64,000 nucleotides of DNA from Candidatus Poribacteria bacterium (GTDB taxonomy: Bacteria; Poribacteria; WGA-4E; WGA-3G), in the NCBI GenBank assembly GCA_012270795.1, contig JAAXHO010000196.1, positions 1 through 64,000 on the forward strand. The letters run 5' to 3'. The position numbers were made by a program, and so were the translations under genes. Positions within the stretch are counted from its first letter, which is position 1. Each line of letters opens with the position of its first letter. The notes beneath the pieces are model-generated. The model saw only the letters and a program-made list of their open reading frames with translations. It was not told where the DNA came from and searched no databases. Shown one piece after another: positions 1 through 64,000 of this stretch.

Positions 1-57
1 GTTGCCACCTATGTAGCACAATCTGTATGAAGATTAACTAATTAATTCGGTATTTTT

Positions 58-177
58 CTTAGTCCCGTAGGGACGTTATGTTTATAAAAAACGTTGAATA
101 CACGCTACTTAGTCCCGTAGGGACGATATGTTTGTTACTGATCGTTGCGAATACATGTCATCCCTACGGGACTGAAG
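58..177. repeat. Short palindromic repeats, two direct and one inverted copy
   Basis: Two direct copies of a 26-base unit start at 58 and 108, exactly 50 bases apart. Each has the palindromic core GTCCC-GTA-GGGAC. An inverted copy lies at 154-177, so the copies at 108-131 and 154-177 can fold into an imperfect stem of about 24 bp. No gene overlaps them. They lie downstream of the glnE stop and resemble intergenic REP-like elements. Three copies with one inverted is not a CRISPR layout. Confidence 0.6.
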
Positions 178-267
178 AACAATGTTCATGTTTCTGGATA
201 TTAACTTTCAGTCCATCTCAATTCCAGCAAACTCTTAAAACTAAATAAACATGATTAACATGCAAAT

Positions 268-3200
268 TCAATTGACAAGAAGCTCATTAAATAGCTCACG
301 AGTTGTTTCTGTCCACTTACCGTAGTCTTGTAAGAATGCTTCCACAGTCTGTGTTTCTTCAGTGTCAGCGTATCCAAGCCTTTTTGCCAAGTGTGCTAAT
401 TCGGTCCGTTGTGTTGGCAGTGCATCTAATGCGCGGTCATGCACTATCCTCAATGCGTTTTCAACACGCCGCAAAAACCGATATGCCTCTGATAAACCAG
501 TGCGTTGTCTATCAGTAAGAACACCGCATTCTTGCAATCTGTCAATTGCAAGCAGCGTATTTGGCTCGCGGACAGTGGGCATATCTGTTCCATATTTGAG
601 CTGCAGTGTCTGCACAGCGAATTCAATATCAACAAGTCCGCCATAACCCGATTTCACATTAGCAGCCGAACGCTGCGTTCTTCCACTTCTTCTGCGTCTT
701 GATTTCGGTTTTCGTGCCGCTTGTGCCTCCTTTCGTTGCCGTGTATGCACAATTTCCGCGATCTCTTCTGATGTGATCGGTTGCTTATAACAAAATGCAT
801 GTGCAGTCTCAATAAATCGGTTACCAATGCCGTCACCATCACCTGCAACTACTCGCGCCCGTGTAAGTGCCTGACGTTCCCAGATTTCTGCAGCAGTGTC
901 ATAGTAATGCTGATACCCCTCCAACGGTAATGCAATCGCTCCCCCTGCCCCATAAGGACGTAAACGTAGATCAAGTTCATATATACTCATGCCGTGTTCA
1001 CCCCCCAGTTGCTTCACGAACTCCAACCCCAATGTTGAAAAATACTCTGAATTTGGCATGCCTTCGGATGTCTTACCATCGGCAGAATAAACATACATTA
1101 CATCCAAATCTGAACTGAAGTTGAGGTCATGTCCGCCGAATTTCCCCATCGCAATGACGGCAAAGGTAACAGGTGTTCCAGCCTCACTCAAGGGGACACC
1201 GTGCTGTTCGCGCAGTTGCGCGTCAATCTTTGGATAGAATACCTGCAATATTGCTTCTGCTAAATCGGAAAGTTCTTCGGTTGTCGTAGGCAGGTCAGCA
1301 TTGCCAATGATATTCCTTAGAGCGATCCGCCAAATTTCATCATTCTTGTAACGCCTGAGTGCCCTTTGAACATGTGCATCATCAGTATTCGTCAGAATCT
1401 GTGACACCTCCTCCAGTTTTTGTGTGAGTGTTTTAGGGTATTCAGTAAAGGTCGGAATTGTTAACAGGTCGAATAATTCTGGACTTGCAATGAGTAAATC
1501 TGCAAGGTATAGACTTGAACCGCAAACACTTGTAATTGCCTCAAGTGCCCCTTGTCTTTCCATAAACATAGTATAGTAACTACTCTGCGCACCAACTTTC
1601 GCTGCGAAAGCATCAAAATAGCGGAGTGCCATATCTGGATCTGGGGTTTTGGCTAAGTAGCTCAGCAAGCTGGGGGCAAGTTTAAAGAATGTCCTTCTGA
1701 CTGATGGAGAGAATTGCTGTCCCTCACTGCCATTGGCAAGTTGCTTGAGTAGACGATGTGCCTCACGTGTATTCTCAAAACCGTATTTTCCTAATTGCGT
1801 ATGTATCACTTCAAGGTTGTCTTGGCTGAGCAGCACAGCAATATCTAACTGACCCGGTTCTTGAACGTCCATAACTTTTTCAAATATCTCACGAACACTG
1901 GTAACATGCTTTCTGTAGTCTTTGCGGAAAGTTTCAATTGCGTTTTCACGGTACCCCAACCTTCTAACAAGGTGATATTCTTCTTCTGCCTTAACTGGTA
2001 TAGAGTATCGTTGCTGATCAGCTTCAATTTGTATACTGTTTTCAACCCGCCGCAAGAACCGATATGCATCTGTCAATAGATCGCTGTCGTTGTGATCAAG
2101 TAACCTATTTTCCTTCAAAACCGCAAGTGTCTTCAATGTATTCTGTGAATAGAGAGACTTTCGCTTGCCACCATGTATCATCTGAAGACACTGGACAGTA
2201 AACTCAATATCCCGAATAGCACCCGGACCGAGTTTGACATGCTTGTCAAGGTCTGACTTTTCGGTAACGAGTCGTTCCTCAATACGAGCCTTTGTGTTGC
2301 GAATATCAACTTTGATTTCATTGAGCGTCACACCGTCTAAGTATCGTTGGTATACAAACGGATGGATCATGCGAATGAATTCGTCCCCAAAATCTAAATC
2401 CCCTGCGACAGGCCGCGCTTTGATCAAGGCCTGGCGTTCCCACAAATCTCCCCAACCTTCATAGTAAGTCTCATAACTTTCCATAGAACGGATAATCACC
2501 CCTGCACTACTCTCCGGACGCAAACGGATGTCCACGCGAAACACATATCCATCTGCTGTCACCTCACTCATTGACCTAATAATAAATTCACATAACCTTG
2601 AATAATACTCAGAATTGTCAACCCCTTCATCGGTTTTCCCCTCATCTGAATAGACAAAAATAAGGTCAATATCTGAACTAAAGTTGAGCTCAAATCCACC
2701 GAGCTTTCCCATACCAATAATAGCAAAACGGCAAGGTGCTGTACCTTCTTCATTCATCGGGTTACCAAACTTTTGTTCCATTATTTCGTCCCTACCAATT
2801 TCATAGCAGTGCTGGAGTGATGCTTCTGCTAAATTGGCCATCTCCAACGTAGTGGTCTCAACATCAGTGGCATGAAGTAGGTCGCGCAAGGCTATACGGA
2901 GACTCTCACGACGCTTATACTGACGTATGATGCGAAGTTTTTGATCAATATCTCTATATCTGCCAAGTGACCTACTGAGTTCGTGATACATGATGTCACG
3001 GGTTTTCGTAACACCCATCACATGTGCATCAATTATGTCGTAAAAATAGATAGGATTGCGAATTAATATGTCTGATAGGTATGTTGATGCGCCAAAACAC
3101 TTTATCACCGTTGGCATCAGAAACGGTGCATCGCGCAACAGATGATAGAGGCATTTACGATTGAAGATGCTAACTGCAAAGCGAGAAAAGTTATTTAATG

Positions 3201-3417
3201 CTGCATTAGGGTTAGGCGCGTCAAGACAGGTTTCTAAAAAATGAACGACAATTTCCGAAAAACATAATTGTATCTCTATATCATCGGTAAGAAGTTCTTG
3301 TAGTCCTCGCAAAATCGATTCGGTATCAACATATATACCACTATCGATCGTACTGTACAATAACCGATGAATTTCTTCTCTCTGTTGTTGAAGGAGTGGT
3401 AAGTCAACGATATTCAT
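268..3417 (-). CDS. glnE: Glutamine synthetase adenylyltransferase/deadenylase GlnE
   Basis: GlnE adenylylates and deadenylylates glutamine synthetase in response to PII, coupling GS activity to nitrogen status in the cytoplasm. The product is about 1049 residues, slightly above the usual 940-1000. Both nucleotidyltransferase domains are present. The N-terminal one has GMGKLGGFELNFSSDIDLIF near residues 236-255, and the C-terminal one has AMGKFGGHDLNFSSDLDV near 756-775. Each keeps the GG...SDxD catalytic pattern, so both activities are probably retained. A short, very basic Arg/Lys insertion lies around residue 900. The likely start is ATG at 3417, one codon after an in-frame TTG. No Shine-Dalgarno is visible, because an IS605-like remnant occupies the upstream region. 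A glnD-type gene at 44 kb would supply the matching PII uridylyltransferase. Confidence 0.93.
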   Translation of the reverse strand: MNIVDLPLLQQQREEIHRLLYSTIDSGIYVDTESILRGLQELLTDDIEIQLCFSEIVVHFLETCLDAPNPNAALNNFSRFAVSIFNRKCLYHLLRDAPFLMPTVIKCFGASTYLSDILIRNPIYFYDIIDAHVMGVTKTRDIMYHELSRSLGRYRDIDQKLRIIRQYKRRESLRIALRDLLHATDVETTTLEMANLAEASLQHCYEIGRDEIMEQKFGNPMNEEGTAPCRFAIIGMGKLGGFELNFSSDIDLIFVYSDEGKTDEGVDNSEYYSRLCEFIIRSMSEVTADGYVFRVDIRLRPESSAGVIIRSMESYETYYEGWGDLWERQALIKARPVAGDLDFGDEFIRMIHPFVYQRYLDGVTLNEIKVDIRNTKARIEERLVTEKSDLDKHVKLGPGAIRDIEFTVQCLQMIHGGKRKSLYSQNTLKTLAVLKENRLLDHNDSDLLTDAYRFLRRVENSIQIEADQQRYSIPVKAEEEYHLVRRLGYRENAIETFRKDYRKHVTSVREIFEKVMDVQEPGQLDIAVLLSQDNLEVIHTQLGKYGFENTREAHRLLKQLANGSEGQQFSPSVRRTFFKLAPSLLSYLAKTPDPDMALRYFDAFAAKVGAQSSYYTMFMERQGALEAITSVCGSSLYLADLLIASPELFDLLTIPTFTEYPKTLTQKLEEVSQILTNTDDAHVQRALRRYKNDEIWRIALRNIIGNADLPTTTEELSDLAEAILQVFYPKIDAQLREQHGVPLSEAGTPVTFAVIAMGKFGGHDLNFSSDLDVMYVYSADGKTSEGMPNSEYFSTLGLEFVKQLGGEHGMSIYELDLRLRPYGAGGAIALPLEGYQHYYDTAAEIWERQALTRARVVAGDGDGIGNRFIETAHAFCYKQPITSEEIAEIVHTRQRKEAQAARKPKSRRRRSGRTQRSAANVKSGYGGLVDIEFAVQTLQLKYGTDMPTVREPNTLLAIDRLQECGVLTDRQRTGLSEAYRFLRRVENALRIVHDRALDALPTQRTELAHLAKRLGYADTEETQTVEAFLQDYGKWTETTRELFNELLVN

Positions 3418-3426
3418 CAATGTTTC

Positions 3427-3599
3427 AGGCAGGAGACCCCACTGCTCTGGGACGGGGAGGAATGCCTGCTCCTATTTTATATTGAAAGTTTAGTTAACAT
3501 CTTAAAATCAACTTGTTTCACCCCTGTAGTCAAAGGTTTAACCCGTGGAGTGACCACTTAGCAGGCAGTTCTCACAAGTCCCGATGTTTTAGCACGGGG
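3427..3599 (+). mobile_element. IS200/IS605-like remnant (right end/omega-RNA-like, no tnpB)
   Basis: The non-coding interval between glnE and the next gene is structured. It begins with an imperfect stem (GGCAGG...CCCC near 3428-3440 against GGGG...CCTGC near 3454-3469). It ends with AAGTCCCGATGTTTTAGCAC at 3576-3595 followed by GGGG, a hairpin of the kind that closes IS605-type right ends and TnpB guide-RNA scaffolds. No transposase or TnpB ORF is present. The element abuts the stop codon of the dioxygenase at 3600 and the start of glnE. The assignment rests on pattern recognition of the terminal hairpin and is tentative. Confidence 0.4.
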
Positions 3600-4457
3600 T
3601 TATTGACCTTCAGGAACGGGTAATACATCACGTTCAACTTCATGCACCTTATTAGGATAAGTTTTACCGCGAATCCACATAATAGGTTGTCCCCTATACG
3701 AACCGTTGTGATTTGCCCATTCTGCCTGTGCACTCAGATAATGCGAAACATAACTACGTCTGAACCGCAGACTGTGGTTGTCTGTGCTTTTGTGTAAAAG
3801 ATGGCTGTGAAACCAGACGACGGCACCGGGCGGCACTTCTACCGCGACACCGTCTTCGTCGCGTGCACCACGTGCCAACTTAAACTCTCGCTGTTGTGAA
3901 CCTTCAAGATCGTCATGTTCATGAATATCGTGTTTATGACTACCGGGGATAACATACAAACACCCGTTTTCTCGGTCTGCAGGGTCAATAGCTGTCCATG
4001 TCCCGATGGTTGTTTCTGTGTTAAACCTATTTCGAAAATAGAATTTGTCTTGATGCCAAGGAAAACCGAGACCTATTTTGGGGGCTTTCCAGATAAACAG
4101 ATTATTGATGCCGAGTATATCTGGTCCCATCAGATCAACGATTGGGTCGGTTAAACGCGGGTCACGCACACGGGCAAGGAATTCCGGGCAAAAACAACTC
4201 GGATGATGTATCTTGTGCATCGCATAGATGCCCTGTTCCTCTATCTTTCCATCCCTCACAAGTGCGTTCTGATCAATGTGTGCGGAAGGAAATGGACGTT
4301 TGCCGTCAACAATATCTTCTGCGACTTGACGAAGTGTGTCATTTTCTTCAGTGGTGAATACATCTAAACGGACGAGATAACCGTTTTCGCGCCAAAAGGA
4401 AAGTTCTTCTGCGCCCAAGCGAAAATGCCGTTCTTCAGGTGTTGATGGTGTGTTCAT
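3600..4457 (-). CDS. Phytanoyl-CoA dioxygenase (PhyH) family protein
   Basis: This is a probable Fe(II)/2-oxoglutarate-dependent dioxygenase; the substrate cannot be inferred. From the start chosen here (ATG at 4457) it is 285 residues. The iron-binding triad is visible as H135-Q-D137 in FPWHQDKF and a distal H222 in HLLHKS. Arginines follow at 231-234 (RFRR), suitable for binding the 2-oxoglutarate carboxylate. PGSH at 171-174 is typical of the family. AGGAGA lies 4 bases before this ATG. The longer reading from 4487 adds ten residues but has no ribosome site. Two more PhyH genes occur at 41.6-43.2 kb, so the family is expanded, but this copy stands alone. Confidence 0.88.
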   Translation of the reverse strand: MNTPSTPEERHFRLGAEELSFWRENGYLVRLDVFTTEENDTLRQVAEDIVDGKRPFPSAHIDQNALVRDGKIEEQGIYAMHKIHHPSCFCPEFLARVRDPRLTDPIVDLMGPDILGINNLFIWKAPKIGLGFPWHQDKFYFRNRFNTETTIGTWTAIDPADRENGCLYVIPGSHKHDIHEHDDLEGSQQREFKLARGARDEDGVAVEVPPGAVVWFHSHLLHKSTDNHSLRFRRSYVSHYLSAQAEWANHNGSYRGQPIMWIRGKTYPNKVHEVERDVLPVPEGQ

Positions 4458-4549
4458 TATATCTCCTATTCTATTTTTTTTCATCATCGTGAAAATCTTT
4501 GAGTATTTTGTTCAAATCAATTGTAAAAACAGGAACATTTTTGATGATA

Positions 4550-5698
4550 TTAACTCCGACTGGCAAGTTTATTGGCAAAAATACTGATTAGGCCTCCGAG
4601 CATAATATATCCGAACATAACTTCAAGTGTGACAAGGATGCGCGCGGAGTTATTGTCTGCAACCACATCCCCGAATCCTAATGTCGTAAAGGTAACGATG
4701 CTAAAGTAGAAGGATTTCCAAAATGTTAATGGTTCATCAACTTGGTCGCCAGTTGCTTGGTGAAATTGAGGCATCGCTTCCTGCAGCCAATCTGGAAACC
4801 ACGTCGGTGCTTGCATATACACAAGTGAAAACGAAAGGGCAATCAGCAGTGACCAGAGTGCCCAAAGTGTGAGACTGCGCCCGTAATCTGAGCTCCATCG
4901 CCAAACCAACCCCCAAAACGGATGCTTTTCTTTGAAAGCGCGTATGAACTGCTGATCCGCCACGTAACGCTTGAAAAATGGATTCAATACCCCATTGATA
5001 TCTTCACTATCCAAATAAAATTCTGTTGGTTGTTCTGGCTGATGGGTAAACTTGTTTCGCACCAATTGCCATATCGTGTCTGAATTATAACTTACGTTTT
5101 GATAGGATGCCGTAACAGCAAACCGTGCCGAAGTGAAATCAATTTTTCCGAGAAATTTTGAATGATTAAATACTGTGGTTTCAAAGAAGCGTGCCTGCAT
5201 ACAGTCTAACTCTTTGTTGAAAAATGCACTACTGAAATGTCCTGCGTCTTGGAATATAGCATTTCTGAAAACAGCGTTTTCTTGGAATTGTACCTCATTG
5301 AAATCGGCAACCTGTTTGAAACTGGTTTGCCGAAAGCATGCTTGCCCATAAAAGGTTGTTCCGCGAAAGAGAGCAGGCCCTTCAAATTTCGATTCTCCAA
5401 AGTCACAAGAATTTTGGAACACAGTCCCACGGAAGTGAACAGTATCTTGGAAAACGCAATTTCCAAAAAATACCTCTTTTTGAAAATCGTTTTTTTCGAA
5501 TTTGACACTGTTTTTAAACGTGCACCCTATGCAAACAATTTCTTTATCTACCACAGATTGTTCACTGGATTCGGTTGAAAAAAAAATTGCTCCTTCAATA
5601 ATGCAATTTGTCAAAAACACGCTTTCATAATCCGCTTGCAAAATTGAGAGGAATGTATCCGCATCAAGTGTCTGTTCGGTACCATGGTAAACTTGCAT
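4550..5698 (-). CDS. Pentapeptide-repeat protein fused to a K+-channel pore domain
   Basis: The first ~190 residues contain a long run of pentapeptide repeats with Phe in nearly every fifth position (for example FRGTTFYGQACFRQTSF), expected to form a right-handed quadrilateral beta-helix. A hydrophilic linker follows. The C-terminal ~115 residues hold two hydrophobic segments around a pore loop, TTLGFGDV, which matches the selectivity filter of two-TM potassium channels (TVGYGD class, with F for Y). The likely product is an inner-membrane ion channel with a cytoplasmic or periplasmic beta-helix sensor; topology and ligand are unknown. GGAG lies 5 bases before the ATG at 5698. It is not clearly in an operon, with about 100 bases to each neighbour. 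Confidence 0.85.
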   Translation of the reverse strand: MQVYHGTEQTLDADTFLSILQADYESVFLTNCIIEGAIFFSTESSEQSVVDKEIVCIGCTFKNSVKFEKNDFQKEVFFGNCVFQDTVHFRGTVFQNSCDFGESKFEGPALFRGTTFYGQACFRQTSFKQVADFNEVQFQENAVFRNAIFQDAGHFSSAFFNKELDCMQARFFETTVFNHSKFLGKIDFTSARFAVTASYQNVSYNSDTIWQLVRNKFTHQPEQPTEFYLDSEDINGVLNPFFKRYVADQQFIRAFKEKHPFWGLVWRWSSDYGRSLTLWALWSLLIALSFSLVYMQAPTWFPDWLQEAMPQFHQATGDQVDEPLTFWKSFYFSIVTFTTLGFGDVVADNNSARILVTLEVMFGYIMLGGLISIFANKLASRS

Positions 5699-5804
5699 TT
5701 TAGCTCCAACTGTAGATACAAAAGTTTTTGTTTAGACAGATATTCAGTAGTTCAACTTTGAAGATGACACACTTACAGCGCGCGTCCATCAGCGAATGTT
5801 TAGG

Positions 5805-7279
5805 TTATGCCAAGATCTCACTAACAACCCTTGCTTTTTCCTCTACCCCTGTTAAGCGATGGTCAAGTCCTTGGAACTTATAGGTCAACCGTTCGTGGTC
5901 AATACCGAGTTGATTGAGTATCGTGGCGTTCAGGTCTCTGACAGAGACGGGGTCTTTGACGATATTGTAACTGAAGTCATCTGTTTCGCCGTGGACGATT
6001 CCGCTTTTGATACCAGCACCAGCCATCCACATCGTGAAACACTTCGGGTGATGGTCGCGCCCATAGTTGTCTTTTTTGAGTGCGCCTTGGCAGTAAACAG
6101 TGCGTCCGAATTCGCCCCCCCAGACAACAAGGGTGTCGTCAAGCATGCCGCGTTGCTTTAGGTCTTGGACGAGTGCAGTTGCAGGTTGGTCAATGTCACG
6201 GCATTGGTTGCGGATGTCATTCGGTAAGTTGCCGTGCTGGTCCCAACCGCGATGGAAGATTTGCACGAGACGGACATCACGTTCCATCATCCGCCGCGCA
6301 AGGATACAGCAGTGTGCAAATGTGCCGGGTTTGTTGACATCGGGCCCATACATCTCCTTGATTTTGTCCGGTTCCTGGTTCAAATCCGTAAGTTCAGGGA
6401 CAGAGGATTGCATCCTGAACGCCATCTCATATTGTGAAATACGGGCATGCGTTTCTGGATCGCCGACTTCCTCATAGAGTTCTTCGTTGAGTTTGACCAG
6501 AGAGTCAAGCATGCGTTTGCGTGTTTTTTCGCTCATACCTTTCGGATTTGACAGAAACAGCACGGGATCACCTTGACTACGAAGCAGCACACCTTGATGC
6601 TCGGAGGGTAAGAACCCGGCACCCCAGAGGCGGTTATAGAGTGCTTGTGCGGACTTTCTGCCTGTCCACGTTGCATTCATGACAATAAAAGATGGGAGAT
6701 TTTTGTTTTCTGTGCCTAACCCGTAACTCAACCACGCGCCGAGGCTCGGTTTACCGGGTGTTTCATCACCGGTACAAACAAAGGTGATAGCCGGGTCGTG
6801 GTTAATTGCATCGGTGTGTAATGATTTTACAATTGCTATGTCTTTAACCATAGTTGCGGTGTGCGGTAGCAACTCGCTAAGCCATACACCCTCACTACCG
6901 TTGTCGTGCTGTTTGAACTCAAAGATAGAGGGTGCTATTGGAAAACGTTTTTGTCCGGAGGTCATCGTTGTGAGACGTTGTCCCATCCGCACCGTTTCTG
7001 GTAGGTCTTTATCAAACCATTCACCCATCTGTGGTTTATAGTCGAACATGTCCATCTGTGATGGTGCCCCAGACATAAATAGATAGATGGCGCGTTTTGC
7101 TTTCGGTGCAAAGTGCGGCAACCCAGGCAACCCGCCTGTCTGTGGCACTGCTTGCTGTTCAAGGGCATTTGCTATGCTATTTGGCAGCAGTGAGGTAAGA
7201 GCTGCGCCGCCAAGTCCCATGGCACATTTGCCAAAGAATTGGCGACGTGTTGTTTCAGATATTCTTTAATCGGGTCCAT
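5805..7279 (-). CDS. DUF1501 protein, copy 1, with a frameshifted Tat signal
   Basis: DUF1501 (COG4102) proteins are exported, alkaline-phosphatase/sulfatase-like proteins common in Planctomycetes and Poribacteria; their substrate is not established. The sequence is nearly identical along its length to the copy at 8851-10329. That copy starts [19 protein letters not shown] with a twin-arginine signal. Here the matching ATG (7279) and its Shine-Dalgarno (AAAGGAGAT) are intact, but about four bases are missing near 7251, just before the RR codons. Translation from 7279 therefore leaves the frame. The remaining 471 codons (from Met at 7220 to 5805) are open but lack the signal peptide, and no in-frame start restores it. 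Either this copy is non-exported or decaying, or the gap is a sequencing error. Confidence 0.85.
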
Positions 7280-7323
7280 TGTTTATCTCCTTTCGCGATG
7301 CTTGTTTAAGTCATCGGTGCGTT

Positions 7324-8748
7324 TTACTTAATAGCAGGTGGTAGTGAGATATCCAATCCCAAATCAGGAATCTGTTTTAGTAATTTTTGGAGTGGTTCCA
7401 TATCCTGAATTGGATTGTCTCCAATAAATAAACGCCTTAAGCTTGTAAAGTTTTCAACAATACTGATATCGCTAATTTGGTTTCGTTCAAGGTATAAGAA
7501 ATGGATTTTTGTTGCCTCAGCAATCGGTGAAATATCGTGGATTTGATTACCCTCAAAGTTTACTTCTTTCAAATCTGTCAATTCAGCAAGGGGTGCGATA
7601 TCGCTAATCTGATTTATGTGGAGGTATAACCTTGTCAACTGCACTAAATCAACTAGCGGCTCTATGCTGCTAATCTGATTTTCCGAGAGGTCTAACCGTG
7701 CTAACTTTGCCAAACTCGCAAGTGGTTCTATATTGCTTATTCGGTTTTTGTGTAGATGCAACGATGTTAACTGTGTAAACTTGGCAACTGGGTTTATATC
7801 ATTGATTTGATTTCCCCCTAACCCCATATATTTCAATTGTGTTAACCCCGTCAACGGTGTAATGTCGTTGATTTGATTCCTACCAAGAAAGAGTCCTGTT
7901 ATCTGCTTCAAGTTAGCGAGTGGTTCTATATTCGTGATCTGATTTCCATTAAGCGATAAACTTGTCAACTGTGTCATGCCTGAGAGTGGTGTAATATCAG
8001 TGATTGGATTATAGTCAAGCTCCAATTCTGTTAAATTTGGCAATTCCGTGAGTGGTTCTATATTACTGATCTGATTTCTCCAGAGCCGTAACTTCGTTAA
8101 CTGCGTCAATTCCGTGAGTGGTTCTAAATCTGCGATCTGATTTTCCCGAAGTTCTAAATACGTTAGGGACGTTAATTCTGAAATAGGTTTAAAATCACGG
8201 ATAGGATTTTTGCTAAGCGACAGTACTTGTAACTGTGTCAAACCAATGAGAGGTCTAATATCACTGACTTGACAACCGCCAAGGCCTAAACGGATAGGAT
8301 TTTTGCTAAGCGACAGTACTTGTAACTGTGTCAAACCAATGAGAGGTCTAATATCACTGACTTGACAACCGCCAAGGCCTAAATGGGTTAACTTCCTCAA
8401 ATTAGCAATCGGTCTTATGTCGCTAATCGGGTTGTTAGAAAGTGATAACGTAGTGAGTTGTGTCAAATTAGCAATTGGACTGAGAGTGCTGATTTTATTA
8501 TCAGAGACTTTTAAGACCTTTAATTTTGTCGCTTTTTCCAGTCCCGTTAAGTCTATTATGTTGTATTGGTAAGTAGTAAGTTCCTCTAATTCTTTCAACT
8601 TCTTTTCTGGAATCGGATCACTTGGATCTAAGTTGAGAGCTTCACGCACGACAGCGGCTAAGTTCGGATCTGGTATAGTTACATTTTGCTTAGATGAACA
8701 ACTGAGGGAAATTATCGGTATTGCAAATAACGCACAAAGATGTCTCAT
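7324..8748 (-). CDS. Leucine-rich-repeat protein, probable exported or lipoprotein
   Basis: A hydrophobic N-terminus ending in SLSC suggests export, perhaps as a lipoprotein, although the lipobox is not canonical. After a short cap (residues ~20-65) come about 18 internalin-type LRRs of 22 residues with consensus LxxLxxLxLxxNxIxDIxPL. The protein probably presents a curved binding surface outside the cell. No catalytic domain is seen. Within the array 31 residues are exactly duplicated in tandem, which breaks the 22-residue register. AGGAAG lies 8 bases upstream of the ATG at 8748. The gene sits between two DUF1501 paralogues in the same orientation. Confidence 0.85.
   Translation of the reverse strand: MRHLCALFAIPIISLSCSSKQNVTIPDPNLAAVVREALNLDPSDPIPEKKLKELEELTTYQYNIIDLTGLEKATKLKVLKVSDNKISTLSPIANLTQLTTLSLSNNPISDIRPIANLRKLTHLGLGGCQVSDIRPLIGLTQLQVLSLSKNPIRLGLGGCQVSDIRPLIGLTQLQVLSLSKNPIRDFKPISELTSLTYLELRENQIADLEPLTELTQLTKLRLWRNQISNIEPLTELPNLTELELDYNPITDITPLSGMTQLTSLSLNGNQITNIEPLANLKQITGLFLGRNQINDITPLTGLTQLKYMGLGGNQINDINPVAKFTQLTSLHLHKNRISNIEPLASLAKLARLDLSENQISSIEPLVDLVQLTRLYLHINQISDIAPLAELTDLKEVNFEGNQIHDISPIAEATKIHFLYLERNQISDISIVENFTSLRRLFIGDNPIQDMEPLQKLLKQIPDLGLDISLPPAIK
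8198..8383. repeat. Exact 93-bp tandem duplication inside the LRR gene
   Basis: Positions 8198-8290 and 8291-8383 are identical by eye and directly adjacent. The unit is 93 bases (31 codons), so the frame is kept. It is not a multiple of the 66-base LRR unit, so it inserts an extra one-and-a-half repeats. Absence of any difference between the copies suggests a very recent event. Confidence 0.9.
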
Positions 8749-8850
8749 AAAGTGTTCTTCCTCTGTATATGTTTTGAGTCATACCTATCATAACTGAGGA
8801 CATTGCTGACAGGCGGTCTTATGAACGTTCCTGTCAGCAAATTTTTAAGG

Positions 8851-10329
8851 TTATGCCAATATCTCATTGACAACCCTTGCTTTTTCCTCAACGCCAGTCA
8901 ACCGATGGTCAAGCCCTTGGAACTTAAAGGTCAACCGTTCGTGGTCAATACCGAGTTGATTGAGTATCGTAGCGTTTAGGTCGCGCACAGAAACAGGGTC
9001 TTTGACGATGTTGTAACTGAAGTCATCTGTTTCACCGTGAACGATTCCACCTTTTATACCGCCGCCAGCCATCCAAAGGGTGAAGCATTTCGGATGATGA
9101 TCGCGTCCGTAGTTATCCTTTTTGAGCGCGCCTTGGCAGTAAACAGTCCGTCCGAATTCACCACCCCAGACAACGAGTGTTTCATCAAGCATGCCGCGTT
9201 GTTTCAAGTCTTGGACGAGTGCGGTTGCAGGTTGGTCGATATCGCGTGCCTGATTCCGAATGTTCTTGGGTAAGTCACCGTGCTGGTCCCAACCGCGATG
9301 GAAGATTTGTACCAAACGGACATCCCGTTCCATCATCCGGCGTGCCAGGATACAGCAATTCGCAAACGTCCCAGGGGTGTCAACTTCAGGTCCATACATC
9401 TCCTTAACTTTGTCAGACTCCTGTTTAAGATCAGTGAGTTCAGGGACAGAGGATTGCATCCTGAACGCCATCTCATATTGTGAGATACGGGCATGCGTTT
9501 CTGGATCGCCTACCTCCTCATAGAGTTCTTCATTCAGTTTGACCAGCGAGTCAAGCATCCGTTTCCGTGCTTTTTCGCTCATGCCTTTCGGATTTGAGAG
9601 GAATAGCACCGGATCGCCTTGACTACGGAGTAGCACACCTTGGTGTTCTGATGGGAGGAACCCCGAACCCCATAGGCGGTTGTAAAGAGCTTGCGCGCCC
9701 TTCGGACCGCTCCAGGTCGCGTTCATCACAATAAAAGCGGGTAGGTTTTGATTCTCACTGCCTAACCCGTAACTAAGCCATGCACCGAGACTGGGTTTTC
9801 CGGGCGTTTCGTCACCGGTACACACAAACGTGATAGCTGGATCATGATTGATAGCCTCGGTGTGAACACTTTTGACGATAGCGATGTCTTTAACCATAGT
9901 TGCGGTATGGGGTAACAATTCGCTGAGCCATGCGCCATCACTACCGTTGTCGTGCTTTTTGAACTCAAAGATAGACGGGGCAATTGGGAAGCGAGCTTGT
10001 CCAGAGGTCATCGTTGTAAGTCGTTGTCCCATCCGCACCGTTTCTGGCAGGTCTTTATCAAACCATTCACCCATTTTCGGTTTGTAATCAAATAGGTCCA
10101 TCTGTGAGGGTGCACCGGACATGAATAGATAGATAGCACGTTTCGCCTTTGGTGCAAAGTGCGGCAGTTCAGGCAAACCACCAATTCGCGTTCCAGCTTG
10201 CTGTTCAAGTGCATTGACAATACTATTCGGCAGCATTGAGGCGAGGGCTGCACCACCAAGTCCCATCGCACATTTGCCGAAGAATTGGCGGCGCGTTTCA
10301 AGTTTCAGATATTCCTTAATCGGGTCCAT
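8851..10329 (-). CDS. DUF1501 protein, copy 2, with Tat signal
   Basis: This is the intact 492-residue paralogue of the gene at 5.8-7.3 kb. The N-terminus carries a twin-arginine export motif, RRQFF at residues 13-17, followed by a Gly/Ala-rich hydrophobic stretch ([12 protein letters not shown]). The body has DUF1501-typical segments such as GGEFGRT and [10 protein letters not shown] that could bind metal in the alkaline-phosphatase-like fold. AAGGA precedes the ATG at 10329. In Planctomycetes DUF1501 genes usually sit beside DUF1549/DUF1553 (cytochrome-linked) genes; none is found here. The function remains unknown beyond probable periplasmic location. Confidence 0.9.
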
Positions 10330-10489
10330 TGTTTTTTCCTTTGCTAATGTCTACAAGATGTTTGGAATGTCGCAAAAAATAACACTGTTAGTAGTTTTAA
10401 TTTTCTCCTTATCACTTTTTTAGTGAATTGTACCATATTTTAGTATAATTTGAAACATAATTTCAATGTATAAGGTAGGATGGGGTGTG

Positions 10490-10495
10490 TATAAT
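10490..10495 (+). promoter_or_regulatory. Possible -10 box upstream of the FemAB-like gene
   Basis: TATAAT lies at 10490-10495 in the AT-rich divergent region between the DUF1501 gene and the next plus-strand gene. A second TATAAT occurs at 10444-10449. No convincing -35 box is seen. If the first is used, transcription starts near 10502, favouring a start codon after that point for the downstream gene. Confidence 0.3.
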
Positions 10496-10548
10496 TTTTG
10501 CACAAACATCCTAGATTCCTTGCACAAAACAGGTATATCAATTACAAT

Positions 10549-11574
10549 GTGCATGTGTACACCATAGAACTTCTTACATCACAAAATCCTGATAAATGGG
10601 ATACCATCGTCCTTCAATGTCAAAATGGCACTGCTTTTCACGGGGCAGCTTGGAGAGATGCACTTGATAATACTTTCAAGCAGCTTCAACCTTTCTATCT
10701 CCTCACCAAAAAGGATGATATGACAATTGGGGGAATCCCAGCCTTTGTGTTTCAACCGATACCCGGCATCCGTTTGTGGCATTCTATGCCGTGGAATTTG
10801 TTCGGTGGTCCACAGATCATCGATTGCGGACAACTAAACGCAAGAGAATTGATTACAACGGTAGAGAACTATCTACAAACGGCATCATCCGGAAAAGGAT
10901 GGTGCGAATTGTGCTGGACACTTTCACCGGACGATACAAGACACTATGGTGATTTATTAACAGAATTTGGATATAAACGTACAGAACGTTTTACACACAT
11001 TTTAAAGACAACCGAAGATATTGATACGATTTGGCAAGACTACAATAAAAGGGTACGAGGAGCTGTCAGGAAAGCACAAAAATCGGGCGTGGAAGTTATT
11101 GATACCGATAATGAGGAGGACCTATCCACATTTTATGAGATGTACCTGAACACTGTAAAACGATTAGGAGGGACACCAAAACCGCGTGGACTTATGAAAA
11201 TGCTGCTACAGCGGGGAATTGCTAAACTTGCAATAGCAACATACCAAGACACAATCATTGCAGGATTACTCTATTTATGCTACAATCACACCGTAACCTT
11301 GTGGTGTGAAGCTTCTATACCTGAGTTCTTACAATACCGTCCGAATAATGCAATTTTTCACCATATTATCACATGGGCATGTAAAGAGGGATACGAATGG
11401 GTGGATTTCGGTGCATCGCCACCGGAGAATGCGGGTTTGATCGCGCATAAAGAGCAATACCGCGCCAAACGAACCGATTTCTGCAGCTATACAAAGGTTG
11501 TCTCACCATTTAAAAGGTCATTGTGGACACGGAGTGAAAGTATGCTCAGGAAAATATATACCTGGCTACAGTAG
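10549..11574 (+). CDS. FemAB/GNAT-like acyltransferase
   Basis: The protein resembles FemAB-type peptidyltransferases and CelD/BioF2-like acetyltransferases, which have tandem GNAT folds and act on peptidoglycan or exopolysaccharide precursors in the cytoplasm. Supporting segments are NGTAFHGAAWRDAL near the N-terminus, a basic central stretch (NKRVRGAVRKAQKSG), and the C-terminal GNAT-like region ending in WVDFGASPPENAGLIAHKEQ. The family usually measures 330-380 residues; this is about 341. The reading frame is open from TTG at 10498. GTG at 10549 or 10555 fits the start of the fold and the -10 box better, but no clear ribosome site decides it. The acceptor is unknown. Confidence 0.7.
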   Translation: MHVYTIELLTSQNPDKWDTIVLQCQNGTAFHGAAWRDALDNTFKQLQPFYLLTKKDDMTIGGIPAFVFQPIPGIRLWHSMPWNLFGGPQIIDCGQLNARELITTVENYLQTASSGKGWCELCWTLSPDDTRHYGDLLTEFGYKRTERFTHILKTTEDIDTIWQDYNKRVRGAVRKAQKSGVEVIDTDNEEDLSTFYEMYLNTVKRLGGTPKPRGLMKMLLQRGIAKLAIATYQDTIIAGLLYLCYNHTVTLWCEASIPEFLQYRPNNAIFHHIITWACKEGYEWVDFGASPPENAGLIAHKEQYRAKRTDFCSYTKVVSPFKRSLWTRSESMLRKIYTWLQ

Positions 11575-11671
11575 TTTTCGTAACATCAATCTATAGAAAT
11601 AATGCAATACAGTCATATAAGGAATTCAAATTGTGAGTCAAAACGATATAGAAGAAAAGGATAACGAACTC

Positions 11672-13552
11672 ATGAAAAAAACACTGTTTCTAATTTTTGC
11701 AATTGGTTTAGCGATATGTGTTATTCCACAAAACAGCATCACACAAAATACACAAGACTGGCATTTGCAGGGTTTGTCCGAGGGCGCGAAAGCGCGGATT
11801 GGTAAAGGCGCGATGACTGGAAGAATCGCAAGTTCCCATGATGGGAAACGTTTGGCTGTGGCTTGTAGCACTGGTATTTGGGTATATGATGCAGAGACGG
11901 GTAAAGTGCTTAGTCTGCTGGTAGGACATACGTATAAGGCTTTGAACGTAGCGTTCAGCCCCGACGGGTTGCTGTTGGCAAGTACAAGCTACGATAAAAC
12001 TGTCCGTGTGTGGGATTCACGCACCGGCACTGAACTTTGGACGCTGCAAGGACATGAGAGTGTAACCACAGACGTAGCGTTCAGCCCGGATGGAAAAACA
12101 CTGGCAAGCGCAAGTGAAGACGAGACCATCCGTTTGTGGAATGTGCGCACTGGTACACATCTAAAGACGCTGACGGGGCATATAGAGGGTGTAACAAGCG
12201 TAGCATTTAGTCCGGATGGGAAGACACTGGTGAGTGGGAGTGAGGACAAAATGCTGCGGCTGTGGGATGTGGAGACAGGGAAAACGATTCTGCCGCTTAT
12301 AGGACATAGGAGTCCAGTCTTAGACGTTGCGTTCAGTCCAGATGGGAAAATGCTTGCGAGTGGGAGTCGGGACAAAACTATCAGGCTGTGGGATATGCAA
12401 ACGGTTGATTCTCATCGGACGTTAATTACACATAGCGAAGATGTCTATAGTGTAGCGTTCAGTCCAGATGGAAAAATATTGGCGAGTGGGAGTCGGGACG
12501 ACACTGTCCGTCTATGGGATGTGCAGACAGGAACACATCTACGGGTGTTGTATGGGCATCAGGTTGATGTGATGAACGTTCTATTTAGCTCGGATGGGAA
12601 GACGTTGATGAGTGGTAGCAGAGACAACACTGTGCGTCTATGGGATGTGGAAACCGGCGAAGAACTTCGGAAGATAGTGGAACGGACGCAAAGTATCCGT
12701 AGTATAGCGTTCAGTCCGGATGGGAAGATGCTGGCAGGTGGCACGCGGGGCAACACCGTTTATCTATGGGATGCACAGACGTGTGCTGTAATTCGGACAA
12801 TGGAAGGGCATACCGAGCCTGTCTATAGCGTTGCGTTCAGTCCGGATGGAAAGACACTGGCGAGTGGGAGTTGGGACAAGACTTTGGGTTTGTGGGATGT
12901 CCAAACAGGTGCAGCACTGCCGCTGCTCTTGTCTGGTTCTGGTGGGGTCAGAAGCGTTGCATTTAGCCCAAATGGCAAGAAGTTGGCGAGTGCAATTAAT
13001 GATGGCATCATCTATTTGTGGGATATGCATACACAAAAACGGATAAACATGCTGGAAGCGAAACAGAATAGTCAGGTCAATAGTGTAGCATTCAGCCCAG
13101 ACGGTTCTGTGTTAGTCGCCGGGTATAATGGAGGCATTTCGCGCACCTGGGATGTGCATAGTGGTTCGCTGCTTTTGACTTTTAATGATAAGCTGGCGTG
13201 GAAAGTTCAGTGTGTTGCGTTTAGTCCAGATGGACAAACGATCGCAAGTGGCCATGAGAACAAAATTGTACGTTTATGGAATGCGGAGTCGGGTGAATTG
13301 CTTTGGACGTTGAAAGCGGATAAGTTACATCATCCCTATAGTGTAGCATTCAGTCCGGATGGCAAGATGTTGGCGAGTGGAGGTACTAGCAGCAGCATCC
13401 ATCTATGGGATGTGCGCACTGGCACTCTTCTTCGAACATTGAAAGGGCACCAGAGTTCTGTCAGTTGCGTTGTGTTTAGCCCGGATGGGAAGACCTTGGC
13501 AAGTGCGGGTGGTAGCACTGTGTTGTTGTGGGAACTTGAGGTTGATAAATGA
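11672..13552 (+). CDS. Secreted WD40-repeat protein (14 repeats)
   Basis: From ATG at 11672 (AAAGGA 10 bases upstream) the product is 626 residues. It opens with a signal peptide (KKTLFLIFAIGLAICVIP) and then carries about 14 WD40 repeats of 42 residues, consensus VxSVAFSPDGKTLASGSxDK followed by TxRLWDxxTG. Fourteen repeats would build two seven-bladed propellers. No other domain is present, so a role in binding or scaffolding outside the cytoplasm is the most that can be said. The high similarity between repeats suggests recent expansion or gene conversion. A broken shorter paralogue follows directly, sharing the same signal peptide. Confidence 0.9.
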   Translation: MKKTLFLIFAIGLAICVIPQNSITQNTQDWHLQGLSEGAKARIGKGAMTGRIASSHDGKRLAVACSTGIWVYDAETGKVLSLLVGHTYKALNVAFSPDGLLLASTSYDKTVRVWDSRTGTELWTLQGHESVTTDVAFSPDGKTLASASEDETIRLWNVRTGTHLKTLTGHIEGVTSVAFSPDGKTLVSGSEDKMLRLWDVETGKTILPLIGHRSPVLDVAFSPDGKMLASGSRDKTIRLWDMQTVDSHRTLITHSEDVYSVAFSPDGKILASGSRDDTVRLWDVQTGTHLRVLYGHQVDVMNVLFSSDGKTLMSGSRDNTVRLWDVETGEELRKIVERTQSIRSIAFSPDGKMLAGGTRGNTVYLWDAQTCAVIRTMEGHTEPVYSVAFSPDGKTLASGSWDKTLGLWDVQTGAALPLLLSGSGGVRSVAFSPNGKKLASAINDGIIYLWDMHTQKRINMLEAKQNSQVNSVAFSPDGSVLVAGYNGGISRTWDVHSGSLLLTFNDKLAWKVQCVAFSPDGQTIASGHENKIVRLWNAESGELLWTLKADKLHHPYSVAFSPDGKMLASGGTSSSIHLWDVRTGTLLRTLKGHQSSVSCVVFSPDGKTLASAGGSTVLLWELEVDK

Positions 13553-13760
13553 ATTAGGCGGGGAGCAGGAAAACTCCGCTGAATTCCCACCAAAGGCTCA
13601 TGAGGCGTTGATGCGTTCAGACAATCCAGCGCGTTTACAGAACGCGCCTACTATTAACCGCTAACAACTGACTGTCGATAACCAATAATTACACCACATT
13701 TAGTGCTAACTTATGCTATCATGTAGGTTAAAACGACACTCTTCCAAAAGGATGACTTTC

Positions 13761-14382
13761 ATGCAAAAGACACTAATTTTCATTTTTGCAATTGGTTTAG
13801 CGATATGTGTTATTCCACAAAACAGCAACACACAAGATACACAGGATTGGCATTTACGGAACTTACCCGAAGGTGCAAGAGCACGGCTCGGTAAAGGCTG
13901 AATAAGAGGGAATATAAGCTATTCTCATGATGGAAAGTATTTGGCGGTCTCGTGTAGCACAGGTATTTGGATTTATGATGCACACACAGACAAACCACTC
14001 CAATTTCTCACAGGACATACGGACTTTGTTTTGATGACAGTGTTCAGTCCAGATGGGACACTGTTGGCAAGCGGGAGTGCAGACAGGACTATCCGTTTAT
14101 GGGATGCGCGCACAGGTACAGAACTACGGAGGATGACAGGACATGTAGAAGGTGTTGAAGGCATTGCGTTCAGTCCAAATGACAAGATGTTGGCAAGTGG
14201 TGGTTGGGACAGAACCGTTAGTCTGTGGGATACCCCGCACTGGTGCCTTCATAATCGAGTTTAAAGCACATACGTATCCTATATATAGCCTTGCGTTCAG
14301 TCCTGATAACAAGACGCTGGCAAGTGGCAGTAGTGATGGCACTGTGCTGTTATGGGTTCTCGATCATGGTGATGCAGATTAG
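13761..14382 (+). pseudogene. Broken WD40-repeat paralogue
   Basis: A Shine-Dalgarno (AAGGA) precedes ATG at 13761. The signal peptide is nearly identical to that of the intact gene upstream (IFAIGLAICVIPQNS). After 46 codons an in-frame TGA at 13899-13901 replaces a sense codon of the paralogue, and WD40 sequence then continues in the same frame. A second lesion lies near 14235, where a run CCCC appears to hold one C too many. Reading CCC restores ...WDTRTGAF and the last repeat to a stop at 14382. Only about five repeats remain. Two independent lesions make a decayed gene more likely than readthrough. Confidence 0.8.
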
Positions 14383-14477
14383 GTTTTGTAGATCGGGTAG
14401 AGTAGAGATACCGAACAGTATCATTTGAACACGGTTTTACAGGATTGCCAGATTAGACGAAAAAAATAGGAGGAAAA

Positions 14478-15830
14478 ATGGAACGAAAACCAAATCTAAT
14501 CTTTGTATTCGGTGACCAACACCGACAATGTGATGTCGGGTGTGCTGGCAACCCACAAGTGCAGACACCCGCTATGGATCAACTTGCACAAGAGGGGATG
14601 TTCTTTCCGAACACTTTTACCAACGTCCCGATCTGTGTACCTGCACGCGGATGCCTGATGACCGGCCAACACCCGCTAAGCCACAAAGCTGTCTCCAACG
14701 ATTTACCGCTCCCGCTGTCAGAAACGGGAATCGCCCAGGTCTTCAAAGACGATGGATACGCAACAGGGTATATCGGTAAATGGCATCTCGGTGGAATGCC
14801 AAGAGATAAGTTCATTACTCACGAAATGCGGTTCGGTTTTGATCATTGGGTTGGATGGAATTGCCATCATAATTATTTCAACGCACCCTACCACGATTCC
14901 GATGGAAACAGACACCAAATTGAAGGATATGAACCCGATTTTCAAACGGATCAGGCAATCCAATACTGCCGAGACCATGCAGATGAACCCTTCTGTCTCT
15001 ATTTAAGTTGGGGACCCCCTCACAATCCGTATGAACATGTGCCTGAACGGTATAAAGAGATGTATCCACCAGAAGATATTCAGTTACGTCCGAACGCAGT
15101 AGACACGCCTGCCACACGAAAAGATATTTCAGGCTACTACGCACATATTGCGGCTTTAGATGAAAACCTCGGACGCTTGATGCATGCCCTTGACGAAATC
15201 GGCATCGCTGAAGACACAATCCTTGTCTATACATCCGACCACGGAGATATGCTGGGTAGTCATGGACATAACCGAAAAGAACGCCCGTGGGACGAATCAA
15301 GCCGCATCCCATTCATGATCCGATACCCGCGTAATATACCCGCTGGTGTTACCCGCGACACTTTATTAAGTCTTGTTGATTTTATGCCATCAATGCTATC
15401 CTTGTGTAACCTACCCATACCGGAAGGTGTTGAAGGCATTGACCTCTCAGATGTGATGCTTGGAAAGGCAGTTGATGAACCGCAATCTGTGCTGCTTGAG
15501 CTTCCGTTGCATGGAGGGGAAGGGTTCAATTTCGGTCTTCGCGAATGGCGCGGAGTTCGGACACATAGACATACTTATGCCCGTCATTACGATGGAACGG
15601 GTTGGCTGCTCTACGATAATGATAACGATCCGTATCAAATGAACAACCTTATTAACGATGCTGACTCACAATCCCTCAAAGATGAGTTAGAGGAAGAACT
15701 TCAGCAATGGCTCACTCAAATAAACGATCCATGCATTGCCGGTTTAGACCACATCCGACAACTCGGGCTAACGGAACTGTGGAATATCAGCGAACAACGT
15801 TTTGGGGGCAGAAACCCACGTTGGGCATAG
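14478..15830 (+). CDS. Sulfatase (arylsulfatase family, Cys-type)
   Basis: This is a 450-residue type I sulfatase of the alkaline-phosphatase superfamily, hydrolysing sulfate esters, probably from sulfated polysaccharides. The signature is C53-V-P-A-R57 followed by TG at 62-63, so Cys53 should be converted to formylglycine. An N-terminal metal-binding GDQ (residues 12-14) and a later SDHGDMLGSHG segment supply metal ligands. No signal peptide is obvious, so it may be cytoplasmic or exported by other means. GGAGG lies 5 bases before the ATG. The next gene starts 40 bases downstream on the same strand, suggesting a two-gene operon. No formylglycine-generating enzyme is present in the window. 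Confidence 0.92.
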   Translation: MERKPNLIFVFGDQHRQCDVGCAGNPQVQTPAMDQLAQEGMFFPNTFTNVPICVPARGCLMTGQHPLSHKAVSNDLPLPLSETGIAQVFKDDGYATGYIGKWHLGGMPRDKFITHEMRFGFDHWVGWNCHHNYFNAPYHDSDGNRHQIEGYEPDFQTDQAIQYCRDHADEPFCLYLSWGPPHNPYEHVPERYKEMYPPEDIQLRPNAVDTPATRKDISGYYAHIAALDENLGRLMHALDEIGIAEDTILVYTSDHGDMLGSHGHNRKERPWDESSRIPFMIRYPRNIPAGVTRDTLLSLVDFMPSMLSLCNLPIPEGVEGIDLSDVMLGKAVDEPQSVLLELPLHGGEGFNFGLREWRGVRTHRHTYARHYDGTGWLLYDNDNDPYQMNNLINDADSQSLKDELEEELQQWLTQINDPCIAGLDHIRQLGLTELWNISEQRFGGRNPRWA

Positions 15831-15870
15831 TAGCATAAACTTTCCAGTTTGTGGAAAATAAAGGAAAAGC

Positions 15871-17268
15871 ATGAAAAAGCGGGTACTCATTATCGGATGG
15901 GATTGCGCTGCACCCGAATTGGTCTTTGATGCATTCATAGATGACATGCCAAATACACAACGCTTAATGGGTGAGGGTATCTATGGGGAATTAGAAAGCA
16001 CGATTCCCCCTATTACCGTGCCAGCGTGGATGTGCATGATGACCAGCCGCGATCCGGGTGAACTCGGTATATACGGCTTCCGCAACCGCGCGGATTATAT
16101 CTACGATGCACTCTCCATTGCCAACGCGCACGCTGTGCAAGTACCGACACTCTGGGATATACTTGGACAAGCACAAAAACGTTCTGCTGTCTTGGGAGTC
16201 CCGCTCACCTATCCCTCAAAGCCGTTTCCGGGGTGGATGGTTACCAGTTTCCTCACACCGTGTGATCTCAATTCTCCACTGACACAACGAAACTTGCAGT
16301 GGACCTTTCCACCAAGACTCACACGTGAAATTGCCCAAGTCGCACCTGATTACATGATTGATATTCCAAATTACCGCACGGATAAACGCACAGAGTTGGA
16401 ACAGCAGCTTCTCAAAATGACACGCGCACGGTTCAAATTCGCACGTTATCTGCTTGAGCAAAAAGCATGGGATTTCTTCATGATGGTGGAGATGGGTTCT
16501 GATCGGCTCCATCACGCATTTTGGCGGTTTTGGGATAAAACACACCCAAAATATGAACCGAATTCTCCTTTCACAGACACAATGCGGAACTACTATCGCA
16601 CTCTTGATGATGAACTCGGACAAATATTAACGTATATTGATGATGACACCACTGTCATGATTGTCTCTGATCACGGCGCAAAACGGATGGAGGGCGGTAT
16701 CTGTGTCAATGAATGGTTGATAAAGAACGGTTATCTCACGCTAAAAACCAAACCGAAAAACGTGACACAGTTCTCTACCGACATGGTAGATTGGCGACAA
16801 ACAAAAGCGTGGGGTGAAGGTGGGTATTACGCACGAATCTTTCTCAATGTTTCTGGTAGAGAACCTAACGGGATTGTCAATCCGCAAGACTACGAAAGGG
16901 TTCGAGATACACTAAAGGGACAACTTGAAGCAATCGTAGACGAATCGGGACAGAACATCAATACCCGCGTCTTTAAGCCAGAAGAGGTATATCAAAAGTG
17001 CCGAAACATCCCGCCTGATCTCATCGCCTATTTCGGTGACCTCTATTGGCGTTCGGTGGGGAGTGTTGGCTACGACAGCATCTATACTTATGACAACGAC
17101 ACCGGTCCCGACGATTGCAACCATGCTGAGATGGGTATGTTTATTCTCAAAGACGGTAGACAAACACGTGGACATGTCCCCACAAAAAGCATATACGACA
17201 TTGCACCAACAGTGCTTAACGCATTCGGTATTGACATTCCTGATGCAATGCAGGGCACACCTATCTGA
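15871..17268 (+). CDS. Alkaline-phosphatase-superfamily phosphodiesterase/nucleotide pyrophosphatase-like
   Basis: This 465-residue protein belongs to the group annotated as AlkP-superfamily phosphohydrolase/phosphomutase or type I phosphodiesterase. Metal-binding D11 lies in the opening IIGWDCAAPEL, and T49-V-P51-A is in the nucleophile position used by nucleotide pyrophosphatases. A second metal site is seen in MIVSDHGAKRMEGG. It lacks the Cys/Ser-x-Pro-x-Arg sulfatase signature, so phosphate-ester hydrolysis is expected. It follows the sulfatase by 40 bases with AAAGGA before the ATG, so the two probably act on the same imported or surface material. The substrate is unknown. Confidence 0.85.
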   Translation: MKKRVLIIGWDCAAPELVFDAFIDDMPNTQRLMGEGIYGELESTIPPITVPAWMCMMTSRDPGELGIYGFRNRADYIYDALSIANAHAVQVPTLWDILGQAQKRSAVLGVPLTYPSKPFPGWMVTSFLTPCDLNSPLTQRNLQWTFPPRLTREIAQVAPDYMIDIPNYRTDKRTELEQQLLKMTRARFKFARYLLEQKAWDFFMMVEMGSDRLHHAFWRFWDKTHPKYEPNSPFTDTMRNYYRTLDDELGQILTYIDDDTTVMIVSDHGAKRMEGGICVNEWLIKNGYLTLKTKPKNVTQFSTDMVDWRQTKAWGEGGYYARIFLNVSGREPNGIVNPQDYERVRDTLKGQLEAIVDESGQNINTRVFKPEEVYQKCRNIPPDLIAYFGDLYWRSVGSVGYDSIYTYDNDTGPDDCNHAEMGMFILKDGRQTRGHVPTKSIYDIAPTVLNAFGIDIPDAMQGTPI

Positions 17269-17304
17269 TACGTATTAGAATTGGGACTTTTTTGGATTTT
17301 GCGG

Positions 17305-17364
17305 AGTACCGACAATACCGTCTACATGTGGGATGTTAGTGAGTGGTGCTGTTTGTTTGTCTGA
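17305..17364 (+). pseudogene. Remnant of the end of a WD40 gene
   Basis: Just after the phosphodiesterase, about 20 codons read STDNTVYMWDVSEW and then stop. This closely matches the C-terminus of the small WD40 lipoprotein at 18.0 kb (DNTIHMWDVSE). No start or signal sequence remains. It runs into the left arm of the palindromic element at 17359, in the same way as the 18.0-kb locus. Confidence 0.6.
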
Positions 17365-17502
17365 ACCAGGATTTACAGGATTATCAGATTACCAGGATTA
17401 CCCCATCAAGGATTTTTGATGCCCTTTGGTGTCAACTTTGGGAATAGAACTTGTTGAGGTAAATCCTGAAAATCCGATAATCCTGCAAATCCTGGTTCAG
17501 AC
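17359..17502. mobile_element. MITE-like palindromic element, family 1 copy 1
   Basis: A 16-base terminal inverted repeat is exact: GTCTGAACCAGGATTT at 17359-17374 and its reverse complement at 17487-17502. Further imperfect pairing continues inward. The element is 144 bases long and has no coding capacity. A second, larger copy lies at 18052-18253. Confidence 0.75.
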
Positions 17503-17504
17503 AG

Positions 17505-17651
17505 AATCGCGGAATGCGCGGAGTACGCGGAATACACGGAGAAGACTGCTGCAATCAATTTTATTGCTTAGATGCTGGTAATCTTAGGCAATAAATGCTA
17601 TTGCGGGTGTCTTTTCCGCGTTTTCCGCGTACTCCGTGCCTTCCGTGATTC
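17505..17651. mobile_element. Long palindromic element, family 2
   Basis: Arms of 43 bases at 17505-17547 and 17609-17651 are reverse complements with about six mismatches. They are built from short CGCGG/ACGG words. The inner loop also pairs partly (ATTTTATTGC against GCAATAAAT). It has no coding capacity. It directly follows the family 1 element, and a fragment of its left arm also follows the second family 1 copy near 18258. Confidence 0.7.
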
Positions 17652-17679
17652 CGTACACTTCCCCAAATGAGACAAAAGA

Positions 17680-17722
17680 TTGACATGTTTTCGTCTATGT
17701 TGTAATATGTCCAAATATTACA
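17680..17722 (+). promoter_or_regulatory. Promoter with palindromic operator for the small WD40 lipoprotein
   Basis: TTGACA at 17680-17685 and TAATAT at 17703-17708 are separated by 17 bases, a near-consensus sigma-70-type promoter. The -10 box overlaps an exact palindrome, TGTAATAT (17701-17708) with ATATTACA (17715-17722), a likely repressor site. The gene start is 20-40 bases downstream. Confidence 0.65.
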
Positions 17723-17739
17723 TGCACAAGGAGATAACT

Positions 17740-18039
17740 TTGAAAAGAAGCTTATTGATACTCAGTATTTTCCTCGCCATGATGATCGTTGCGTGTGGTG
17801 GTGATGAGGAGACCACCACGCCTATTGAAGACGACAAAATGGTGACGAATGGCGACAAAATAGATAACGGTACAGAAACACCCATAGACCCACCCCCAGA
17901 ACCTGCCAGAACCTACTATTCAGGCACACTCACAGGGCATACAGATAAATTCTACACCGTAGCGTTCAGGCCGGATGGGAGCACCCTCGCCAGTGGGAGT
18001 GATGACAACACCATTCATATGTGGGATGTAAGTGAGTGA
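17740..18039 (+). CDS. Short lipoprotein with a single WD40 repeat
   Basis: A TTG start at 17740 is chosen because AAGGAG lies 6 bases upstream and the product then begins with a lipoprotein signal (KRSLLILSIFLAMMIVACGG; lipobox I-V-A-C). The mature part is a 35-residue acidic, Thr/Pro-rich linker and one WD40 repeat (TVAFRPDGSTLASGSDDNTI), about 99 residues in all. One blade cannot form a propeller, so this is probably a truncated gene. Its stop is 12 bases before the family 1 palindromic element, which may have replaced the rest. The strong promoter and operator upstream are intact. Confidence 0.6.
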   Translation: MKRSLLILSIFLAMMIVACGGDEETTTPIEDDKMVTNGDKIDNGTETPIDPPPEPARTYYSGTLTGHTDKFYTVAFRPDGSTLASGSDDNTIHMWDVSE

Positions 18040-18051
18040 TGCTGATTGTTT

Positions 18052-18253
18052 GTCTGAACCAGGATTTACAAATCAAGAAATCAACGGTATGAATCATGGC
18101 GAATGCCATACGCGCATTCGCCCAATGGCATTCCCCGGGATTTACAGATTACCAGAATTACCTCATCAAGGATTTTTGATGCACTATGATGTCAACTTTG
18201 GGAATAGAACCTGTTGAGGAAAATCCTGGAAATCTGTAAATCCTGGTTCAGAC
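18052..18253. mobile_element. MITE-like palindromic element, family 1 copy 2, carrying an insertion
   Basis: The same 16-base inverted termini as at 17359 occur at 18052-18067 and 18238-18253, and the internal sequence is clearly homologous. It is 58 bases longer because another small element sits inside its left half. It lies between the WD40 lipoprotein and the SprA-like gene. Confidence 0.75.
18070..18138. mobile_element. Small hairpin element nested in the family 1 MITE
   Basis: This 69-base insertion is flanked by GATTTAC at 18063-18069 and again at 18139-18145, which looks like a 7-base target-site duplication. Inside, GGCGAATG and CATTCGCC form a stem. A homologous sequence with a different but equally paired stem (TAGAATAC/GTATTCTA) occurs at 59713-59798 inside another element. 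Confidence 0.6.
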
Positions 18254-18370
18254 AAAACCGCGGAATGCACGGTGGACACAAAGCAAAACGAATCTTAATG
18301 TAAACCCCAACAAACGCTTTTCCGTTATAACACTAATACATACACAAACTATTCTACGGAGCGTTCCCTT

Positions 18371-21300
18371 TTGTACCCAAAGTCCGGACATAGATATATT
18401 TTTCTGTTTATCCTCGCATGTTGTTTTCTCTTTTTTATACAACCAGTCCAAACAGCAGATAAAGTTGAACCCGACCCACCTCCACAACAAGAAACTACAA
18501 GTCCAACACAGGATGAGAATCCGTTTATCAAGAAACCCAAAAAAGATAAATGGCCACAAAGTGAACCGAAAACAGAGAAAACTGATGAAGAAGTAGACAC
18601 AGAAATCCCTTTACGTCGTCAGATATTGTTCCCTTATTTAGATACCCTTAAGCGTTGGAAATACCCGCCCAACCTTGGTGATCTATCTGAACTTTACGAC
18701 TGGAAACCACGTCCAAAATCCGAAACAAAAGGGATTGATCTGCCAATGGATTCAAACCTGCGCATTACAGGTTACCAATCCGTAACAATTGAGGTCAATA
18801 AAACACACTATTTCGGAGAAGGTGATTTAAACCGTTATGGTGGATACAGCTACGGCAGCTATGGAGACTACGGGTCAGGACTCGATCTCGGATTGAGTTC
18901 CTCTTATGGATATGATGATTTCGGTTATAGCAGCGGGTTCGGTAGTGGATACGGCAGCTTTGGATCATCTTATGGAAGTGGTTACAGCAGCTACGGTGGT
19001 GTTCCACGGGCAACTGGTATCAACATCCGACAACAACAAAGAATAGGATTGCACGGACGTGTTGGTGAACGCATACACATAGAAGTAGACTATAATGCAG
19101 GGGATACTTATGGGGGTGGATATGGTGGGTTAAGCAGCTACGGAGGATATGGACTCGGGGGCGCAAAAGAACAGAAAATAAAGGTCTGGTATGAGGGGAA
19201 ACCAGATAGTATCATCAAAACAATATCCTTCGGTGACATCACACTGAGTCTTCCGAACACACGTTTCTTGAATATCAACAGAAATCTTTTTGGTCTTGAA
19301 GGTGTATTTGAATATAAGAATACACGGATGACGGTTTTCGGTTCACGGAGTAGGGGTGTCCGCGAAGTCAGAACCTTCCGCGGTCAATCGCGCAGAGCAA
19401 GTTTCGGCTATGGTCCACGTGGGATTCAGATCGCAGACGCAAATTATGTAAAAAATAGATTCTACCTCGTCCATAAAGGTGAAGAAGACTTGATACACGA
19501 GGCATACCTACCCATTAAAGCTGGAAGCGTTGAAATCTATATTGATGATAACGTAGTCGGAAACAACCAAGGGGGGATTCTTACCAGTCAAGGATACTTC
19601 AACCCACAGTTCCCCGGTCAAGACTACAACATTGATTATCAAACCGGTGAAATAGAATTTCTATCACCTATCTCAACAAGTTACACCATCATCGTCGCTT
19701 ACGAGTACCTCGGAGATGGCGGCGGCACCATTGGAAATCCCGGAAACGTCTTCGTTGATGAAAACAGTGATGGCACGATTGATGAAGAAGGAGAACAGAT
19801 CGGTTACGTTGTATTAAAGGCAAAAGGATTTCGCGGTACTGCTGCCTCACACGTCTACAGTCTGGGAAACAGAAATATTAATCCGCGCGACTTTCAGTTG
19901 ACTATCCTCCGTCAAGGCGAAAGTGAAACCTTTGAGACCGAAACTGGGCCCGTACCATACATTGAAATCTTTGGTTTAGACCAAAACCGAGACGGGCTCA
20001 TAGATCCTGATTTCATTGACTATGACAGGGGATTACTACGTTTCCCAGATTTAAACCCATTTCAGATCAACGATCCACAACACCCATATTACCAATATAA
20101 AGATGATCTGAATAACGAAGATATTTACTTGGAATCCTTACGGAGCACTGACCAAATATACACTATCGTTGCTGATTACGCATACCAATCTGAAACATAC
20201 AACGTCGGACTGTTTGTTATTCCCAATAGCGAAACCGTGCGCCTAAACGGTAGACTTCTCACACGCGATACCGATTATATGATGATTTACGAAGTCGGCA
20301 CCATTCGCTTTTTTACTGAACTGGACGAATTTGACGAAATCGTCGTAGAATTTGAAAAGACACCTTTCGGCGGCGGCACACAGCAATCAGTTCTCGGTGT
20401 CTGGTTAGATTACACACACAAACCTAAACCAAAATCGGAAAAAGAGCAGAATCTTGAGGATAGATTCAATCGTTTAGGTGGATTTCAAACATCGCTACCC
20501 GGGTTTGACAATACTCCCAGCACAGATGCGTTTTCTGAAAGATTTCCTAATACTGGAACGCGTTCAGGAAGTAGACTCGGCAATTTTGGTATAGGAGGTA
20601 CTGGTTTCGGCGGCAGTGGTTTCGGTGGAAGTGGGTATAGCAGCTTCGGAAGTTTCGGCGGCCGTTCAAGAGTAGGAACGAGTTATTATGGAGGATACGG
20701 AGCAGGAACGACATATTTTAATCCCGTTTTTCAAAAAGGTTTTAACATCTCAACAGGATACATCCTAACAACAGGACAGCAATCGGTACAAATACCTAAT
20801 GTCAATGAGGTACCCAACCGATTACAAGCGTTTAATATCAACACCAGCTTTGGAAGAGAGTTCAACATCGCCTGGTTGCTAAACCCATTGCCTTTTGTCA
20901 ACCTACGTAGATTTCCCCTTTCTATAGACTTTAGTGGAGAATCGGCTTACTCACATAATAATCCCAATAGCGTTGGTGTCGCTTTGATTGATAGCATGGA
21001 AGGCGTGAAGCAAACCACAACGATACCAACTATAAAATATAGTTGGAAACCGAGTAGTATCCCTTATGTCACTGAATCACAACAAACGAACTCGTCAACA
21101 CACTCTTATGCCGTTTTACCTACGCAAGAAAATAGAGTTCTCTTTAATGTCGTATTAAAGGACAAAGAGGAAGCAGAAGCTATCGGAAACTATATGCGAA
21201 ATAGAGACGTTCCCGCATCATCCATCCAACCCCTGTCACTTTCAACAGAAGAACGGTTGATTATGGAAATCGGCTACGATTTCAATGACGTAATTGAGGA

Positions 21301-24300
21301 GTGGGGAGGCTTCTCAAACGGTGTCTCAAAATCAGGGGTTGACTACTCAGAACGCGGTTTTATAGAGATGTGGTTGCGCGTACAAGGCGATGACGATATC
21401 ACCTTATACCTCAACCTCGGTGCTGTGAATGAAGACACAGATGCAGATGGACGACTTGACAGTGAAGACCTACCCCCATTATTAGAGGATACCAACGGTG
21501 ACCAGGTTGTGGACGCACTTGACATTGACCTTGAAAACCTGCCGGAAACACAAAAATACCGTGGCAATGGGAGATTGGATACGGGGGAAGATGTTGGCTG
21601 GCGTTATGATGGTCCATTCCAACCTGAATCTTTCGGGGCGAATAATCAAGTTTTAGATAGTGAAGACCTCAACGGCGACGGTGTCCTGGATAGCGTTGAT
21701 GCATACTTTCAGGTCGCAATCCCACTCAATGAAATTCCGAATGAATGGATTAAAGGTAAAAACAGCAACGGTTGGACGTTCCTAAGCATCCCACTAACAG
21801 AATTTCTACCCGAAGGTTCGCGTGTTCCAAGTCTCGTGTTTGTCCAGCATTTCCGCCTATGGCTCATGAAAAACCGGCCGGAAAACGTCAAAGGAACGTT
21901 CCAGTGGGCTTCAATTGAAATCGTCGGAAACAGGTGGGAACAAGGTGTCGTTACAAAACCTGTCATAGAAACATCCACAAACCTTGCCAATAGTCAGGTT
22001 GTGCAAGATACATTAGAAAAGTTCATCGTTGGTACTAAGGACAACTTCAGTTATGATGATTACCAGAGCGCGTACTTGGAGATTGAAGATGATGAACTCT
22101 TCAGAAAACTTCACCCTTTCACAGCCACCTCTCTCGGTTTTCAAACGCAGCAACAACGCGAACAAACCCTTAGCTTAGAATACTATCTTTTTCCCGGTTC
22201 ACACGGTGTCACTTCTAAGCAGCTCAAGGGGTTTACACAAAGCGAAGGACAAGATTTCAGCACACACGATACACTCCGACTCTGGTTGTATGGTGACAAA
22301 AGTGATACAACATTTGTGCTCCAACTCGCGCCTAACGTACGAACGGGTTACCGAAGTTCCTTCTATAGTGCCGATCCTTTCCTAAATCAACCGACACAGG
22401 AAGAGGATGTCAATATCTTTGATAACCTCACCAATTACTACGAATACACTGTGCTGGTTGACTTTGAAGGTTGGAAACTCATTGAAATTGACCTACGCGA
22501 CAACAGAAGAAATGAATATCCAGACCAAATAGAGGAACAAGACTTTGAAACAGATACAACACGCTCATCACAAACATCCCCCATCGAAAATGCACCTGAT
22601 GGACACCCAGATGGTTTCGTTGTGCGTGGAACAGGAACAAGCACATCACAACTATCAGTAAAAAACATCGGAGGGATTTTACTCGGCATCCGAAACGATA
22701 CTAACCGAGAAATCAGTGGTGAAGTCTGGGTAAACGAAATACATCTCGGTGATCCGCTTATACGTGCTGGATGGGCGCGGCGTGGTAATATGTCTGTTTC
22801 ATTCGGTAGAATCGTCCGACTGCGCGGAGGTTACGCCAGTCAAGACAAAGACTTTGAAAGCGGTGCCGGTGAAATTGGTCGGCAACGTTTATCCTCACGA
22901 GGATATAGCACGACTAATAACGACTACAATATTGATGCAGATGTAACTATCTTTTCATGGCTACCCATCCGATATTCTATACGCGAACAAGAATCCGAAA
23001 CAGAAGCACTACGCGGCAGCTACACTTCGTTTATTAGCGGCAAGAGCGAAACCCATAACAGAGATATATCGGTACAATTCAACAAAAACCCTTTCCCAAA
23101 CCTCAGCTTCGCATATAACTATCAGGATTTTTGGAATGAACGCCAAGGCACACAGATTAGCCATCTCTATACCGGCACTTTTCGCTACGCATTCGGTTCA
23201 AAACTCGGTTTCAATCTGCAATATCGACACGAAGACATCATCGCACAACCCGAAACAGCAACAGATACCTCCACAACTTCTACCTCTTTTTACAGCTACG
23301 GATACGGCAGAAACCGTGATGAAAAAACCGACAGTGGATCCATATCTCTCAACATCAGTCCAATCAACGCATTCAGTCTAAATCCAAGCTATGACATTCG
23401 CAGAACACTTGAAAGACGTAACACAAACCAATTTACAACTAACTCTTTTTTTCCTAATACATCCAATTTTATTTCTACCACTGAAGATGAATCCAGTGAG
23501 GACATACTCCCCGATTTCATCTTAGCTGAACGGGAACACAGAGTCTCTCTGACCCCGCGTCTAAATCGTGACCTATTCGGTTTGCGTCCCACAGTAACAA
23601 GCCGTATCAGTTTCAGAGAAAACTGGTTCACAGAACAGAAAGACGCATCACTCAACGGAAATATCAGCCTCGGTTTGAACATACGCATTCAGAAATGGTT
23701 CAGATGGGTATTTACTGAATCTGAACAAAAAGATAGTCCAAAAGAAAACACTACTAACAGAACAACGGAAATACCGAAACTAGACCAACAGCAAACGGAA
23801 AAGTTACGTGAAATGGGTATTGATGAAGCAAAAATCCAAGAACTAACTGAAGAACAAACCGACTGGATAAATCGTGATAAGGCAGAAATGGATCAAAAGC
23901 AGATTAACAATGCGACAGCACAGGGACAAAGCTCCCCGCAACAATCCAAACAGGAAGGTATTCTCCAACGGATTATCAATACCTTTACCATCAACACCAA
24001 TGCAAATTTCAACGCCAGTGAGTTTTTCCGGCGGTTAGACTCTGGCCAGTCTTTGTTAGATATCTGGGAACTTGAACCAGACGCAGAGGAGAGAAGCAAC
24101 TCAAATAGAAGCAGCCGATACAGTCTCCGCACCTCCACGGATCCGCTAAAATGGCTCTCCTTCGGAACAAATGTCAGTTTCTCCGATAGCTTCCGCAAGA
24201 GTTATGCAACCACCTATACATCACAAGCAGAATCTTATGAAGTCGACATCAAACTAAATTCACAACAAGCATCAAGTTTCCAACTGCGATATAGTTTGAC

Positions 24301-24787
24301 AATACGGCAAAATTCTAACCTTGATGTTACCCTGAGCGACAGTACCGCACACACGCCTTCTGTCAGTTGGTTACATAAATGGAGCGATGAAACACGCACT
24401 TCATTAGGCATCCGCACAACCCTACGCGATCACTTACGAAGTGGAATTGAGAGCAACGCACTCATCATTACACCTAACTTTAGTATTGACTATCGCTATC
24501 ACACTAAAGGCGGCATCCGCATACCATTCTTCGGTAGAATTCCGCTCAAGCACGACCTTGACCTCACGAATACCTTCTCTTTAGCTATCCGAAGGGAGAA
24601 CTACGGTATTAATAAAGAGGAACGGTCCGAACGCTACGAAACAACGTTACGCGTAGGATACAAACTTAGCCAGCATCTTACGGCAAATCTACATTTGGGT
24701 TTGAGTTACAACCACGATCGCGTTGAGGAAGGAAGGGATTACCTCTCCATCGCAAGCGCACTCACGGTGAGAGGTGAATTTCAATAA
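18371..24787 (+). CDS. Giant SprA-like cell-surface/outer-membrane protein
   Basis: This 2138-residue protein has an N-terminal signal peptide (FLFILACCFLFFIQPVQTA). The TTG start at 18371 is preceded by CGGAG 10 bases upstream. Gly/Ser/Tyr-rich stretches lie near residues 155-215 and 740-765. Several calcium-binding-like Asp-rich loops occur (DENSDGTIDEEG, DQNRDGLIDPD, DLNGDGVLDSVD). Segments resemble SprA/Sov, the very large beta-barrel of the type IX secretion translocon: QDYNIDYQTGEIEFLSPIS near residue 430 and EVWVNEIHLGDPL with AGWA near 1450, followed by many alternating, strand-like repeats to the end. SprA is about 2400 residues, a similar scale. It may be an outer-membrane export pore or a related surface protein; no other type IX component is in the window. 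Confidence 0.7.
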   Translation: MYPKSGHRYIFLFILACCFLFFIQPVQTADKVEPDPPPQQETTSPTQDENPFIKKPKKDKWPQSEPKTEKTDEEVDTEIPLRRQILFPYLDTLKRWKYPPNLGDLSELYDWKPRPKSETKGIDLPMDSNLRITGYQSVTIEVNKTHYFGEGDLNRYGGYSYGSYGDYGSGLDLGLSSSYGYDDFGYSSGFGSGYGSFGSSYGSGYSSYGGVPRATGINIRQQQRIGLHGRVGERIHIEVDYNAGDTYGGGYGGLSSYGGYGLGGAKEQKIKVWYEGKPDSIIKTISFGDITLSLPNTRFLNINRNLFGLEGVFEYKNTRMTVFGSRSRGVREVRTFRGQSRRASFGYGPRGIQIADANYVKNRFYLVHKGEEDLIHEAYLPIKAGSVEIYIDDNVVGNNQGGILTSQGYFNPQFPGQDYNIDYQTGEIEFLSPISTSYTIIVAYEYLGDGGGTIGNPGNVFVDENSDGTIDEEGEQIGYVVLKAKGFRGTAASHVYSLGNRNINPRDFQLTILRQGESETFETETGPVPYIEIFGLDQNRDGLIDPDFIDYDRGLLRFPDLNPFQINDPQHPYYQYKDDLNNEDIYLESLRSTDQIYTIVADYAYQSETYNVGLFVIPNSETVRLNGRLLTRDTDYMMIYEVGTIRFFTELDEFDEIVVEFEKTPFGGGTQQSVLGVWLDYTHKPKPKSEKEQNLEDRFNRLGGFQTSLPGFDNTPSTDAFSERFPNTGTRSGSRLGNFGIGGTGFGGSGFGGSGYSSFGSFGGRSRVGTSYYGGYGAGTTYFNPVFQKGFNISTGYILTTGQQSVQIPNVNEVPNRLQAFNINTSFGREFNIAWLLNPLPFVNLRRFPLSIDFSGESAYSHNNPNSVGVALIDSMEGVKQTTTIPTIKYSWKPSSIPYVTESQQTNSSTHSYAVLPTQENRVLFNVVLKDKEEAEAIGNYMRNRDVPASSIQPLSLSTEERLIMEIGYDFNDVIEEWGGFSNGVSKSGVDYSERGFIEMWLRVQGDDDITLYLNLGAVNEDTDADGRLDSEDLPPLLEDTNGDQVVDALDIDLENLPETQKYRGNGRLDTGEDVGWRYDGPFQPESFGANNQVLDSEDLNGDGVLDSVDAYFQVAIPLNEIPNEWIKGKNSNGWTFLSIPLTEFLPEGSRVPSLVFVQHFRLWLMKNRPENVKGTFQWASIEIVGNRWEQGVVTKPVIETSTNLANSQVVQDTLEKFIVGTKDNFSYDDYQSAYLEIEDDELFRKLHPFTATSLGFQTQQQREQTLSLEYYLFPGSHGVTSKQLKGFTQSEGQDFSTHDTLRLWLYGDKSDTTFVLQLAPNVRTGYRSSFYSADPFLNQPTQEEDVNIFDNLTNYYEYTVLVDFEGWKLIEIDLRDNRRNEYPDQIEEQDFETDTTRSSQTSPIENAPDGHPDGFVVRGTGTSTSQLSVKNIGGILLGIRNDTNREISGEVWVNEIHLGDPLIRAGWARRGNMSVSFGRIVRLRGGYASQDKDFESGAGEIGRQRLSSRGYSTTNNDYNIDADVTIFSWLPIRYSIREQESETEALRGSYTSFISGKSETHNRDISVQFNKNPFPNLSFAYNYQDFWNERQGTQISHLYTGTFRYAFGSKLGFNLQYRHEDIIAQPETATDTSTTSTSFYSYGYGRNRDEKTDSGSISLNISPINAFSLNPSYDIRRTLERRNTNQFTTNSFFPNTSNFISTTEDESSEDILPDFILAEREHRVSLTPRLNRDLFGLRPTVTSRISFRENWFTEQKDASLNGNISLGLNIRIQKWFRWVFTESEQKDSPKENTTNRTTEIPKLDQQQTEKLREMGIDEAKIQELTEEQTDWINRDKAEMDQKQINNATAQGQSSPQQSKQEGILQRIINTFTINTNANFNASEFFRRLDSGQSLLDIWELEPDAEERSNSNRSSRYSLRTSTDPLKWLSFGTNVSFSDSFRKSYATTYTSQAESYEVDIKLNSQQASSFQLRYSLTIRQNSNLDVTLSDSTAHTPSVSWLHKWSDETRTSLGIRTTLRDHLRSGIESNALIITPNFSIDYRYHTKGGIRIPFFGRIPLKHDLDLTNTFSLAIRRENYGINKEERSERYETTLRVGYKLSQHLTANLHLGLSYNHDRVEEGRDYLSIASALTVRGEFQ

Positions 24788-24815
24788 GACTGATTTCCTC
24801 CAGGACCGGTAGGGG

Positions 24816-24892
24816 CAGTTTCCTAACCTCACCGAATACAAAGATCTGATTTATCAAACTCTCCTTCTAAAAGGTTAATCACGAGGAAACTG
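24816..24892. repeat. Inverted repeat after the SprA-like gene
   Basis: CAGTTTCCT at 24816-24824 and AGGAAACTG at 24884-24892 are exact reverse complements separated by 59 bases. No T-run follows, so it is not a standard terminator; it may be a small intergenic palindromic element. Nothing else is seen between the SprA-like gene and the tRNAs. Confidence 0.4.
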
Positions 24893-24921
24893 TATGGTGG
24901 TAGGACGTTTCCTGTATTCCA

Positions 24922-24994
24922 TGGGGCGTACTGGATTTGAACCAGTGACTTCTACCGTGTGAAGGTAGTGCTCGTACCCCTGAGCTAACGCCCC
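24922..24994 (-). tRNA. tRNA-Val (CAC)
   Basis: A 73-base cloverleaf folds on the minus strand. The acceptor is GGGGCGT paired with ACGCCCC, the D-arm contains GCTCAGGGGTACGAGC, the anticodon stem is CTACC/GGTAG with loop TTCACAC, and the T-arm is CTGG-TTCAAAT-CCAG. The anticodon is CAC, so it is tRNA-Val. The 3' CCA is not encoded. It lies 11 bases downstream of the next tRNA and is probably co-transcribed with it. Confidence 0.95.
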
Positions 24995-25005
24995 AAGTGA
25001 GGAGA

Positions 25006-25078
25006 TGGGCCCACTAGGACTCGAACCTAGGACCAGCCGGTTATGAGCCGGCGGCTCTGACCACTGAGCTATGGACCC
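25006..25078 (-). tRNA. tRNA with CAU anticodon (Ile2 or elongator Met)
   Basis: A 73-base cloverleaf folds on the minus strand. The acceptor is GGGTCCA/TGGGCCC, the D-arm GCTCAGTGGTCAGAGC, the anticodon stem GCCGG/CCGGC with loop CTCATAA (anticodon CAT), and the T-arm CTAGG-TTCGAGT-CCTAG. A paired 1-72 position (G-C) and no GGG/CCC anticodon stem argue against the initiator. TGGTC in the variable loop resembles the lysidine-modified tRNA-Ile2, but elongator Met cannot be excluded. CCA is not encoded. Confidence 0.93.
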
Positions 25079-25117
25079 TTATTGTGCTTTTAATTATACA
25101 AGATTATAAAGAAAAAA

Positions 25118-25603
25118 TCAAGTTTTTCTGTCAGATTTGAGATCACATTCAAAATGTAATTCCATAGATTCACCAGGCTTCAAATTATCCCAATGCTGCA
25201 TTAATTTCTTTAAGCACTTCCGCATCGTTTCTATCTGCTCAATAGTAATGTCATGTGGGTGTTCTATGCAGTGAGGTTCAAGCAGTGGTTCAGGAAAACT
25301 TTCCCACTGTTCAGCTTGTAATAGCAAGACAATCGGTTCGGTATTTATCGCTTCAAATGGTATTTTGAAGGGCCGTTTTGATGTCGGTAGACTAAAATCA
25401 GGGATGTCAAAACCTTGTGCCACAAGTCCGAAGAAAGCATTTTGGAGACCGAATGTGGTTTCAACAACATAGTGTGCAAAGTCGTGCTGTACAAAACCGC
25501 GATGAATATGTGACCAAGTTACACTTCCATCGGCTCGGATACAGGTAAGTGTATCGGGTTTGTGTTGGTGTTGGTTTTTGCCCTTTTTAAAACGGATCAG
25601 CAT
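25118..25603 (-). CDS. Hypothetical protein, 161 residues
   Basis: I do not recognise this protein. It is soluble-looking, with no signal or membrane segment, and rich in His (HIHRGFVQHDFAHYVVE near residues 32-48). It ends in a charged segment with a helical look (IEQIETMRKCLKKLMQHW). The repeated His/Asp could bind a metal, but no known motif is evident. The ATG at 25603 is 11 bases after the stop of the HEAT-repeat gene, so the two are probably co-transcribed, with the tRNA pair downstream. Confidence 0.65.
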   Translation of the reverse strand: MLIRFKKGKNQHQHKPDTLTCIRADGSVTWSHIHRGFVQHDFAHYVVETTFGLQNAFFGLVAQGFDIPDFSLPTSKRPFKIPFEAINTEPIVLLLQAEQWESFPEPLLEPHCIEHPHDITIEQIETMRKCLKKLMQHWDNLKPGESMELHFECDLKSDRKT

Positions 25604-25614
25604 GGTTTATTCTG

Positions 25615-26217
25615 TTATGCGTTCTGTTCTTCAATTTGATGCAATGCTTCACTGATATAGCGGCGTATCCATTCGCTTTCTGTCGTTTCTGCCAATGCGT
25701 TGAGGGCAGAAATGGCTTGTGGATTGCCGATTCTACCTAATGCCACAACTGCAGCTGAACTTACAGATCTTTCAGAATCTGTTATACTGCTTATCAATGC
25801 CTCTATCACTTGTATGGGAGGATTTACTCCACGTTCTTCGGTAAGGCCCAATTCTCCGAGAGCGACAACTGCGGCACATCGCATGTCGGGTTCTTCATCT
25901 TGCAAAAAAGTGATGAGTCCATCAATAGCACGCGCATCACGTAGATGTCCAAGGGCAGAGATAGCAAACCGCCGAACTGTGGTGTTCTCATCGGTTAATG
26001 CTTCAATAAGTGGCAAAACAGCATGTACATCACCGACATTCCCTAATCCTTCCGCTGCGTAAGCTCGCATCTCGGAAGAGGCTGACCGCAGTTTTCTAAG
26101 CAACAACCGCGTGGGGAAAAACCGCCAATTCCGTAACGGACCGTTTTTATGTAAAAGCAGTCGAATCAACCTACGAATCTTTTGGGGTGGTGATTGAACA
26201 GAAACTTCGCCTGTCAT
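25615..26217 (-). CDS. HEAT-repeat (PBS-lyase-like) protein
   Basis: This 200-residue protein is made of about five tandem 31-residue HEAT/PBS-lyase repeats after a basic N-terminus. Examples are MRAYAAEGLGNVGDVHAV, VRRFAISALGHLRDARAI and MRCAAVVALGELGLTEERG. Such alpha-solenoids act as protein-binding adaptors; no catalytic lyase residues can be claimed. No signal peptide is visible. It probably forms an operon with the 161-residue protein that follows after 11 bases. Confidence 0.85.
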   Translation of the reverse strand: MTGEVSVQSPPQKIRRLIRLLLHKNGPLRNWRFFPTRLLLRKLRSASSEMRAYAAEGLGNVGDVHAVLPLIEALTDENTTVRRFAISALGHLRDARAIDGLITFLQDEEPDMRCAAVVALGELGLTEERGVNPPIQVIEALISSITDSERSVSSAAVVALGRIGNPQAISALNALAETTESEWIRRYISEALHQIEEQNA

Positions 26218-26345
26218 GGTAATGCCTTACTTTCAAGGTTTTTCTTTCCGATATATATGATGAGAAACAAAGTACTCTAAAGTATTTACATAAATCACCA
26301 ATAAATTCATACTATTAGAGTTAAACAAACTTATCATCTTGCTTG

Positions 26346-26627
26346 TTAGGAGGGTAGGCGATAGATCTTTGAACGCAGACTTATGTATTGCGCAATCTGA
26401 GATTCACTGAGGGTTTCATCAGCGAGGTCAGAAGCAACGTATAATGCTTCGCCATGATAGAAAAGTTCTTGTTGTGACAAAGGAAGATTATTAAGCTCCT
26501 CTCTTAGCGCATCAGCATCGTCAGGTGATTTAAAAAATATATCACTCAAAACGCTACGAACCAACTCCCAATATTCATCAACATAACTAGTAGGAAGTGA
26601 TAAGTGATTATCTTTTTCTGTATCCAT
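26346..26627 (-). CDS. Small hypothetical protein next to the DUF3990 gene
   Basis: This 93-residue acidic protein has no recognised domain, although its middle looks helical (DADALREELNNLPLSQQELF). Its ATG at 26627 is only 2 bases after the stop of the preceding DUF3990 frame, implying translational coupling. DUF3990 genes often have a small partner gene, so an immunity or antitoxin-like role is possible. That is inference from position only. Confidence 0.6.
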   Translation of the reverse strand: MDTEKDNHLSLPTSYVDEYWELVRSVLSDIFFKSPDDADALREELNNLPLSQQELFYHGEALYVASDLADETLSESQIAQYISLRSKIYRLPS

Positions 26628-26629
26628 TA

Positions 26630-26884
26630 TTAAACCTCCAAAAAATATGTTGGATGCCCTTGACTAAGTATGACTGGAGCAGGCAGAATTTCCAATGCTG
26701 CCTCTGTATGAAAACTTATTTGATCAGCATCCTTTATCACTAACCTTTGCCTCCAAAGCGAAACAGGACCAAACACAACGTCATAATTTTTACTTCCGTG
26801 CAGTAAGTGCGGACTCATGCCATTACAACAAAATTCAACAAAATCCCAATAATCCGAATTTGAACTATCCGTTACAAAACACAA
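26630..26884 (-). CDS. DUF3990-like protein, C-terminal part (shifted frame)
   Basis: These 84 codons, opening at a TTG at 26884, contain WDFVEFCCNG and YDVVFGPVSLW, the pattern seen near the C-terminus of DUF3990 proteins (YDxVxGPV). The frame overlaps the end of the upstream ORF by 13 bases and is offset by one. Restoring one T in the run at about 26874-26877 (GTTTTG to GTTTTTG) would join the two into one protein of about 180 residues. There is no separate ribosome site. Confidence 0.6.
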   Translation of the reverse strand: MCFVTDSSNSDYWDFVEFCCNGMSPHLLHGSKNYDVVFGPVSLWRQRLVIKDADQISFHTEAALEILPAPVILSQGHPTYFLEV

Positions 26885-27171
26885 CTCAATAAAGATGCAA
26901 GTCGATTCCTATCAACTTCAAACTTCAGTACTACTGAATACATTGAGGGATTGTTCCTACTCATGTGCTGATGTCTGAACTTTCTGTCTGCCCAATTCTC
27001 TGCCTGTTTAAGAACCGTCGTTAGGTAGAAACCTCTACCAAAATCCGTAAACTGTCGGCAAAGTTTCAAATCAATGCTATGAGGTTTTGAATCAGAAGGT
27101 TTACAAAGTACTAATGCGTCAAAGTTAGTAGTACCGTGATACAGTATTAAGGAACTATTTGTCCAAGGCAC
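26872..27171 (-). CDS. DUF3990-like (ADP-ribosyltransferase-type) protein, N-terminal part
   Basis: The sequence LYHGTTNFDALVL at the N-terminus, then CRQFTDFGRGFYLTTVLKQA and ENWA, is diagnostic of DUF3990, a family related in fold to ADP-ribosyltransferases (H-G-T, G-F-Y and Q-A elements). It starts at GTG 27171, with GGA 8 bases upstream and a good promoter 60 bases upstream. The frame ends after 99 codons, but the family's usual C-terminal half follows at once in another frame. The pair is therefore a frameshifted gene or two coupled pieces. A toxin-like role is plausible but unproven. Confidence 0.7.
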   Translation of the reverse strand: MPWTNSSLILYHGTTNFDALVLCKPSDSKPHSIDLKLCRQFTDFGRGFYLTTVLKQAENWADRKFRHQHMSRNNPSMYSVVLKFEVDRNRLASLLSCVL

Positions 27172-27232
27172 AATCTACATCCACCATGATAGTAAATGGA
27201 AAAGGTTCAATATTAACCTCAGGTGTAATGTA

Positions 27233-27261
27233 ATTATAGCATAACATAGAAAGCGTTTCAA
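27233..27261 (-). promoter_or_regulatory. Promoter of the DUF3990 gene set
   Basis: Read on the minus strand, TTGAAA (27261-27256) and TATAAT (27238-27233) are exactly 17 bases apart. Transcription would start near 27226 and give a leader of about 55 bases before the GTG start at 27171. Confidence 0.65.
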
Positions 27262-27335
27262 ATTATTCTAGAAATGATTCAGTAGTGGAAATAACTCATA
27301 TCTAATAAGGCCAAAATAAAAGTATAAGGTCCTTA

Positions 27336-28529
27336 CTACAAACTAATTCCCAATTCTTTGGCAATTGTATTTACATCTTTATCACCGCGTCCTGAAAGGC
27401 ATACTACTATGACCTTATCTTTCCCAAGTTTCGGTGCAAGTTCACGCAGATATGCAATCGCATGTGCCGATTCTAACGCTGGAATGATGCCCTCAGTTTC
27501 TGATAACAACTGGAATCCTTCTACTGCTTCTGTATCGGTGATTGGTACATATTCTGCTCTACCCGTTTCACGATAATAACTGTGTTCAGGACCAACTCCG
27601 GGGTAATCCAAACCTGCTGAGATTGAATGTGCGGGTGTAATCTGTCCATCTTCTTCTTGCAGAAGATAGCACTTGGCACCGTGAAAAACGCCTACAGTTC
27701 CTGCAGTGAGTGGGGCTGCATGCCGTCCGCTACGGATGCTTTCACCTGCCGCCTCAACACCGATAAGACGTACAGATTTATCATGATAGAATGGATAGAA
27801 CATACCGAGAGAATTACTCCCACCGCCGACACAAGCGACGACACAATCAGGTAAATCACCTTCCTGTTCTAAAATTTGTGCCTTAGTTTCTTCACCGATA
27901 ACAGCTTGGAAGTCTCTCACAATCATTGGATAGGGATGTGCTCCTACAACAGACCCCAGCAGCATATAGGTTGTGCGGACATTGGTGACCCAATCTCTGA
28001 AACAGGCGTTGATCGCATCTTTCAATGTGCGCGACCCAGAGTTCACCGGCACCACCTTCGTTCCCATCAACTGCATGCGGAAGACATTGAGTGCCTGTCG
28101 TTCTATGTCCTCTTCACCCATATAGACTTCGCATTCCATATCAAACTTCGCGGCGACGGTCGCAGTAGCAACACCATGCTGTCCAGCACCCGTCTCTGCA
28201 ATGATGCGTTTCTTTCCCATCCAACGTGCAAGTAGGATCTGTCCAATTGCGCTGTTGATTTTGTGTGCCCCTGTATGATTCAGGTCTTCCCGTTTGAGGT
28301 ATATCTTCGCGCCGCCAAGGGTTTCAGTCAACCGTTCAGCATAGTAAAGCGGATTTGGTCGTCCAACATATTCGCTAAGGTAATACTGAAATTCCTTTTG
28401 AAAATCGGGATTGTCTTTTAGTGTCTCATAAGCTTTCTCAAGTTCTATGAGGGCAGGCATTAGTGTTTCAGGGACATATCTTCCACCAAATTGTCCAAAA
28501 TGCCCTGTGGCATCAGGGAGTTGTTGCAT
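27336..28529 (-). CDS. trpB: Tryptophan synthase beta subunit
   Basis: TrpB condenses indole and serine to tryptophan using PLP, normally in a complex with TrpA. From ATG at 28529 (GGAG 7 bases upstream) the protein is 397 residues, the normal length. Clear landmarks are [20 protein letters not shown] at the start, the PLP lysine in [14 protein letters not shown], and the Gly-rich phosphate loop [15 protein letters not shown]. An in-frame upstream ATG at 28562 lacks a ribosome site. No other trp gene is nearby; the upstream neighbour is a 2-hydroxyacid dehydrogenase 49 bases away, possibly co-transcribed. Confidence 0.97.
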
Positions 28530-28578
28530 GTGAGTTCTCCATTTTCTATAGTGTAACTTCAAAGCATATTTATGTCTA

Positions 28579-29586
28579 TTATCTCATAAGTGATTTTGCA
28601 CGTAGGTTTGGACGTTCTAAAACTGATGGGTTTATCACTGTTTCCGGCAGCTTTCCTGTTAGCACCTGTGCGACACATGTTGCTGCGGTGATCTGCAATT
28701 CTAATATTGATTCTTTTGAGATAAAAGCAGCGTGCGGAGTAATAATCACATTATCAAGTTTGAGTAACTTCTCATCTGATTGTGGCGGTTCGGTTTCCAG
28801 GACATCTAACCCGGCACCTGCAAGTTCACCATTTTCAAGGGCAGAGATCAAAGCTTCAGTGTCAATAATTCCCCCGCGTGACGTGTTAATCAGGAATGCA
28901 GTCGGTTTCATCACACGAAATTCTTCATAACTGAACATGTGTTGCGTTTCAGGAGTCAATGGTGCGTGGATAGTGATAAAATCGGATGTCATGAGCAGTT
29001 CTTGAAAAGTGACTTTTTCTGCCCTATATTCTTGAATAGCTTCGGATAAAGCTCGCGGTGAATAAACGGCTACATTCAGTCCAAACGTCTTCGCTTTTGG
29101 GACCACTGCTTTCGCAATGTTGCCAAACCCAACAATACCTAAGGTTTTGCCACGTAATCTATACATCTGTGGTCCAAGATTCTGTTCCCAAATACCAGAT
29201 TTGACAGCTACATTGAAGTGCGAAATGTTTCTGGCACAAGCAAGGAGCAGTGCCATTGCATGATCAGAGACTTCATCAACGCAATATGTAGGCACATTTG
29301 TTACAATGATACCGTTCTGAGTGGCAGCCTCAACATCAATGTTATCCAAACCGATTCCATAACGTGTAATAATTTGACACTTTTCGGCAGCCACAATAAC
29401 GCATTCACGGACAGGTTTCCAACAAGTGAGGATGCTGTCCACAGTTGGGGCAAAGCTGAGGAGTTCTGCTTCGTCACCCGTTTCTGCGACGATTAACTCC
29501 GCACCAATTTCTGCCAGAAGTTTACGTTCTGGTTCAAGGGAACGCCATGCATAATCCGTAATGAGTATTTTCCAATTGTTTTGCAT
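28579..29586 (-). CDS. D-2-hydroxyacid dehydrogenase (phosphoglycerate dehydrogenase/CtBP-like)
   Basis: This is a 335-residue NAD-dependent D-isomer 2-hydroxyacid dehydrogenase. The substrate-domain segment is [20 protein letters not shown]. The Rossmann glycine motif is [16 protein letters not shown]. The NAD/catalytic Arg region is [14 protein letters not shown], and the catalytic Glu and His are in LDVLETEPP and ITPHAAF. The overall pattern is nearest to SerA-like and C-terminal-binding-protein-like enzymes, but it lacks the ACT domain of long SerA. It may make 3-phosphohydroxypyruvate for serine, which TrpB downstream would use, but other 2-hydroxyacids are possible. Confidence 0.88.
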
Positions 29587-29800
29587 TTTATTTGACCGTC
29601 AGTGACCGATCCTACAAGAAAACTTTTGCGTCTCTGACTGCATTGTTTGTGCTAAATCGATTTCCAAGTAGTGAACGTAATTCTTTATGATGCTGTTTTA
29701 TATTATGTTGACTCATGCTATCGGTATTTTAGCATGGTTTTCTGTGTGGTGGCAAGGTAAATGTAAGGGAGCTGTTAGGTTGTTAGCATCAGATTTCCTA

Positions 29801-32800
29801 CTATTCAGGCGTGGAAATGATAACATTATCCTGAAAGATTGGGGATAGGTAGTTGGGATCCGCATCATTACGGAAAAGGATATGCCATTCTTCAGCAAAT
29901 GATTGTCTATCCTCGTCAGGATATTTACGTATTAGATTAGACATACTGGTTCTTGAAATCATATAGGCATCCATTTGTACAAGTTCACCGCGAAAGCGTT
30001 CATGAGAAAGGTCGCGTAATCTTTTAAAAAGCGTTATTTTCTTGTTGGGTTCATTGATGACTTCATGTACCATGCTGTGAGGCTCAATAAAGACGATACG
30101 TTGTTTTTTCCCTTCAAGTATCCAGAGGATAAAGTCAGGGTAAAAACCTTCATTTACGAAAAAACCGATACCTTTGCCGCGGCTATGGTTACGTAAGAGG
30201 AAAACCTGTTTTTTGGCAAGAAGTTTCTCACCTTGACCACGTACGTAACGACGAAGATCTTCTACAAAGTGTTTTTCACTTTCCTCTAAGGCTGGTGGAG
30301 TTGTACGTAATAGTGCGTCTGCTTCACCTACGGTAAGAAGTGGTTGGTAGAGATGACGGTCGTTATAGACATTCGGAAGATTCGTTAAGTCAGGTCCGTA
30401 AATATCACCATTTTCTATGAGATGTTTTATTTGTGGTTCAAGCTCACTTGCATCTTCTCGAGGAATAGATACCTTCCAATTTGTGAAGTTACGATTGTTT
30501 TTATCTAATTTCCCTGGACGCACTGCTTCATCATTCCAACGTTTCTGAATGATGCGGTAGAATTTGGAGATATATTTGCGGAGGAGTGTTAGTACTAATT
30601 CCTCTAATCGTTTCAATTCAGCAAATGATTTCGGCATAACTTCAGACTCATCCATGATATAAAGTTCATATAAACCTAAGTTTGGATTAAGTATCTGCTT
30701 GAGAATCTCGGTGTTAAAGATCAGATTATGAAATTGTTTTTCCTGCTTATACTCAAGGAGTTGCAAGTAAATGTGCTCCCAGTCCACCAGTTTCAAGTAT
30801 TTGTCTTCAATATGAGTTTGGAGTGCCGCATCAGCGCGATCGCTTTGAATACCACTTTGTGAACTACTGCCAATAATCTCTACGCTTTGAGTCGTATGGG
30901 TAATAATAGCTGCTGGATCTGCGTCAAGCAGGACACACTTTCCTTTAGCAGCTTTGTTATACTCCAAGACTTTTGGAACAAAAAGTTGATTCGAAAGGTA
31001 AGTCATGTTGGGCTTGATGGGTAATTCCAATTGGACTGGTTCCTCGGGTGGGACACCTTCACGCATAAGGTAATCTCGGAATTGTACCATGAAATTGGCA
31101 CGGACAGCAAAGATGTTGAGTGTTTCTAAAAGTGGGAGATTAAGTGGATGTTCGCCATGAATCGCGCTACTACGTTTGAGACACATATCCTTACCACGTA
31201 GCCGAACTCCTCTACCGAAAAGTTGAATAATCTGAGAACCTTCTTGCTTACCAATGTTCAATAGTCCCATAGCGGTGACACGCCAACTGTCCCACCCTTC
31301 AATGAACTTTTTCGCACCAATGAGGATATTAATTGGACTGTCAAAGGTGTTTATGTCGTTAAAGAGACTCTCGGTGAGAACATCTTCAGAATCTGTTTTA
31401 ATACCTGCATCGTCATTTTCAACAAGTTTTTTGAAGGCAGACGTGTCGCCAATGTAAATGAGTCCGAATTCCTTACTACCGTGTGTAGTTCTCAAAGCGA
31501 TTTCACCTGGGGTGTTTCGGATGCCACACAGGTGCAATTCCCCACTTGAGTCTGTGTGAAATACTTCTTTGAGAATAGCGATGTAAATTTGCGCTGGTGT
31601 ATCTTCGGATTCTTTGAGATAGCCGAGACGATTGTAAAAAACATCGCTACCGTTGCCATCTTTTAATCCGGAATCGTTGTTGAGAATTTTCTCAATAGTA
31701 TCAATTGCCCAACCCTTTTCATTTTTCAGGAACTGGTGCAGAAAGCGGATAACATTAAGAACATCAGAACGTGATTGTTTGTTTTCGGTATAAACGGCAT
31801 TCACCCTACTACCGACAAATGCCCATAGTGGCGAGTCTAAACCGTAGGCACGCACTGCTGCAGTGTTTTGACTGAAATAACGTCTCTGTTCATAGAAACT
31901 CAGGAGATTCCCCAAAAGCAGTGTTTCGATTTGTGTTGCATCATCGTGCATCACATTGAGTATACGGAAGTTCTTACCGTACCCATCACCGTAGAAATAT
32001 CGGTAGGAGTAGTCAAATACGATGGCTTTTCCGTATTCATCAATGAGGTCGGCATTGCTTGCAGCGGCAAGTGCCTGCCCAAAGGTCGCGCTGTATTCAA
32101 AAGTAAAACCTGTTTCGGCGAGTGCTTCTCGGTATTCACGCCAGACTTTACCACCACTGCCTTTATGTCCTTCATCTACAAAGATGAGATTATTTCCCTC
32201 AAATGCCTCAACTGGAACGCTTACGCCGCTACCTGTTTTTTCCTCTACTAACTTTGTAATTTCAATGACTTGCATGGTGTCGTGCGCGAAACGATTACCT
32301 TCAACGTTAAAACGTTCACATCGGATATCCGAATTTGCTAATTCGCGCATGTGTTGTTCGCTTAATCCTTCGTTTGGTGTGATAAGCACAATGTGGTCTA
32401 ACTTCTCTTTGCAGTAATGCAGATATTGGTGAAAGTTGATGTGCATGATGAGGGTTTTCCCTGCCCCCGTTGCCATCCAAAAGGCAAGTTTTTCGACGTC
32501 TGCTTCTGAAAAAAGGGTATCCATCGCGTCACTGGGTGCTCTTGCATCGTTACGAGTTTGGACAAAACCGTTGAGTTGACGCAAGAACTCTGCAGGTTTG
32601 TTGAATTTCCAATCCAAAAAGATTTCTGTGTAAAGCAGTGCAAGGTATTGAAAATAGCGAAGGACAATTGGCTGTGTCCGTTTACTGTTTATCGCAGCTA
32701 AGTGCCGTTTGATGTTGGCATCGTAAGTTGGCAGTACTTCAGCTATCGGAGAATCTGGATCTGCTTGAGAGATAAGAAATTCACAGATGGGAGAGTGACC

Positions 32801-32938
32801 ATCTGGATTGAATCCTTCCTCTTCGTTTTTTACTGCGTTGAGAAGGGCTTGTGTGGTTTTGTATTTGAAGTGACTATTTAACCATCCGTGAAGGGTAAGG
32901 TGATTTTCAAGTTTGCGTTGTGTATTGTTTCTCGGCAT
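29801..32938 (-). CDS. Type III-like restriction enzyme, Res (helicase-nuclease) subunit
   Basis: This 1045-residue superfamily 2 helicase-nuclease cuts incoming DNA after translocation, together with Mod. Walker A is WMATGAGKT near residue 160, and the DEAD-type box is FVDEGHKGSGG near 253. Helicase C-terminal motifs appear in GWDSWRVTAMGLLNIGKQEG and QLFGRGVRLRG. The C-terminal nuclease region reads FYPDFILWILEGKKQRIVFI and then EPHSM, near residue 950. The PD and acidic residue are present, but His stands where PD-(D/E)XK nucleases have Lys. It starts 23 bases after the methylase gene and is co-transcribed with it. Confidence 0.9.
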   Translation of the reverse strand: MPRNNTQRKLENHLTLHGWLNSHFKYKTTQALLNAVKNEEEGFNPDGHSPICEFLISQADPDSPIAEVLPTYDANIKRHLAAINSKRTQPIVLRYFQYLALLYTEIFLDWKFNKPAEFLRQLNGFVQTRNDARAPSDAMDTLFSEADVEKLAFWMATGAGKTLIMHINFHQYLHYCKEKLDHIVLITPNEGLSEQHMRELANSDIRCERFNVEGNRFAHDTMQVIEITKLVEEKTGSGVSVPVEAFEGNNLIFVDEGHKGSGGKVWREYREALAETGFTFEYSATFGQALAAASNADLIDEYGKAIVFDYSYRYFYGDGYGKNFRILNVMHDDATQIETLLLGNLLSFYEQRRYFSQNTAAVRAYGLDSPLWAFVGSRVNAVYTENKQSRSDVLNVIRFLHQFLKNEKGWAIDTIEKILNNDSGLKDGNGSDVFYNRLGYLKESEDTPAQIYIAILKEVFHTDSSGELHLCGIRNTPGEIALRTTHGSKEFGLIYIGDTSAFKKLVENDDAGIKTDSEDVLTESLFNDINTFDSPINILIGAKKFIEGWDSWRVTAMGLLNIGKQEGSQIIQLFGRGVRLRGKDMCLKRSSAIHGEHPLNLPLLETLNIFAVRANFMVQFRDYLMREGVPPEEPVQLELPIKPNMTYLSNQLFVPKVLEYNKAAKGKCVLLDADPAAIITHTTQSVEIIGSSSQSGIQSDRADAALQTHIEDKYLKLVDWEHIYLQLLEYKQEKQFHNLIFNTEILKQILNPNLGLYELYIMDESEVMPKSFAELKRLEELVLTLLRKYISKFYRIIQKRWNDEAVRPGKLDKNNRNFTNWKVSIPREDASELEPQIKHLIENGDIYGPDLTNLPNVYNDRHLYQPLLTVGEADALLRTTPPALEESEKHFVEDLRRYVRGQGEKLLAKKQVFLLRNHSRGKGIGFFVNEGFYPDFILWILEGKKQRIVFIEPHSMVHEVINEPNKKITLFKRLRDLSHERFRGELVQMDAYMISRTSMSNLIRKYPDEDRQSFAEEWHILFRNDADPNYLSPIFQDNVIISTPE

Positions 32939-32961
32939 AAGAATTTCTCCGGTCAGATTTA

Positions 32962-35031
32962 TTATTCAAACATCAATTTTTTGAAAAGCGGATCTATGGG
33001 TTTCGCATCGGGAACAATAGAGTCGGTGTTTATATACACCTCATTTGCATCATCTGTGAGTTTGTTTTCCTGAATAAAACTGTAATCTCGTTCAAAATCT
33101 TGTTGTTCCCACCCCACAGTTTTACGCCAGATGATGACGAAGGTTTTTTGTCCGACTGTGCCTTTGTAGACAAGATAAGGTCTGTCATCATCTTTCAAGC
33201 ACTGACGCGTCTGGACTGACAGACCGAGCAGATAATTGAATGTTTCAGGTAAATCTATGTCTTGTTTCTGTGTCTGCATATCTTTGACGATCTTGAGTTG
33301 ATAACTGAACGGATTTTTGAGTTCGGAGATGTTTAGGAACGTTGGACTTTCCTTTGTATCGCTTTCCAGTATGTAATTCAGTTGGTGTTCGTCCATTAAC
33401 AGATTCTGATGTTCGGGTTCGTTGAATTCTATGTTGTTGAGGGCATCTTCATAAGATTCAATGCGCTGGTATTTGAACATGTGAGAGAGGCGACTCTCAT
33501 GGGATACAGGTTTTGCATCTTTCCACTTTTCAGCATATACGGCTTTCTTGATACGGGGTTTAAGGACGGTATCAAAATGATGTCCCACTTCAACGATGAT
33601 GTATTTACGATTGCCCTCATCTTCACGATTAAGATTAATGGCTGCATGGGCAGTAGTGCCTGAACCTCCGAAATAATCAAGCACAGTATCATTTTTATCA
33701 AGAGAAGAAACAGTTAGGCAATCCTCAACAAGATGGATAGACTTTGGAAACATGAACGCGAGACTATCACCTAGCATATTTGTTAAAAATATAGTGCCAT
33801 ATTGTGTTGATGAGTACTCTGTTTTGCCCCACCATGTCTTGGGTAGCATGCCTTCTTCGTTTAGATAACGTTTAATTGCAATCCGAATATTACCATGTCG
33901 ATCAGTTCTTGCGATAGTTTCCGATAATTTTTCAGACAATGTTTCAACTCCATATCCCCATGTCATCTCTTCACCATCTGGTTTGACTGGTAATACTTTT
34001 GTTTCATCTAGCCCTGGTGATTCCAAGAGATTCCATTGTCGACTCTGGTTATTCCATTCCATGCGAGGAATTCGAATCCTTTCATCCTTGACAAAGAGAG
34101 GATAGAACAAACGAGGACGTGCTGTTCGAAAAGCGTTGGGACCTCCACCACTTCTGAGCCCTTTCCAGGTGAAAAGGCGATCCTGCTCATCAATTTTGGC
34201 GTTCTCAAGCTGTTCTTTTGTTCTTTCAAGGCGACCAACTTTTGCTGATCCAGTCAATCCAAAGAACATTGCGTATTCATGTGCAGGTGCAAAGCCAGTT
34301 GGTCTTTGTCGACCTGCTGGATTAGAACAAACTGTTGCGGTTCCCAATTCATTTTCTTTCCCAAAAAGCTTTTGGAGTAACTGCCGTAGATTAGCGGCTT
34401 CTACGTCGTCAATCGCTGCACAAAAAATACCATTTTCTGTTAACATTCCTTGAGAGACTGAAATTCGATCTGCCATCAACGACATCCAAGATGAATCTTT
34501 GTAGTTGTTTTTATACAGAATTGCTGAAGCATCGGTGTTATAAGGTGGGTCAATATAGATGGCTTTTATAGATTCTTGATACTTCTCAGCCAACAGATTT
34601 AACGCTTGAAAATTCTCACCATGTATTAACAAACCGTCAGTCTCATTATCCAGATCGTCGAAATGTGCCAAGAGTCTATCCTTGAATTCAAAATCAAAGT
34701 TACCCGTGTCCAAAATCAAATTTGGGTTTTCTTTGAGGAAGTCAACGGAGATAGCAACCTCCCTGCCCTCCTTATCAGGAGGGTTGAAGAGGTTAGCGTC
34801 TATTTCGTGGATAGCAAAGAGGTCTTTCCATTCCTCAAGTTGTGGAGTATTCGCTATAATTTCAGGGTAAAATTCTTCTGGTACGCGGTCAAGCGTGAGG
34901 CAGTAGTCGGTGGAGAGAACAAACTTCTTTTTGAGCCAGAGACGTTTCTGAAATTCTTGTATGTGGGAAAGGAAATCAATGATTTTGGTGGCAATGGAGT
35001 GAACGAGTTTAGCGGATTCAATCCAACCCAT
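32962..35031 (-). CDS. Type III-like DNA adenine methyltransferase Mod, catalytic part
   Basis: This 689-residue beta-class N6-adenine methyltransferase has DPPY at residues 161-164 and, in the expected order, the SAM-binding motif VLDYFGGSGTTAHA near 445-457. With Res it forms a type III-like restriction-modification system; Mod also supplies target recognition through the C-terminal region. Its ATG overlaps the last codons of the upstream ORF by 14 bases (ATG...TGA), and no Shine-Dalgarno is visible. The N-terminal ~40 residues (ATKIIDFLSHIQEFQKRLW) look like the middle of longer Mod proteins of this type. This argues that the upstream ORF and this one were one gene of about 1055 codons. 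Confidence 0.9.
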   Translation of the reverse strand: MGWIESAKLVHSIATKIIDFLSHIQEFQKRLWLKKKFVLSTDYCLTLDRVPEEFYPEIIANTPQLEEWKDLFAIHEIDANLFNPPDKEGREVAISVDFLKENPNLILDTGNFDFEFKDRLLAHFDDLDNETDGLLIHGENFQALNLLAEKYQESIKAIYIDPPYNTDASAILYKNNYKDSSWMSLMADRISVSQGMLTENGIFCAAIDDVEAANLRQLLQKLFGKENELGTATVCSNPAGRQRPTGFAPAHEYAMFFGLTGSAKVGRLERTKEQLENAKIDEQDRLFTWKGLRSGGGPNAFRTARPRLFYPLFVKDERIRIPRMEWNNQSRQWNLLESPGLDETKVLPVKPDGEEMTWGYGVETLSEKLSETIARTDRHGNIRIAIKRYLNEEGMLPKTWWGKTEYSSTQYGTIFLTNMLGDSLAFMFPKSIHLVEDCLTVSSLDKNDTVLDYFGGSGTTAHAAINLNREDEGNRKYIIVEVGHHFDTVLKPRIKKAVYAEKWKDAKPVSHESRLSHMFKYQRIESYEDALNNIEFNEPEHQNLLMDEHQLNYILESDTKESPTFLNISELKNPFSYQLKIVKDMQTQKQDIDLPETFNYLLGLSVQTRQCLKDDDRPYLVYKGTVGQKTFVIIWRKTVGWEQQDFERDYSFIQENKLTDDANEVYINTDSIVPDAKPIDPLFKKLMFE

Positions 35032-36118
35032 TTCTGATAATGGAATTGGATGCAGAGTACTCTCTCTCTTTTGTTAAAAAATGTTTTGTTAAAATTAATT
35101 CAGTCAAAGGGATAACTTCGTTTTTAATGTAAACATCGAGTTCACAGTTAAGGAATTGCCGAAGGTCTTTGTGAATGAAAAAATCTGCGGTGTTGCGGCG
35201 GGTGTAGGTGCGGAGATGTTTTTTGAGAAGGGTTACCTCGTCTTTTTCATGTCCAAGTTCACTTTGGATTTCGTAGTGGCTGCCTAATTGTTCTATAATT
35301 TCTTGCTCAGCAGCATCAATAATTTTGTCTTGTTGTTTTTGGCTGCCATAGAGAGATTTTTCTTCATCGGTGAGTGGACGGTATTCAAAAGGGATTCGTA
35401 CTTCATCGGTTTCTGATTTATAGGTTGTTTCTGCAGATAAGGGAATAAAGAAACGTTTTGCACCTTTAACGTTGTCTTTTTCAATATCTACCTCGCGGAG
35501 GTCAAAGATAACAGTGATGTCATAGGATTTAAAACGATAATCGGAGAAGTGTTCACCACTCTTGACATAGTATTGATCCTTGTTTGCCCAATGGAGATAT
35601 ACCTCTTCACCGTTATATGGGACAGCGTAACGTTCGGTTTGGGAGTAACGTCTGCGTGGGATAAAGTCACCGTTATCGTAATAGCGGGAAAAGAAGGTGT
35701 ACAGGTGGTTGAAAACGTTATCTGATCGTTGATCACGTGTTTGTGGATTACCGAATTCTTCTTTTGCCTCAAGGTATTTTTTAACTCCGGGACGTTCTTT
35801 AATGGATTCATCAATGAGATTTCCATCTGCATCTAAGGCATCACCACCAAAAGCTGCTATGACATCTTTTTTTAGGTCTTCAAGTTTTTCGCGATCCGAT
35901 TCAATTTCAGCGTTTTCATCAAGCACTTTGTTTATTTCGGCGGGGAGTTCTTCGTCAATATAATTTTGGATTACTTTACGGCGATGGTTAATTATACGGT
36001 AAATGCCGAAATCAAGTTCTGCATCATCTGCGCGGAAGAGTTTCTCAAGTAATTTTTGTAGTTTTTCAAGTGATTCTGATATGTTGTTTTGATCTTGTTG
36101 CATAAAAGGAATTCTCAT
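35018..36118 (-). CDS. N-terminal region of the split type III-like methylase
   Basis: These 366 codons contain DDAELDFGIYRIINHRRKVI, FSRYYDNGDFIPRRRYSQ, VYLHWANKDQYYVK and DFFIHKDLRQFLNCELD. I recognise this set as the N-terminal extension of large type III-like site-specific methyltransferases. It has no methylase motif of its own. It ends in a different frame just inside the start of the catalytic ORF. An (AG)5 tract lies near its end, and one more AG would join the two frames. Start codons at 36118 and 36103 are both possible, with weak ribosome sites. It is the first gene of the Mod-Res operon. Confidence 0.8.
   Translation of the reverse strand: MRIPFMQQDQNNISESLEKLQKLLEKLFRADDAELDFGIYRIINHRRKVIQNYIDEELPAEINKVLDENAEIESDREKLEDLKKDVIAAFGGDALDADGNLIDESIKERPGVKKYLEAKEEFGNPQTRDQRSDNVFNHLYTFFSRYYDNGDFIPRRRYSQTERYAVPYNGEEVYLHWANKDQYYVKSGEHFSDYRFKSYDITVIFDLREVDIEKDNVKGAKRFFIPLSAETTYKSETDEVRIPFEYRPLTDEEKSLYGSQKQQDKIIDAAEQEIIEQLGSHYEIQSELGHEKDEVTLLKKHLRTYTRRNTADFFIHKDLRQFLNCELDVYIKNEVIPLTELILTKHFLTKEREYSASNSIIRNGLD
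35059..35068 (-). repeat. (AG)5 dinucleotide tract at the methylase frame break
   Basis: On the minus strand the coding sequence reads ACAAAA(AG)5 minus overlap, i.e. AAAAGAGAGAGAGTAC. With five units the frame runs on to TGA at 35018. With six, the frame reads TKEREST and continues into the catalytic methylase ORF. The tract is short for a classical phase-variable repeat. Confidence 0.6.
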
Positions 36119-36240
36119 TCTTGGTTTTAGATTGTATCAAATTATTATACGAATATATTGGTTTGATGTCAAAGAAAAATAAATGTTGGATTTCCATGAA
36201 GGACAGCCTTGCACGCTGAATAGTATTTATTGTGTCAGTT

Positions 36241-36831
36241 TTACTCAGGAAATGTAACACGATCGTAAATCTCCTGCAAAGATAATTCACATTGGATGGA
36301 AGCCAATGGAACTTTCTGCTCAAGGTCTTGATAACTGGTATACCCCCACTCATCCGGTTTTCGAAGGTAACGCTCTACGTTTACTCTGTCTTGAGAAACG
36401 ATGATGTATTCTTGTAAGGATTCAAGTTGTCGGTAATGTGAGAATTTTTCGCCCCTATCATACGCTTCAGTTGTGGGAGAAAGCACTTCTATGATGACAA
36501 CTGGATTGAGAAGCGTGTCAAAAACATTGTCTTCAAAACGGGGTTCCTCACAGACAATAACGATATCTGGGTAAAAGTAGGATGAAGTTAGGGGTGAACT
36601 CACGCGCATTTCGTTCATAAGAACATCGCAACCCACACTTTTTAATTGTTCGTGGAGTCCTATAGCAATATTACCTGTGATAAGATTGTGTGCAAGGTTG
36701 GAACCTGACATAGGAACGATTTTGCCGTTGACGAATTCATTTCTAACCGTATTTGCATTAGGAATAAATTTTCGCTCAAATGTAATATATTCCTCTGGTG
36801 TGAGGAGTGTTTGTGCACCTCTTAATGCCAT
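36241..36831 (-). CDS. Uma2-family (DUF820) PD-(D/E)XK-like nuclease
   Basis: Uma2 proteins adopt the restriction-endonuclease fold; their role is largely unknown, though they are abundant in cyanobacteria and symbionts. The protein is 196 residues from ATG at 36831, chosen because GGAGG lies 5 bases upstream. Family landmarks are LTPEEYITFE, EFVNGKIVPMSGSNLAHNLI, the acidic YPDIVIV, and VVIIEVLSPTTEAYDRGEKF. The last two hold the likely catalytic Asp, Glu and Lys-like residues. A paralogue sits at 48240-48815. It lies between the restriction system and the Fic gene as a single gene. Confidence 0.88.
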   Translation of the reverse strand: MALRGAQTLLTPEEYITFERKFIPNANTVRNEFVNGKIVPMSGSNLAHNLITGNIAIGLHEQLKSVGCDVLMNEMRVSSPLTSSYFYPDIVIVCEEPRFEDNVFDTLLNPVVIIEVLSPTTEAYDRGEKFSHYRQLESLQEYIIVSQDRVNVERYLRKPDEWGYTSYQDLEQKVPLASIQCELSLQEIYDRVTFPE

Positions 36832-36932
36832 GTTGTCCTCCATGAATTTATTGGTAATTCTATTATAGCTGAACTGTATAAAGATCTTAAATTTTACTTT
36901 GAACCTTCTAATCTCTAAAGAGATTCAGGTAT

Positions 36933-38033
36933 TTATGTAAGACAAAGAGTCGGTTCCGTGTGTCCTGTAGTTTCCTTTAGCACACCAAGTTCTGTCAAGG
37001 ATTTCAAAAGCCGATTCGCGCTTGAAAAACTTATATCTAATCCATCTTCAACTGCTCTCGTGCTGAGAATAGGTTTTGCATACAAAAGTTGTAGCAATTT
37101 TTGAGCGTTTTTTGCACGAGAACCGAGTGTTAATATTTTTGCATTATATTCTTCGCTAAGTGCGATAATAGATTCGAAAGTCTTGAGTCCGTGATATGCA
37201 GTTTCAACGACACCATTTAAGAAAAAAACAATCCACTGATCTAAGTCGTTTTCAGTTCGAACTTGTGTCAGTGCTTCGTAATATGAATTCCTATTTTTCT
37301 CAAAAAATGATGATAGATACAGGACAGGTTTATTCAAAATATTTGCATTAATCAGTTGTAATACAATTAGCAGTCTTCCACACCTTCCGTTTCCATCAAG
37401 GAAAGGATGGATTGTTTCAAATTGATAATGTGTGATAGCGATCTTGATAAGATACGGTAGTTGAAGTGATTGGTTGTGCCAGAATATTTCAAGGTCGCTT
37501 AACAGATTCGGTACTTCCTCTGCAGATGGTGGAACATAATGAGCATCCTTCAACGATGCGCCTCCGATCCAGTTTTGGCTCCTACGAATTTCACCTGGTG
37601 CTTTATGTTTACCGCGGACACCAGACATCAAAATTTTATGAACATCTTTTAGTAACCGCATTGAAACTGGAAGATCAGGTAGCTTAGCAATAGCATAATT
37701 CATAGCATCATAATAATTTTGAACTTCCATCCAATCGTCTCGTCTTTCCGGTATTATCTCTGCTTGCGGTAAAATAGTCTCATCAAGTTCAGTTTTAGTC
37801 CCCTCAATACGATTAGAATATGTTGCTTCTTTCGCTATGTTCATTGGAATGTAGAATTCAATATCTGGACGAAGTGTTGAATATGCATCAAGTGCTCCCA
37901 AGAGTTTCGCAGCATCCTCAACCAGAAGGTTAATCTGTGGGTTTTTCCATACATATCTGCAATTAACCAAGGAAGGTGTAAAACTTTTATATTCTCTTTG
38001 TTGTTTGTATGTTCCTGCAGTGAAGTTCTTCAT
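36933..38033 (-). CDS. Fic-domain protein (probable AMP-transferase)
   Basis: This 366-residue Fic protein has the full catalytic motif HPFLDGNGRCGR at residues 209-220, expected to transfer AMP from ATP to a target hydroxyl. An inhibitory motif of the (S/T)xxxE(G/N) type lies N-terminally as S73-N-R-I-E77-G78, so activity is probably self-restrained (class II layout). The C-terminus (LLYAKPILSTRAVEDGLDIS) reads as a winged-helix DNA-binding domain, which could let it regulate its own gene. Two 40-base direct repeats lie immediately upstream. The likely start is ATG at 38033. The target is unknown. Confidence 0.93.
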   Translation of the reverse strand: MKNFTAGTYKQQREYKSFTPSLVNCRYVWKNPQINLLVEDAAKLLGALDAYSTLRPDIEFYIPMNIAKEATYSNRIEGTKTELDETILPQAEIIPERRDDWMEVQNYYDAMNYAIAKLPDLPVSMRLLKDVHKILMSGVRGKHKAPGEIRRSQNWIGGASLKDAHYVPPSAEEVPNLLSDLEIFWHNQSLQLPYLIKIAITHYQFETIHPFLDGNGRCGRLLIVLQLINANILNKPVLYLSSFFEKNRNSYYEALTQVRTENDLDQWIVFFLNGVVETAYHGLKTFESIIALSEEYNAKILTLGSRAKNAQKLLQLLYAKPILSTRAVEDGLDISFSSANRLLKSLTELGVLKETTGHTEPTLCLT

Positions 38034-38070
38034 AGGTAAAATCTGTTCTGTTTATACAACCATTATTTAT

Positions 38071-38158
38071 TGTTGTCATTTTTGCTCGTTTTTGACAATC
38101 AGAAATATAATGTTATCATTTTTACCCATTTTTGACAATCAAAAATATAATGCTGTCA
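38071..38158 (-). promoter_or_regulatory. Direct repeats upstream of the Fic gene (operator-like)
   Basis: Two 40-base direct repeats (38071-38110 and 38111-38150) differ at only a few positions, and a third partial copy begins at 38151. The first unit holds an inverted TGTCA...TGACA pair (the second has TATCA in its left arm). On the minus strand TTGTCA (within 38133-38138) followed after 17 bases by TAACAT could be a promoter. The position 40-120 bases before the Fic start suggests binding by a dimeric regulator. Confidence 0.55.
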
Positions 38159-38186
38159 ACGGAACAAACTTTAATATAACCAAAAG

Positions 38187-38306
38187 TAATACCATTTCTA
38201 TAAATTATTGTCTCATTAGAACGGTTGTTATGGTAGTCATTCTTTTAGGCACAAACTGGAAGTTTATGCTACAAAAAAGAGACATTATCATTTAGAAATG
38301 GTATTA
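38187..38306. mobile_element. MITE, family 3 (AATACCATTTCTA), copy A
   Basis: Inverted termini TAATACCATTTCTA (from 38187) and its reverse complement (ending 38306) bound a 120-base non-coding element. Beyond the termini, TTGTCTCATTA and GAGACATTA also pair. The middle carries AAGTTTATGCTACAAAAAA, shared with copy C at 62.9 kb. TA at both edges hints at a TA target, as used by IS630/Tc1-type transposases. Confidence 0.7.
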
Positions 38307-38314
38307 TCTTCATC

Positions 38315-39364
38315 TTACCAATCTCGTTTCCCCACATAAAGCGAACGATTTTCCATTGGCAGTGGAACGCGTTGACCACCTAACCGATGCGATTCTATCA
38401 TACCCATTAACGTCTCTTGACTGCGGCGTGCAAGATGCAAGGGTCCTTTCGTCTCAAGGTCTTCGTCAAGTGCCTCCGCAATATCTGTGATCCCCATGAC
38501 GGTCCCGGTTGCACGTGATACCTCTGGAAAGGGCACCTCCTCATAGAAGACTCCATCTTTTTTTCGGAACTGAATTTCTCTGCTATTATTCTGAATTCGG
38601 ATTTTGCCACCCGTCCCGCAAACCTCATATTCTGGTCCAGTACCAGCAGTATTGTACCCGTGAACACCGTTGGAAAACCTTATATAACCGCAAGTGACTG
38701 CGGGGTCAACATTCAAACGATTCCCATCCCAATCTGAATCCTTACATGAAACGGTGCCTTGAACAAAGTTCACATCTGGATCTCCAGCGAGGAAGAGGAG
38801 CATGTCTGCGGCATGCGTTAATCCCCACAGCGCAGAACTTGCGCCGTATTGTGCGATAGTGCATTGAATATCTCCGATCTCCCCCGCATCCACAAGTTCA
38901 CGTACCTTGCGATATATCGGCATGAAACGTCTTTGCGTACCATAATTAAACTTCACCCCGTGCTTTTCAACAATATCCACCATAACATCTGCTTCTTCCA
39001 TAGAGCAGCAAAGGGGTTTCTCACAGTAAATCCCCTTTACACCGTTTTCTGCAGAGAAGACAGTAATATCAGCATGTGAGCCGGGGCGTGTGGCAATACA
39101 AACAATGTCCGGTTTTTCTTTTTCAATCATCTCTTGGTAGTCTGTATAAGCGCGTGCTGCCCCGTAACGTTGTCGGATAGTCTCCGCTTTTTCACCGAAA
39201 ATATCAGAGACTGCAACAAGCTCCGTTCTATCACAGGCAACTGCAGCGGCAGCGTGCGAGAAGGGTAGCCATAAGAAACTATTCGGACGGTCAGCAACCT
39301 CATCATCAATTGTTGCTCCCATCCTTCCGCATCCGATAAGACATGTTTTATATGTACGTTTCAT
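38315..39364 (-). CDS. Gfo/Idh/MocA-family oxidoreductase
   Basis: This 349-residue NAD(P)-dependent oxidoreductase has an N-terminal Rossmann fold (CLIGCGRMGATIDDE), the substrate-adjacent EKPLCCSMEEAD, and a C-terminal alpha/beta domain (GGDPDVN-like region is LAGDPDVNFVQGTV). The family oxidises or epimerises sugars and inositols. Such genes are numerous in Planctomycetes and Poribacteria that feed on polysaccharides. AGGG lies 4 bases before the ATG. It stands alone between a MITE and a toxin-antitoxin pair, so the substrate cannot be read from context. Confidence 0.9.
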   Translation of the reverse strand: MKRTYKTCLIGCGRMGATIDDEVADRPNSFLWLPFSHAAAAVACDRTELVAVSDIFGEKAETIRQRYGAARAYTDYQEMIEKEKPDIVCIATRPGSHADITVFSAENGVKGIYCEKPLCCSMEEADVMVDIVEKHGVKFNYGTQRRFMPIYRKVRELVDAGEIGDIQCTIAQYGASSALWGLTHAADMLLFLAGDPDVNFVQGTVSCKDSDWDGNRLNVDPAVTCGYIRFSNGVHGYNTAGTGPEYEVCGTGGKIRIQNNSREIQFRKKDGVFYEEVPFPEVSRATGTVMGITDIAEALDEDLETKGPLHLARRSQETLMGMIESHRLGGQRVPLPMENRSLYVGKRDW

Positions 39365-39422
39365 GTTTCCCTTTATAAATGAAGATTCAATTGAAGAATT
39401 TCAATAATTCTATTGTTCTGGA

Positions 39423-39698
39423 TTAACTGTGGTATGCTTTCCCGCGCGGGTAGATACCTTTGATAATGCATTTATGGTTTTGCATGTCAATCCTATAAAT
39501 AATCCTGTATCGTCCAACACGATAGCGATATAGACCGGCATACTGTCCTTTTAATTTGACGATGTTAGGACCAAATAACGGATTATGAACTAATGCATCT
39601 ATTGCATTATTGACTCTGCGCGTCATATTAGCATCCAGTGATTGGTAATGGGTTGCTGCTTCATTAGTAAGTTGTACTTCAAACGTTACGTTTAACAT
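39423..39698 (-). CDS. RelE/ParE-superfamily toxin
   Basis: This 91-residue basic protein has the RelE-fold pattern: LTNEAATHYQSLDANMTRRV helix pair, IVKLKGQYAGLYRYRVG, then RYRIIYRID and a final strand IKGIYPRG. Arginines and a tyrosine fill the usual catalytic strand positions. RelE toxins cleave mRNA at the ribosome; the ParE subgroup poisons gyrase, and sequence alone does not decide, but RelE-like is favoured. Its ATG lies inside the end of the antitoxin gene with a 20-base overlap. Confidence 0.88.
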   Translation of the reverse strand: MLNVTFEVQLTNEAATHYQSLDANMTRRVNNAIDALVHNPLFGPNIVKLKGQYAGLYRYRVGRYRIIYRIDMQNHKCIIKGIYPRGKAYHS

Positions 39699-39915
39699 CG
39701 GTCCAGTTTAACAATCTACCAGTTTTTTCATCAGTCTCAGCACGTTCTAAACTTTTCACTATTTCTGCATTGTTTACCAATTCATGTGTTGCGTCCCAGA
39801 CTTCCTTATCATGTATATAGGTTAGATAATCAACCGCTGCTTTTAGTTTTTCGTTAGAGAGTTGTTCAATCAATGTTAACGCTTGTTGTTTTAGATTTGC
39901 TTTCGGCATATTCAT
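39679..39915 (-). CDS. Antitoxin of the RelE-type pair
   Basis: This 78-residue protein precedes and overlaps the toxin by 20 bases, the standard antitoxin-first arrangement. The N-terminal half is helical (LKQQALTLIEQLSNEKLKAA), matching a DNA-binding or dimerising antitoxin, and the C-terminus ends in LLNWTDVKRNV, probably the toxin-binding tail. The start is 39915 or the second Met at 39909, which is better spaced from AGAGG. A strong promoter with a palindrome lies 65-95 bases upstream. Confidence 0.82.
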   Translation of the reverse strand: MNMPKANLKQQALTLIEQLSNEKLKAAVDYLTYIHDKEVWDATHELVNNAEIVKSLERAETDEKTGRLLNWTDVKRNV

Positions 39916-39979
39916 ATACCTCTTTTAGTCTTCGCAATAGGTGGTTTCCTCTTGGTTTGGTTATTAGGACTTTTGAAGT

Positions 39980-40008
39980 ATAGTATCAAAATACTTAGTC
40001 AATGTCAA
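39980..40008 (-). promoter_or_regulatory. Toxin-antitoxin promoter with overlapping operator
   Basis: On the minus strand TTGACA (40008-40003) and TACTAT (39985-39980) are 17 bases apart. The dyad AGTAT-TTTG-ATACT covers the upstream edge of the -10 box, fitting autorepression by the antitoxin or the complex. Confidence 0.7.
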
Positions 40009-40027
40009 GAACATATCTTTTGACAAG

Positions 40028-40055
40028 AAAAAACTGGCGGGAATTAACTCGCCAG
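40028..40055 (-). terminator. Rho-independent terminator of the PhyH-PhyH-sulfatase unit
   Basis: On the minus strand CTGGCG (40055-40050) pairs with CGCCAG (40039-40034) and is followed at once by six T residues. It lies 38 bases after the sulfatase stop codon and upstream of the toxin-antitoxin promoter, cleanly separating the two units. Confidence 0.8.
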
Positions 40056-40092
40056 CAATTTTCAATTTATCTACTTTAGTATTAGATTGCTG

Positions 40093-41547
40093 CTATTCTC
40101 CAGGATAGAGTCTGCCGAAATAGGGTGAATACCCCGCGGGGCCGGGGAAGCCGTCATAGAATACACACTCCGTTGGGAAATCGTCCTCACCGCCACTGCG
40201 TAGCCAAGATGCAATTGCGGGGTCTAATCCTCGACGTATAATTTCATCAACGGCAGCAGTGTGCAATTTCGCTACGACATCCGGATGTTCGTCTTGAACA
40301 TAGTCCAAACTACCCAACTTAATCAGTTTCGAGTTTTCAAGTTTTACAGCGACCTCTATGTTCCATTCTTGATCAAATGCAGTAAAGAGGATTGCCCCTT
40401 CATTCTTTGCAGCATTTCTCCACCTTTCAATAGCACCGCCTGAGAGAGCGATTTCTCGATCCCCCGATTTCCCTTCGCGAGCAGGTGTTAAAAAGTCGTG
40501 CCCCTCAAGACCTTCCGGATAATCCTTACCGAGAAGACTCAAAATCGTTGGGAAGAAGTCTTGCGGTTGCACGATGTTGTTGCTACGACCAGAATCCCCC
40601 TCTGGTAAACGGACAAAAAGCGGGACGTGTCCTTCTCCTTCACGGACAGGTTGTCCTTTACCAAAAGAACTGCGTTCCCCAACATTAGTACCGTGGTCAC
40701 CTGTTAATATGACTGCAGTTTTCTTATCAAGACCAGTGGATTCAAGTGCATCCACGAATTGACCAAAACAGTGATCCATCCACGACAATTTTGCAGCGTA
40801 TTGGTCTTTTATGTGTTGTCTGGCTGCATCGGATAGAATGCGTTTGTTTCTACCCCCGAGGCTGCGAGGATCAATACGACCATCATAACCGGGACGTTTG
40901 TCATATTTTTTCATGAATTCTGGTGGTGCATCCCATGGTTCGTGTGGGTCAAAGCAATCTACCCAAAGAAAGAAATTTTCGCGTTTTGCATTGTCTTTAA
41001 GGAATTGTGCTGCTGTGTTGAAGAGTTTGGCACAGTTCCAATCCTCTAATTTCTTGCGATTTCGGTTGGCACGCGCATAACTCCGAAGCATATTGGATTG
41101 CGTATCGTTTTCACCCAGACAATCAAAAAGTTCATCCTTAGCCCAATTATCAGGCACAGGTAGTGTATCCATAATCCAATCACGGTCTACTTCAGCACCG
41201 CGTACAAATGTCCACGCATGGAACGGCCAATCAAAGTTATGTCCACCGTTGACAAGGTGGGGTGTATCGTGAATGAGTTGTGTCGCATAACCGCTTTGTG
41301 CAAGTGTGCGAGGCAGAGTCCGACGTTCATGTCGCAACGGTTTCCATGCATGGAATGGAGCACCATATTGTCCAGTGATGACATCGGTACGGTAAGGAAT
41401 CGTCGGAAAACTTGCACAGAACGCACGATCAAAGGCCCAAGCTTTAGAAGCAAAGCGATCAATGTTCGGGGTTTCTATCCAGTCATTTCCATTTGCACCG
41501 ATGTAATCGTAACGCAATGTGTCAATAACAATGTAAGCAATGTTCAT
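40093..41547 (-). CDS. Sulfatase-family protein with Thr at the nucleophile position
   Basis: This 484-residue alkaline-phosphatase-superfamily protein is clearly sulfatase-like in its opening (MNIAYIVIDTLRYDYIG, with metal-binding D9) and in ILTGDHGTNVGERSSFGKGQ. The signature region reads T49-I-P51-Y-R53 followed by TG at 58-59. Thr occupies the place of the Cys or Ser that becomes formylglycine. It may act as a phosphatase or phosphodiesterase with a Thr nucleophile, or represent a distinct sulfatase-like subgroup. AGGAG lies 7 bases before the ATG. It is the last gene of a unit with two PhyH dioxygenases and has its own terminator. Confidence 0.88.
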   Translation of the reverse strand: MNIAYIVIDTLRYDYIGANGNDWIETPNIDRFASKAWAFDRAFCASFPTIPYRTDVITGQYGAPFHAWKPLRHERRTLPRTLAQSGYATQLIHDTPHLVNGGHNFDWPFHAWTFVRGAEVDRDWIMDTLPVPDNWAKDELFDCLGENDTQSNMLRSYARANRNRKKLEDWNCAKLFNTAAQFLKDNAKRENFFLWVDCFDPHEPWDAPPEFMKKYDKRPGYDGRIDPRSLGGRNKRILSDAARQHIKDQYAAKLSWMDHCFGQFVDALESTGLDKKTAVILTGDHGTNVGERSSFGKGQPVREGEGHVPLFVRLPEGDSGRSNNIVQPQDFFPTILSLLGKDYPEGLEGHDFLTPAREGKSGDREIALSGGAIERWRNAAKNEGAILFTAFDQEWNIEVAVKLENSKLIKLGSLDYVQDEHPDVVAKLHTAAVDEIIRRGLDPAIASWLRSGGEDDFPTECVFYDGFPGPAGYSPYFGRLYPGE

Positions 41548-41611
41548 AAAATTTCTCCTTTGGTTATGGCACGTGGATAGTGCCGATTCAATTTATGCCT
41601 ACTATTTGGCA

Positions 41612-42358
41612 TTACCATTTTGGAATTGCTCCGAGTAGCAACTTTTGCTGTGGTGTGCCTTCTTCACGAAGTTTCGTTACGCGCGGTCCGTTGAATGGTT
41701 CACGAGATTTCATCCAGGCGTTTTGATAACACATCAGACAAACACGTCGGCGTTTTGAAGATGTATTTGCAGCACCGCGATGCCATGTCCAACCATCAAA
41801 CATAACAGCCTGTCCTGGGGAAACTAACACGCGTTTTTCGTCAGGAAGCTGGACTGGACTTGGGGGTGGACGGAACGGTGCTCTGTGGCTACCTGGTTGG
41901 ACTACTGTTGGTCCAGTTTCGTCAGTTATTTCGTCAAGATAGTATCCACAGTTTATTTGAGCAGGGAGGCTACCGTAAGGTGTACCGAATTGATCCACGG
42001 GCCAAGGACCATCTCGATGCCAATTTTGGTCAGCGGTACCGGGTTCAGTAATACGGGCAGTAGCACTATGCAGCTGAACACACGTCCCTAATATTGCTTC
42101 CATGCGTTTCATCACTGGTGGGTTATCAAGCAAGAATGCAAACCTATCGTCTTCCTCAAGCAGCTCACCGATGAATTGCGCCTTGTTGTGTCGTTCATAA
42201 CTCTCATCAAGGGCATTGCGTAATGAATCAATTTGCTCAGGCGTTGCTGCATCCTCAACAATAAGGTAACCCCATTTCAGGAAAAAGTTCACCTCTTGTT
42301 GTAGTTGATGATCAAGTTCGACATTCAATGTTGGTGGTACAACAGGTACATCAGCCAT
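41612..42358 (-). CDS. Phytanoyl-CoA dioxygenase (PhyH) family protein
   Basis: This is a 248-residue Fe(II)/2-oxoglutarate dioxygenase. The iron ligands are H114-R-D116 (QNWHRDGPW) and H193 (GWTWHRGAANTS). Family-typical PGSHRAPF follows at 155-162, and the basic run SKRRR at 201-205 can hold 2-oxoglutarate. GGAGG 8 bases upstream of the ATG lies in the last codons of the preceding gene, whose stop is only 3 bases away, so translation is coupled. The substrate is unknown. Confidence 0.9.
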   Translation of the reverse strand: MADVPVVPPTLNVELDHQLQQEVNFFLKWGYLIVEDAATPEQIDSLRNALDESYERHNKAQFIGELLEEDDRFAFLLDNPPVMKRMEAILGTCVQLHSATARITEPGTADQNWHRDGPWPVDQFGTPYGSLPAQINCGYYLDEITDETGPTVVQPGSHRAPFRPPPSPVQLPDEKRVLVSPGQAVMFDGWTWHRGAANTSSKRRRVCLMCYQNAWMKSREPFNGPRVTKLREEGTPQQKLLLGAIPKW

Positions 42359-42361
42359 CGT

Positions 42362-43186
42362 CTATGCCTCCTTTATAGCTGCGCGGTCAGCAGCGGCCCA
42401 CTGTTCCCACCGTTCCTCATCGGAATGAAGGAAACCTGAATTGCATCGTGGTTGCAGCTGCTCATCTACACCGAGAAGTCTCATCAATTGATGGTTGTTT
42501 GCTGCTTTTGCATCGGCAAGGAGTTTTTGCGTCTGTGGGCCGGTGTGATGATCAGTGTGTTTTAGCCACGTTAAGTTGTAGTAGATACTAAAGAAGTAAC
42601 GCAACTGCCCCGATGTATTCGGTGTGCCAGAATGGACAAGACCGTTATGTGTAACAACAACATCGCCAGCCTTCATGTGGATAAGGATTTCGTCGGGATG
42701 TGGGGATCCACGGTAGGCTTCTTCAATAGTAATCGGTTTTCTGTGCGAACCGACAATGACGCGTAACGGACCGAATTCATCTGTGAGGTCTTGTAGGTAT
42801 GAGATTGCATTGATGGCATTCGGGCGATGATACGCATCCGTGAAAGGCACATGTGCCCATCGATCGCGATGCCATCCCGAAACCCTACCCGCTGCCTTTT
42901 CTGGTTCAATGGAGGGAAATGCGGCAAGCGTTAGGTTGTCCAATTGTACAAACGGCCCCATCACTTTTTCTACAAATTCAAGGATAGTGGGATTTGAAAC
43001 AGCGGGCCACATCAGTTCAGGTGCTAATTCCAGCGTGTTTCCAAACCATGTTTGCCCATTGTGGGCTGCAGAGAGTTCTTTGTGTTTTTCTCTCCAGAGT
43101 TGCATCTGTGTTTCGTCAAATACTTTCTCAAATATAGTGAAACCATCAGTTTTGTAGGTTTTCAGTCGTTGGTCTAATGTAGACAT
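42362..43186 (-). CDS. Phytanoyl-CoA dioxygenase (PhyH) family protein
   Basis: This is the first gene of the three-gene unit, 274 residues. The iron ligands are H106-R-D108 (SGWHRDRWAHVPF) and H185 (NGLVHSGTPNTSG), with VGSHRKP at 145-151. The N-terminal DGFTIFEKVFDETQ is the usual PhyH opening. It is only distantly similar to the second PhyH gene, so the two probably act on different substrates or successive steps. AGGAA lies 7 bases before the ATG. A good promoter lies 72-101 bases upstream. Confidence 0.9.
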   Translation of the reverse strand: MSTLDQRLKTYKTDGFTIFEKVFDETQMQLWREKHKELSAAHNGQTWFGNTLELAPELMWPAVSNPTILEFVEKVMGPFVQLDNLTLAAFPSIEPEKAAGRVSGWHRDRWAHVPFTDAYHRPNAINAISYLQDLTDEFGPLRVIVGSHRKPITIEEAYRGSPHPDEILIHMKAGDVVVTHNGLVHSGTPNTSGQLRYFFSIYYNLTWLKHTDHHTGPQTQKLLADAKAANNHQLMRLLGVDEQLQPRCNSGFLHSDEERWEQWAAADRAAIKEA

Positions 43187-43257
43187 CGTTGTTTCCTATT
43201 CATTCAAGATTTCTCCAGCATATATAGCTGATTAAGTTGTTAGTCTTCCATGTTAGT

Positions 43258-43287
43258 ATATTAGCAATCTATATTAAAATGTGTCAA
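43258..43287 (-). promoter_or_regulatory. Promoter of the PhyH-PhyH-sulfatase unit
   Basis: On the minus strand TTGACA (43287-43282) and TAATAT (43263-43258) are 18 bases apart, giving a near-consensus promoter. It is back-to-back with the plus-strand promoter starting at 43311, so a shared regulator could act on both. Confidence 0.65.
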
Positions 43288-43310
43288 GGAAAAAAACCAA
43301 AACAAAACAT

Positions 43311-43339
43311 TTGACATTATCATGTAATTTTGCTAATCT
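43311..43339 (+). promoter_or_regulatory. Promoter of the WD40-glnD-uvrC run
   Basis: TTGACA at 43311-43316 and TAATCT at 43334-43339 are separated by 17 bases. The first gene starts about 60 bases downstream, at 43401. Confidence 0.65.
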
Positions 43340-43400
43340 AACATAACCACATTAGTGATTTTACCCAACTATGAATAACATCTCAATAGGAGCAAACCCC

Positions 43401-44021
43401 ATGAAAAACAGATTGTGTGCAATTCTTCTATCGTTTCTTATGTTGGTAACGTTATCAACAAGCTGCCTCGCGTATGGTATTTGGACTATTAATGAGATTA
43501 AATACTCACCCGATGGTAAAAAACTCGCGATAAGGAGTTATAATGACATTTTACTTTACGATACACAGACAGATCAGGAACTTGAAAACTTTGCTTCACC
43601 TATAGGAATTACCTCTATAACGTTCAGTCCAGATAGTAAAATACTTGCCACAGGGAATAGGGACAAGACAATTCGTTTGTGGGATACGGGTGATGCAGAC
43701 AACGGTATCGGTTTGCGGAAACTATTGGGAAAAGTAGATGTTTTTAAGGGACATAAGGATAGCGTTACGAGTGTAGCGTTCAGTCCAGACGGTAAAAAAC
43801 TTGCAAGTGGAAGTTTGGATAAAACCGTCCGATTATGGGATGTGGAAACAGGAAAACAGTTGCTTACCCTCAAAGGACAGCGAGAGAATGTATTGTGCCT
43901 CGCGTTTAGCCCAGACGGCAACACAATCGCCTTGGGGGGTTGGAATAATTTATTACTGTTTGATATGAACACTGGACAAGAAATCCAGACCTCACTTAGC
44001 CTACAACCGAAGCACAATTGA
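43401..44021 (+). CDS. Short secreted WD40-repeat protein
   Basis: From ATG at 43401 (AGGAG 8 bases upstream) the product is 206 residues. A signal peptide (RLCAILLSFLMLVTLSTSC) is followed by about four or five WD40 repeats (SITFSPDSKILATGNRDKTI, SVAFSPDGKKLASGSLDKTV). This is too few for a full seven-bladed propeller, so it may assemble as an oligomer or be truncated. The frame is intact to its stop. It heads the run leading to glnD, with only 31 bases between them. Confidence 0.85.
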   Translation: MKNRLCAILLSFLMLVTLSTSCLAYGIWTINEIKYSPDGKKLAIRSYNDILLYDTQTDQELENFASPIGITSITFSPDSKILATGNRDKTIRLWDTGDADNGIGLRKLLGKVDVFKGHKDSVTSVAFSPDGKKLASGSLDKTVRLWDVETGKQLLTLKGQRENVLCLAFSPDGNTIALGGWNNLLLFDMNTGQEIQTSLSLQPKHN

Positions 44022-44052
44022 ATAATCCACAATCCAAAACAACTTAGAATTG

Positions 44053-46761
44053 ATGTCAATGCAAATCCAAAACAGACTTACCGAATTCATTCCAAACCTA
44101 AACATCCCACAAACTGTTTTACAAGAACAGTTAGCTGCGTTCCTTCAATCCGAACGGGAACGGCTCAAGACAAGTATCTTAGCAGGAGAGAGTGGATTTC
44201 CCGCTTGTGCTGCACACGCCCAGATATGGGACGCTGTTATTCAAAAAGTATACGAAATCTCTGCCTTTCAGATACAAGACGAATACGCAAAACAGATTGA
44301 GGAACTTCTTAAGATACCAGGAATTGATTACAGCGATATATCAGACGGAACGCAAGACGAGTGGTCGCCTGATATTGCACTGTACGCTGTAGGAAGCTAT
44401 GGCAGGAATGAACTCTGCTACTACTCAGATGTAGACGTGGTCTACACATCATCTGTTGACCTTGAGGAAGTTTATGACGAAGGCACTCTTGAACTCATCC
44501 GATGGTACTACGACTTTTTTGACAGTCTGCATACCGTCATACCAAATTTCGAGTTTAGCTTTATTTACCGTCCAATGTCTGACATCGACAAGTGGAACTA
44601 CATGGACATGACTGCTCTAATTGATATGCGTTTTATTGTTGGAGACACTTCGCTCACAGAGAAATTCCGGAAGGCAGTTTATTCTGAAAAATCTGACATA
44701 TCGCTTGTCCTTGATCTGCTACAATCAAAGGCGGATTCCTTCAAAGCATCGGAAGATACAATCTACCTAAATCAACCGGATGTGAAAACAGGTCGCGGCG
44801 GGTTGCGGACACTTCAATATGCACTATGGATATGCGGTCTACCTCAATTTACGCCAGTCCTTGAACTTTATGAACGGTATAATGACGAACATCTGATACC
44901 CTCTCTTGATTTCATGTTCAAAGTGCGAAATTTGCTCCATGTATTAGCGGATACACAACATGACTCGCTCTCTTTTCATCCAGAACACGGAGACAACCTT
45001 CAATCACAGATTGCTGCTGCAATCGGTTATACAGATGAATCTGAGGACGCACGTTACGATTTTATGGCAGACTATTACGCCAAAGCCAAATATTTGCACT
45101 TTAAAGCAGAACTACTGATAAGAAAATTTCTTGCAAACGGCATTCCAATTACAGATGTACTTGGCGTGAGAACCGACATCCTGTATTGTATTGACAATAA
45201 CTTCGGTGAACTTGATATAGACGAACTCTTTAGACTCTTTTCCTATTTCCAACAATACGATTTTGAGATTGACCCGTCCCTTGCAACCTTTATTTTCGCC
45301 TACGTGGACGCGTTTGATTGGGAACGTTTTACTCCAAGAATCGCTGAACTTCTTAATACACCCGGACATGTTGAAAAGACTTTAACACGACTACATAGAC
45401 TTGGAATTTTATCACGGCTTGGTGAGGGAGGAAAACGTTTTGAGAAAGCAATGTTGACACGAAGTGAGCGCAGCCTTGACCCCTACACCGTGGGTAAACA
45501 CACGCTGGTTGCGATAGGCCACCTTGATGAGATTCGTCGAACCGAATCCAACAGTCCTTTCGGTGGACCTCACATCGGACAACAGATGGTACCTTCCTCA
45601 AACTCAGAATTAGAGGAATTGAACACGGCTTTCCGTTCACTTACGGATCCAACCCCACTCTATATGGCACTTTTTCTGCATGATATTGACAAACCGGATC
45701 CGACACACCCACAAACAGGGGCAGAAAAGGCAAAACGTATTGCACCAGAATTCGGTTTTAATCCCCAACAGACAGATGAAATTTACTTCCTGATACGGGA
45801 ACATCTCACAATGATCGCATTAGCACGTTATCATCAATGGGATGAGGCTACCATCTCCGAGTTTTGCGAAAAAGTGAATTCATTGGATCGTTTAACCGCA
45901 CTTTATCTCCTAACATACTGTGATTCAAAAGCAAACGGTTCACAGAACTTTAGCAATCTGGTAAAACATAATCTCAAGCGATTGTATGAAGTTGTTCGTG
46001 TGCGTTTCGTTGGACAAGACGAATCGCAACTTGGTGTTTACGCACAACCGGAAGAATTCCAACAGTTTCTGCATCAGATGCCGGTTACTTATCGTATCAG
46101 TATAGCCCCTGAAGAGATCGCAATGCACATGAAGATGATCGCACAAGCAGAATCTGCAACGTCTGAGAAACTGGAACAAACAGCAAGTGCGGCGATACTC
46201 CAATTTGTTGACAAGCCCGGTTTTACGGAATTGCATCTCTGCAGTCATAGCCGTATTGGGAAGTTGCACACTGTTAGCGGGTTATTTTTTGCAAACAATA
46301 TTGATGTTCGTGATGCACGCGTTTACACAAAACAAGATACTAACGTGGAGTTGGAAATCTACCGACTTGTTCATAAACCTCCGCATCATAGTGGGGAACC
46401 ACTTCCGCTTGATGAAGATTTAAAACGGAACTTGGACTTTGACATCCGCAGTTTGATGGCAGGTGAGGTTACACTTGAGCAAATTTTTGAAAAACACTAT
46501 GTTGACCCATCAGGAACATGGCGAGTAGACGATGTCACAGTAGAAGCTGCAAGAAGTTACACTGAAATCGTTGTGACAGGAGAAGAAAAGGTTGGTTTCC
46601 TTCACTATCTCAGCGGCATCTTAGCAAAATTGGAGTTGAACGTTGAAATGTGTAAATGTTCTGGATTCGGGGGGCAAGCGATTGATAGGTTCTATGTACA
46701 ACCCGTCGCTGATCCGCAAAAGGTGCGCGACCAAATTTTAGCGGAGTTACCAACTGGGTAG
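44053..46761 (+). CDS. glnD: [Protein-PII] uridylyltransferase/uridylyl-removing enzyme GlnD-like
   Basis: GlnD senses glutamine and uridylylates or deuridylylates PII, controlling GlnE and nitrogen genes. The 903-residue product shows all four parts in order: nucleotidyltransferase (AVGSYGRNELCYYSDVDVVY near residues 112-131), a GlnE/GlnD helical linker, an HD hydrolase domain (LFLHDIDKPDP near 538), and two ACT domains. The first ACT is near 723 (HLCSHSRIGKLHTVSGLFFA) and the second near 837 (KVGFLHYLSGILAKLELNVE). No clear ribosome site decides between the starts at 44053 and 44059. It matches glnE at the other end of the window functionally, although the genes are not linked. Confidence 0.88.
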   Translation: MSMQIQNRLTEFIPNLNIPQTVLQEQLAAFLQSERERLKTSILAGESGFPACAAHAQIWDAVIQKVYEISAFQIQDEYAKQIEELLKIPGIDYSDISDGTQDEWSPDIALYAVGSYGRNELCYYSDVDVVYTSSVDLEEVYDEGTLELIRWYYDFFDSLHTVIPNFEFSFIYRPMSDIDKWNYMDMTALIDMRFIVGDTSLTEKFRKAVYSEKSDISLVLDLLQSKADSFKASEDTIYLNQPDVKTGRGGLRTLQYALWICGLPQFTPVLELYERYNDEHLIPSLDFMFKVRNLLHVLADTQHDSLSFHPEHGDNLQSQIAAAIGYTDESEDARYDFMADYYAKAKYLHFKAELLIRKFLANGIPITDVLGVRTDILYCIDNNFGELDIDELFRLFSYFQQYDFEIDPSLATFIFAYVDAFDWERFTPRIAELLNTPGHVEKTLTRLHRLGILSRLGEGGKRFEKAMLTRSERSLDPYTVGKHTLVAIGHLDEIRRTESNSPFGGPHIGQQMVPSSNSELEELNTAFRSLTDPTPLYMALFLHDIDKPDPTHPQTGAEKAKRIAPEFGFNPQQTDEIYFLIREHLTMIALARYHQWDEATISEFCEKVNSLDRLTALYLLTYCDSKANGSQNFSNLVKHNLKRLYEVVRVRFVGQDESQLGVYAQPEEFQQFLHQMPVTYRISIAPEEIAMHMKMIAQAESATSEKLEQTASAAILQFVDKPGFTELHLCSHSRIGKLHTVSGLFFANNIDVRDARVYTKQDTNVELEIYRLVHKPPHHSGEPLPLDEDLKRNLDFDIRSLMAGEVTLEQIFEKHYVDPSGTWRVDDVTVEAARSYTEIVVTGEEKVGFLHYLSGILAKLELNVEMCKCSGFGGQAIDRFYVQPVADPQKVRDQILAELPTG

Positions 46762-46767
46762 AAAACA

Positions 46768-47528
46768 ATGAACAACGAGTACTTCTAACAGGTGCAGCGG
46801 GAACAGTCGGATCAACACTCTGGCAGGCGTGGGAAAAGCAGGACTGCTATACATTAACCCTAACAGACATAAAACCGATTGAGAACGCGACTGCTCGTGT
46901 AGAACAGGTTGATATTCGAGATTACGATGCAATACAAGCATTGTGTCAAGAACAAGATGTCTTGGTGCATCTGGCATATCTCCGACACTATTCACTCGGT
47001 AAAATTCCAGATGAAGTGAACGACATTACCGTATCAATGAACCTGTTTGACGCAGCACGCGAAAGTGGTATTAAGAAGATCGTGTACGCCAGCACAAACC
47101 ATGTAACTGGATGGAATGAAAGAATAAGTTCACCACCCCGTTTCTCTACAGGCGATCAGTTCTGTCCCGACGGTTGGTATGGTGCAATGAAAGGCATGGC
47201 AGAGATTGCAGGACGATACCTTGTTGACGCACATGATATGCGGTTTATCAGCATCCGTATCGGGAGTTTTAACGGTACTTATGAGCCAAACGGTATCCGA
47301 CACTGTAGCACGCTTCTGACACCGCGCGACTGTGTACAACTGTTCAGTTTAGCTGTGGATTACGACGGTCCTGTTAAATATCTGATTACTTATGGACGAT
47401 CCGCAAATTCAGATGGATATCAACAGAGCTACCTTGACATCAGCGGTGCTGTAGAGGTATTGGGTTATAAACCGGAAGACAACTTAGTCAAGACGCATCT
47501 CCATAAATTTATGAAAAGCAAACCATGA
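46768..47528 (+). CDS. NAD-dependent epimerase/dehydratase with a frameshift near the start
   Basis: The frame encoding QRVLLTGAAGTVGSTLW (Rossmann nucleotide-binding motif), then YASTNHVTGWN, the catalytic region WYGAMKGMAEIAG and ISIRIGSFNG, is an extended short-chain dehydrogenase acting on a nucleotide sugar or similar. It is open from about 46740 but has no in-frame start before TTG at 46941, which would remove the NAD site. ATG at 46768 is one base out of frame. ATG-AAA-CAA-CGA would restore M-K-Q-R-V-L-L, so one A seems missing. The gene sits 6 bases after glnD and overlaps trmB by 4 bases, implying a conserved operon place. Confidence 0.8.
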
Positions 47529-48223
47529 ATGCAGAACCTCGTTACAACGATATATATTATGAACGCACAACGTCCCACTCACAGATAATTGATCCAATTG
47601 ATGGTCATACAGTTGCTTTAGATAAAATACCAGCTCCGATTGACTGGGAAACCTTATTCGGCAACACACATCCAGTAGAGATTGAGATCGGGTGTGGTAA
47701 AGGAAGGTTTTTATTAGAAGCGTCAAGGCTGTTTCCTCATGTAAACTATATTGGTGTGGAACGCGCACAAAAGTATATAAAACTAACGCAAGAACGATTT
47801 ACTAAATTTATGCATCATTTTTCACTGGACAAAAAATCGGGGATCTTTCAGAACGTCCGCCTTGCATGGACAGATGCAAATTACTTTTTAACGCGGTACG
47901 TCCCTGAGCAATCCGTGCAAGTCTATCACATCTATTTTCCAGACCCGTGGCCAAAAGTGCGTCAGCAGAAACGGAGAATCTTTCGCAATAAGGATTTCCT
48001 CACAGCAATTGACAAAACCCTTACGTTAGATAGTGGTAAGTTGTATGTAGTCACAGACTATGCAGCGTATTTTAGTGAGATACTGGAGAAAATTGCACAG
48101 CATACGTCTTTACAACGTGTCGTGCTGAAAACAGAGGCGTATAAACACATAGCAACGAATTTTGAAATGAAGTATCGTTCAGAAGGCAGGAAAATCTATC
48201 GCGCGGTTTATGAAAACCACTAA
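47525..48223 (+). CDS. trmB: tRNA (guanine-N7)-methyltransferase
   Basis: TrmB methylates G46 of tRNA in the variable loop using SAM. The 232-residue protein has the SAM motif IEIGCGKGRFLLEAS, the IGVERAQKYI motif, and the family signature HIYFPDPWPKVRQQKRRI, which also binds tRNA. It starts with ATGA overlapping the stop of the epimerase gene, so translation is coupled. It is in a plus-strand run with glnD upstream and uvrC downstream. Confidence 0.95.
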   Translation: MNAEPRYNDIYYERTTSHSQIIDPIDGHTVALDKIPAPIDWETLFGNTHPVEIEIGCGKGRFLLEASRLFPHVNYIGVERAQKYIKLTQERFTKFMHHFSLDKKSGIFQNVRLAWTDANYFLTRYVPEQSVQVYHIYFPDPWPKVRQQKRRIFRNKDFLTAIDKTLTLDSGKLYVVTDYAAYFSEILEKIAQHTSLQRVVLKTEAYKHIATNFEMKYRSEGRKIYRAVYENH

Positions 48224-48239
48224 AATATTAGGTGAAATT

Positions 48240-48815
48240 ATGGCAACTGTTGCATCAAAAATCCTACTAACCCCTGAAGACTATCTGCTTATGGAACGAG
48301 AAGCGGAATTCAAAAGCGAATACCGTAACGGGAAAATAGTTGCAATGCCTCGTGCAAACCGTCAGCATAATCTCATTACCGGTAATATTTTGTGCGGATT
48401 CCACAGACAGTTGTTAGAACAAACTGATGAAGTTTATACTAACATTATGCGGATAAAGGTAAGTGATAGTGGTTTATATACCTACCCAGATGTTGTCGTT
48501 GTATGCAATGAACCGCGCTTTGAGGATAGCTACTTTGATACGCTTCTGAATCCAACTGTCATTGTAGAGGTGCTTTCCCCATCAACTGAGACTTATGATA
48601 GGAATGACAAGTTTTTATCCTATCAAACTCTTGCATCTCTTCAGGAATACATTCTCGTATCGCAAAAGGGCGTGGGTGTTGAACAATATGTACGACAAAA
48701 TGGCACGTGGATTCTGAGAGAATTCCAATCGCTTGAAGATGTGCTGCAGCTTGCGTCAATAGAGTGTTCGTTAGCATTGCGAGCAATATATGCTAAAGTC
48801 AAATTTTTGAGGTAG
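48240..48815 (+). CDS. Uma2-family (DUF820) PD-(D/E)XK-like nuclease
   Basis: This is a 191-residue paralogue of the gene at 36241-36831. It shares LTPEDYLLME, EYRNGKIVAMPRANRQHNLI, YPDVVVVCNEPRFED and TVIVEVLSPSTETYDRNDKF, which together hold the expected nuclease-fold acidic residues. ATG at 48240 is preferred over 48210 because AGGTGA lies 4 bases upstream and the longer form would overlap trmB. It is located between trmB and uvrC. Its role is unknown; context could suggest nucleic-acid processing, but Uma2 genes occur in many settings. Confidence 0.87.
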   Translation: MATVASKILLTPEDYLLMEREAEFKSEYRNGKIVAMPRANRQHNLITGNILCGFHRQLLEQTDEVYTNIMRIKVSDSGLYTYPDVVVVCNEPRFEDSYFDTLLNPTVIVEVLSPSTETYDRNDKFLSYQTLASLQEYILVSQKGVGVEQYVRQNGTWILREFQSLEDVLQLASIECSLALRAIYAKVKFLR

Positions 48816-48821
48816 CGGAAA

Positions 48822-50696
48822 ATGAAGGAAAACCAACCGACAATGTGGCAATCTCTGCCGGATGCACCTGGGGTTTATCTAATGAAAGCTTCCGACGGTT
48901 CCCCTATCTATATCGGTAAGGCGGTAAACATAAGGAGTAGGGTGCGTTCCTATTTTCAGCAAAGCGGCAGCCTTACAGAAAACCCATTCATTGCACAGAT
49001 GATGCGGTATGTAACAGAGGTAGATTATATTGTCACAAGTACTGAAATCGAAGCACTTATATTGGAAAATAATCTCATTAAGGCACATCAACCACGATAC
49101 AACGTTAAACTAAAAGACGATAAACGCTATCCGTTTCTACGAGTGACAACAAATGAACCGTATCCTCGCATTATGATTACACGTAAAACAGATAACGATG
49201 GTACGCGCTATTTTGGTCCCTTTGTCCGAGTCCGTTCCACAAGACAAGTACTCAAACAGTTGACCAAATTTTTCCCCATTCGCACATGCACACTCCCACT
49301 AAAGGAAACAAACAATAAATACCGTGCATGTCTTGACTATCATATCGGTAGGTGTCCTGCACCATGTGCTAATAAAATTGATGTGCAAGAATACAAAAAG
49401 ATCGTTCACAAAGTTTGTCAGTTTTTAGGTGGTAATACAAGCTCAGTTGTCAGAGAACTACGTCAGCAGATGCAAGCTGCCGCGAAATCACTCGACTTTG
49501 AAACTGCCGCGAAATATCGCGATATGCTGAACGATGTACAACAGGCTATTACCACGCAACAGAGTCTTGACAACGTTGCCACAGTGGATGAAGATGTCAT
49601 CGGTATTGCCACAGCATTTCAGCACGATTTGCAGTCAAAACTTGGAGATGTCGCGTGTGTACAAGTGTTACATATACGAGATGGGAAACTACTGGAACGT
49701 GAACATTATTATCTAAACGATGTACATCCCGACTTAATTCCGACTGCTGTAAGTGCGTTTGTCTCTCAATACTATCAAAATGCTGTCTTGGTCCCAAAAA
49801 CTATCGTACTACCCATGCAGGTCGAATCGGTGGAATTGATTGAAAAATGGCTCAGCGAGAAACGCGGAAATCACGTTACACTACACGTTCCCAGAGCAGG
49901 CAGACTCAGACGACTGCAAACTTTAGCCACAAAAAACGCTGAAGTACTACTAAGTCAACGAGAGCAAAGTGTCGTGTTGAGTAGTGATGTGGACCCAGCA
50001 CTTGTTGAATTACAGGAACTACTTAAGATTAATCATCCACTCAGACGGATTGAAGCGTACGACATCTCAAATCTTGGAGATAGATATGCTGTGGGTTCTA
50101 TGGTTGTTCTGGAGGATGGCAGACCTGCTTCAAGCGAGTATCGACAGTTTCGGATACGCGAAGTTGTTGGCCAAAACGACTACGCAATGATGCAAGAGGT
50201 AATTACACGTCGTTTTCGTCGTGCTGTAACCGGTGATACTAAATTCAGCAAATTACCAGACTTGATACTAATTGATGGCGGTAAAGGACAGTTGGGTGCT
50301 GCACAAGATGCCCTGCATCCTTTTGCTGAAGCGAAACTAGATCCTATTCCAACGCAAATTCCAATGATCGCATTGGCAAAACGGATTGAGGAGATATTTG
50401 TGCCGGGAAACCCGGATCCAATCGTACTACGAGAAGATAACCCTACTTTGCACCTTATACAACGGCTGCGAGATGAAGCACATCGATTCGCCATTGCATA
50501 CCACCGAAAACTACGCCAGAAAGCATTGAGTGTGTCCGTACTTGACGAAATCCCAAATATAGGTCCGAAGCGAAAACAAGCACTACTGCAACAATTCGGT
50601 TCTATTGATGCAATTCGACAGGCGAGTTTAGATGAACTCTTATCCGTGAAAGGAATTCCCCGCAACGTTGCTGAGAATATTCGCAAGAACCTCTAA
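48822..50696 (+). CDS. uvrC: Excinuclease ABC subunit C
   Basis: UvrC makes both incisions in nucleotide excision repair. The 624-residue protein is the standard length. It has the GIY-YIG nuclease (APGVYLMKASDGSPIYIGKA near residues 16-35), a Cys-rich region (CPAPCANKID), the UVR motif (QMQAAAKSLDFETAAKYRDM), the RNase H-like second nuclease (RIEAYDISNLGDRYAVGSMV), and a C-terminal helix-hairpin-helix pair (IPNIGPKRKQALLQQFGS and VKGIPRNVAENI). The start is 48822, 6 bases after the Uma2 stop; an internal ATG at 48843 is possible. It ends the plus-strand run begun at 43401. Confidence 0.97.
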   Translation: MKENQPTMWQSLPDAPGVYLMKASDGSPIYIGKAVNIRSRVRSYFQQSGSLTENPFIAQMMRYVTEVDYIVTSTEIEALILENNLIKAHQPRYNVKLKDDKRYPFLRVTTNEPYPRIMITRKTDNDGTRYFGPFVRVRSTRQVLKQLTKFFPIRTCTLPLKETNNKYRACLDYHIGRCPAPCANKIDVQEYKKIVHKVCQFLGGNTSSVVRELRQQMQAAAKSLDFETAAKYRDMLNDVQQAITTQQSLDNVATVDEDVIGIATAFQHDLQSKLGDVACVQVLHIRDGKLLEREHYYLNDVHPDLIPTAVSAFVSQYYQNAVLVPKTIVLPMQVESVELIEKWLSEKRGNHVTLHVPRAGRLRRLQTLATKNAEVLLSQREQSVVLSSDVDPALVELQELLKINHPLRRIEAYDISNLGDRYAVGSMVVLEDGRPASSEYRQFRIREVVGQNDYAMMQEVITRRFRRAVTGDTKFSKLPDLILIDGGKGQLGAAQDALHPFAEAKLDPIPTQIPMIALAKRIEEIFVPGNPDPIVLREDNPTLHLIQRLRDEAHRFAIAYHRKLRQKALSVSVLDEIPNIGPKRKQALLQQFGSIDAIRQASLDELLSVKGIPRNVAENIRKNL

Positions 50697-50897
50697 AATA
50701 TAACGATACAACGCATCCTAACTTAATTTGATGCTGCCCCCTTTTGTACTTTCCAATCTGTTTATGCACCATATCGTGCAACTGTTGTAATTACAAACCT
50801 GATCTTTCAAGGAACTATTGCTTTGCTGAACTGGCATATTCTTTGCTAAAACAAAATATAACATTGACCCTTCAGATAGGTTAAACGAAAGCGAAAA

Positions 50898-53519
50898 ATG
50901 ATAGATAGATATACAAAAATCTTCGGAATACTCCTCATTCTTCTGTGTGTTGCCTTTTTACATGTCAAACTCTACAGATTCGCAGCAGTGACAAATGTTG
51001 GCAACTTACAAACTCTTGTTTGTTTAGGACAGGTGACCGAAATTGATACCAATGAAGAGGTAGATCAAATTCTAACCTTCAGAGTTCTCTCTGGACATTT
51101 CCGCGGAGCATCAATCGAGGCAGATAATATTTGGGTTGGTCGTGCATTCGGAGACCGTATCATGAGCAAAGGTGATGTGTTGTTCCTTGAGATTCAGATG
51201 CGGGATCCATCAAATCCATCAATTGACAGGGTCTCTGTGGGTGAATACTTTCGCACGCCCTTCCTGCTTTATCTTGCGGGGGCATTAGGGATACTGATGA
51301 TACTCGTTGCTGGTATGAAAGGTGTTCGCGCAATTCTGACCCTATTTGTTACCGCACTTTCTGTTATTTATATTCTCGTACCGCTTACCCTCAAAGGCTT
51401 CAACCCGATAGCAGTTGCATTGCTGATTGCAACATTTCTAACAATAACAACCTTCCTACTCATTACCGGATTCAGTTACAAAGTTATCTCTGGTGTTCTG
51501 GGAACACTCGGGGGATTAACTGCAGTCGGCATCCTATCTATTCTGAGTCAACGGCTAATGGCATTGACAGGATTAGCAACAGATTTTGGTTTTCTGGAAC
51601 TCGGTCTTGCACTGTGGCGTACACCGGAGACACATCATTGGAATTTCGCAGGCATCCTGTCTGCTGGCATCATACTGGGGGCAGTCGGTGCAATGATGGA
51701 TGTCAGCATGTCAATCTCCTCCAGTGTACATGAGGTTAAGCAGGTCAATCCCAATATTAGTGTCCGACAATCCATCCGTGCAGGTTTGAATGTTGGTCGG
51801 GACATCATGGGAACAATGGCAGATACGCTTATTTTCGCTTATCTCGGTGCTCACATGATCACAATGTTACTGCCGCGTATTGAGTTTCCCGAAGCAGGCA
51901 TGTTATATCCGTTCCTCCGAATAGTCAACGAAGAAACGACAGCAGTAGCTATTGTGCAGGCGGTTGTAGGTACAATAGGATTAGTACTCACCGTTCCCAT
52001 TGCTGCAACAGTCGCGGGATTTCTCACAAAATATACCCAGGTGCGTAGAACAGATATTCACGAAAACTTGCCTACAAAAGAGGAGTTAGAAGAAGTATTC
52101 GGAAGTGAAACTGACCATAGCGGTTATCGCATTTTCTCCAGTAGGAAAGCAGTACCCATCGCTATGCTGTTAGTTTTGATAGGCACAACGTTTGTTTACT
52201 ATCATATTCGCGGGCAATCCGCAACAATATCAGAATATCATGATGAAGATGGGCAACTCCTTTCAAAACAGGAATATGTAAAAGGTAAGGTTATTCGCTT
52301 GCTTGAATCAAACGGAGATTATCTTTTTACAATTGACGATTCTATCAAAACTGATTTGGACAAGAAAAGACTGCCAACGACCTTAAGGAATGCGTTCGAG
52401 AAAAACAATATTTCCCTATCCGATGATGTCAATGTTTCAATAAAACCGTGGAAAGATAGTCGCTGGTTAATCACAGATGTAAAATACGAACAGACATTCA
52501 GCATACGCACCGCACAAGATGGGACAAACACCCTTAATGTATATGATTCCGAAACTGAACATCATATACTTGAGGTGAAAATGCTGGGGGGTATGTATAA
52601 AGGTAAACACTTAGTCTTACGTAACATCTTCAATCACAGCATGCCGTTATTGAGTATTCCAGCAGAACCTGGAGACATTATACTCTGCAGAGTCGGTGGT
52701 AATTCAGAGAAAATTAGTATCGTCAATATTGTGCAAGAATATTCGCGTGATAAATTCCTTATCTGGTTTGTTGGCGGGATGTTTCTGCTGATCATCCTTG
52801 TTGGGAGAAGTGAGGGGATACGTACTGTCTGTGCAATGCTGATTTCTGGTGCGGTGATATATTTCTTCATGCTTCCTCTCATTACACAAGGAATGAACGC
52901 TGTTATTGTTGTAACATTGACTTCGGGTGTTGTTGCTTTTGTCTCTTTAGTCTTCGTCATAGGACCCAGTCGAAAGACGTTTGCTGCTGTGTTGGGGACA
53001 ATGGGCGGTATTCTTGTTGCAGGCATGATTGTCCTATTTGCACAGAAGCAGCTGCATTTCAACGGCTTAGAGGATGCAATGGCTGCAGATATTGTTGAAG
53101 CAACGCGAACACAGACCTTCAATTTTGTGCAAATTCTGTTAGCAGGTATGTTAATGGGTGTATTAGGGGTAGCAGTTGATGGAGCAATTGAAGTGGCATC
53201 CAGCATGGAGGAGATACGCCGTGCCAACCCAAATATGCCAACATGGCGGTTGATTGCATCGGGCCTCAATGTCGGCACCGATATACTCGGTACAATGGTG
53301 AATACGTTGGTGTTCGCTTATCTTGGGGTGGAGTTGTTGCTCGTAATAACGATTGTAGCCCCAAATAGTGAACTGTTTAAAGAACCGGCAGTGCAGCTAC
53401 TGAGCGTTGGGGTCGTGTCTGCGGAGATTGTGCGTCTCCTTGCGGGGACACTCGGTCTGGTATTAGCAATTCCGATCACAGCCGTCATCTGTGCCTTCTG
53501 GAATCCCAAGAGGATGTAG
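50898..53519 (+). CDS. YibE/F-like membrane protein, tandem duplicated
   Basis: YibE/F proteins are multi-pass membrane proteins of unknown transport function and usually about 370-400 residues. This one is 873 residues and contains the family twice. In the first half (to about residue 400) are LAGALGILMILVAGMKGVRA, GAMMDVSMSISSSVHEV and NVGRDIMGTMADTLIFAYLG. In the second half the matching segments are FLLIILVGRSEGIRTVCAML, GVAVDGAIEVASSMEEI and NVGTDILGTMVNTLVFAYLG. A soluble domain of about 150 residues lies between. Each half also begins with a small extracytoplasmic beta-rich segment (LRNIFNHS-type in the second). It reads as a gene duplication and fusion, giving a covalent dimer. Confidence 0.85.
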   Translation: MIDRYTKIFGILLILLCVAFLHVKLYRFAAVTNVGNLQTLVCLGQVTEIDTNEEVDQILTFRVLSGHFRGASIEADNIWVGRAFGDRIMSKGDVLFLEIQMRDPSNPSIDRVSVGEYFRTPFLLYLAGALGILMILVAGMKGVRAILTLFVTALSVIYILVPLTLKGFNPIAVALLIATFLTITTFLLITGFSYKVISGVLGTLGGLTAVGILSILSQRLMALTGLATDFGFLELGLALWRTPETHHWNFAGILSAGIILGAVGAMMDVSMSISSSVHEVKQVNPNISVRQSIRAGLNVGRDIMGTMADTLIFAYLGAHMITMLLPRIEFPEAGMLYPFLRIVNEETTAVAIVQAVVGTIGLVLTVPIAATVAGFLTKYTQVRRTDIHENLPTKEELEEVFGSETDHSGYRIFSSRKAVPIAMLLVLIGTTFVYYHIRGQSATISEYHDEDGQLLSKQEYVKGKVIRLLESNGDYLFTIDDSIKTDLDKKRLPTTLRNAFEKNNISLSDDVNVSIKPWKDSRWLITDVKYEQTFSIRTAQDGTNTLNVYDSETEHHILEVKMLGGMYKGKHLVLRNIFNHSMPLLSIPAEPGDIILCRVGGNSEKISIVNIVQEYSRDKFLIWFVGGMFLLIILVGRSEGIRTVCAMLISGAVIYFFMLPLITQGMNAVIVVTLTSGVVAFVSLVFVIGPSRKTFAAVLGTMGGILVAGMIVLFAQKQLHFNGLEDAMAADIVEATRTQTFNFVQILLAGMLMGVLGVAVDGAIEVASSMEEIRRANPNMPTWRLIASGLNVGTDILGTMVNTLVFAYLGVELLLVITIVAPNSELFKEPAVQLLSVGVVSAEIVRLLAGTLGLVLAIPITAVICAFWNPKRM

Positions 53520-53690
53520 AGTAATAGTAGTCAGGGTTAGTTTTGTGTAAAGTTTTGACATAAAGTACTCTGTTAGTCTTATCATAGTGAAATTTGAAGG
53601 GAATTAACTAACAATTCCAATCCTTTAGGTTTGGGTCAAAAAACATTTGACTTTTGACATATTTTATGACATAGTTTGTGTATCTTGTAG

Positions 53691-53879
53691 TGGTGCTGTA
53701 ACACTGTCGGCAGGAGGGTTATAGGCCACACACACCCATGTCGTTGATAACATCAACCCCCATTCTGTCATATACTCGCCTGGGGCACTGGGAGAGTCTA
53801 ACGCCATGGAGTCCGTGTTAGACCTAATTGAGAGGCAGTGGGCATGGATTTGTAACGAAAGAATTACACTGCCACCAAC
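53691..53879 (+). ncRNA. Possible structured leader or small RNA, unknown class
   Basis: The 387-base gap after the YibE/F gene holds no convincing ORF. A promoter-like TTGACT/TTGACA cluster lies at 53648-53660. After it, the two ends of a ~190-base stretch can pair (TGGTG with CACCA, TGTAA with TTACA). Inside are two clear hairpins: GTTGAT-AAC-ATCAAC (53743-53757) and GTCTAAC...GTTAGAC (53797-53822). It ends 27 bases before the next gene's ATG. It does not match a riboswitch I can name. Confidence 0.35.
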
Positions 53880-53906
53880 CATATTTTGCATAGAAGGAGA
53901 ATGGAT

Positions 53907-54552
53907 ATGATGACATTTATAAGAGACTTTTGGAAATCTTTTCTACTCGGTGCCCTTGGTGCCCTCGTTTTGGTCTCCATTGGTTTCTTTATTTACGATA
54001 GATTGGTTCCGAACACGCCCCGCGAAGTAGCAGATACTGTAACCCCCCACGACACCACAAAACCTCCTCCCCCGGGTGCAGCCCCTGGTGGTCATTGGCA
54101 CGGGGATGAATGGCACGCTGTCCCTCACGCGCCGCCGCCAAAAATCAACCGCGTGCGTACCAAGACGAATCCCCGCCAAAACCGGACGCAGAGAAATATC
54201 GGTTCTATTCTCTCCTCGCATACGCATCCCAATCCACCACCGCCACTCCCAGCAGACATTCAAGCACGTCTTGACCAAATATATCTGGAAATGCGTGCCA
54301 CAAGAACATATTACGATATACGGAATGGTTGCGTCACTCGTTGGTGAGGAGACACATCGTTCTCCTATGGATATTGACGGTACCGGTAGCGTTAATATTT
54401 TAGACCTCACCCTGGTTGCATCAAACGTAGGTGAGAGTGGAACACATGCTGCAGATGTTAACGGTGATTGTGAAGTCAATACTGCAGATTTGCTACTCGT
54501 AGCATCGGCATTTGGAAATACAGTCTCTTCCTCTGAAGACGTTGAAGAATAG
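53907..54552 (+). pseudogene. Membrane-anchored dockerin-type protein, frameshifted
   Basis: ATG at 53907 has AAGGAG 7 bases upstream. The N-terminal frame encodes a transmembrane segment (FLLGALGALVLVSIGFFIYD), a Pro-rich linker and GGHWHGDEWHAVPHAPPP, a His/Trp motif I associate with Poribacteria. It stops at 54347. The frame one base on, open to 54552, encodes dockerin-type calcium repeats (MDIDGTGSVNILDLTLVASN and ADVNGDCEVNTADLLLVASA). The switch probably falls near 54325 where one extra base is present. The intact product would be about 214 residues, a membrane-tethered dockerin. Confidence 0.65.
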
Positions 54553-54679
54553 CATTTTTGATGCTATTTGAATGATAGGATCGGTTTCTTAACCGAAATA
54601 TAGGAAAAATCCTTAAGTTGACAGTGATGGGTTTCACTCGGTTTCACCCACCCTGCAAGGAAGTAAAAGGAGGCATATA

Positions 54680-55886
54680 ATGAAATACAAGTTTTTTTGA
54701 TACTACCACTACTCGTTCTCGTTTTATCTAATAATTCTTACGGTTTATACCCCCCTCATATAATATTGCCAAAGGATGTACCAGGAGATTATCCTGAACC
54801 TGTCGAAATACACATTGAAGAAGATGGCTGGTTGAAAGTCATAAAGTATTCACCGGATGGAAAGTTGCTGGCGGTAGGGGGTGAATTCGGTATATATCTC
54901 TACAACACACAGACGCTTGAGAAAGTCTATCAGATCAAAAAAAATGTGGGATATACCTGGCGGATAGCGTTCAGTCCGGATGGAAAGACCCTCGTAAGTG
55001 GGAGTTACGACGGCACTATCCACTTGTGGGATGTAGCGACAGGCGCACACAAGTTGATGTTCAAAGCCCATTCAAGCGGTGTCAAAGATGTAGCGTTCAG
55101 TCCGGATGGGCAGACGCTCGCAAGTGGCGGAACAGAGGGATATTTCATCTCAGATGGGCATAAAGTAAGCATCGGAGGCCTCCATTTATGGGATGCAAAT
55201 ACGGGACATCTCCTTCACAGTCTTAAGGGGCATGAGCGAAGTGTCACGGGTGTCGCGTTTAGTTCGGATGGTAAGACACTCGCAAGTGGAGGTATTGATG
55301 CAACTATCCGTTTATGGGATGCTCAGACAGGTGATCCGCTTCGGAAAATCACAGGGACAACGGTGTATGATGGGATAGTGTTCAGTCCGGATGGGAAAAA
55401 ATCGCAAGTTGGGGACTGTGGAGTGGTATCTCTCTATGGAATGTTGAAACGGGAAATCTTCTTCACAAGCTCAAGCGCGCAACAACTGATACAGATGGTC
55501 TTATTAGCGTTGCATTCAGTCCGGATGGGAAGACACTCGCAAGTGCCAGTGGAGCAGCCTTTCGTTTATGGGATGTGAGCACGGGTAGTTATCTTCACAG
55601 CTTACCGAAACTTCGTAATGTAATTCCCTATAGCGTCGCATTCAGTCCGGATGGGAAGACACTCGCAAGTGCGGGGAGGTCCGGGACTATTCTTCTGTGG
55701 GATATTACACCGCCAGCACTGCCCGAAGATGTCAATGGTGACGGTATTGTCAATATTCTGGATTTAGTTGCTGTGGCAAATGCGTTTGGGAATATGGAAC
55801 CGGATCTCAACGGCGATGGTGTTGTGAATATTCAGGACTTAGTCATTGTCGCAAACGAATTTGGGAATACGGTTGCTGCTCAGTAA
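54680..55886 (+). pseudogene. Secreted WD40 protein with C-terminal dockerin, two frameshifts
   Basis: GGAGG precedes ATG at 54680, but the frame stops after six codons in a run of seven T; eight T would read MKYKFFLILPLLVLVLSNN, a signal peptide. The frame is then open with about six WD40 repeats (54697-55400). Near 55396 a run of six A should be seven, so the 293-codon ORF ends in the wrong frame at 55578. The last two repeats and a dockerin type I pair (DVNGDGIVNILDLVAVANAF, DLNGDGVVNIQDLVIVANEF) follow in a further frame to 55886. Restored, it would be about 400 residues. Both lesions are one-base homopolymer losses. Confidence 0.75.
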
Positions 55887-55990
55887 ATCATGAGCAGCCG
55901 GCATTTGCAACATTATGCTGCTGGACCTTACGACTTTCAAAACTTTACACATCATCCAAACCACCCTAGTGACTTGTTTTCATGTTTCAC

Positions 55991-56143
55991 AGGACTTACG
56001 CATTTCCTCTTAAAGTCCCCCTTGATAAGGGGGACTTAGGGGGGCGGGCCCCATATAGCGATAGCGTATAGGGAGATAAATAACTAAAATAAAAACTTTT
56101 TAACCCCGTAACCCCCTTATCAAGGGGGGGATGCGTAAGTCCT
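55991..56143. mobile_element. MITE-like palindromic element, family 4
   Basis: Exact inverted termini AGGACTTACGCAT (55991-56003) and ATGCGTAAGTCCT (56131-56143) bound 153 non-coding bases. Inner arms CCCCCTTGATAAGGGGG and ACCCCCTTATCAAGGGG also pair. It fills the gap between the WD40-dockerin gene and the cysteine desulfurase. Confidence 0.75.
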
Positions 56144-56162
56144 AAGTTACATAAGTTTAGCA

Positions 56163-57323
56163 TTAACCTCTATACAGCGTTCGCATCTGTTTGATCACTT
56201 TAGGTAATTTGGTAATTACCGCATCAATTTCTTCCTCAGTTGTATTTCTGCCGAGTGAAAAACGTACTGTACCTTGTGCTAATCTTGGAGGTAAACCGAG
56301 AGCTGCAAGAACGTGCGACGGTTCCATAGACCCCGAAGTACAGGCTGAACCCGTTGACACACAAATTCCCTCCATATCTAATCGCAATATGAGACTTTCA
56401 CCCTCTACTGCTTCAAAAGAGACGTTAAGCGTGCCAGGGGCACAATACTCAGGATGCCCGTTGTAATGTAAATGATCAATGTGTGCATTAAGTCCTTCTC
56501 GTAATTGGGTAGTGAGTTCGTTTAGATGTTGTGAGTATGCTTCTCGATCCTGTTTTGCTAATTCCGCTGCAACACCCAGACCGACTATGGCAGGGACGTT
56601 TTCAGAACCTGCACGTCTATTACGTTCATGCGATCCCCCGTGTACAAGGTTTGCTAAGCGAGTACCTCTGCGGATATAGAGAACACCAATACCTTTCGGC
56701 GCATATATTTTATGTCCCGACAGCGTTAACAGATTCACACCGATATCTTGTACATCTACATCCAATTTGCCAATGGATTGCACAGCATCTGTATGTACCA
56801 TAATCCCTAGTTCTTGTGCAACTTGGCAGATTTTCTCAAGTGGTTGAATCGTGCCATTTTCATTATTGACATGCATGATGGAAATCAAAATCGTGGTCTC
56901 TCGCATGGCATTTCGGAGTTGCTCTATGTCTATCCGCCCATAGCGATCTACAGGTAGATAGGTTACCTCAAACCCTCGTTGCTCCAGATATTGGCAGGTG
57001 TGCAAAACAGCGTGGTGCTCTACCGATGAGGTGATAATGTGGTTGCCTTCACCTCTGCTTTTTTGCAGTTCGGTTACCCCTTTGATGGCGTGATTATCAG
57101 CCTCAGTACCACTGCCAGTAAACACAATCTCACTGGGACTTTTGGCACCAATAAGTTCTGCTACCTGTTCACGCGCGGTATCAATTGCATTGCGCGCTTC
57201 GCGTCCATAAGCATGAATGCTTGAACCGTTACCGAACGCATCGGTGAGATAGGGCATCATTGCGTCCCGAACTTCAGGTCGTAATGGTGTTGTGGCGTTG
57301 TAGTCAAGATATATTCTTTGCAT
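56163..57323 (-). CDS. Cysteine desulfurase (NifS/IscS family)
   Basis: This PLP enzyme removes sulfur from cysteine for iron-sulfur clusters or thio-tRNA. The 386-residue protein opens with the classic IYLDYNATTPLRPEV, has PLP-contacting H104 (SSVEHHAVL), the Schiff-base K205 (LSGHKIYAPKGIG) and the active-site C328 in STGSACTSGS. The loop around Cys and the length fit the IscS/NifS (group I) type. No iscU, iscR or mnmA is adjacent, so housekeeping Fe-S assembly and tRNA thiolation are equally possible. Its stop lies 19 bases past the family 4 element. Confidence 0.94.
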   Translation of the reverse strand: MQRIYLDYNATTPLRPEVRDAMMPYLTDAFGNGSSIHAYGREARNAIDTAREQVAELIGAKSPSEIVFTGSGTEADNHAIKGVTELQKSRGEGNHIITSSVEHHAVLHTCQYLEQRGFEVTYLPVDRYGRIDIEQLRNAMRETTILISIMHVNNENGTIQPLEKICQVAQELGIMVHTDAVQSIGKLDVDVQDIGVNLLTLSGHKIYAPKGIGVLYIRRGTRLANLVHGGSHERNRRAGSENVPAIVGLGVAAELAKQDREAYSQHLNELTTQLREGLNAHIDHLHYNGHPEYCAPGTLNVSFEAVEGESLILRLDMEGICVSTGSACTSGSMEPSHVLAALGLPPRLAQGTVRFSLGRNTTEEEIDAVITKLPKVIKQMRTLYRG

Positions 57324-57431
57324 GTCTTAAGGAATGTCGTACCAGTACGATGGTTGGTAGAGTTCTGTCAAGGTTATCCGTTCTGCTAATACACCAATTA
57401 TAGTAAAATATATAATTAATGGGGTGCTTTT

Positions 57432-57486
57432 GTAGCGTAAACTTTTAGTTTGCGCTTTTATGACACAAACTAAAAGTTTGTGCTAC
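57432..57486. repeat. Hairpin element with AAACTTTTAGTTT core
   Basis: GTAGCGTAAACTTTTAGTTT at 57432-57451 pairs with AAACTAAAAGTTTGTGCTAC ending at 57486, leaving a short loop. The right arm (ACAAACTAAAAGTTT) recurs inside family 3 MITE copies near 38250 and 62934, so the sequence is repetitive. Nothing else is evident in the gap between the desulfurase and the lipoprotein gene. Confidence 0.6.
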
Positions 57487-57566
57487 AACTTCTGTTGACC
57501 GTTATGTTCCAAAATAGATTTATTAAAGTGTCCCAATAATTTCATAGTTCACTATAGGTAAGTAGG

Positions 57567-58922
57567 TTAATCGTAAGTGCGGAAATTGAAAAAGGTTATC
57601 TGATCAGAAGTAATCTTTACATCTTTAATGGACATACGATCCCTGACCAGTCCATCAACATCTAAAAAAGAGAGCGAAATTTTATGGTTGCCTTCAGGAA
57701 GTGACATCCGCACCATATATATTTGATTTGGAAGCGTCTGCCATGAACGTGTATCCGCACTTTCAACAATAGCACCCGCCAGATTAACAACTACACCTAA
57801 TATTTTATTCTGTTCCTTCGCTTTTTTGGTTAGTAAGTATTTCCCTAACGCGCGTACCAACGTACGAATAATGATGATACCACGTTGAGAGTTAAGGGTT
57901 TCAATCGCCAACGTCTCCACATCTTCTACTAACACACCGGAGGCAGTTTCTCCGCCTGCTGAAACCCGAATGCCGTTGTAGACAGGCCGATTTGAATAAA
58001 TTATCGGTATTGCTACGCGTAAAAGATACTCCAACTCTACCTCTTCAACAACCATGCCTTCACGGGTATGGAGAGTTCGGGCAAACTTTATGGAGTCATC
58101 GTTATCTTCCTCTCCAAACTTGTCAACTTTCAGAATAGGGAACGTTAGAGATTCCTCTACCTTCTGTGGCACATAACCCGTTTCATAAAAGAGGATCAAC
58201 TCACCATGGTTTTCTGTGAGTGAAGGGGGTTCACCGTACTGATTAAGATAACGTTCATAATCATCGGTAAAGTTGAGTCTACGTGACAAACGCACAAGTG
58301 AATTGCCGACATCTTTAGGAATTGGAACACCGGTCATCTCAGCTGAACCTTTATAGTATTCTTCTGCTTGTTTAAAAGAAATTAGAGCGTTATTCCACCC
58401 ACCTGATGCTTCAAACACCATCCCACAGAAGTGTGCAAGAAATCCAGCACCAAAATAATTATAGTCCTCCTCATCTTCTCCTTTAAAGTATTGAATGAGA
58501 TTGGTAGCACGACGACATTCAACCAAAGCACCGTCTAAATTGTCTGCGTAGATATAATTTAGTGCACTATAATAGTGACTCAATAGTCTCTCATATTGGG
58601 TGCCAGGATATGGACGGACATTATCTGTAGTAATCAGAGAAAATGCTTCTTTGGATAGACTTTTGGTGAAACGATCCTCCGCAATCATTTCCGATTCTTC
58701 AAAAGCTTTACTACTTTCTGAGAATAGGTCAGCGTAATGGGCAACCAATCCTAATTCATATTGAAAAGGGATATCAGGTTTTTGGGGTGAGTTTTTCTTG
58801 AGGTAATTGTATGCATTTTCTGGGTTACCAGACTCCAATCCAATTTCAACATTTTTGAAATTATAACTGGCACACCCTATCATCAAGAATGCAATAACAA
58901 AAAGTGGTAGAATATTTTTCAT
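57567..58922 (-). CDS. COG3014-like lipoprotein (TPR-type)
   Basis: The N-terminus is a lipoprotein signal (KNILPLFVIAFLMIGCAS). Helical repeat pairs follow (FQYELGLVAHYADLFSESSK, YYSALNYIYADNLDGALVEC), then a beta-rich C-terminal half with a final strand IYMVRMSLPEGNHKISLSF. This is the COG3014 pattern: an uncharacterised periplasmic or outer-membrane lipoprotein often found beside LpoB. It is 451 residues and lies 85 bases after the LpoB-like gene on the same strand, with a hairpin between. It probably belongs to cell-wall synthesis control, by association. Confidence 0.75.
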   Translation of the reverse strand: MKNILPLFVIAFLMIGCASYNFKNVEIGLESGNPENAYNYLKKNSPQKPDIPFQYELGLVAHYADLFSESSKAFEESEMIAEDRFTKSLSKEAFSLITTDNVRPYPGTQYERLLSHYYSALNYIYADNLDGALVECRRATNLIQYFKGEDEEDYNYFGAGFLAHFCGMVFEASGGWNNALISFKQAEEYYKGSAEMTGVPIPKDVGNSLVRLSRRLNFTDDYERYLNQYGEPPSLTENHGELILFYETGYVPQKVEESLTFPILKVDKFGEEDNDDSIKFARTLHTREGMVVEEVELEYLLRVAIPIIYSNRPVYNGIRVSAGGETASGVLVEDVETLAIETLNSQRGIIIIRTLVRALGKYLLTKKAKEQNKILGVVVNLAGAIVESADTRSWQTLPNQIYMVRMSLPEGNHKISLSFLDVDGLVRDRMSIKDVKITSDQITFFNFRTYD

Positions 58923-58951
58923 AAGTATTATAGATGAGATACAATTAGAGT

Positions 58952-58973
58952 GGGCGGGAATATTGTCCCGCCC
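58952..58973 (-). promoter_or_regulatory. Perfect hairpin between the LpoB and COG3014 genes
   Basis: GGGCGGGA and TCCCGCCC form an exact 8-bp stem with a 6-base loop. No T-run follows on the minus strand, so it is more likely an RNA-stability or attenuation element that sets the ratio of the two lipoproteins than a full terminator. Confidence 0.5.
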
Positions 58974-59007
58974 AATATATCGTTGTTAGAATAAATCTCA
59001 AAAGGAC

Positions 59008-59607
59008 TTACATTTTAAATTTACCACGTGCAATGTACTTTTTAATCTTTTCCTGACCGATCCAAACTTTTTCATTGCTTCCAATATGAGTCAAGGTCAG
59101 ATCTGTCTGGTAAAACATGATTTGTTTACCGCCTTCGCGGTCTGCAATTGTGTTGATTTCGCCGGTCATCATGTAATCTGCACCGAGCTCGCGTCCCATC
59201 CGTTTGATGGTCTCAATTGCAGCATTTTCGCTCTGATCCGCGCGTTCTTCTCTAATTTCATCCCGTTCATCCTTGCTGGAAACAGGACGGACTTTGCCAG
59301 AATTGATAAATGCTCGTTCAATATCACTAATAAACGTTTGTGTTGCAATATGTTCCATGCTCTTATTACGAATTGCACCAACTATTACGATGGGTTTAGC
59401 AGATGTGGAAGTCATGTGGTTGGTAAGCCATACATGATCTAAGCAGTCATCGATCATTGTTTCTGCCACCATGCGGGAATCTGTATCATTCCATTTGCCA
59501 GATAAATCAACAATTGTTTCAGTCTCAATACGGGTGACCTGTTTTCCGCTACACCCCGCAAACGCAACGATTCCGATGAGTAGCATACTTGTCAATACTT
59601 TGTACAT
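59008..59607 (-). CDS. lpoB: LpoB-like penicillin-binding-protein activator lipoprotein
   Basis: LpoB is an outer-membrane lipoprotein that reaches through the wall and activates PBP1b. The 199-residue protein has a signal with FAGCSG at the lipid site, then the LpoB-type core: ETIVDLSGKWNDTDSRMVAE, KPIVIVGAIRNKSMEHI, FISDIERAFINSGKVRPV and ELGADYMMTGEIN. AAGGAG lies 8 bases before the ATG. It is followed by the COG3014 lipoprotein, a gene order seen in other bacteria. No PBP gene is in the window. COG3417 membership is judged from memory of the pattern. Confidence 0.82.
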   Translation of the reverse strand: MYKVLTSMLLIGIVAFAGCSGKQVTRIETETIVDLSGKWNDTDSRMVAETMIDDCLDHVWLTNHMTSTSAKPIVIVGAIRNKSMEHIATQTFISDIERAFINSGKVRPVSSKDERDEIREERADQSENAAIETIKRMGRELGADYMMTGEINTIADREGGKQIMFYQTDLTLTHIGSNEKVWIGQEKIKKYIARGKFKM

Positions 59608-59652
59608 TTGATTTACTCCTTTTTAGAGTTAAATTAAGTAGAAGATAAATGT

Positions 59653-59894
59653 TATACCATTTCTTATTGATAATGTCTCATTATCTGTAGAGATATGGTA
59701 GGAGCGACCTCCAAATCAACGGCATGAATCATGACGAATCATGTAGAATACTACACGCGTATTCTACCAATCGCATTCACTCAATGGAATTCCCCGGGTC
59801 GCGACCATGAGGTCGCTCCTACCGAAAAGAGGCACCTAACCAGCAATAACAGTGGACTTCCTTAATGAGACAATATTTATTAGAATTGGTGTTA
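59653..59894. mobile_element. MITE, family 3, copy B, carrying a nested element
   Basis: Left terminus ATACCATTTCTTATTGATAA with TGTCTCATTA, and a right terminus (AATGAGACAATATTTATTAG) ending near 59894, match copy A. The copy is 242 bases because another palindromic element sits inside it. Its right end is only 7 bases from the thrS stop codon. Confidence 0.7.
59697..59823. mobile_element. Palindromic element nested in the family 3 MITE
   Basis: Exact 14-base inverted termini GGTAGGAGCGACCT (59697-59710) and AGGTCGCTCCTACC (59810-59823) define a 127-base element inside copy B. Its centre (59713-59798) is homologous to the 69-base insertion at 18070-18138, including CCCCGGG at its end, so there are three layers of insertion. 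Confidence 0.7.
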
Positions 59895-59900
59895 TATCTA

Positions 59901-61688
59901 TTAGAAATCTAAATCTGCTTCAAGCAAAATTCTATCAACAAAACTATCCAGTGTCATCGCGCCAATATCACCTTCATCTCGACTGCGGACACTGACTGTT
60001 CGATTATTTTGTTCTCTTTCACCAATAATTAGCATATACGGTACTCGTTGTAAACGGGCTTGCCGAATTTTAGCACCAATTTTGTCATTACTATTATCTA
60101 ACACAACACGACAATTTTTCTGCAATAGAAGCTGCTGTACTTCTGTTGCGTAATCAACAAACTTTTGACTGATTGTCATCACCACACATTGCACAGGCGA
60201 AAGCCATGTTGGGAAAGCACCCGCATAGTGCTCAATCAGCATTGCGATGAACCGTTCAAAACTTCCACAAATAGCACGGTGAATTACAACAGGCCTCTTT
60301 TCTGATCCATCGGATGCAATATAGATCAGATCAAACCTTTCAGGCAGCTGAAAATCAAGTTGGACTGTCGCACATTGCACATCTCGGTTCAGTGAATCTC
60401 GCACTTGAAAATCAAGTTTAGGTCCATAAAACGCTGCTTCTCCCGGTTCAACCGCATATTCAATCTGATTGTTCTTCAGCACAGACTCAAGAATATCTTC
60501 CGCACGATTCCAGACATCAACATCACCCATGAATTTTTCCGGATTCCGTGTGCTGAAATCACATCGGAACGGCAGGTCAAAACTACCGTAGATACGTTGG
60601 AAAAGTTCAAGGATACGTTCATATTCGTCAGCGATCTGGTCTTTTGTAACGAAGTTGTGTGCATCGTCTTGACACAATTGCCGGACGCGTGACAAGCCAC
60701 TTAGAGTTCCAGTCGTTTCATTCCGATGCAGAACACCTTGGTCATGCAGCCGGTATGGCAAATCACGATAACTATGCCGTGTGCTCTTGTAAATTAGCAT
60801 GTGTGCGGGACAATTCATCGGTTTGAGTGCGCTCGTTGGTTCACCATCTTCATTTTCAATCAGAAACATATCATCTTTGAAATGCTCCCAATGTCCAGAT
60901 GTTTCCCACAGACTACTGTCGTAGATTAGTGGTGTGCGGACCTCCTGATAACCTTCACTAAGATAAAGTTTTCTCACTTTTTCGGATAAATGGTTGTAAA
61001 TGAACGCACCTTTGGGAAGCCAAAATACACTTCCTGGTGATTCGGGGTGCATTTGAAATAGTTCCAATTCGCGTCCCAATTTCCGATGATCGCGCTTCGC
61101 AGCCTCCTCGCGTTGCTTCAGATATGCATATAGGTCATTTTTTGTTTGCCACGCTGTGCCATATATGCGTTGTAGTTGTTCACGGTTGCTATCCCCACGC
61201 CAATAGGCACCAGAAACACGGAGCAGCTTAAAATGTCTGCATTCCCCTGTTTTTTCTACGTGTGGTCCCTTACAAAGGTCTGTGAATTCACCATTATGAT
61301 AGATAGAAACACCCTCGTCAGCCGCACCTTCATCCGATGCGCTGACTTCGCGGTCAGAGATACCATCAATCAATTCAAGTTTGAATGCCTGGTTGCGTTC
61401 AGCGAACCATTCACGTGCTTTTTCATAGTCCCATGTCTCCTGCAAAAAAGGCACATTGGATTTGATCATAGCCTTCATGTGCTTTTCAATTTCAGGAAAA
61501 TCATCGGGTGTAATTGGTCGGGGCACCTCCATATCGTAATAGAATTCATTTTCTATCGGAGGCCCAATTGCAAGTTTGACAGTATGTTCACCGTCAGGAA
61601 ATAGTTGTTGTACGGCATAAGCCATAATGTGTGCAGTAGAATGGCGGAGCCGATCTAAATAGTCTTCGGGTTGATTGGATTCGGGCAT
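59901..61688 (-). CDS. thrS: Threonyl-tRNA synthetase without TGS domain
   Basis: ThrRS charges tRNA-Thr. The protein is 595 residues, shorter than the usual ~640, because it begins directly at the editing domain: H16-S-T-A-H20 is the editing HxxxH. The second editing element is FTDLCKGPHVEKTGECRHFK. The class II core follows, with motif 2 around KPMNCPAHMLIYKS (zinc-binding Cys) and FHRNETTGTLSGLSRVR-like LHRNETTGTLSGLSRVRQ, and the anticodon domain ends the protein. The N-terminal TGS domain is absent, which is known in some bacterial ThrRS. The start at 61688 is the first in-frame Met. Confidence 0.96.
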   Translation of the reverse strand: MPESNQPEDYLDRLRHSTAHIMAYAVQQLFPDGEHTVKLAIGPPIENEFYYDMEVPRPITPDDFPEIEKHMKAMIKSNVPFLQETWDYEKAREWFAERNQAFKLELIDGISDREVSASDEGAADEGVSIYHNGEFTDLCKGPHVEKTGECRHFKLLRVSGAYWRGDSNREQLQRIYGTAWQTKNDLYAYLKQREEAAKRDHRKLGRELELFQMHPESPGSVFWLPKGAFIYNHLSEKVRKLYLSEGYQEVRTPLIYDSSLWETSGHWEHFKDDMFLIENEDGEPTSALKPMNCPAHMLIYKSTRHSYRDLPYRLHDQGVLHRNETTGTLSGLSRVRQLCQDDAHNFVTKDQIADEYERILELFQRIYGSFDLPFRCDFSTRNPEKFMGDVDVWNRAEDILESVLKNNQIEYAVEPGEAAFYGPKLDFQVRDSLNRDVQCATVQLDFQLPERFDLIYIASDGSEKRPVVIHRAICGSFERFIAMLIEHYAGAFPTWLSPVQCVVMTISQKFVDYATEVQQLLLQKNCRVVLDNSNDKIGAKIRQARLQRVPYMLIIGEREQNNRTVSVRSRDEGDIGAMTLDSFVDRILLEADLDF

Positions 61689-61905
61689 AAGCGTGTACTC
61701 TTAAATATCCATTCGTTAGGTTTCAAAATTGTTTCTAATAGACTTAACGTCTTTTTTTCTATAATGTTTACGATATTATTTTAAACAATTTAGAGGAAAA
61801 ATGCCAATTAAAAATGGCGAGAGGGCAGCTCCGCTGCAACCTGTCGTCAAATTCTCCTTTTTAGAAGTGCCATTCGTTGATTTTGGATGGTTTCCCGCTA
61901 AATAC

Positions 61906-62292
61906 TTAACCGAGAATATACCACAGAAAAAAACCGATACCAAACGCGGAGCAACCCGTTGCTGCATGGTAAACTTGGAGACTCTTTGTCTCTCTGCGAA
62001 ATTCGTTTGCGTAATACCCTACATATTCCGGTGATTTACCCATGAGACGATCTGTTGGTATGCGAGGTTCGTAGATAAGAGCTGCCCCGATACCAAAGAC
62101 ATTGCCAACGCAACCAGTAAGCTGCCACGTGACTTTGTTAACTGCAAGTTGAGCATCTCTTTGAGCGTCTGCAAGAGCTTGTGAGTGGACCTGTTCCTTA
62201 GTAGTGGATTCCGCACCATAAGCAGCCGTTGAGAAAATCAGTAACACTGTTAGTGTTATGTAAAATCTGTTGATATATAAGACATGAATCAT
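61906..62292 (-). CDS. Small exported hypothetical protein
   Basis: This 128-residue protein has a signal peptide (FYITLTVLLIFSTAAYGAES). The mature part contains AQRDAQLAVNKVTWQLTGCV, the conserved-looking MGKSPEYVGYYANEF and KSLQVYHAATGCSAFGIGF, with two hydrophobic segments and two Cys in similar GC contexts. I recall proteins of this pattern in other bacteria but no function. AAGGAG lies 8 bases before the ATG. It is 16 bases downstream of the next lipoprotein-like gene and probably co-transcribed with it. Confidence 0.7.
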   Translation of the reverse strand: MIHVLYINRFYITLTVLLIFSTAAYGAESTTKEQVHSQALADAQRDAQLAVNKVTWQLTGCVGNVFGIGAALIYEPRIPTDRLMGKSPEYVGYYANEFRRETKSLQVYHAATGCSAFGIGFFLWYILG

Positions 62293-62308
62293 TTTAAGTG
62301 CTCCTTAT

Positions 62309-62773
62309 CTATTGATCTTTTGACACAGTTGTGTAAAATTCAACGGTATCAATTTTCCCCTTGGGAATCTGTTTGGTTTGCTCTGTAAAGATGGTTTTCG
62401 TTATTTTTCTTTCTACAATCCGAATAGCATTTGTCTTGAAAGTCAAAGGCAAATGATGCATATAAATTTCAATCGGAAGGATAAGCTCAGAAGTCTGTCT
62501 CCTGCGAATTGTTCTCACTGGCACCCAATCGCCGTTGTCACCTTGCGCCCAAATCTCAATATTTTGAACTGCGCCTTCACCAATGATACGAATTTTTCGA
62601 ACAAAATATCTCTCTGGGATGGTACATACAGTTTCGTTTCCGATATGAGTAACAGTTACGGGTGCGTTAATGCGAACGTACGTATGTTCGTCCATAAATG
62701 TATGTTGAGTCAGAAGAGCTCTGCAACCTATCCCGAAAATACATATCAGAAAAATCCTATAAAATCTCATCAT
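62309..62773 (-). CDS. Small lipoprotein-like hypothetical protein, paralogue 1
   Basis: This 154-residue protein has a short hydrophobic N-terminus ending in GIGCRAL, a plausible lipid-attachment site. The mature part is beta-rich: TVCTIPERYFVRKIRIIGEG, AVQNIEIWAQGDNGDWVPVR, NAIRIVERK and KGKIDTVEFYT. It reads as a small galactose-binding-like beta-sandwich, although that is only an impression. A paralogue at 62998-63390 shares SIPERTRIHKI, GKVQNYEIFV and GRVDTIQLY in the same order. GGAGG lies 4 or 7 bases before the two ATGs. Confidence 0.7.
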   Translation of the reverse strand: MMRFYRIFLICIFGIGCRALLTQHTFMDEHTYVRINAPVTVTHIGNETVCTIPERYFVRKIRIIGEGAVQNIEIWAQGDNGDWVPVRTIRRRQTSELILPIEIYMHHLPLTFKTNAIRIVERKITKTIFTEQTKQIPKGKIDTVEFYTTVSKDQ

Positions 62774-62870
62774 TCATCCTCCATAGTTGTAGTCAGACGA
62801 TCCATCACCTGACTGTGATTGAATTTCCCCTCGGTGATTTTAACAATTAGACTGTACAGTTGCAATTTGT

Positions 62871-62987
62871 TATACCACTTTTATTAAATTTTCTCTCATT
62901 ACCGGCTGTTAGAAATGAAACGGAGAACGGCACAAACTAAAAGTTTATGCTACAAAAAAGAGACATTATTTATTAGAAATGGTATTA
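62871..62987. mobile_element. MITE, family 3, copy C
   Basis: Left terminus ATACCACTTTTATTAAATTT with TCTCATTA, and right terminus AGAGACATTATTTATTAG with AAATGGTATTA, bound 117 bases. The inner AAGTTTATGCTACAAAAAAG is the same as in copy A. It separates the two paralogous lipoprotein genes. Confidence 0.7.
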
Positions 62988-62997
62988 CTTATCATTT

Positions 62998-63390
62998 TTA
63001 CTCTTTCTTATCTACAAGTCTGTAAAGCTGAATCGTGTCAACACGTCCCCTTCCAACTATAGAATATTTAGATATTCTGATAGCATCTGTCTCAGCAACA
63101 AATGGAATCTCAAACGGAAACTCAATAACTCTTTTTATATGTTTCACCCGTTTCCAATTATTCGTTCTATCATGGACAAAAATCTCGTAATTTTGAACTT
63201 TGCCAGAACCGAGGAGTACAATCTTATGGATTCTTGTTCTTTCTGGGATAGAATAAACATCACCATGCCATACAACCTTTTTTGATATTTTTTGATCAAT
63301 TAGCACATACTCTTGGTTTGTGAAGAGCGCAGCACAACTGCTAAGCGATAAACAGATCAACACAAGAAAAAGGTAATTCCATTTAATCAT
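62998..63390 (-). CDS. Small lipoprotein, paralogue 2
   Basis: From ATG at 63390 (AGGA 8 bases upstream) the protein is 130 residues. A lipoprotein signal (YLFLVLICLSLSSCAAL) gives lipobox S-L-S-S-C, and the mature part follows the same beta-strand pattern as paralogue 1 (YSIPERTRIHKIVLLGSGKV, DAIRISKYSIVGRGRVDTIQ). An in-frame upstream ATG at 63423 is less likely because it disrupts the signal peptide. The function is unknown. Confidence 0.72.
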   Translation of the reverse strand: MIKWNYLFLVLICLSLSSCAALFTNQEYVLIDQKISKKVVWHGDVYSIPERTRIHKIVLLGSGKVQNYEIFVHDRTNNWKRVKHIKRVIEFPFEIPFVAETDAIRISKYSIVGRGRVDTIQLYRLVDKKE

Positions 63391-63449
63391 ACTTCTTTCC
63401 TGGCAAAAAAGTCTTTTGAACATAGAATTCTCCTTACGAATTTTGATAT

Positions 63450-63482
63450 TATACCATTTCTAATTTGATAATGTCTCATTAG
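63450..63482. mobile_element. Solo end of a family 3 MITE, copy D
   Basis: ATACCATTTCTAATTTGATA followed by ATGTCTCATTAG matches the left terminus of the family 3 elements. No right terminus is found within the next few hundred bases, so only one end remains. The rest of 63483-63712 shows no gene or clear structure. Confidence 0.5.
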
Positions 63483-63712
63483 TTTATGTTTGTAACGTAT
63501 GGTAAGGTTAAGATCTATCTTTGCTTACGATGCTACTTTCGTCAATAACACACCACTGACGAGATTTAAAAACTTGCCTGCAAAAGTGCTCGCGTAAGTC
63601 TCGAAATGTTCAAGTATTGATGTCCATTGCATCATCAACAATACCAGGACGCAGCAAGCGACTGTGAAGTATAGATACACAACCATCAGTAAATAAAAAA
63701 ATTAGGGTATTT

Positions 63713-63802
63713 GGACGTTGTATTTTTAGACGCATACCCATTGCCAGATGGGTGGAGACGGGAGGTAGAGGGATCTACCCTGGCAATCCGTCTCCAACGT
63801 CC
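63713..63802. repeat. Palindromic element with three nested stems
   Basis: GGACGTTG (63713-63720) pairs with CAACGTCC (63795-63802), and ATTGCCAG (63740-63747) pairs exactly with CTGGCAAT (63780-63787). An alternative exact stem is GGAGACGG/CCGTCTCC. No T-run follows. It is probably a REP- or MITE-like element. Confidence 0.55.
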
Positions 63803-63886
63803 ATTCGTAATATTCCAAGATTTCCCGAAAAAAATCAAGTATATTATGAAGCTGCTTAAAATATCATACATAGCAACTGCAATGTA

Positions 63887-63982
63887 TGATATAATTAAAC
63901 CCGCACTGGCAATCTCAGCTTGGCAGTGCCGCGGTTCGGGAGACTAGCCCTCTCGCCGAACCACCTATAAAGGATTTTACGG
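63887..63982 (+). promoter_or_regulatory. Extended -10 promoter and two-hairpin leader
   Basis: TGATATAAT at 63887-63895 is a consensus extended -10 box, without a good -35. The expected leader of about 80 bases contains two hairpins, CCGCACTG/CAGTGCCG (about 63900-63935) and GGTTCGG/CCGAACC (about 63934-63962). AAAGGA then lies 8 bases before ATG at 63983. The leader could be a regulatory element such as a ribosomal-protein or attenuation leader, but I cannot name its class. Confidence 0.5.
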
Positions 63983-64000
63983 ATGCCGAAAGAGATTATA
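63983..64000 (+). CDS. Start of a gene cut by the window end
   Basis: ATG at 63983 is preceded by AAAGGA at a spacing of 8 and by a good promoter and leader. Six codons (MPKEII) are visible before the sequence ends. That is too little to identify the product. Confidence 0.45.

Follow-up and report, generated by a model that had tools for sequence, protein, structure and literature searches.

Our study revealed that the open reading frame (ORF) at 18371..24787 on the + strand of a 64 000 nt stretch of Candidatus Poribacteria DNA (the whole of this stretch being referred to as the window) is a divergent homologue of SprA/Sov, rather than an NCBI equivalog, and a conserved core gene of the sponge-associated Poribacteria. 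We consider it highly probable that its product, a member of the SprA/Sov family, serves as the outer-membrane translocon in a type IX-like export system carried in the core genome of this phylum. This reading is based upon pore homology and fold, upon the phylum-wide co-occurrence of the pore with sorting tails, PorV-family proteins and C25/PorU-like peptidases, and upon a porU–porV gene pair and the conservation of the catalytic His and Cys of PorU. The translocon side of a type IX secretion system (T9SS) is present, and complete T9SS is not the label given here.

Results

The ORF and its protein

The ORF and the features recognized within it are as follows.

18371..24787, +: ORF, poribacterial SprA/Sov homologue of 2138 aa (TIGR04189, hhalign, Foldseek)
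18358..18361, +: GGAG, ribosome-binding-site-like, 9 nt 5' of the TTG start (direct sequence reading)
18371..18457, +: signal-peptide-like N-terminus, residues 1-29, ending FLFILACCFLFFIQPVQTA (by eye; putative cleavage site)
18806..19045, +: Gly/Ser/Tyr-rich tract 1, residues ~146-225 (composition; pLDDT mostly <50)
19013..19465, +: SprA-model stretch 1, model 129-254 (E 1.8e-8)
19613..20416, +: SprA-model stretch 2, model 377-672 (E 3.1e-13)
19757..19792, +: acidic DxDxDG-type loop 1, DENSDGTIDEEG, residue 463 (motif count vs shuffles)
19979..20014, +: acidic DxDxDG-type loop 2, DQNRDGLIDPDF, residue 537 (motif count vs shuffles)
20546..20725, +: Gly/Ser-rich tract 2, residues ~726-785 (composition; pLDDT <50)
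20873..21145, +: SprA-model stretch 3, model 722-814 (E 5.4e-6)
21287..21469, +: SprA-model stretch 4, model 895-960 (E 1.1e-4)
21434..21469, +: acidic DxDxDG-type loop 3, DTDADGRLDSED, residue 1022 (motif count vs shuffles)
21638..22972, +: SprA-model stretch 5, model 1082-1500, containing EVWVNEIHL (E 2.4e-17)
21665..21700, +: acidic DxDxDG-type loop 4, DLNGDGVLDSVD, residue 1099 (motif count vs shuffles)
22775..24775, +: C-terminal predicted beta-barrel region, ~25 predicted strands (AlphaFold2 model; top PDB matches SprA)

The four acidic loops compare with an expectation of 0.026 from shuffled sequences, in which the maximum was two, and loop 4 resembles DINGDNTLNETE of Parabacteroides distasonis SprA in a comparable local context. 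Both the Asp-rich loops and the added Gly/Ser/Tyr-rich stretches had been remarked upon in the first-pass annotation, and both were borne out by the four loops and two tracts listed. A match to CBM_11 was weak and under its cut-off, and was not used. The contig carrying the ORF is contig 154 of a 5.18 Mb draft.

Relationship to SprA/Sov

The first-pass annotation took the giant protein to be SprA-like and proposed an HMM search, and this search, using the NCBI SprA model TIGR04189, returned the ORF with an E-value of 5.5e-42 and 143.2 bits over the five collinear stretches listed above. This score lies below the 200-bit NCBI equivalog cut-off of the model, which was counted against the reading as a SprA/Sov translocon and is the reason for the name divergent homologue. 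Two class-level homologues outscored the ORF on the same model (161.5 and 173.1 bits), both also under 200. No other SprA-model gene was found in the genome of the ORF.

The reference used for direct comparison was the annotated SprA of P. distasonis (WP_320643378.1), which was reached by tblastn with the window protein and showed 20% identity to it over residues 1090-1481. Profile comparison by hhalign gave a probability of 98.3, an E-value of 1.3e-14 and a score of 133.9; the controls, in which the sequence was shuffled (four times) or reversed (once), reached 19.9-23.7. The segment EVWVNEIHL (residues 1451-1459), which had been singled out beforehand as typical of SprA, corresponds to EVWVNELRM in the same context of the P. 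distasonis protein. Locally, GIRNDTNREISGEVWVNEIHL of the ORF matches GVRNNTGDIKSGEVWVNELRM of P. distasonis SprA, the two being followed by AGWA and GGWA, respectively, and a second motif pair is formed by DLNGDGVLDSVDAYF and DINGDNTLNETEKYF in the same order. The SprA_N model PF14349 did not match the ORF, which was also weighed against the reading, and its control was silent too. Searches of PDB sequences by phmmer with the single protein, or by hmmsearch with a 14-member profile, returned nothing relevant because the family is too divergent in sequence, a question that was settled by folding.

Predicted fold

AlphaFold2 was run without templates on two overlapping halves, using alignments of 44 poribacterial sequences. 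The model of residues 120-1180 (pLDDT 60, pTM 0.36) contains roughly a dozen candidate barrel strands, and that of residues 980-2138 (pLDDT 66, pTM 0.53) contains ~25 long strands from residue 1469 onward, which give the modelled C-terminal half the form of a large beta-barrel. When compared to the PDB by Foldseek, both halves placed the same four SprA entries first (8gl6, 8gl8, 6h3i and 6h3j), at E-values of 5e-29 to 1.4e-20 for the N-terminal half, with the next match at 1.4e-3, and of 6e-27 to 1e-20 for the C-terminal half, with the next matches, from 7.5e-6, being other outer-membrane or surface barrels. The TM-scores by query were low (0.27-0.33), as expected if half a barrel cannot close, and these scores were counted against the reading together with the moderate confidence of the models.

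A 36-strand barrel had been put forward for structure prediction. The match of both halves to SprA and the ~25 C-terminal strands lend it support and, as the halves were modelled separately and at moderate confidence, a closed 36-strand SprA-type barrel with a lateral opening and a cap may be regarded as a candidate structure. Two outcomes had also been named as counting against a SprA-like protein, namely the lack of any SprA match and a fold other than a large barrel; testing returned the TIGR04189 match and a predicted large C-terminal beta-barrel.

Distribution within the Poribacteria

Of 85 poribacterial genomes, 84 gave a homologue of the ORF, and the one that did not is an 81% complete draft. 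In most genomes the homologue is one continuous copy and frame, conservation extends through the final residues, and members down to ~41% identity share a similar length and plan. A chance open frame is ruled out by this breadth, by the continuous frame and by the conserved end, and the ORF is a conserved core gene of the Poribacteria. The genome collection yielded 67 relatives with a name, every one a member of Candidatus Poribacteria and the nearest at 93%, which upholds the poribacterial host on which the initial suggestion had been made conditional. No conserved gene neighbours of sprA were found across the phylum; a dispersed arrangement is also described in the literature for some of the T9SS genes in Bacteroidota.

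Sorting tails, carriers and sortase

The type A sorting tail (TIGR04183, Por_Secre_tail) was found above cut-off in 83/83 genomes, usually at 20-60 per genome and at 31 places in the genome of the ORF (G000). The PorV/PorQ family (PorV_fam) was likewise above cut-off in 83/83 genomes, with about 10-24 genes per poribacterial genome and 16 copies in G000; the narrower PorV equivalog cut-off was not reached by the PorV-family copies checked. Matches to the PorP/SprF family were all sub-cut-off (best 52.7 vs 90.6 bits).

Peptidases of family C25 were present in 82 of 83 genomes, mostly two to four in each, with three in G000. The PorU model NF033707 (cut-off 420) scored 419.2 and 361.2 bits against two of these three, and 431.6 bits, over its cut-off, against one C25 peptidase of a second poribacterial genome (G023). 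The catalytic His and Cys were invariant in nine C25 sequences, eight of them poribacterial and the ninth the PorU of P. distasonis. A PorV-family gene begins no more than 15 bases after the porU-like gene in both G000 and G023, an order that matches P. distasonis. Another PorV-family gene adjoins a protein of ~1000 aa with a weak tail match in four genomes. That these genomes contain tails, PorV-family proteins and C25 peptidases resembling PorU supports the proposal, made from the window alone, of a divergent type IX-like export route.

That proposal had also named WD40, LRR and dockerin proteins as the cargo, and here the outcome was mixed. At least one WD40 protein of G000 (L159:1760-4645) bears an above-cut-off tail. 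None of the window proteins scored against a tail profile HMM built here from eight poribacterial tails, and a Pfam scan of window proteins turned up no dockerin; as no window protein has a tail match, the WD40, LRR and other repeat neighbours are not established as cargo of the sprA product.

Motor and ring components

A search for porK, porL, porM, porN, porV and sorting domains had been suggested, and of these the PorV family and the tails were recovered, whereas GldL, GldM and GldN were not detected and GldK was represented only by its generic FGE-fold domain. GldM gave no match in 83 genomes, with no positive control responding, and its first domain gave only sub-cut-off noise in 15 genomes. 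In 59 genomes nothing credible was found for GldL, and GldN gave a single match of 16.1 bits and none above this, again with no responding positive control. The GldL-model matches, of up to 22 bits, were rejected as coiled-coil-like noise, since weak matches of this kind are also common in unrelated control genomes. Matches to the GldK model were many, mostly to the generic C-terminal FGE-fold part, with none over cut-off; they were rejected as GldK, as the same kind of match occurs in Bacillus subtilis and Caulobacter. As a positive-control attempt, gldKLMN were looked for in the Parabacteroides record on which sprA, porU and porV lie, and the stretches covered, nearly the whole of it, carry no such annotation. 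The Gld models derive from Bacteroidota and very divergent forms may escape them; for this reason, and because no positive control responded for GldM or GldN, the result is given as 'not detected' and not as 'absent'.

Two readings of this result have to be weighed. The Poribacteria may run a motorless type IX system, in which a SprA–PorV–PorU export and sorting module forms part of the phylum core outside Bacteroidota, works without GldL/M and the GldK/N ring, and would be driven by another energy source or by cargo folding or binding outside; we put this forward tentatively, at just short of an even chance. Alternatively, the system may be complete and of the known kind, with GldK, GldL, GldM and GldN present and too diverged for the Bacteroidota models, a serious contender that we place somewhat below an even chance. 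The ORF scores only ~0.06 bits per SprA-model position, a rate at which GldM would lie at the limit of detection and GldL or GldN below it, and this, together with the silent GldM and GldN controls, leaves absence unproven. Proteins with an FGE fold that resemble a part of GldK occur in large numbers. Set against a complete system are the failure of GldM in all 83 genomes and the noise-level GldM first-domain, GldN and GldL results described above, the far better conservation of PorU and the PorV-family proteins, and the occurrence of the mostly generic C-terminal GldK matches in Bacillus subtilis and Caulobacter.

Discussion

The pore most likely exports tail-bearing cargo, in concert with PorV carriers and PorU; the transport steps are inferred from those of Flavobacterium and Porphyromonas. 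Cargo that bears a Sec signal and, at its C-terminus, a type A sorting tail would reach the periplasm and enter the large SprA barrel, where it would bind a PorV-family carrier docked at the side opening of SprA and exit sideways together with this carrier; a PorU-like cysteine peptidase would then cut off the tail, leaving the cargo released or anchored. For Flavobacterium, it has been reported that loops of PorV within the SprA pore are bound by the tail of the substrate, which then exits sideways with PorV in a step that requires the GldL/M motor (PMC10994853). As GldL, M and N, the PMF-driven motor and ring of known systems, were not detected, several candidates for the power of export are retained, namely a divergent motor, another energy source, or none.

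A SprA relative with another job, such as a channel through which surface or S-layer-like proteins are exported or assembled independently of the tails, seems improbable. Its score under the SprA cut-off, the lack of a conserved neighbour tying the gene to cargo and the undetected motor would all suit such a role; however, tails, PorV-family proteins and PorU-like peptidases co-occur with it phylum-wide, and both model halves match SprA over any other barrel. Another very large outer-membrane barrel (LptD, a TonB-dependent receptor or the Deinococcus SlpA type), SprA-like by composition only, can be dismissed as very improbable, because such barrels, despite appearing lower down the C-terminal Foldseek list, trail SprA by ~15 orders of magnitude, the TIGR04189 match and the hhalign comparison with its shuffled controls are specific to SprA, and the N-terminal half matches SprA alone at E <= 0.001.

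As a SprA/Sov-family translocon, the poribacterial protein resembles SprA of Flavobacterium johnsoniae and Sov of Porphyromonas gingivalis in size, Sec-type N-terminus, collinear similarity, the EVWVNE segment, the predicted fold of both halves and its occurrence as a single gene without conserved neighbours. It differs in its low identity (~11-24% in alignments), its score under the equivalog cut-off and its two Gly/Ser/Tyr-rich tracts. At the level of the system, the pore, PorV-family carriers, PorU-like sortase, type A tails and porU–porV order are shared with the T9SS of Bacteroidota, whereas in Poribacteria GldL/PorL, GldM/PorM and GldN/PorN were not detected and GldK-like domains were generic only. 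A precedent for a motorless pore exists in Ignavibacterium and Melioribacter, for which SprA, PorV and Plug have been reported and no other T9SS protein (PMC11705866). These share with Poribacteria a pore and PorV without a recognized motor, but belong to a different lineage, and the Poribacteria add PorU-like peptidases and their much-repeated PorV-family genes.

The T9SS has been described as limited to Bacteroidetes or to the Fibrobacteres-Chlorobi-Bacteroidetes group (PMC4793230, PMC8754138, PMC11205867). In single-cell genomes of Poribacteria, Kamke et al. (2014) reported TIGR04183 tails on WD40 proteins, but did not find structural genes of the Por system, and concluded that the export route 'remains to be revealed' (PMC3909097). 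No open-access report of SprA, PorU or PorV in Poribacteria was found, in a search whose scope excluded most subscription papers and all preprints.

In summary, the current study describes what would be a new, phylum-wide type IX export module outside Bacteroidota, without a recognizable motor, and provides the pore, carriers and sortase that had been missing for the tail-bearing proteins of Poribacteria. The eukaryote-like repeat proteins, which are suspected of a part in sponge symbiosis, are thereby given an export route that can be tested. Should the motor prove to be truly absent, the question would also arise of how SprA–PorV transport works without the rotary motor that is thought to power it.

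Genes surrounding sprA

Upstream of sprA, which encodes the divergent homologue of the type IX secretion pore SprA/Sov, the window holds one WD40 protein together with two short fragments of the WD40 type; these fragments may represent remnants or pieces of frameshifted genes:

11633-13552, WD40 protein
13941-14264, short WD40 fragment
17680-18039, short WD40 fragment

Shortly downstream of sprA lie convergent tRNA-Val and tRNA-Met genes (24921-25078), and an N6/N4 DNA methylase adjoining a helicase (ResIII) at 29801-35031 resembles a type III-style restriction-modification pair. An LRR protein (7324-8748) matched internalin models with scores far below the model cut-offs, and its gene is flanked on both sides by full-length DUF1501 proteins (5805-7220 and 8851-10329).

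PorV/PorQ-family proteins and candidate cargo

The PLSDB record NZ_OY725768.1 (Parabacteroides, 388 kb) is listed as a 'plasmid' but resembles a chromosomal fragment; ftsZ and mur genes are present on it, as are sprA, porU and porV.

Genes of the PorV/PorQ family, to which type IX carrier proteins belong, were strikingly numerous both in the genome holding the window and in the rest of the phylum (~10-24 per genome), and these proteins are possibly cargo-specific carriers. In four poribacterial genomes, a PorV-family gene was adjoined by a gene for a ~1000-aa protein with a weak match to the C-terminal type A sorting domain (TIGR04183):

L157:7633-11806, ~1000-aa protein and PorV-family gene
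L162:4430-8543, the same pair
L165:7447-11673, the same pair
L169:4604-8679, the same pair

No Pfam family was detected in the one copy of the ~1000-aa protein scanned. This protein and its adjoining PorV-family protein may constitute a dedicated carrier-cargo pair.
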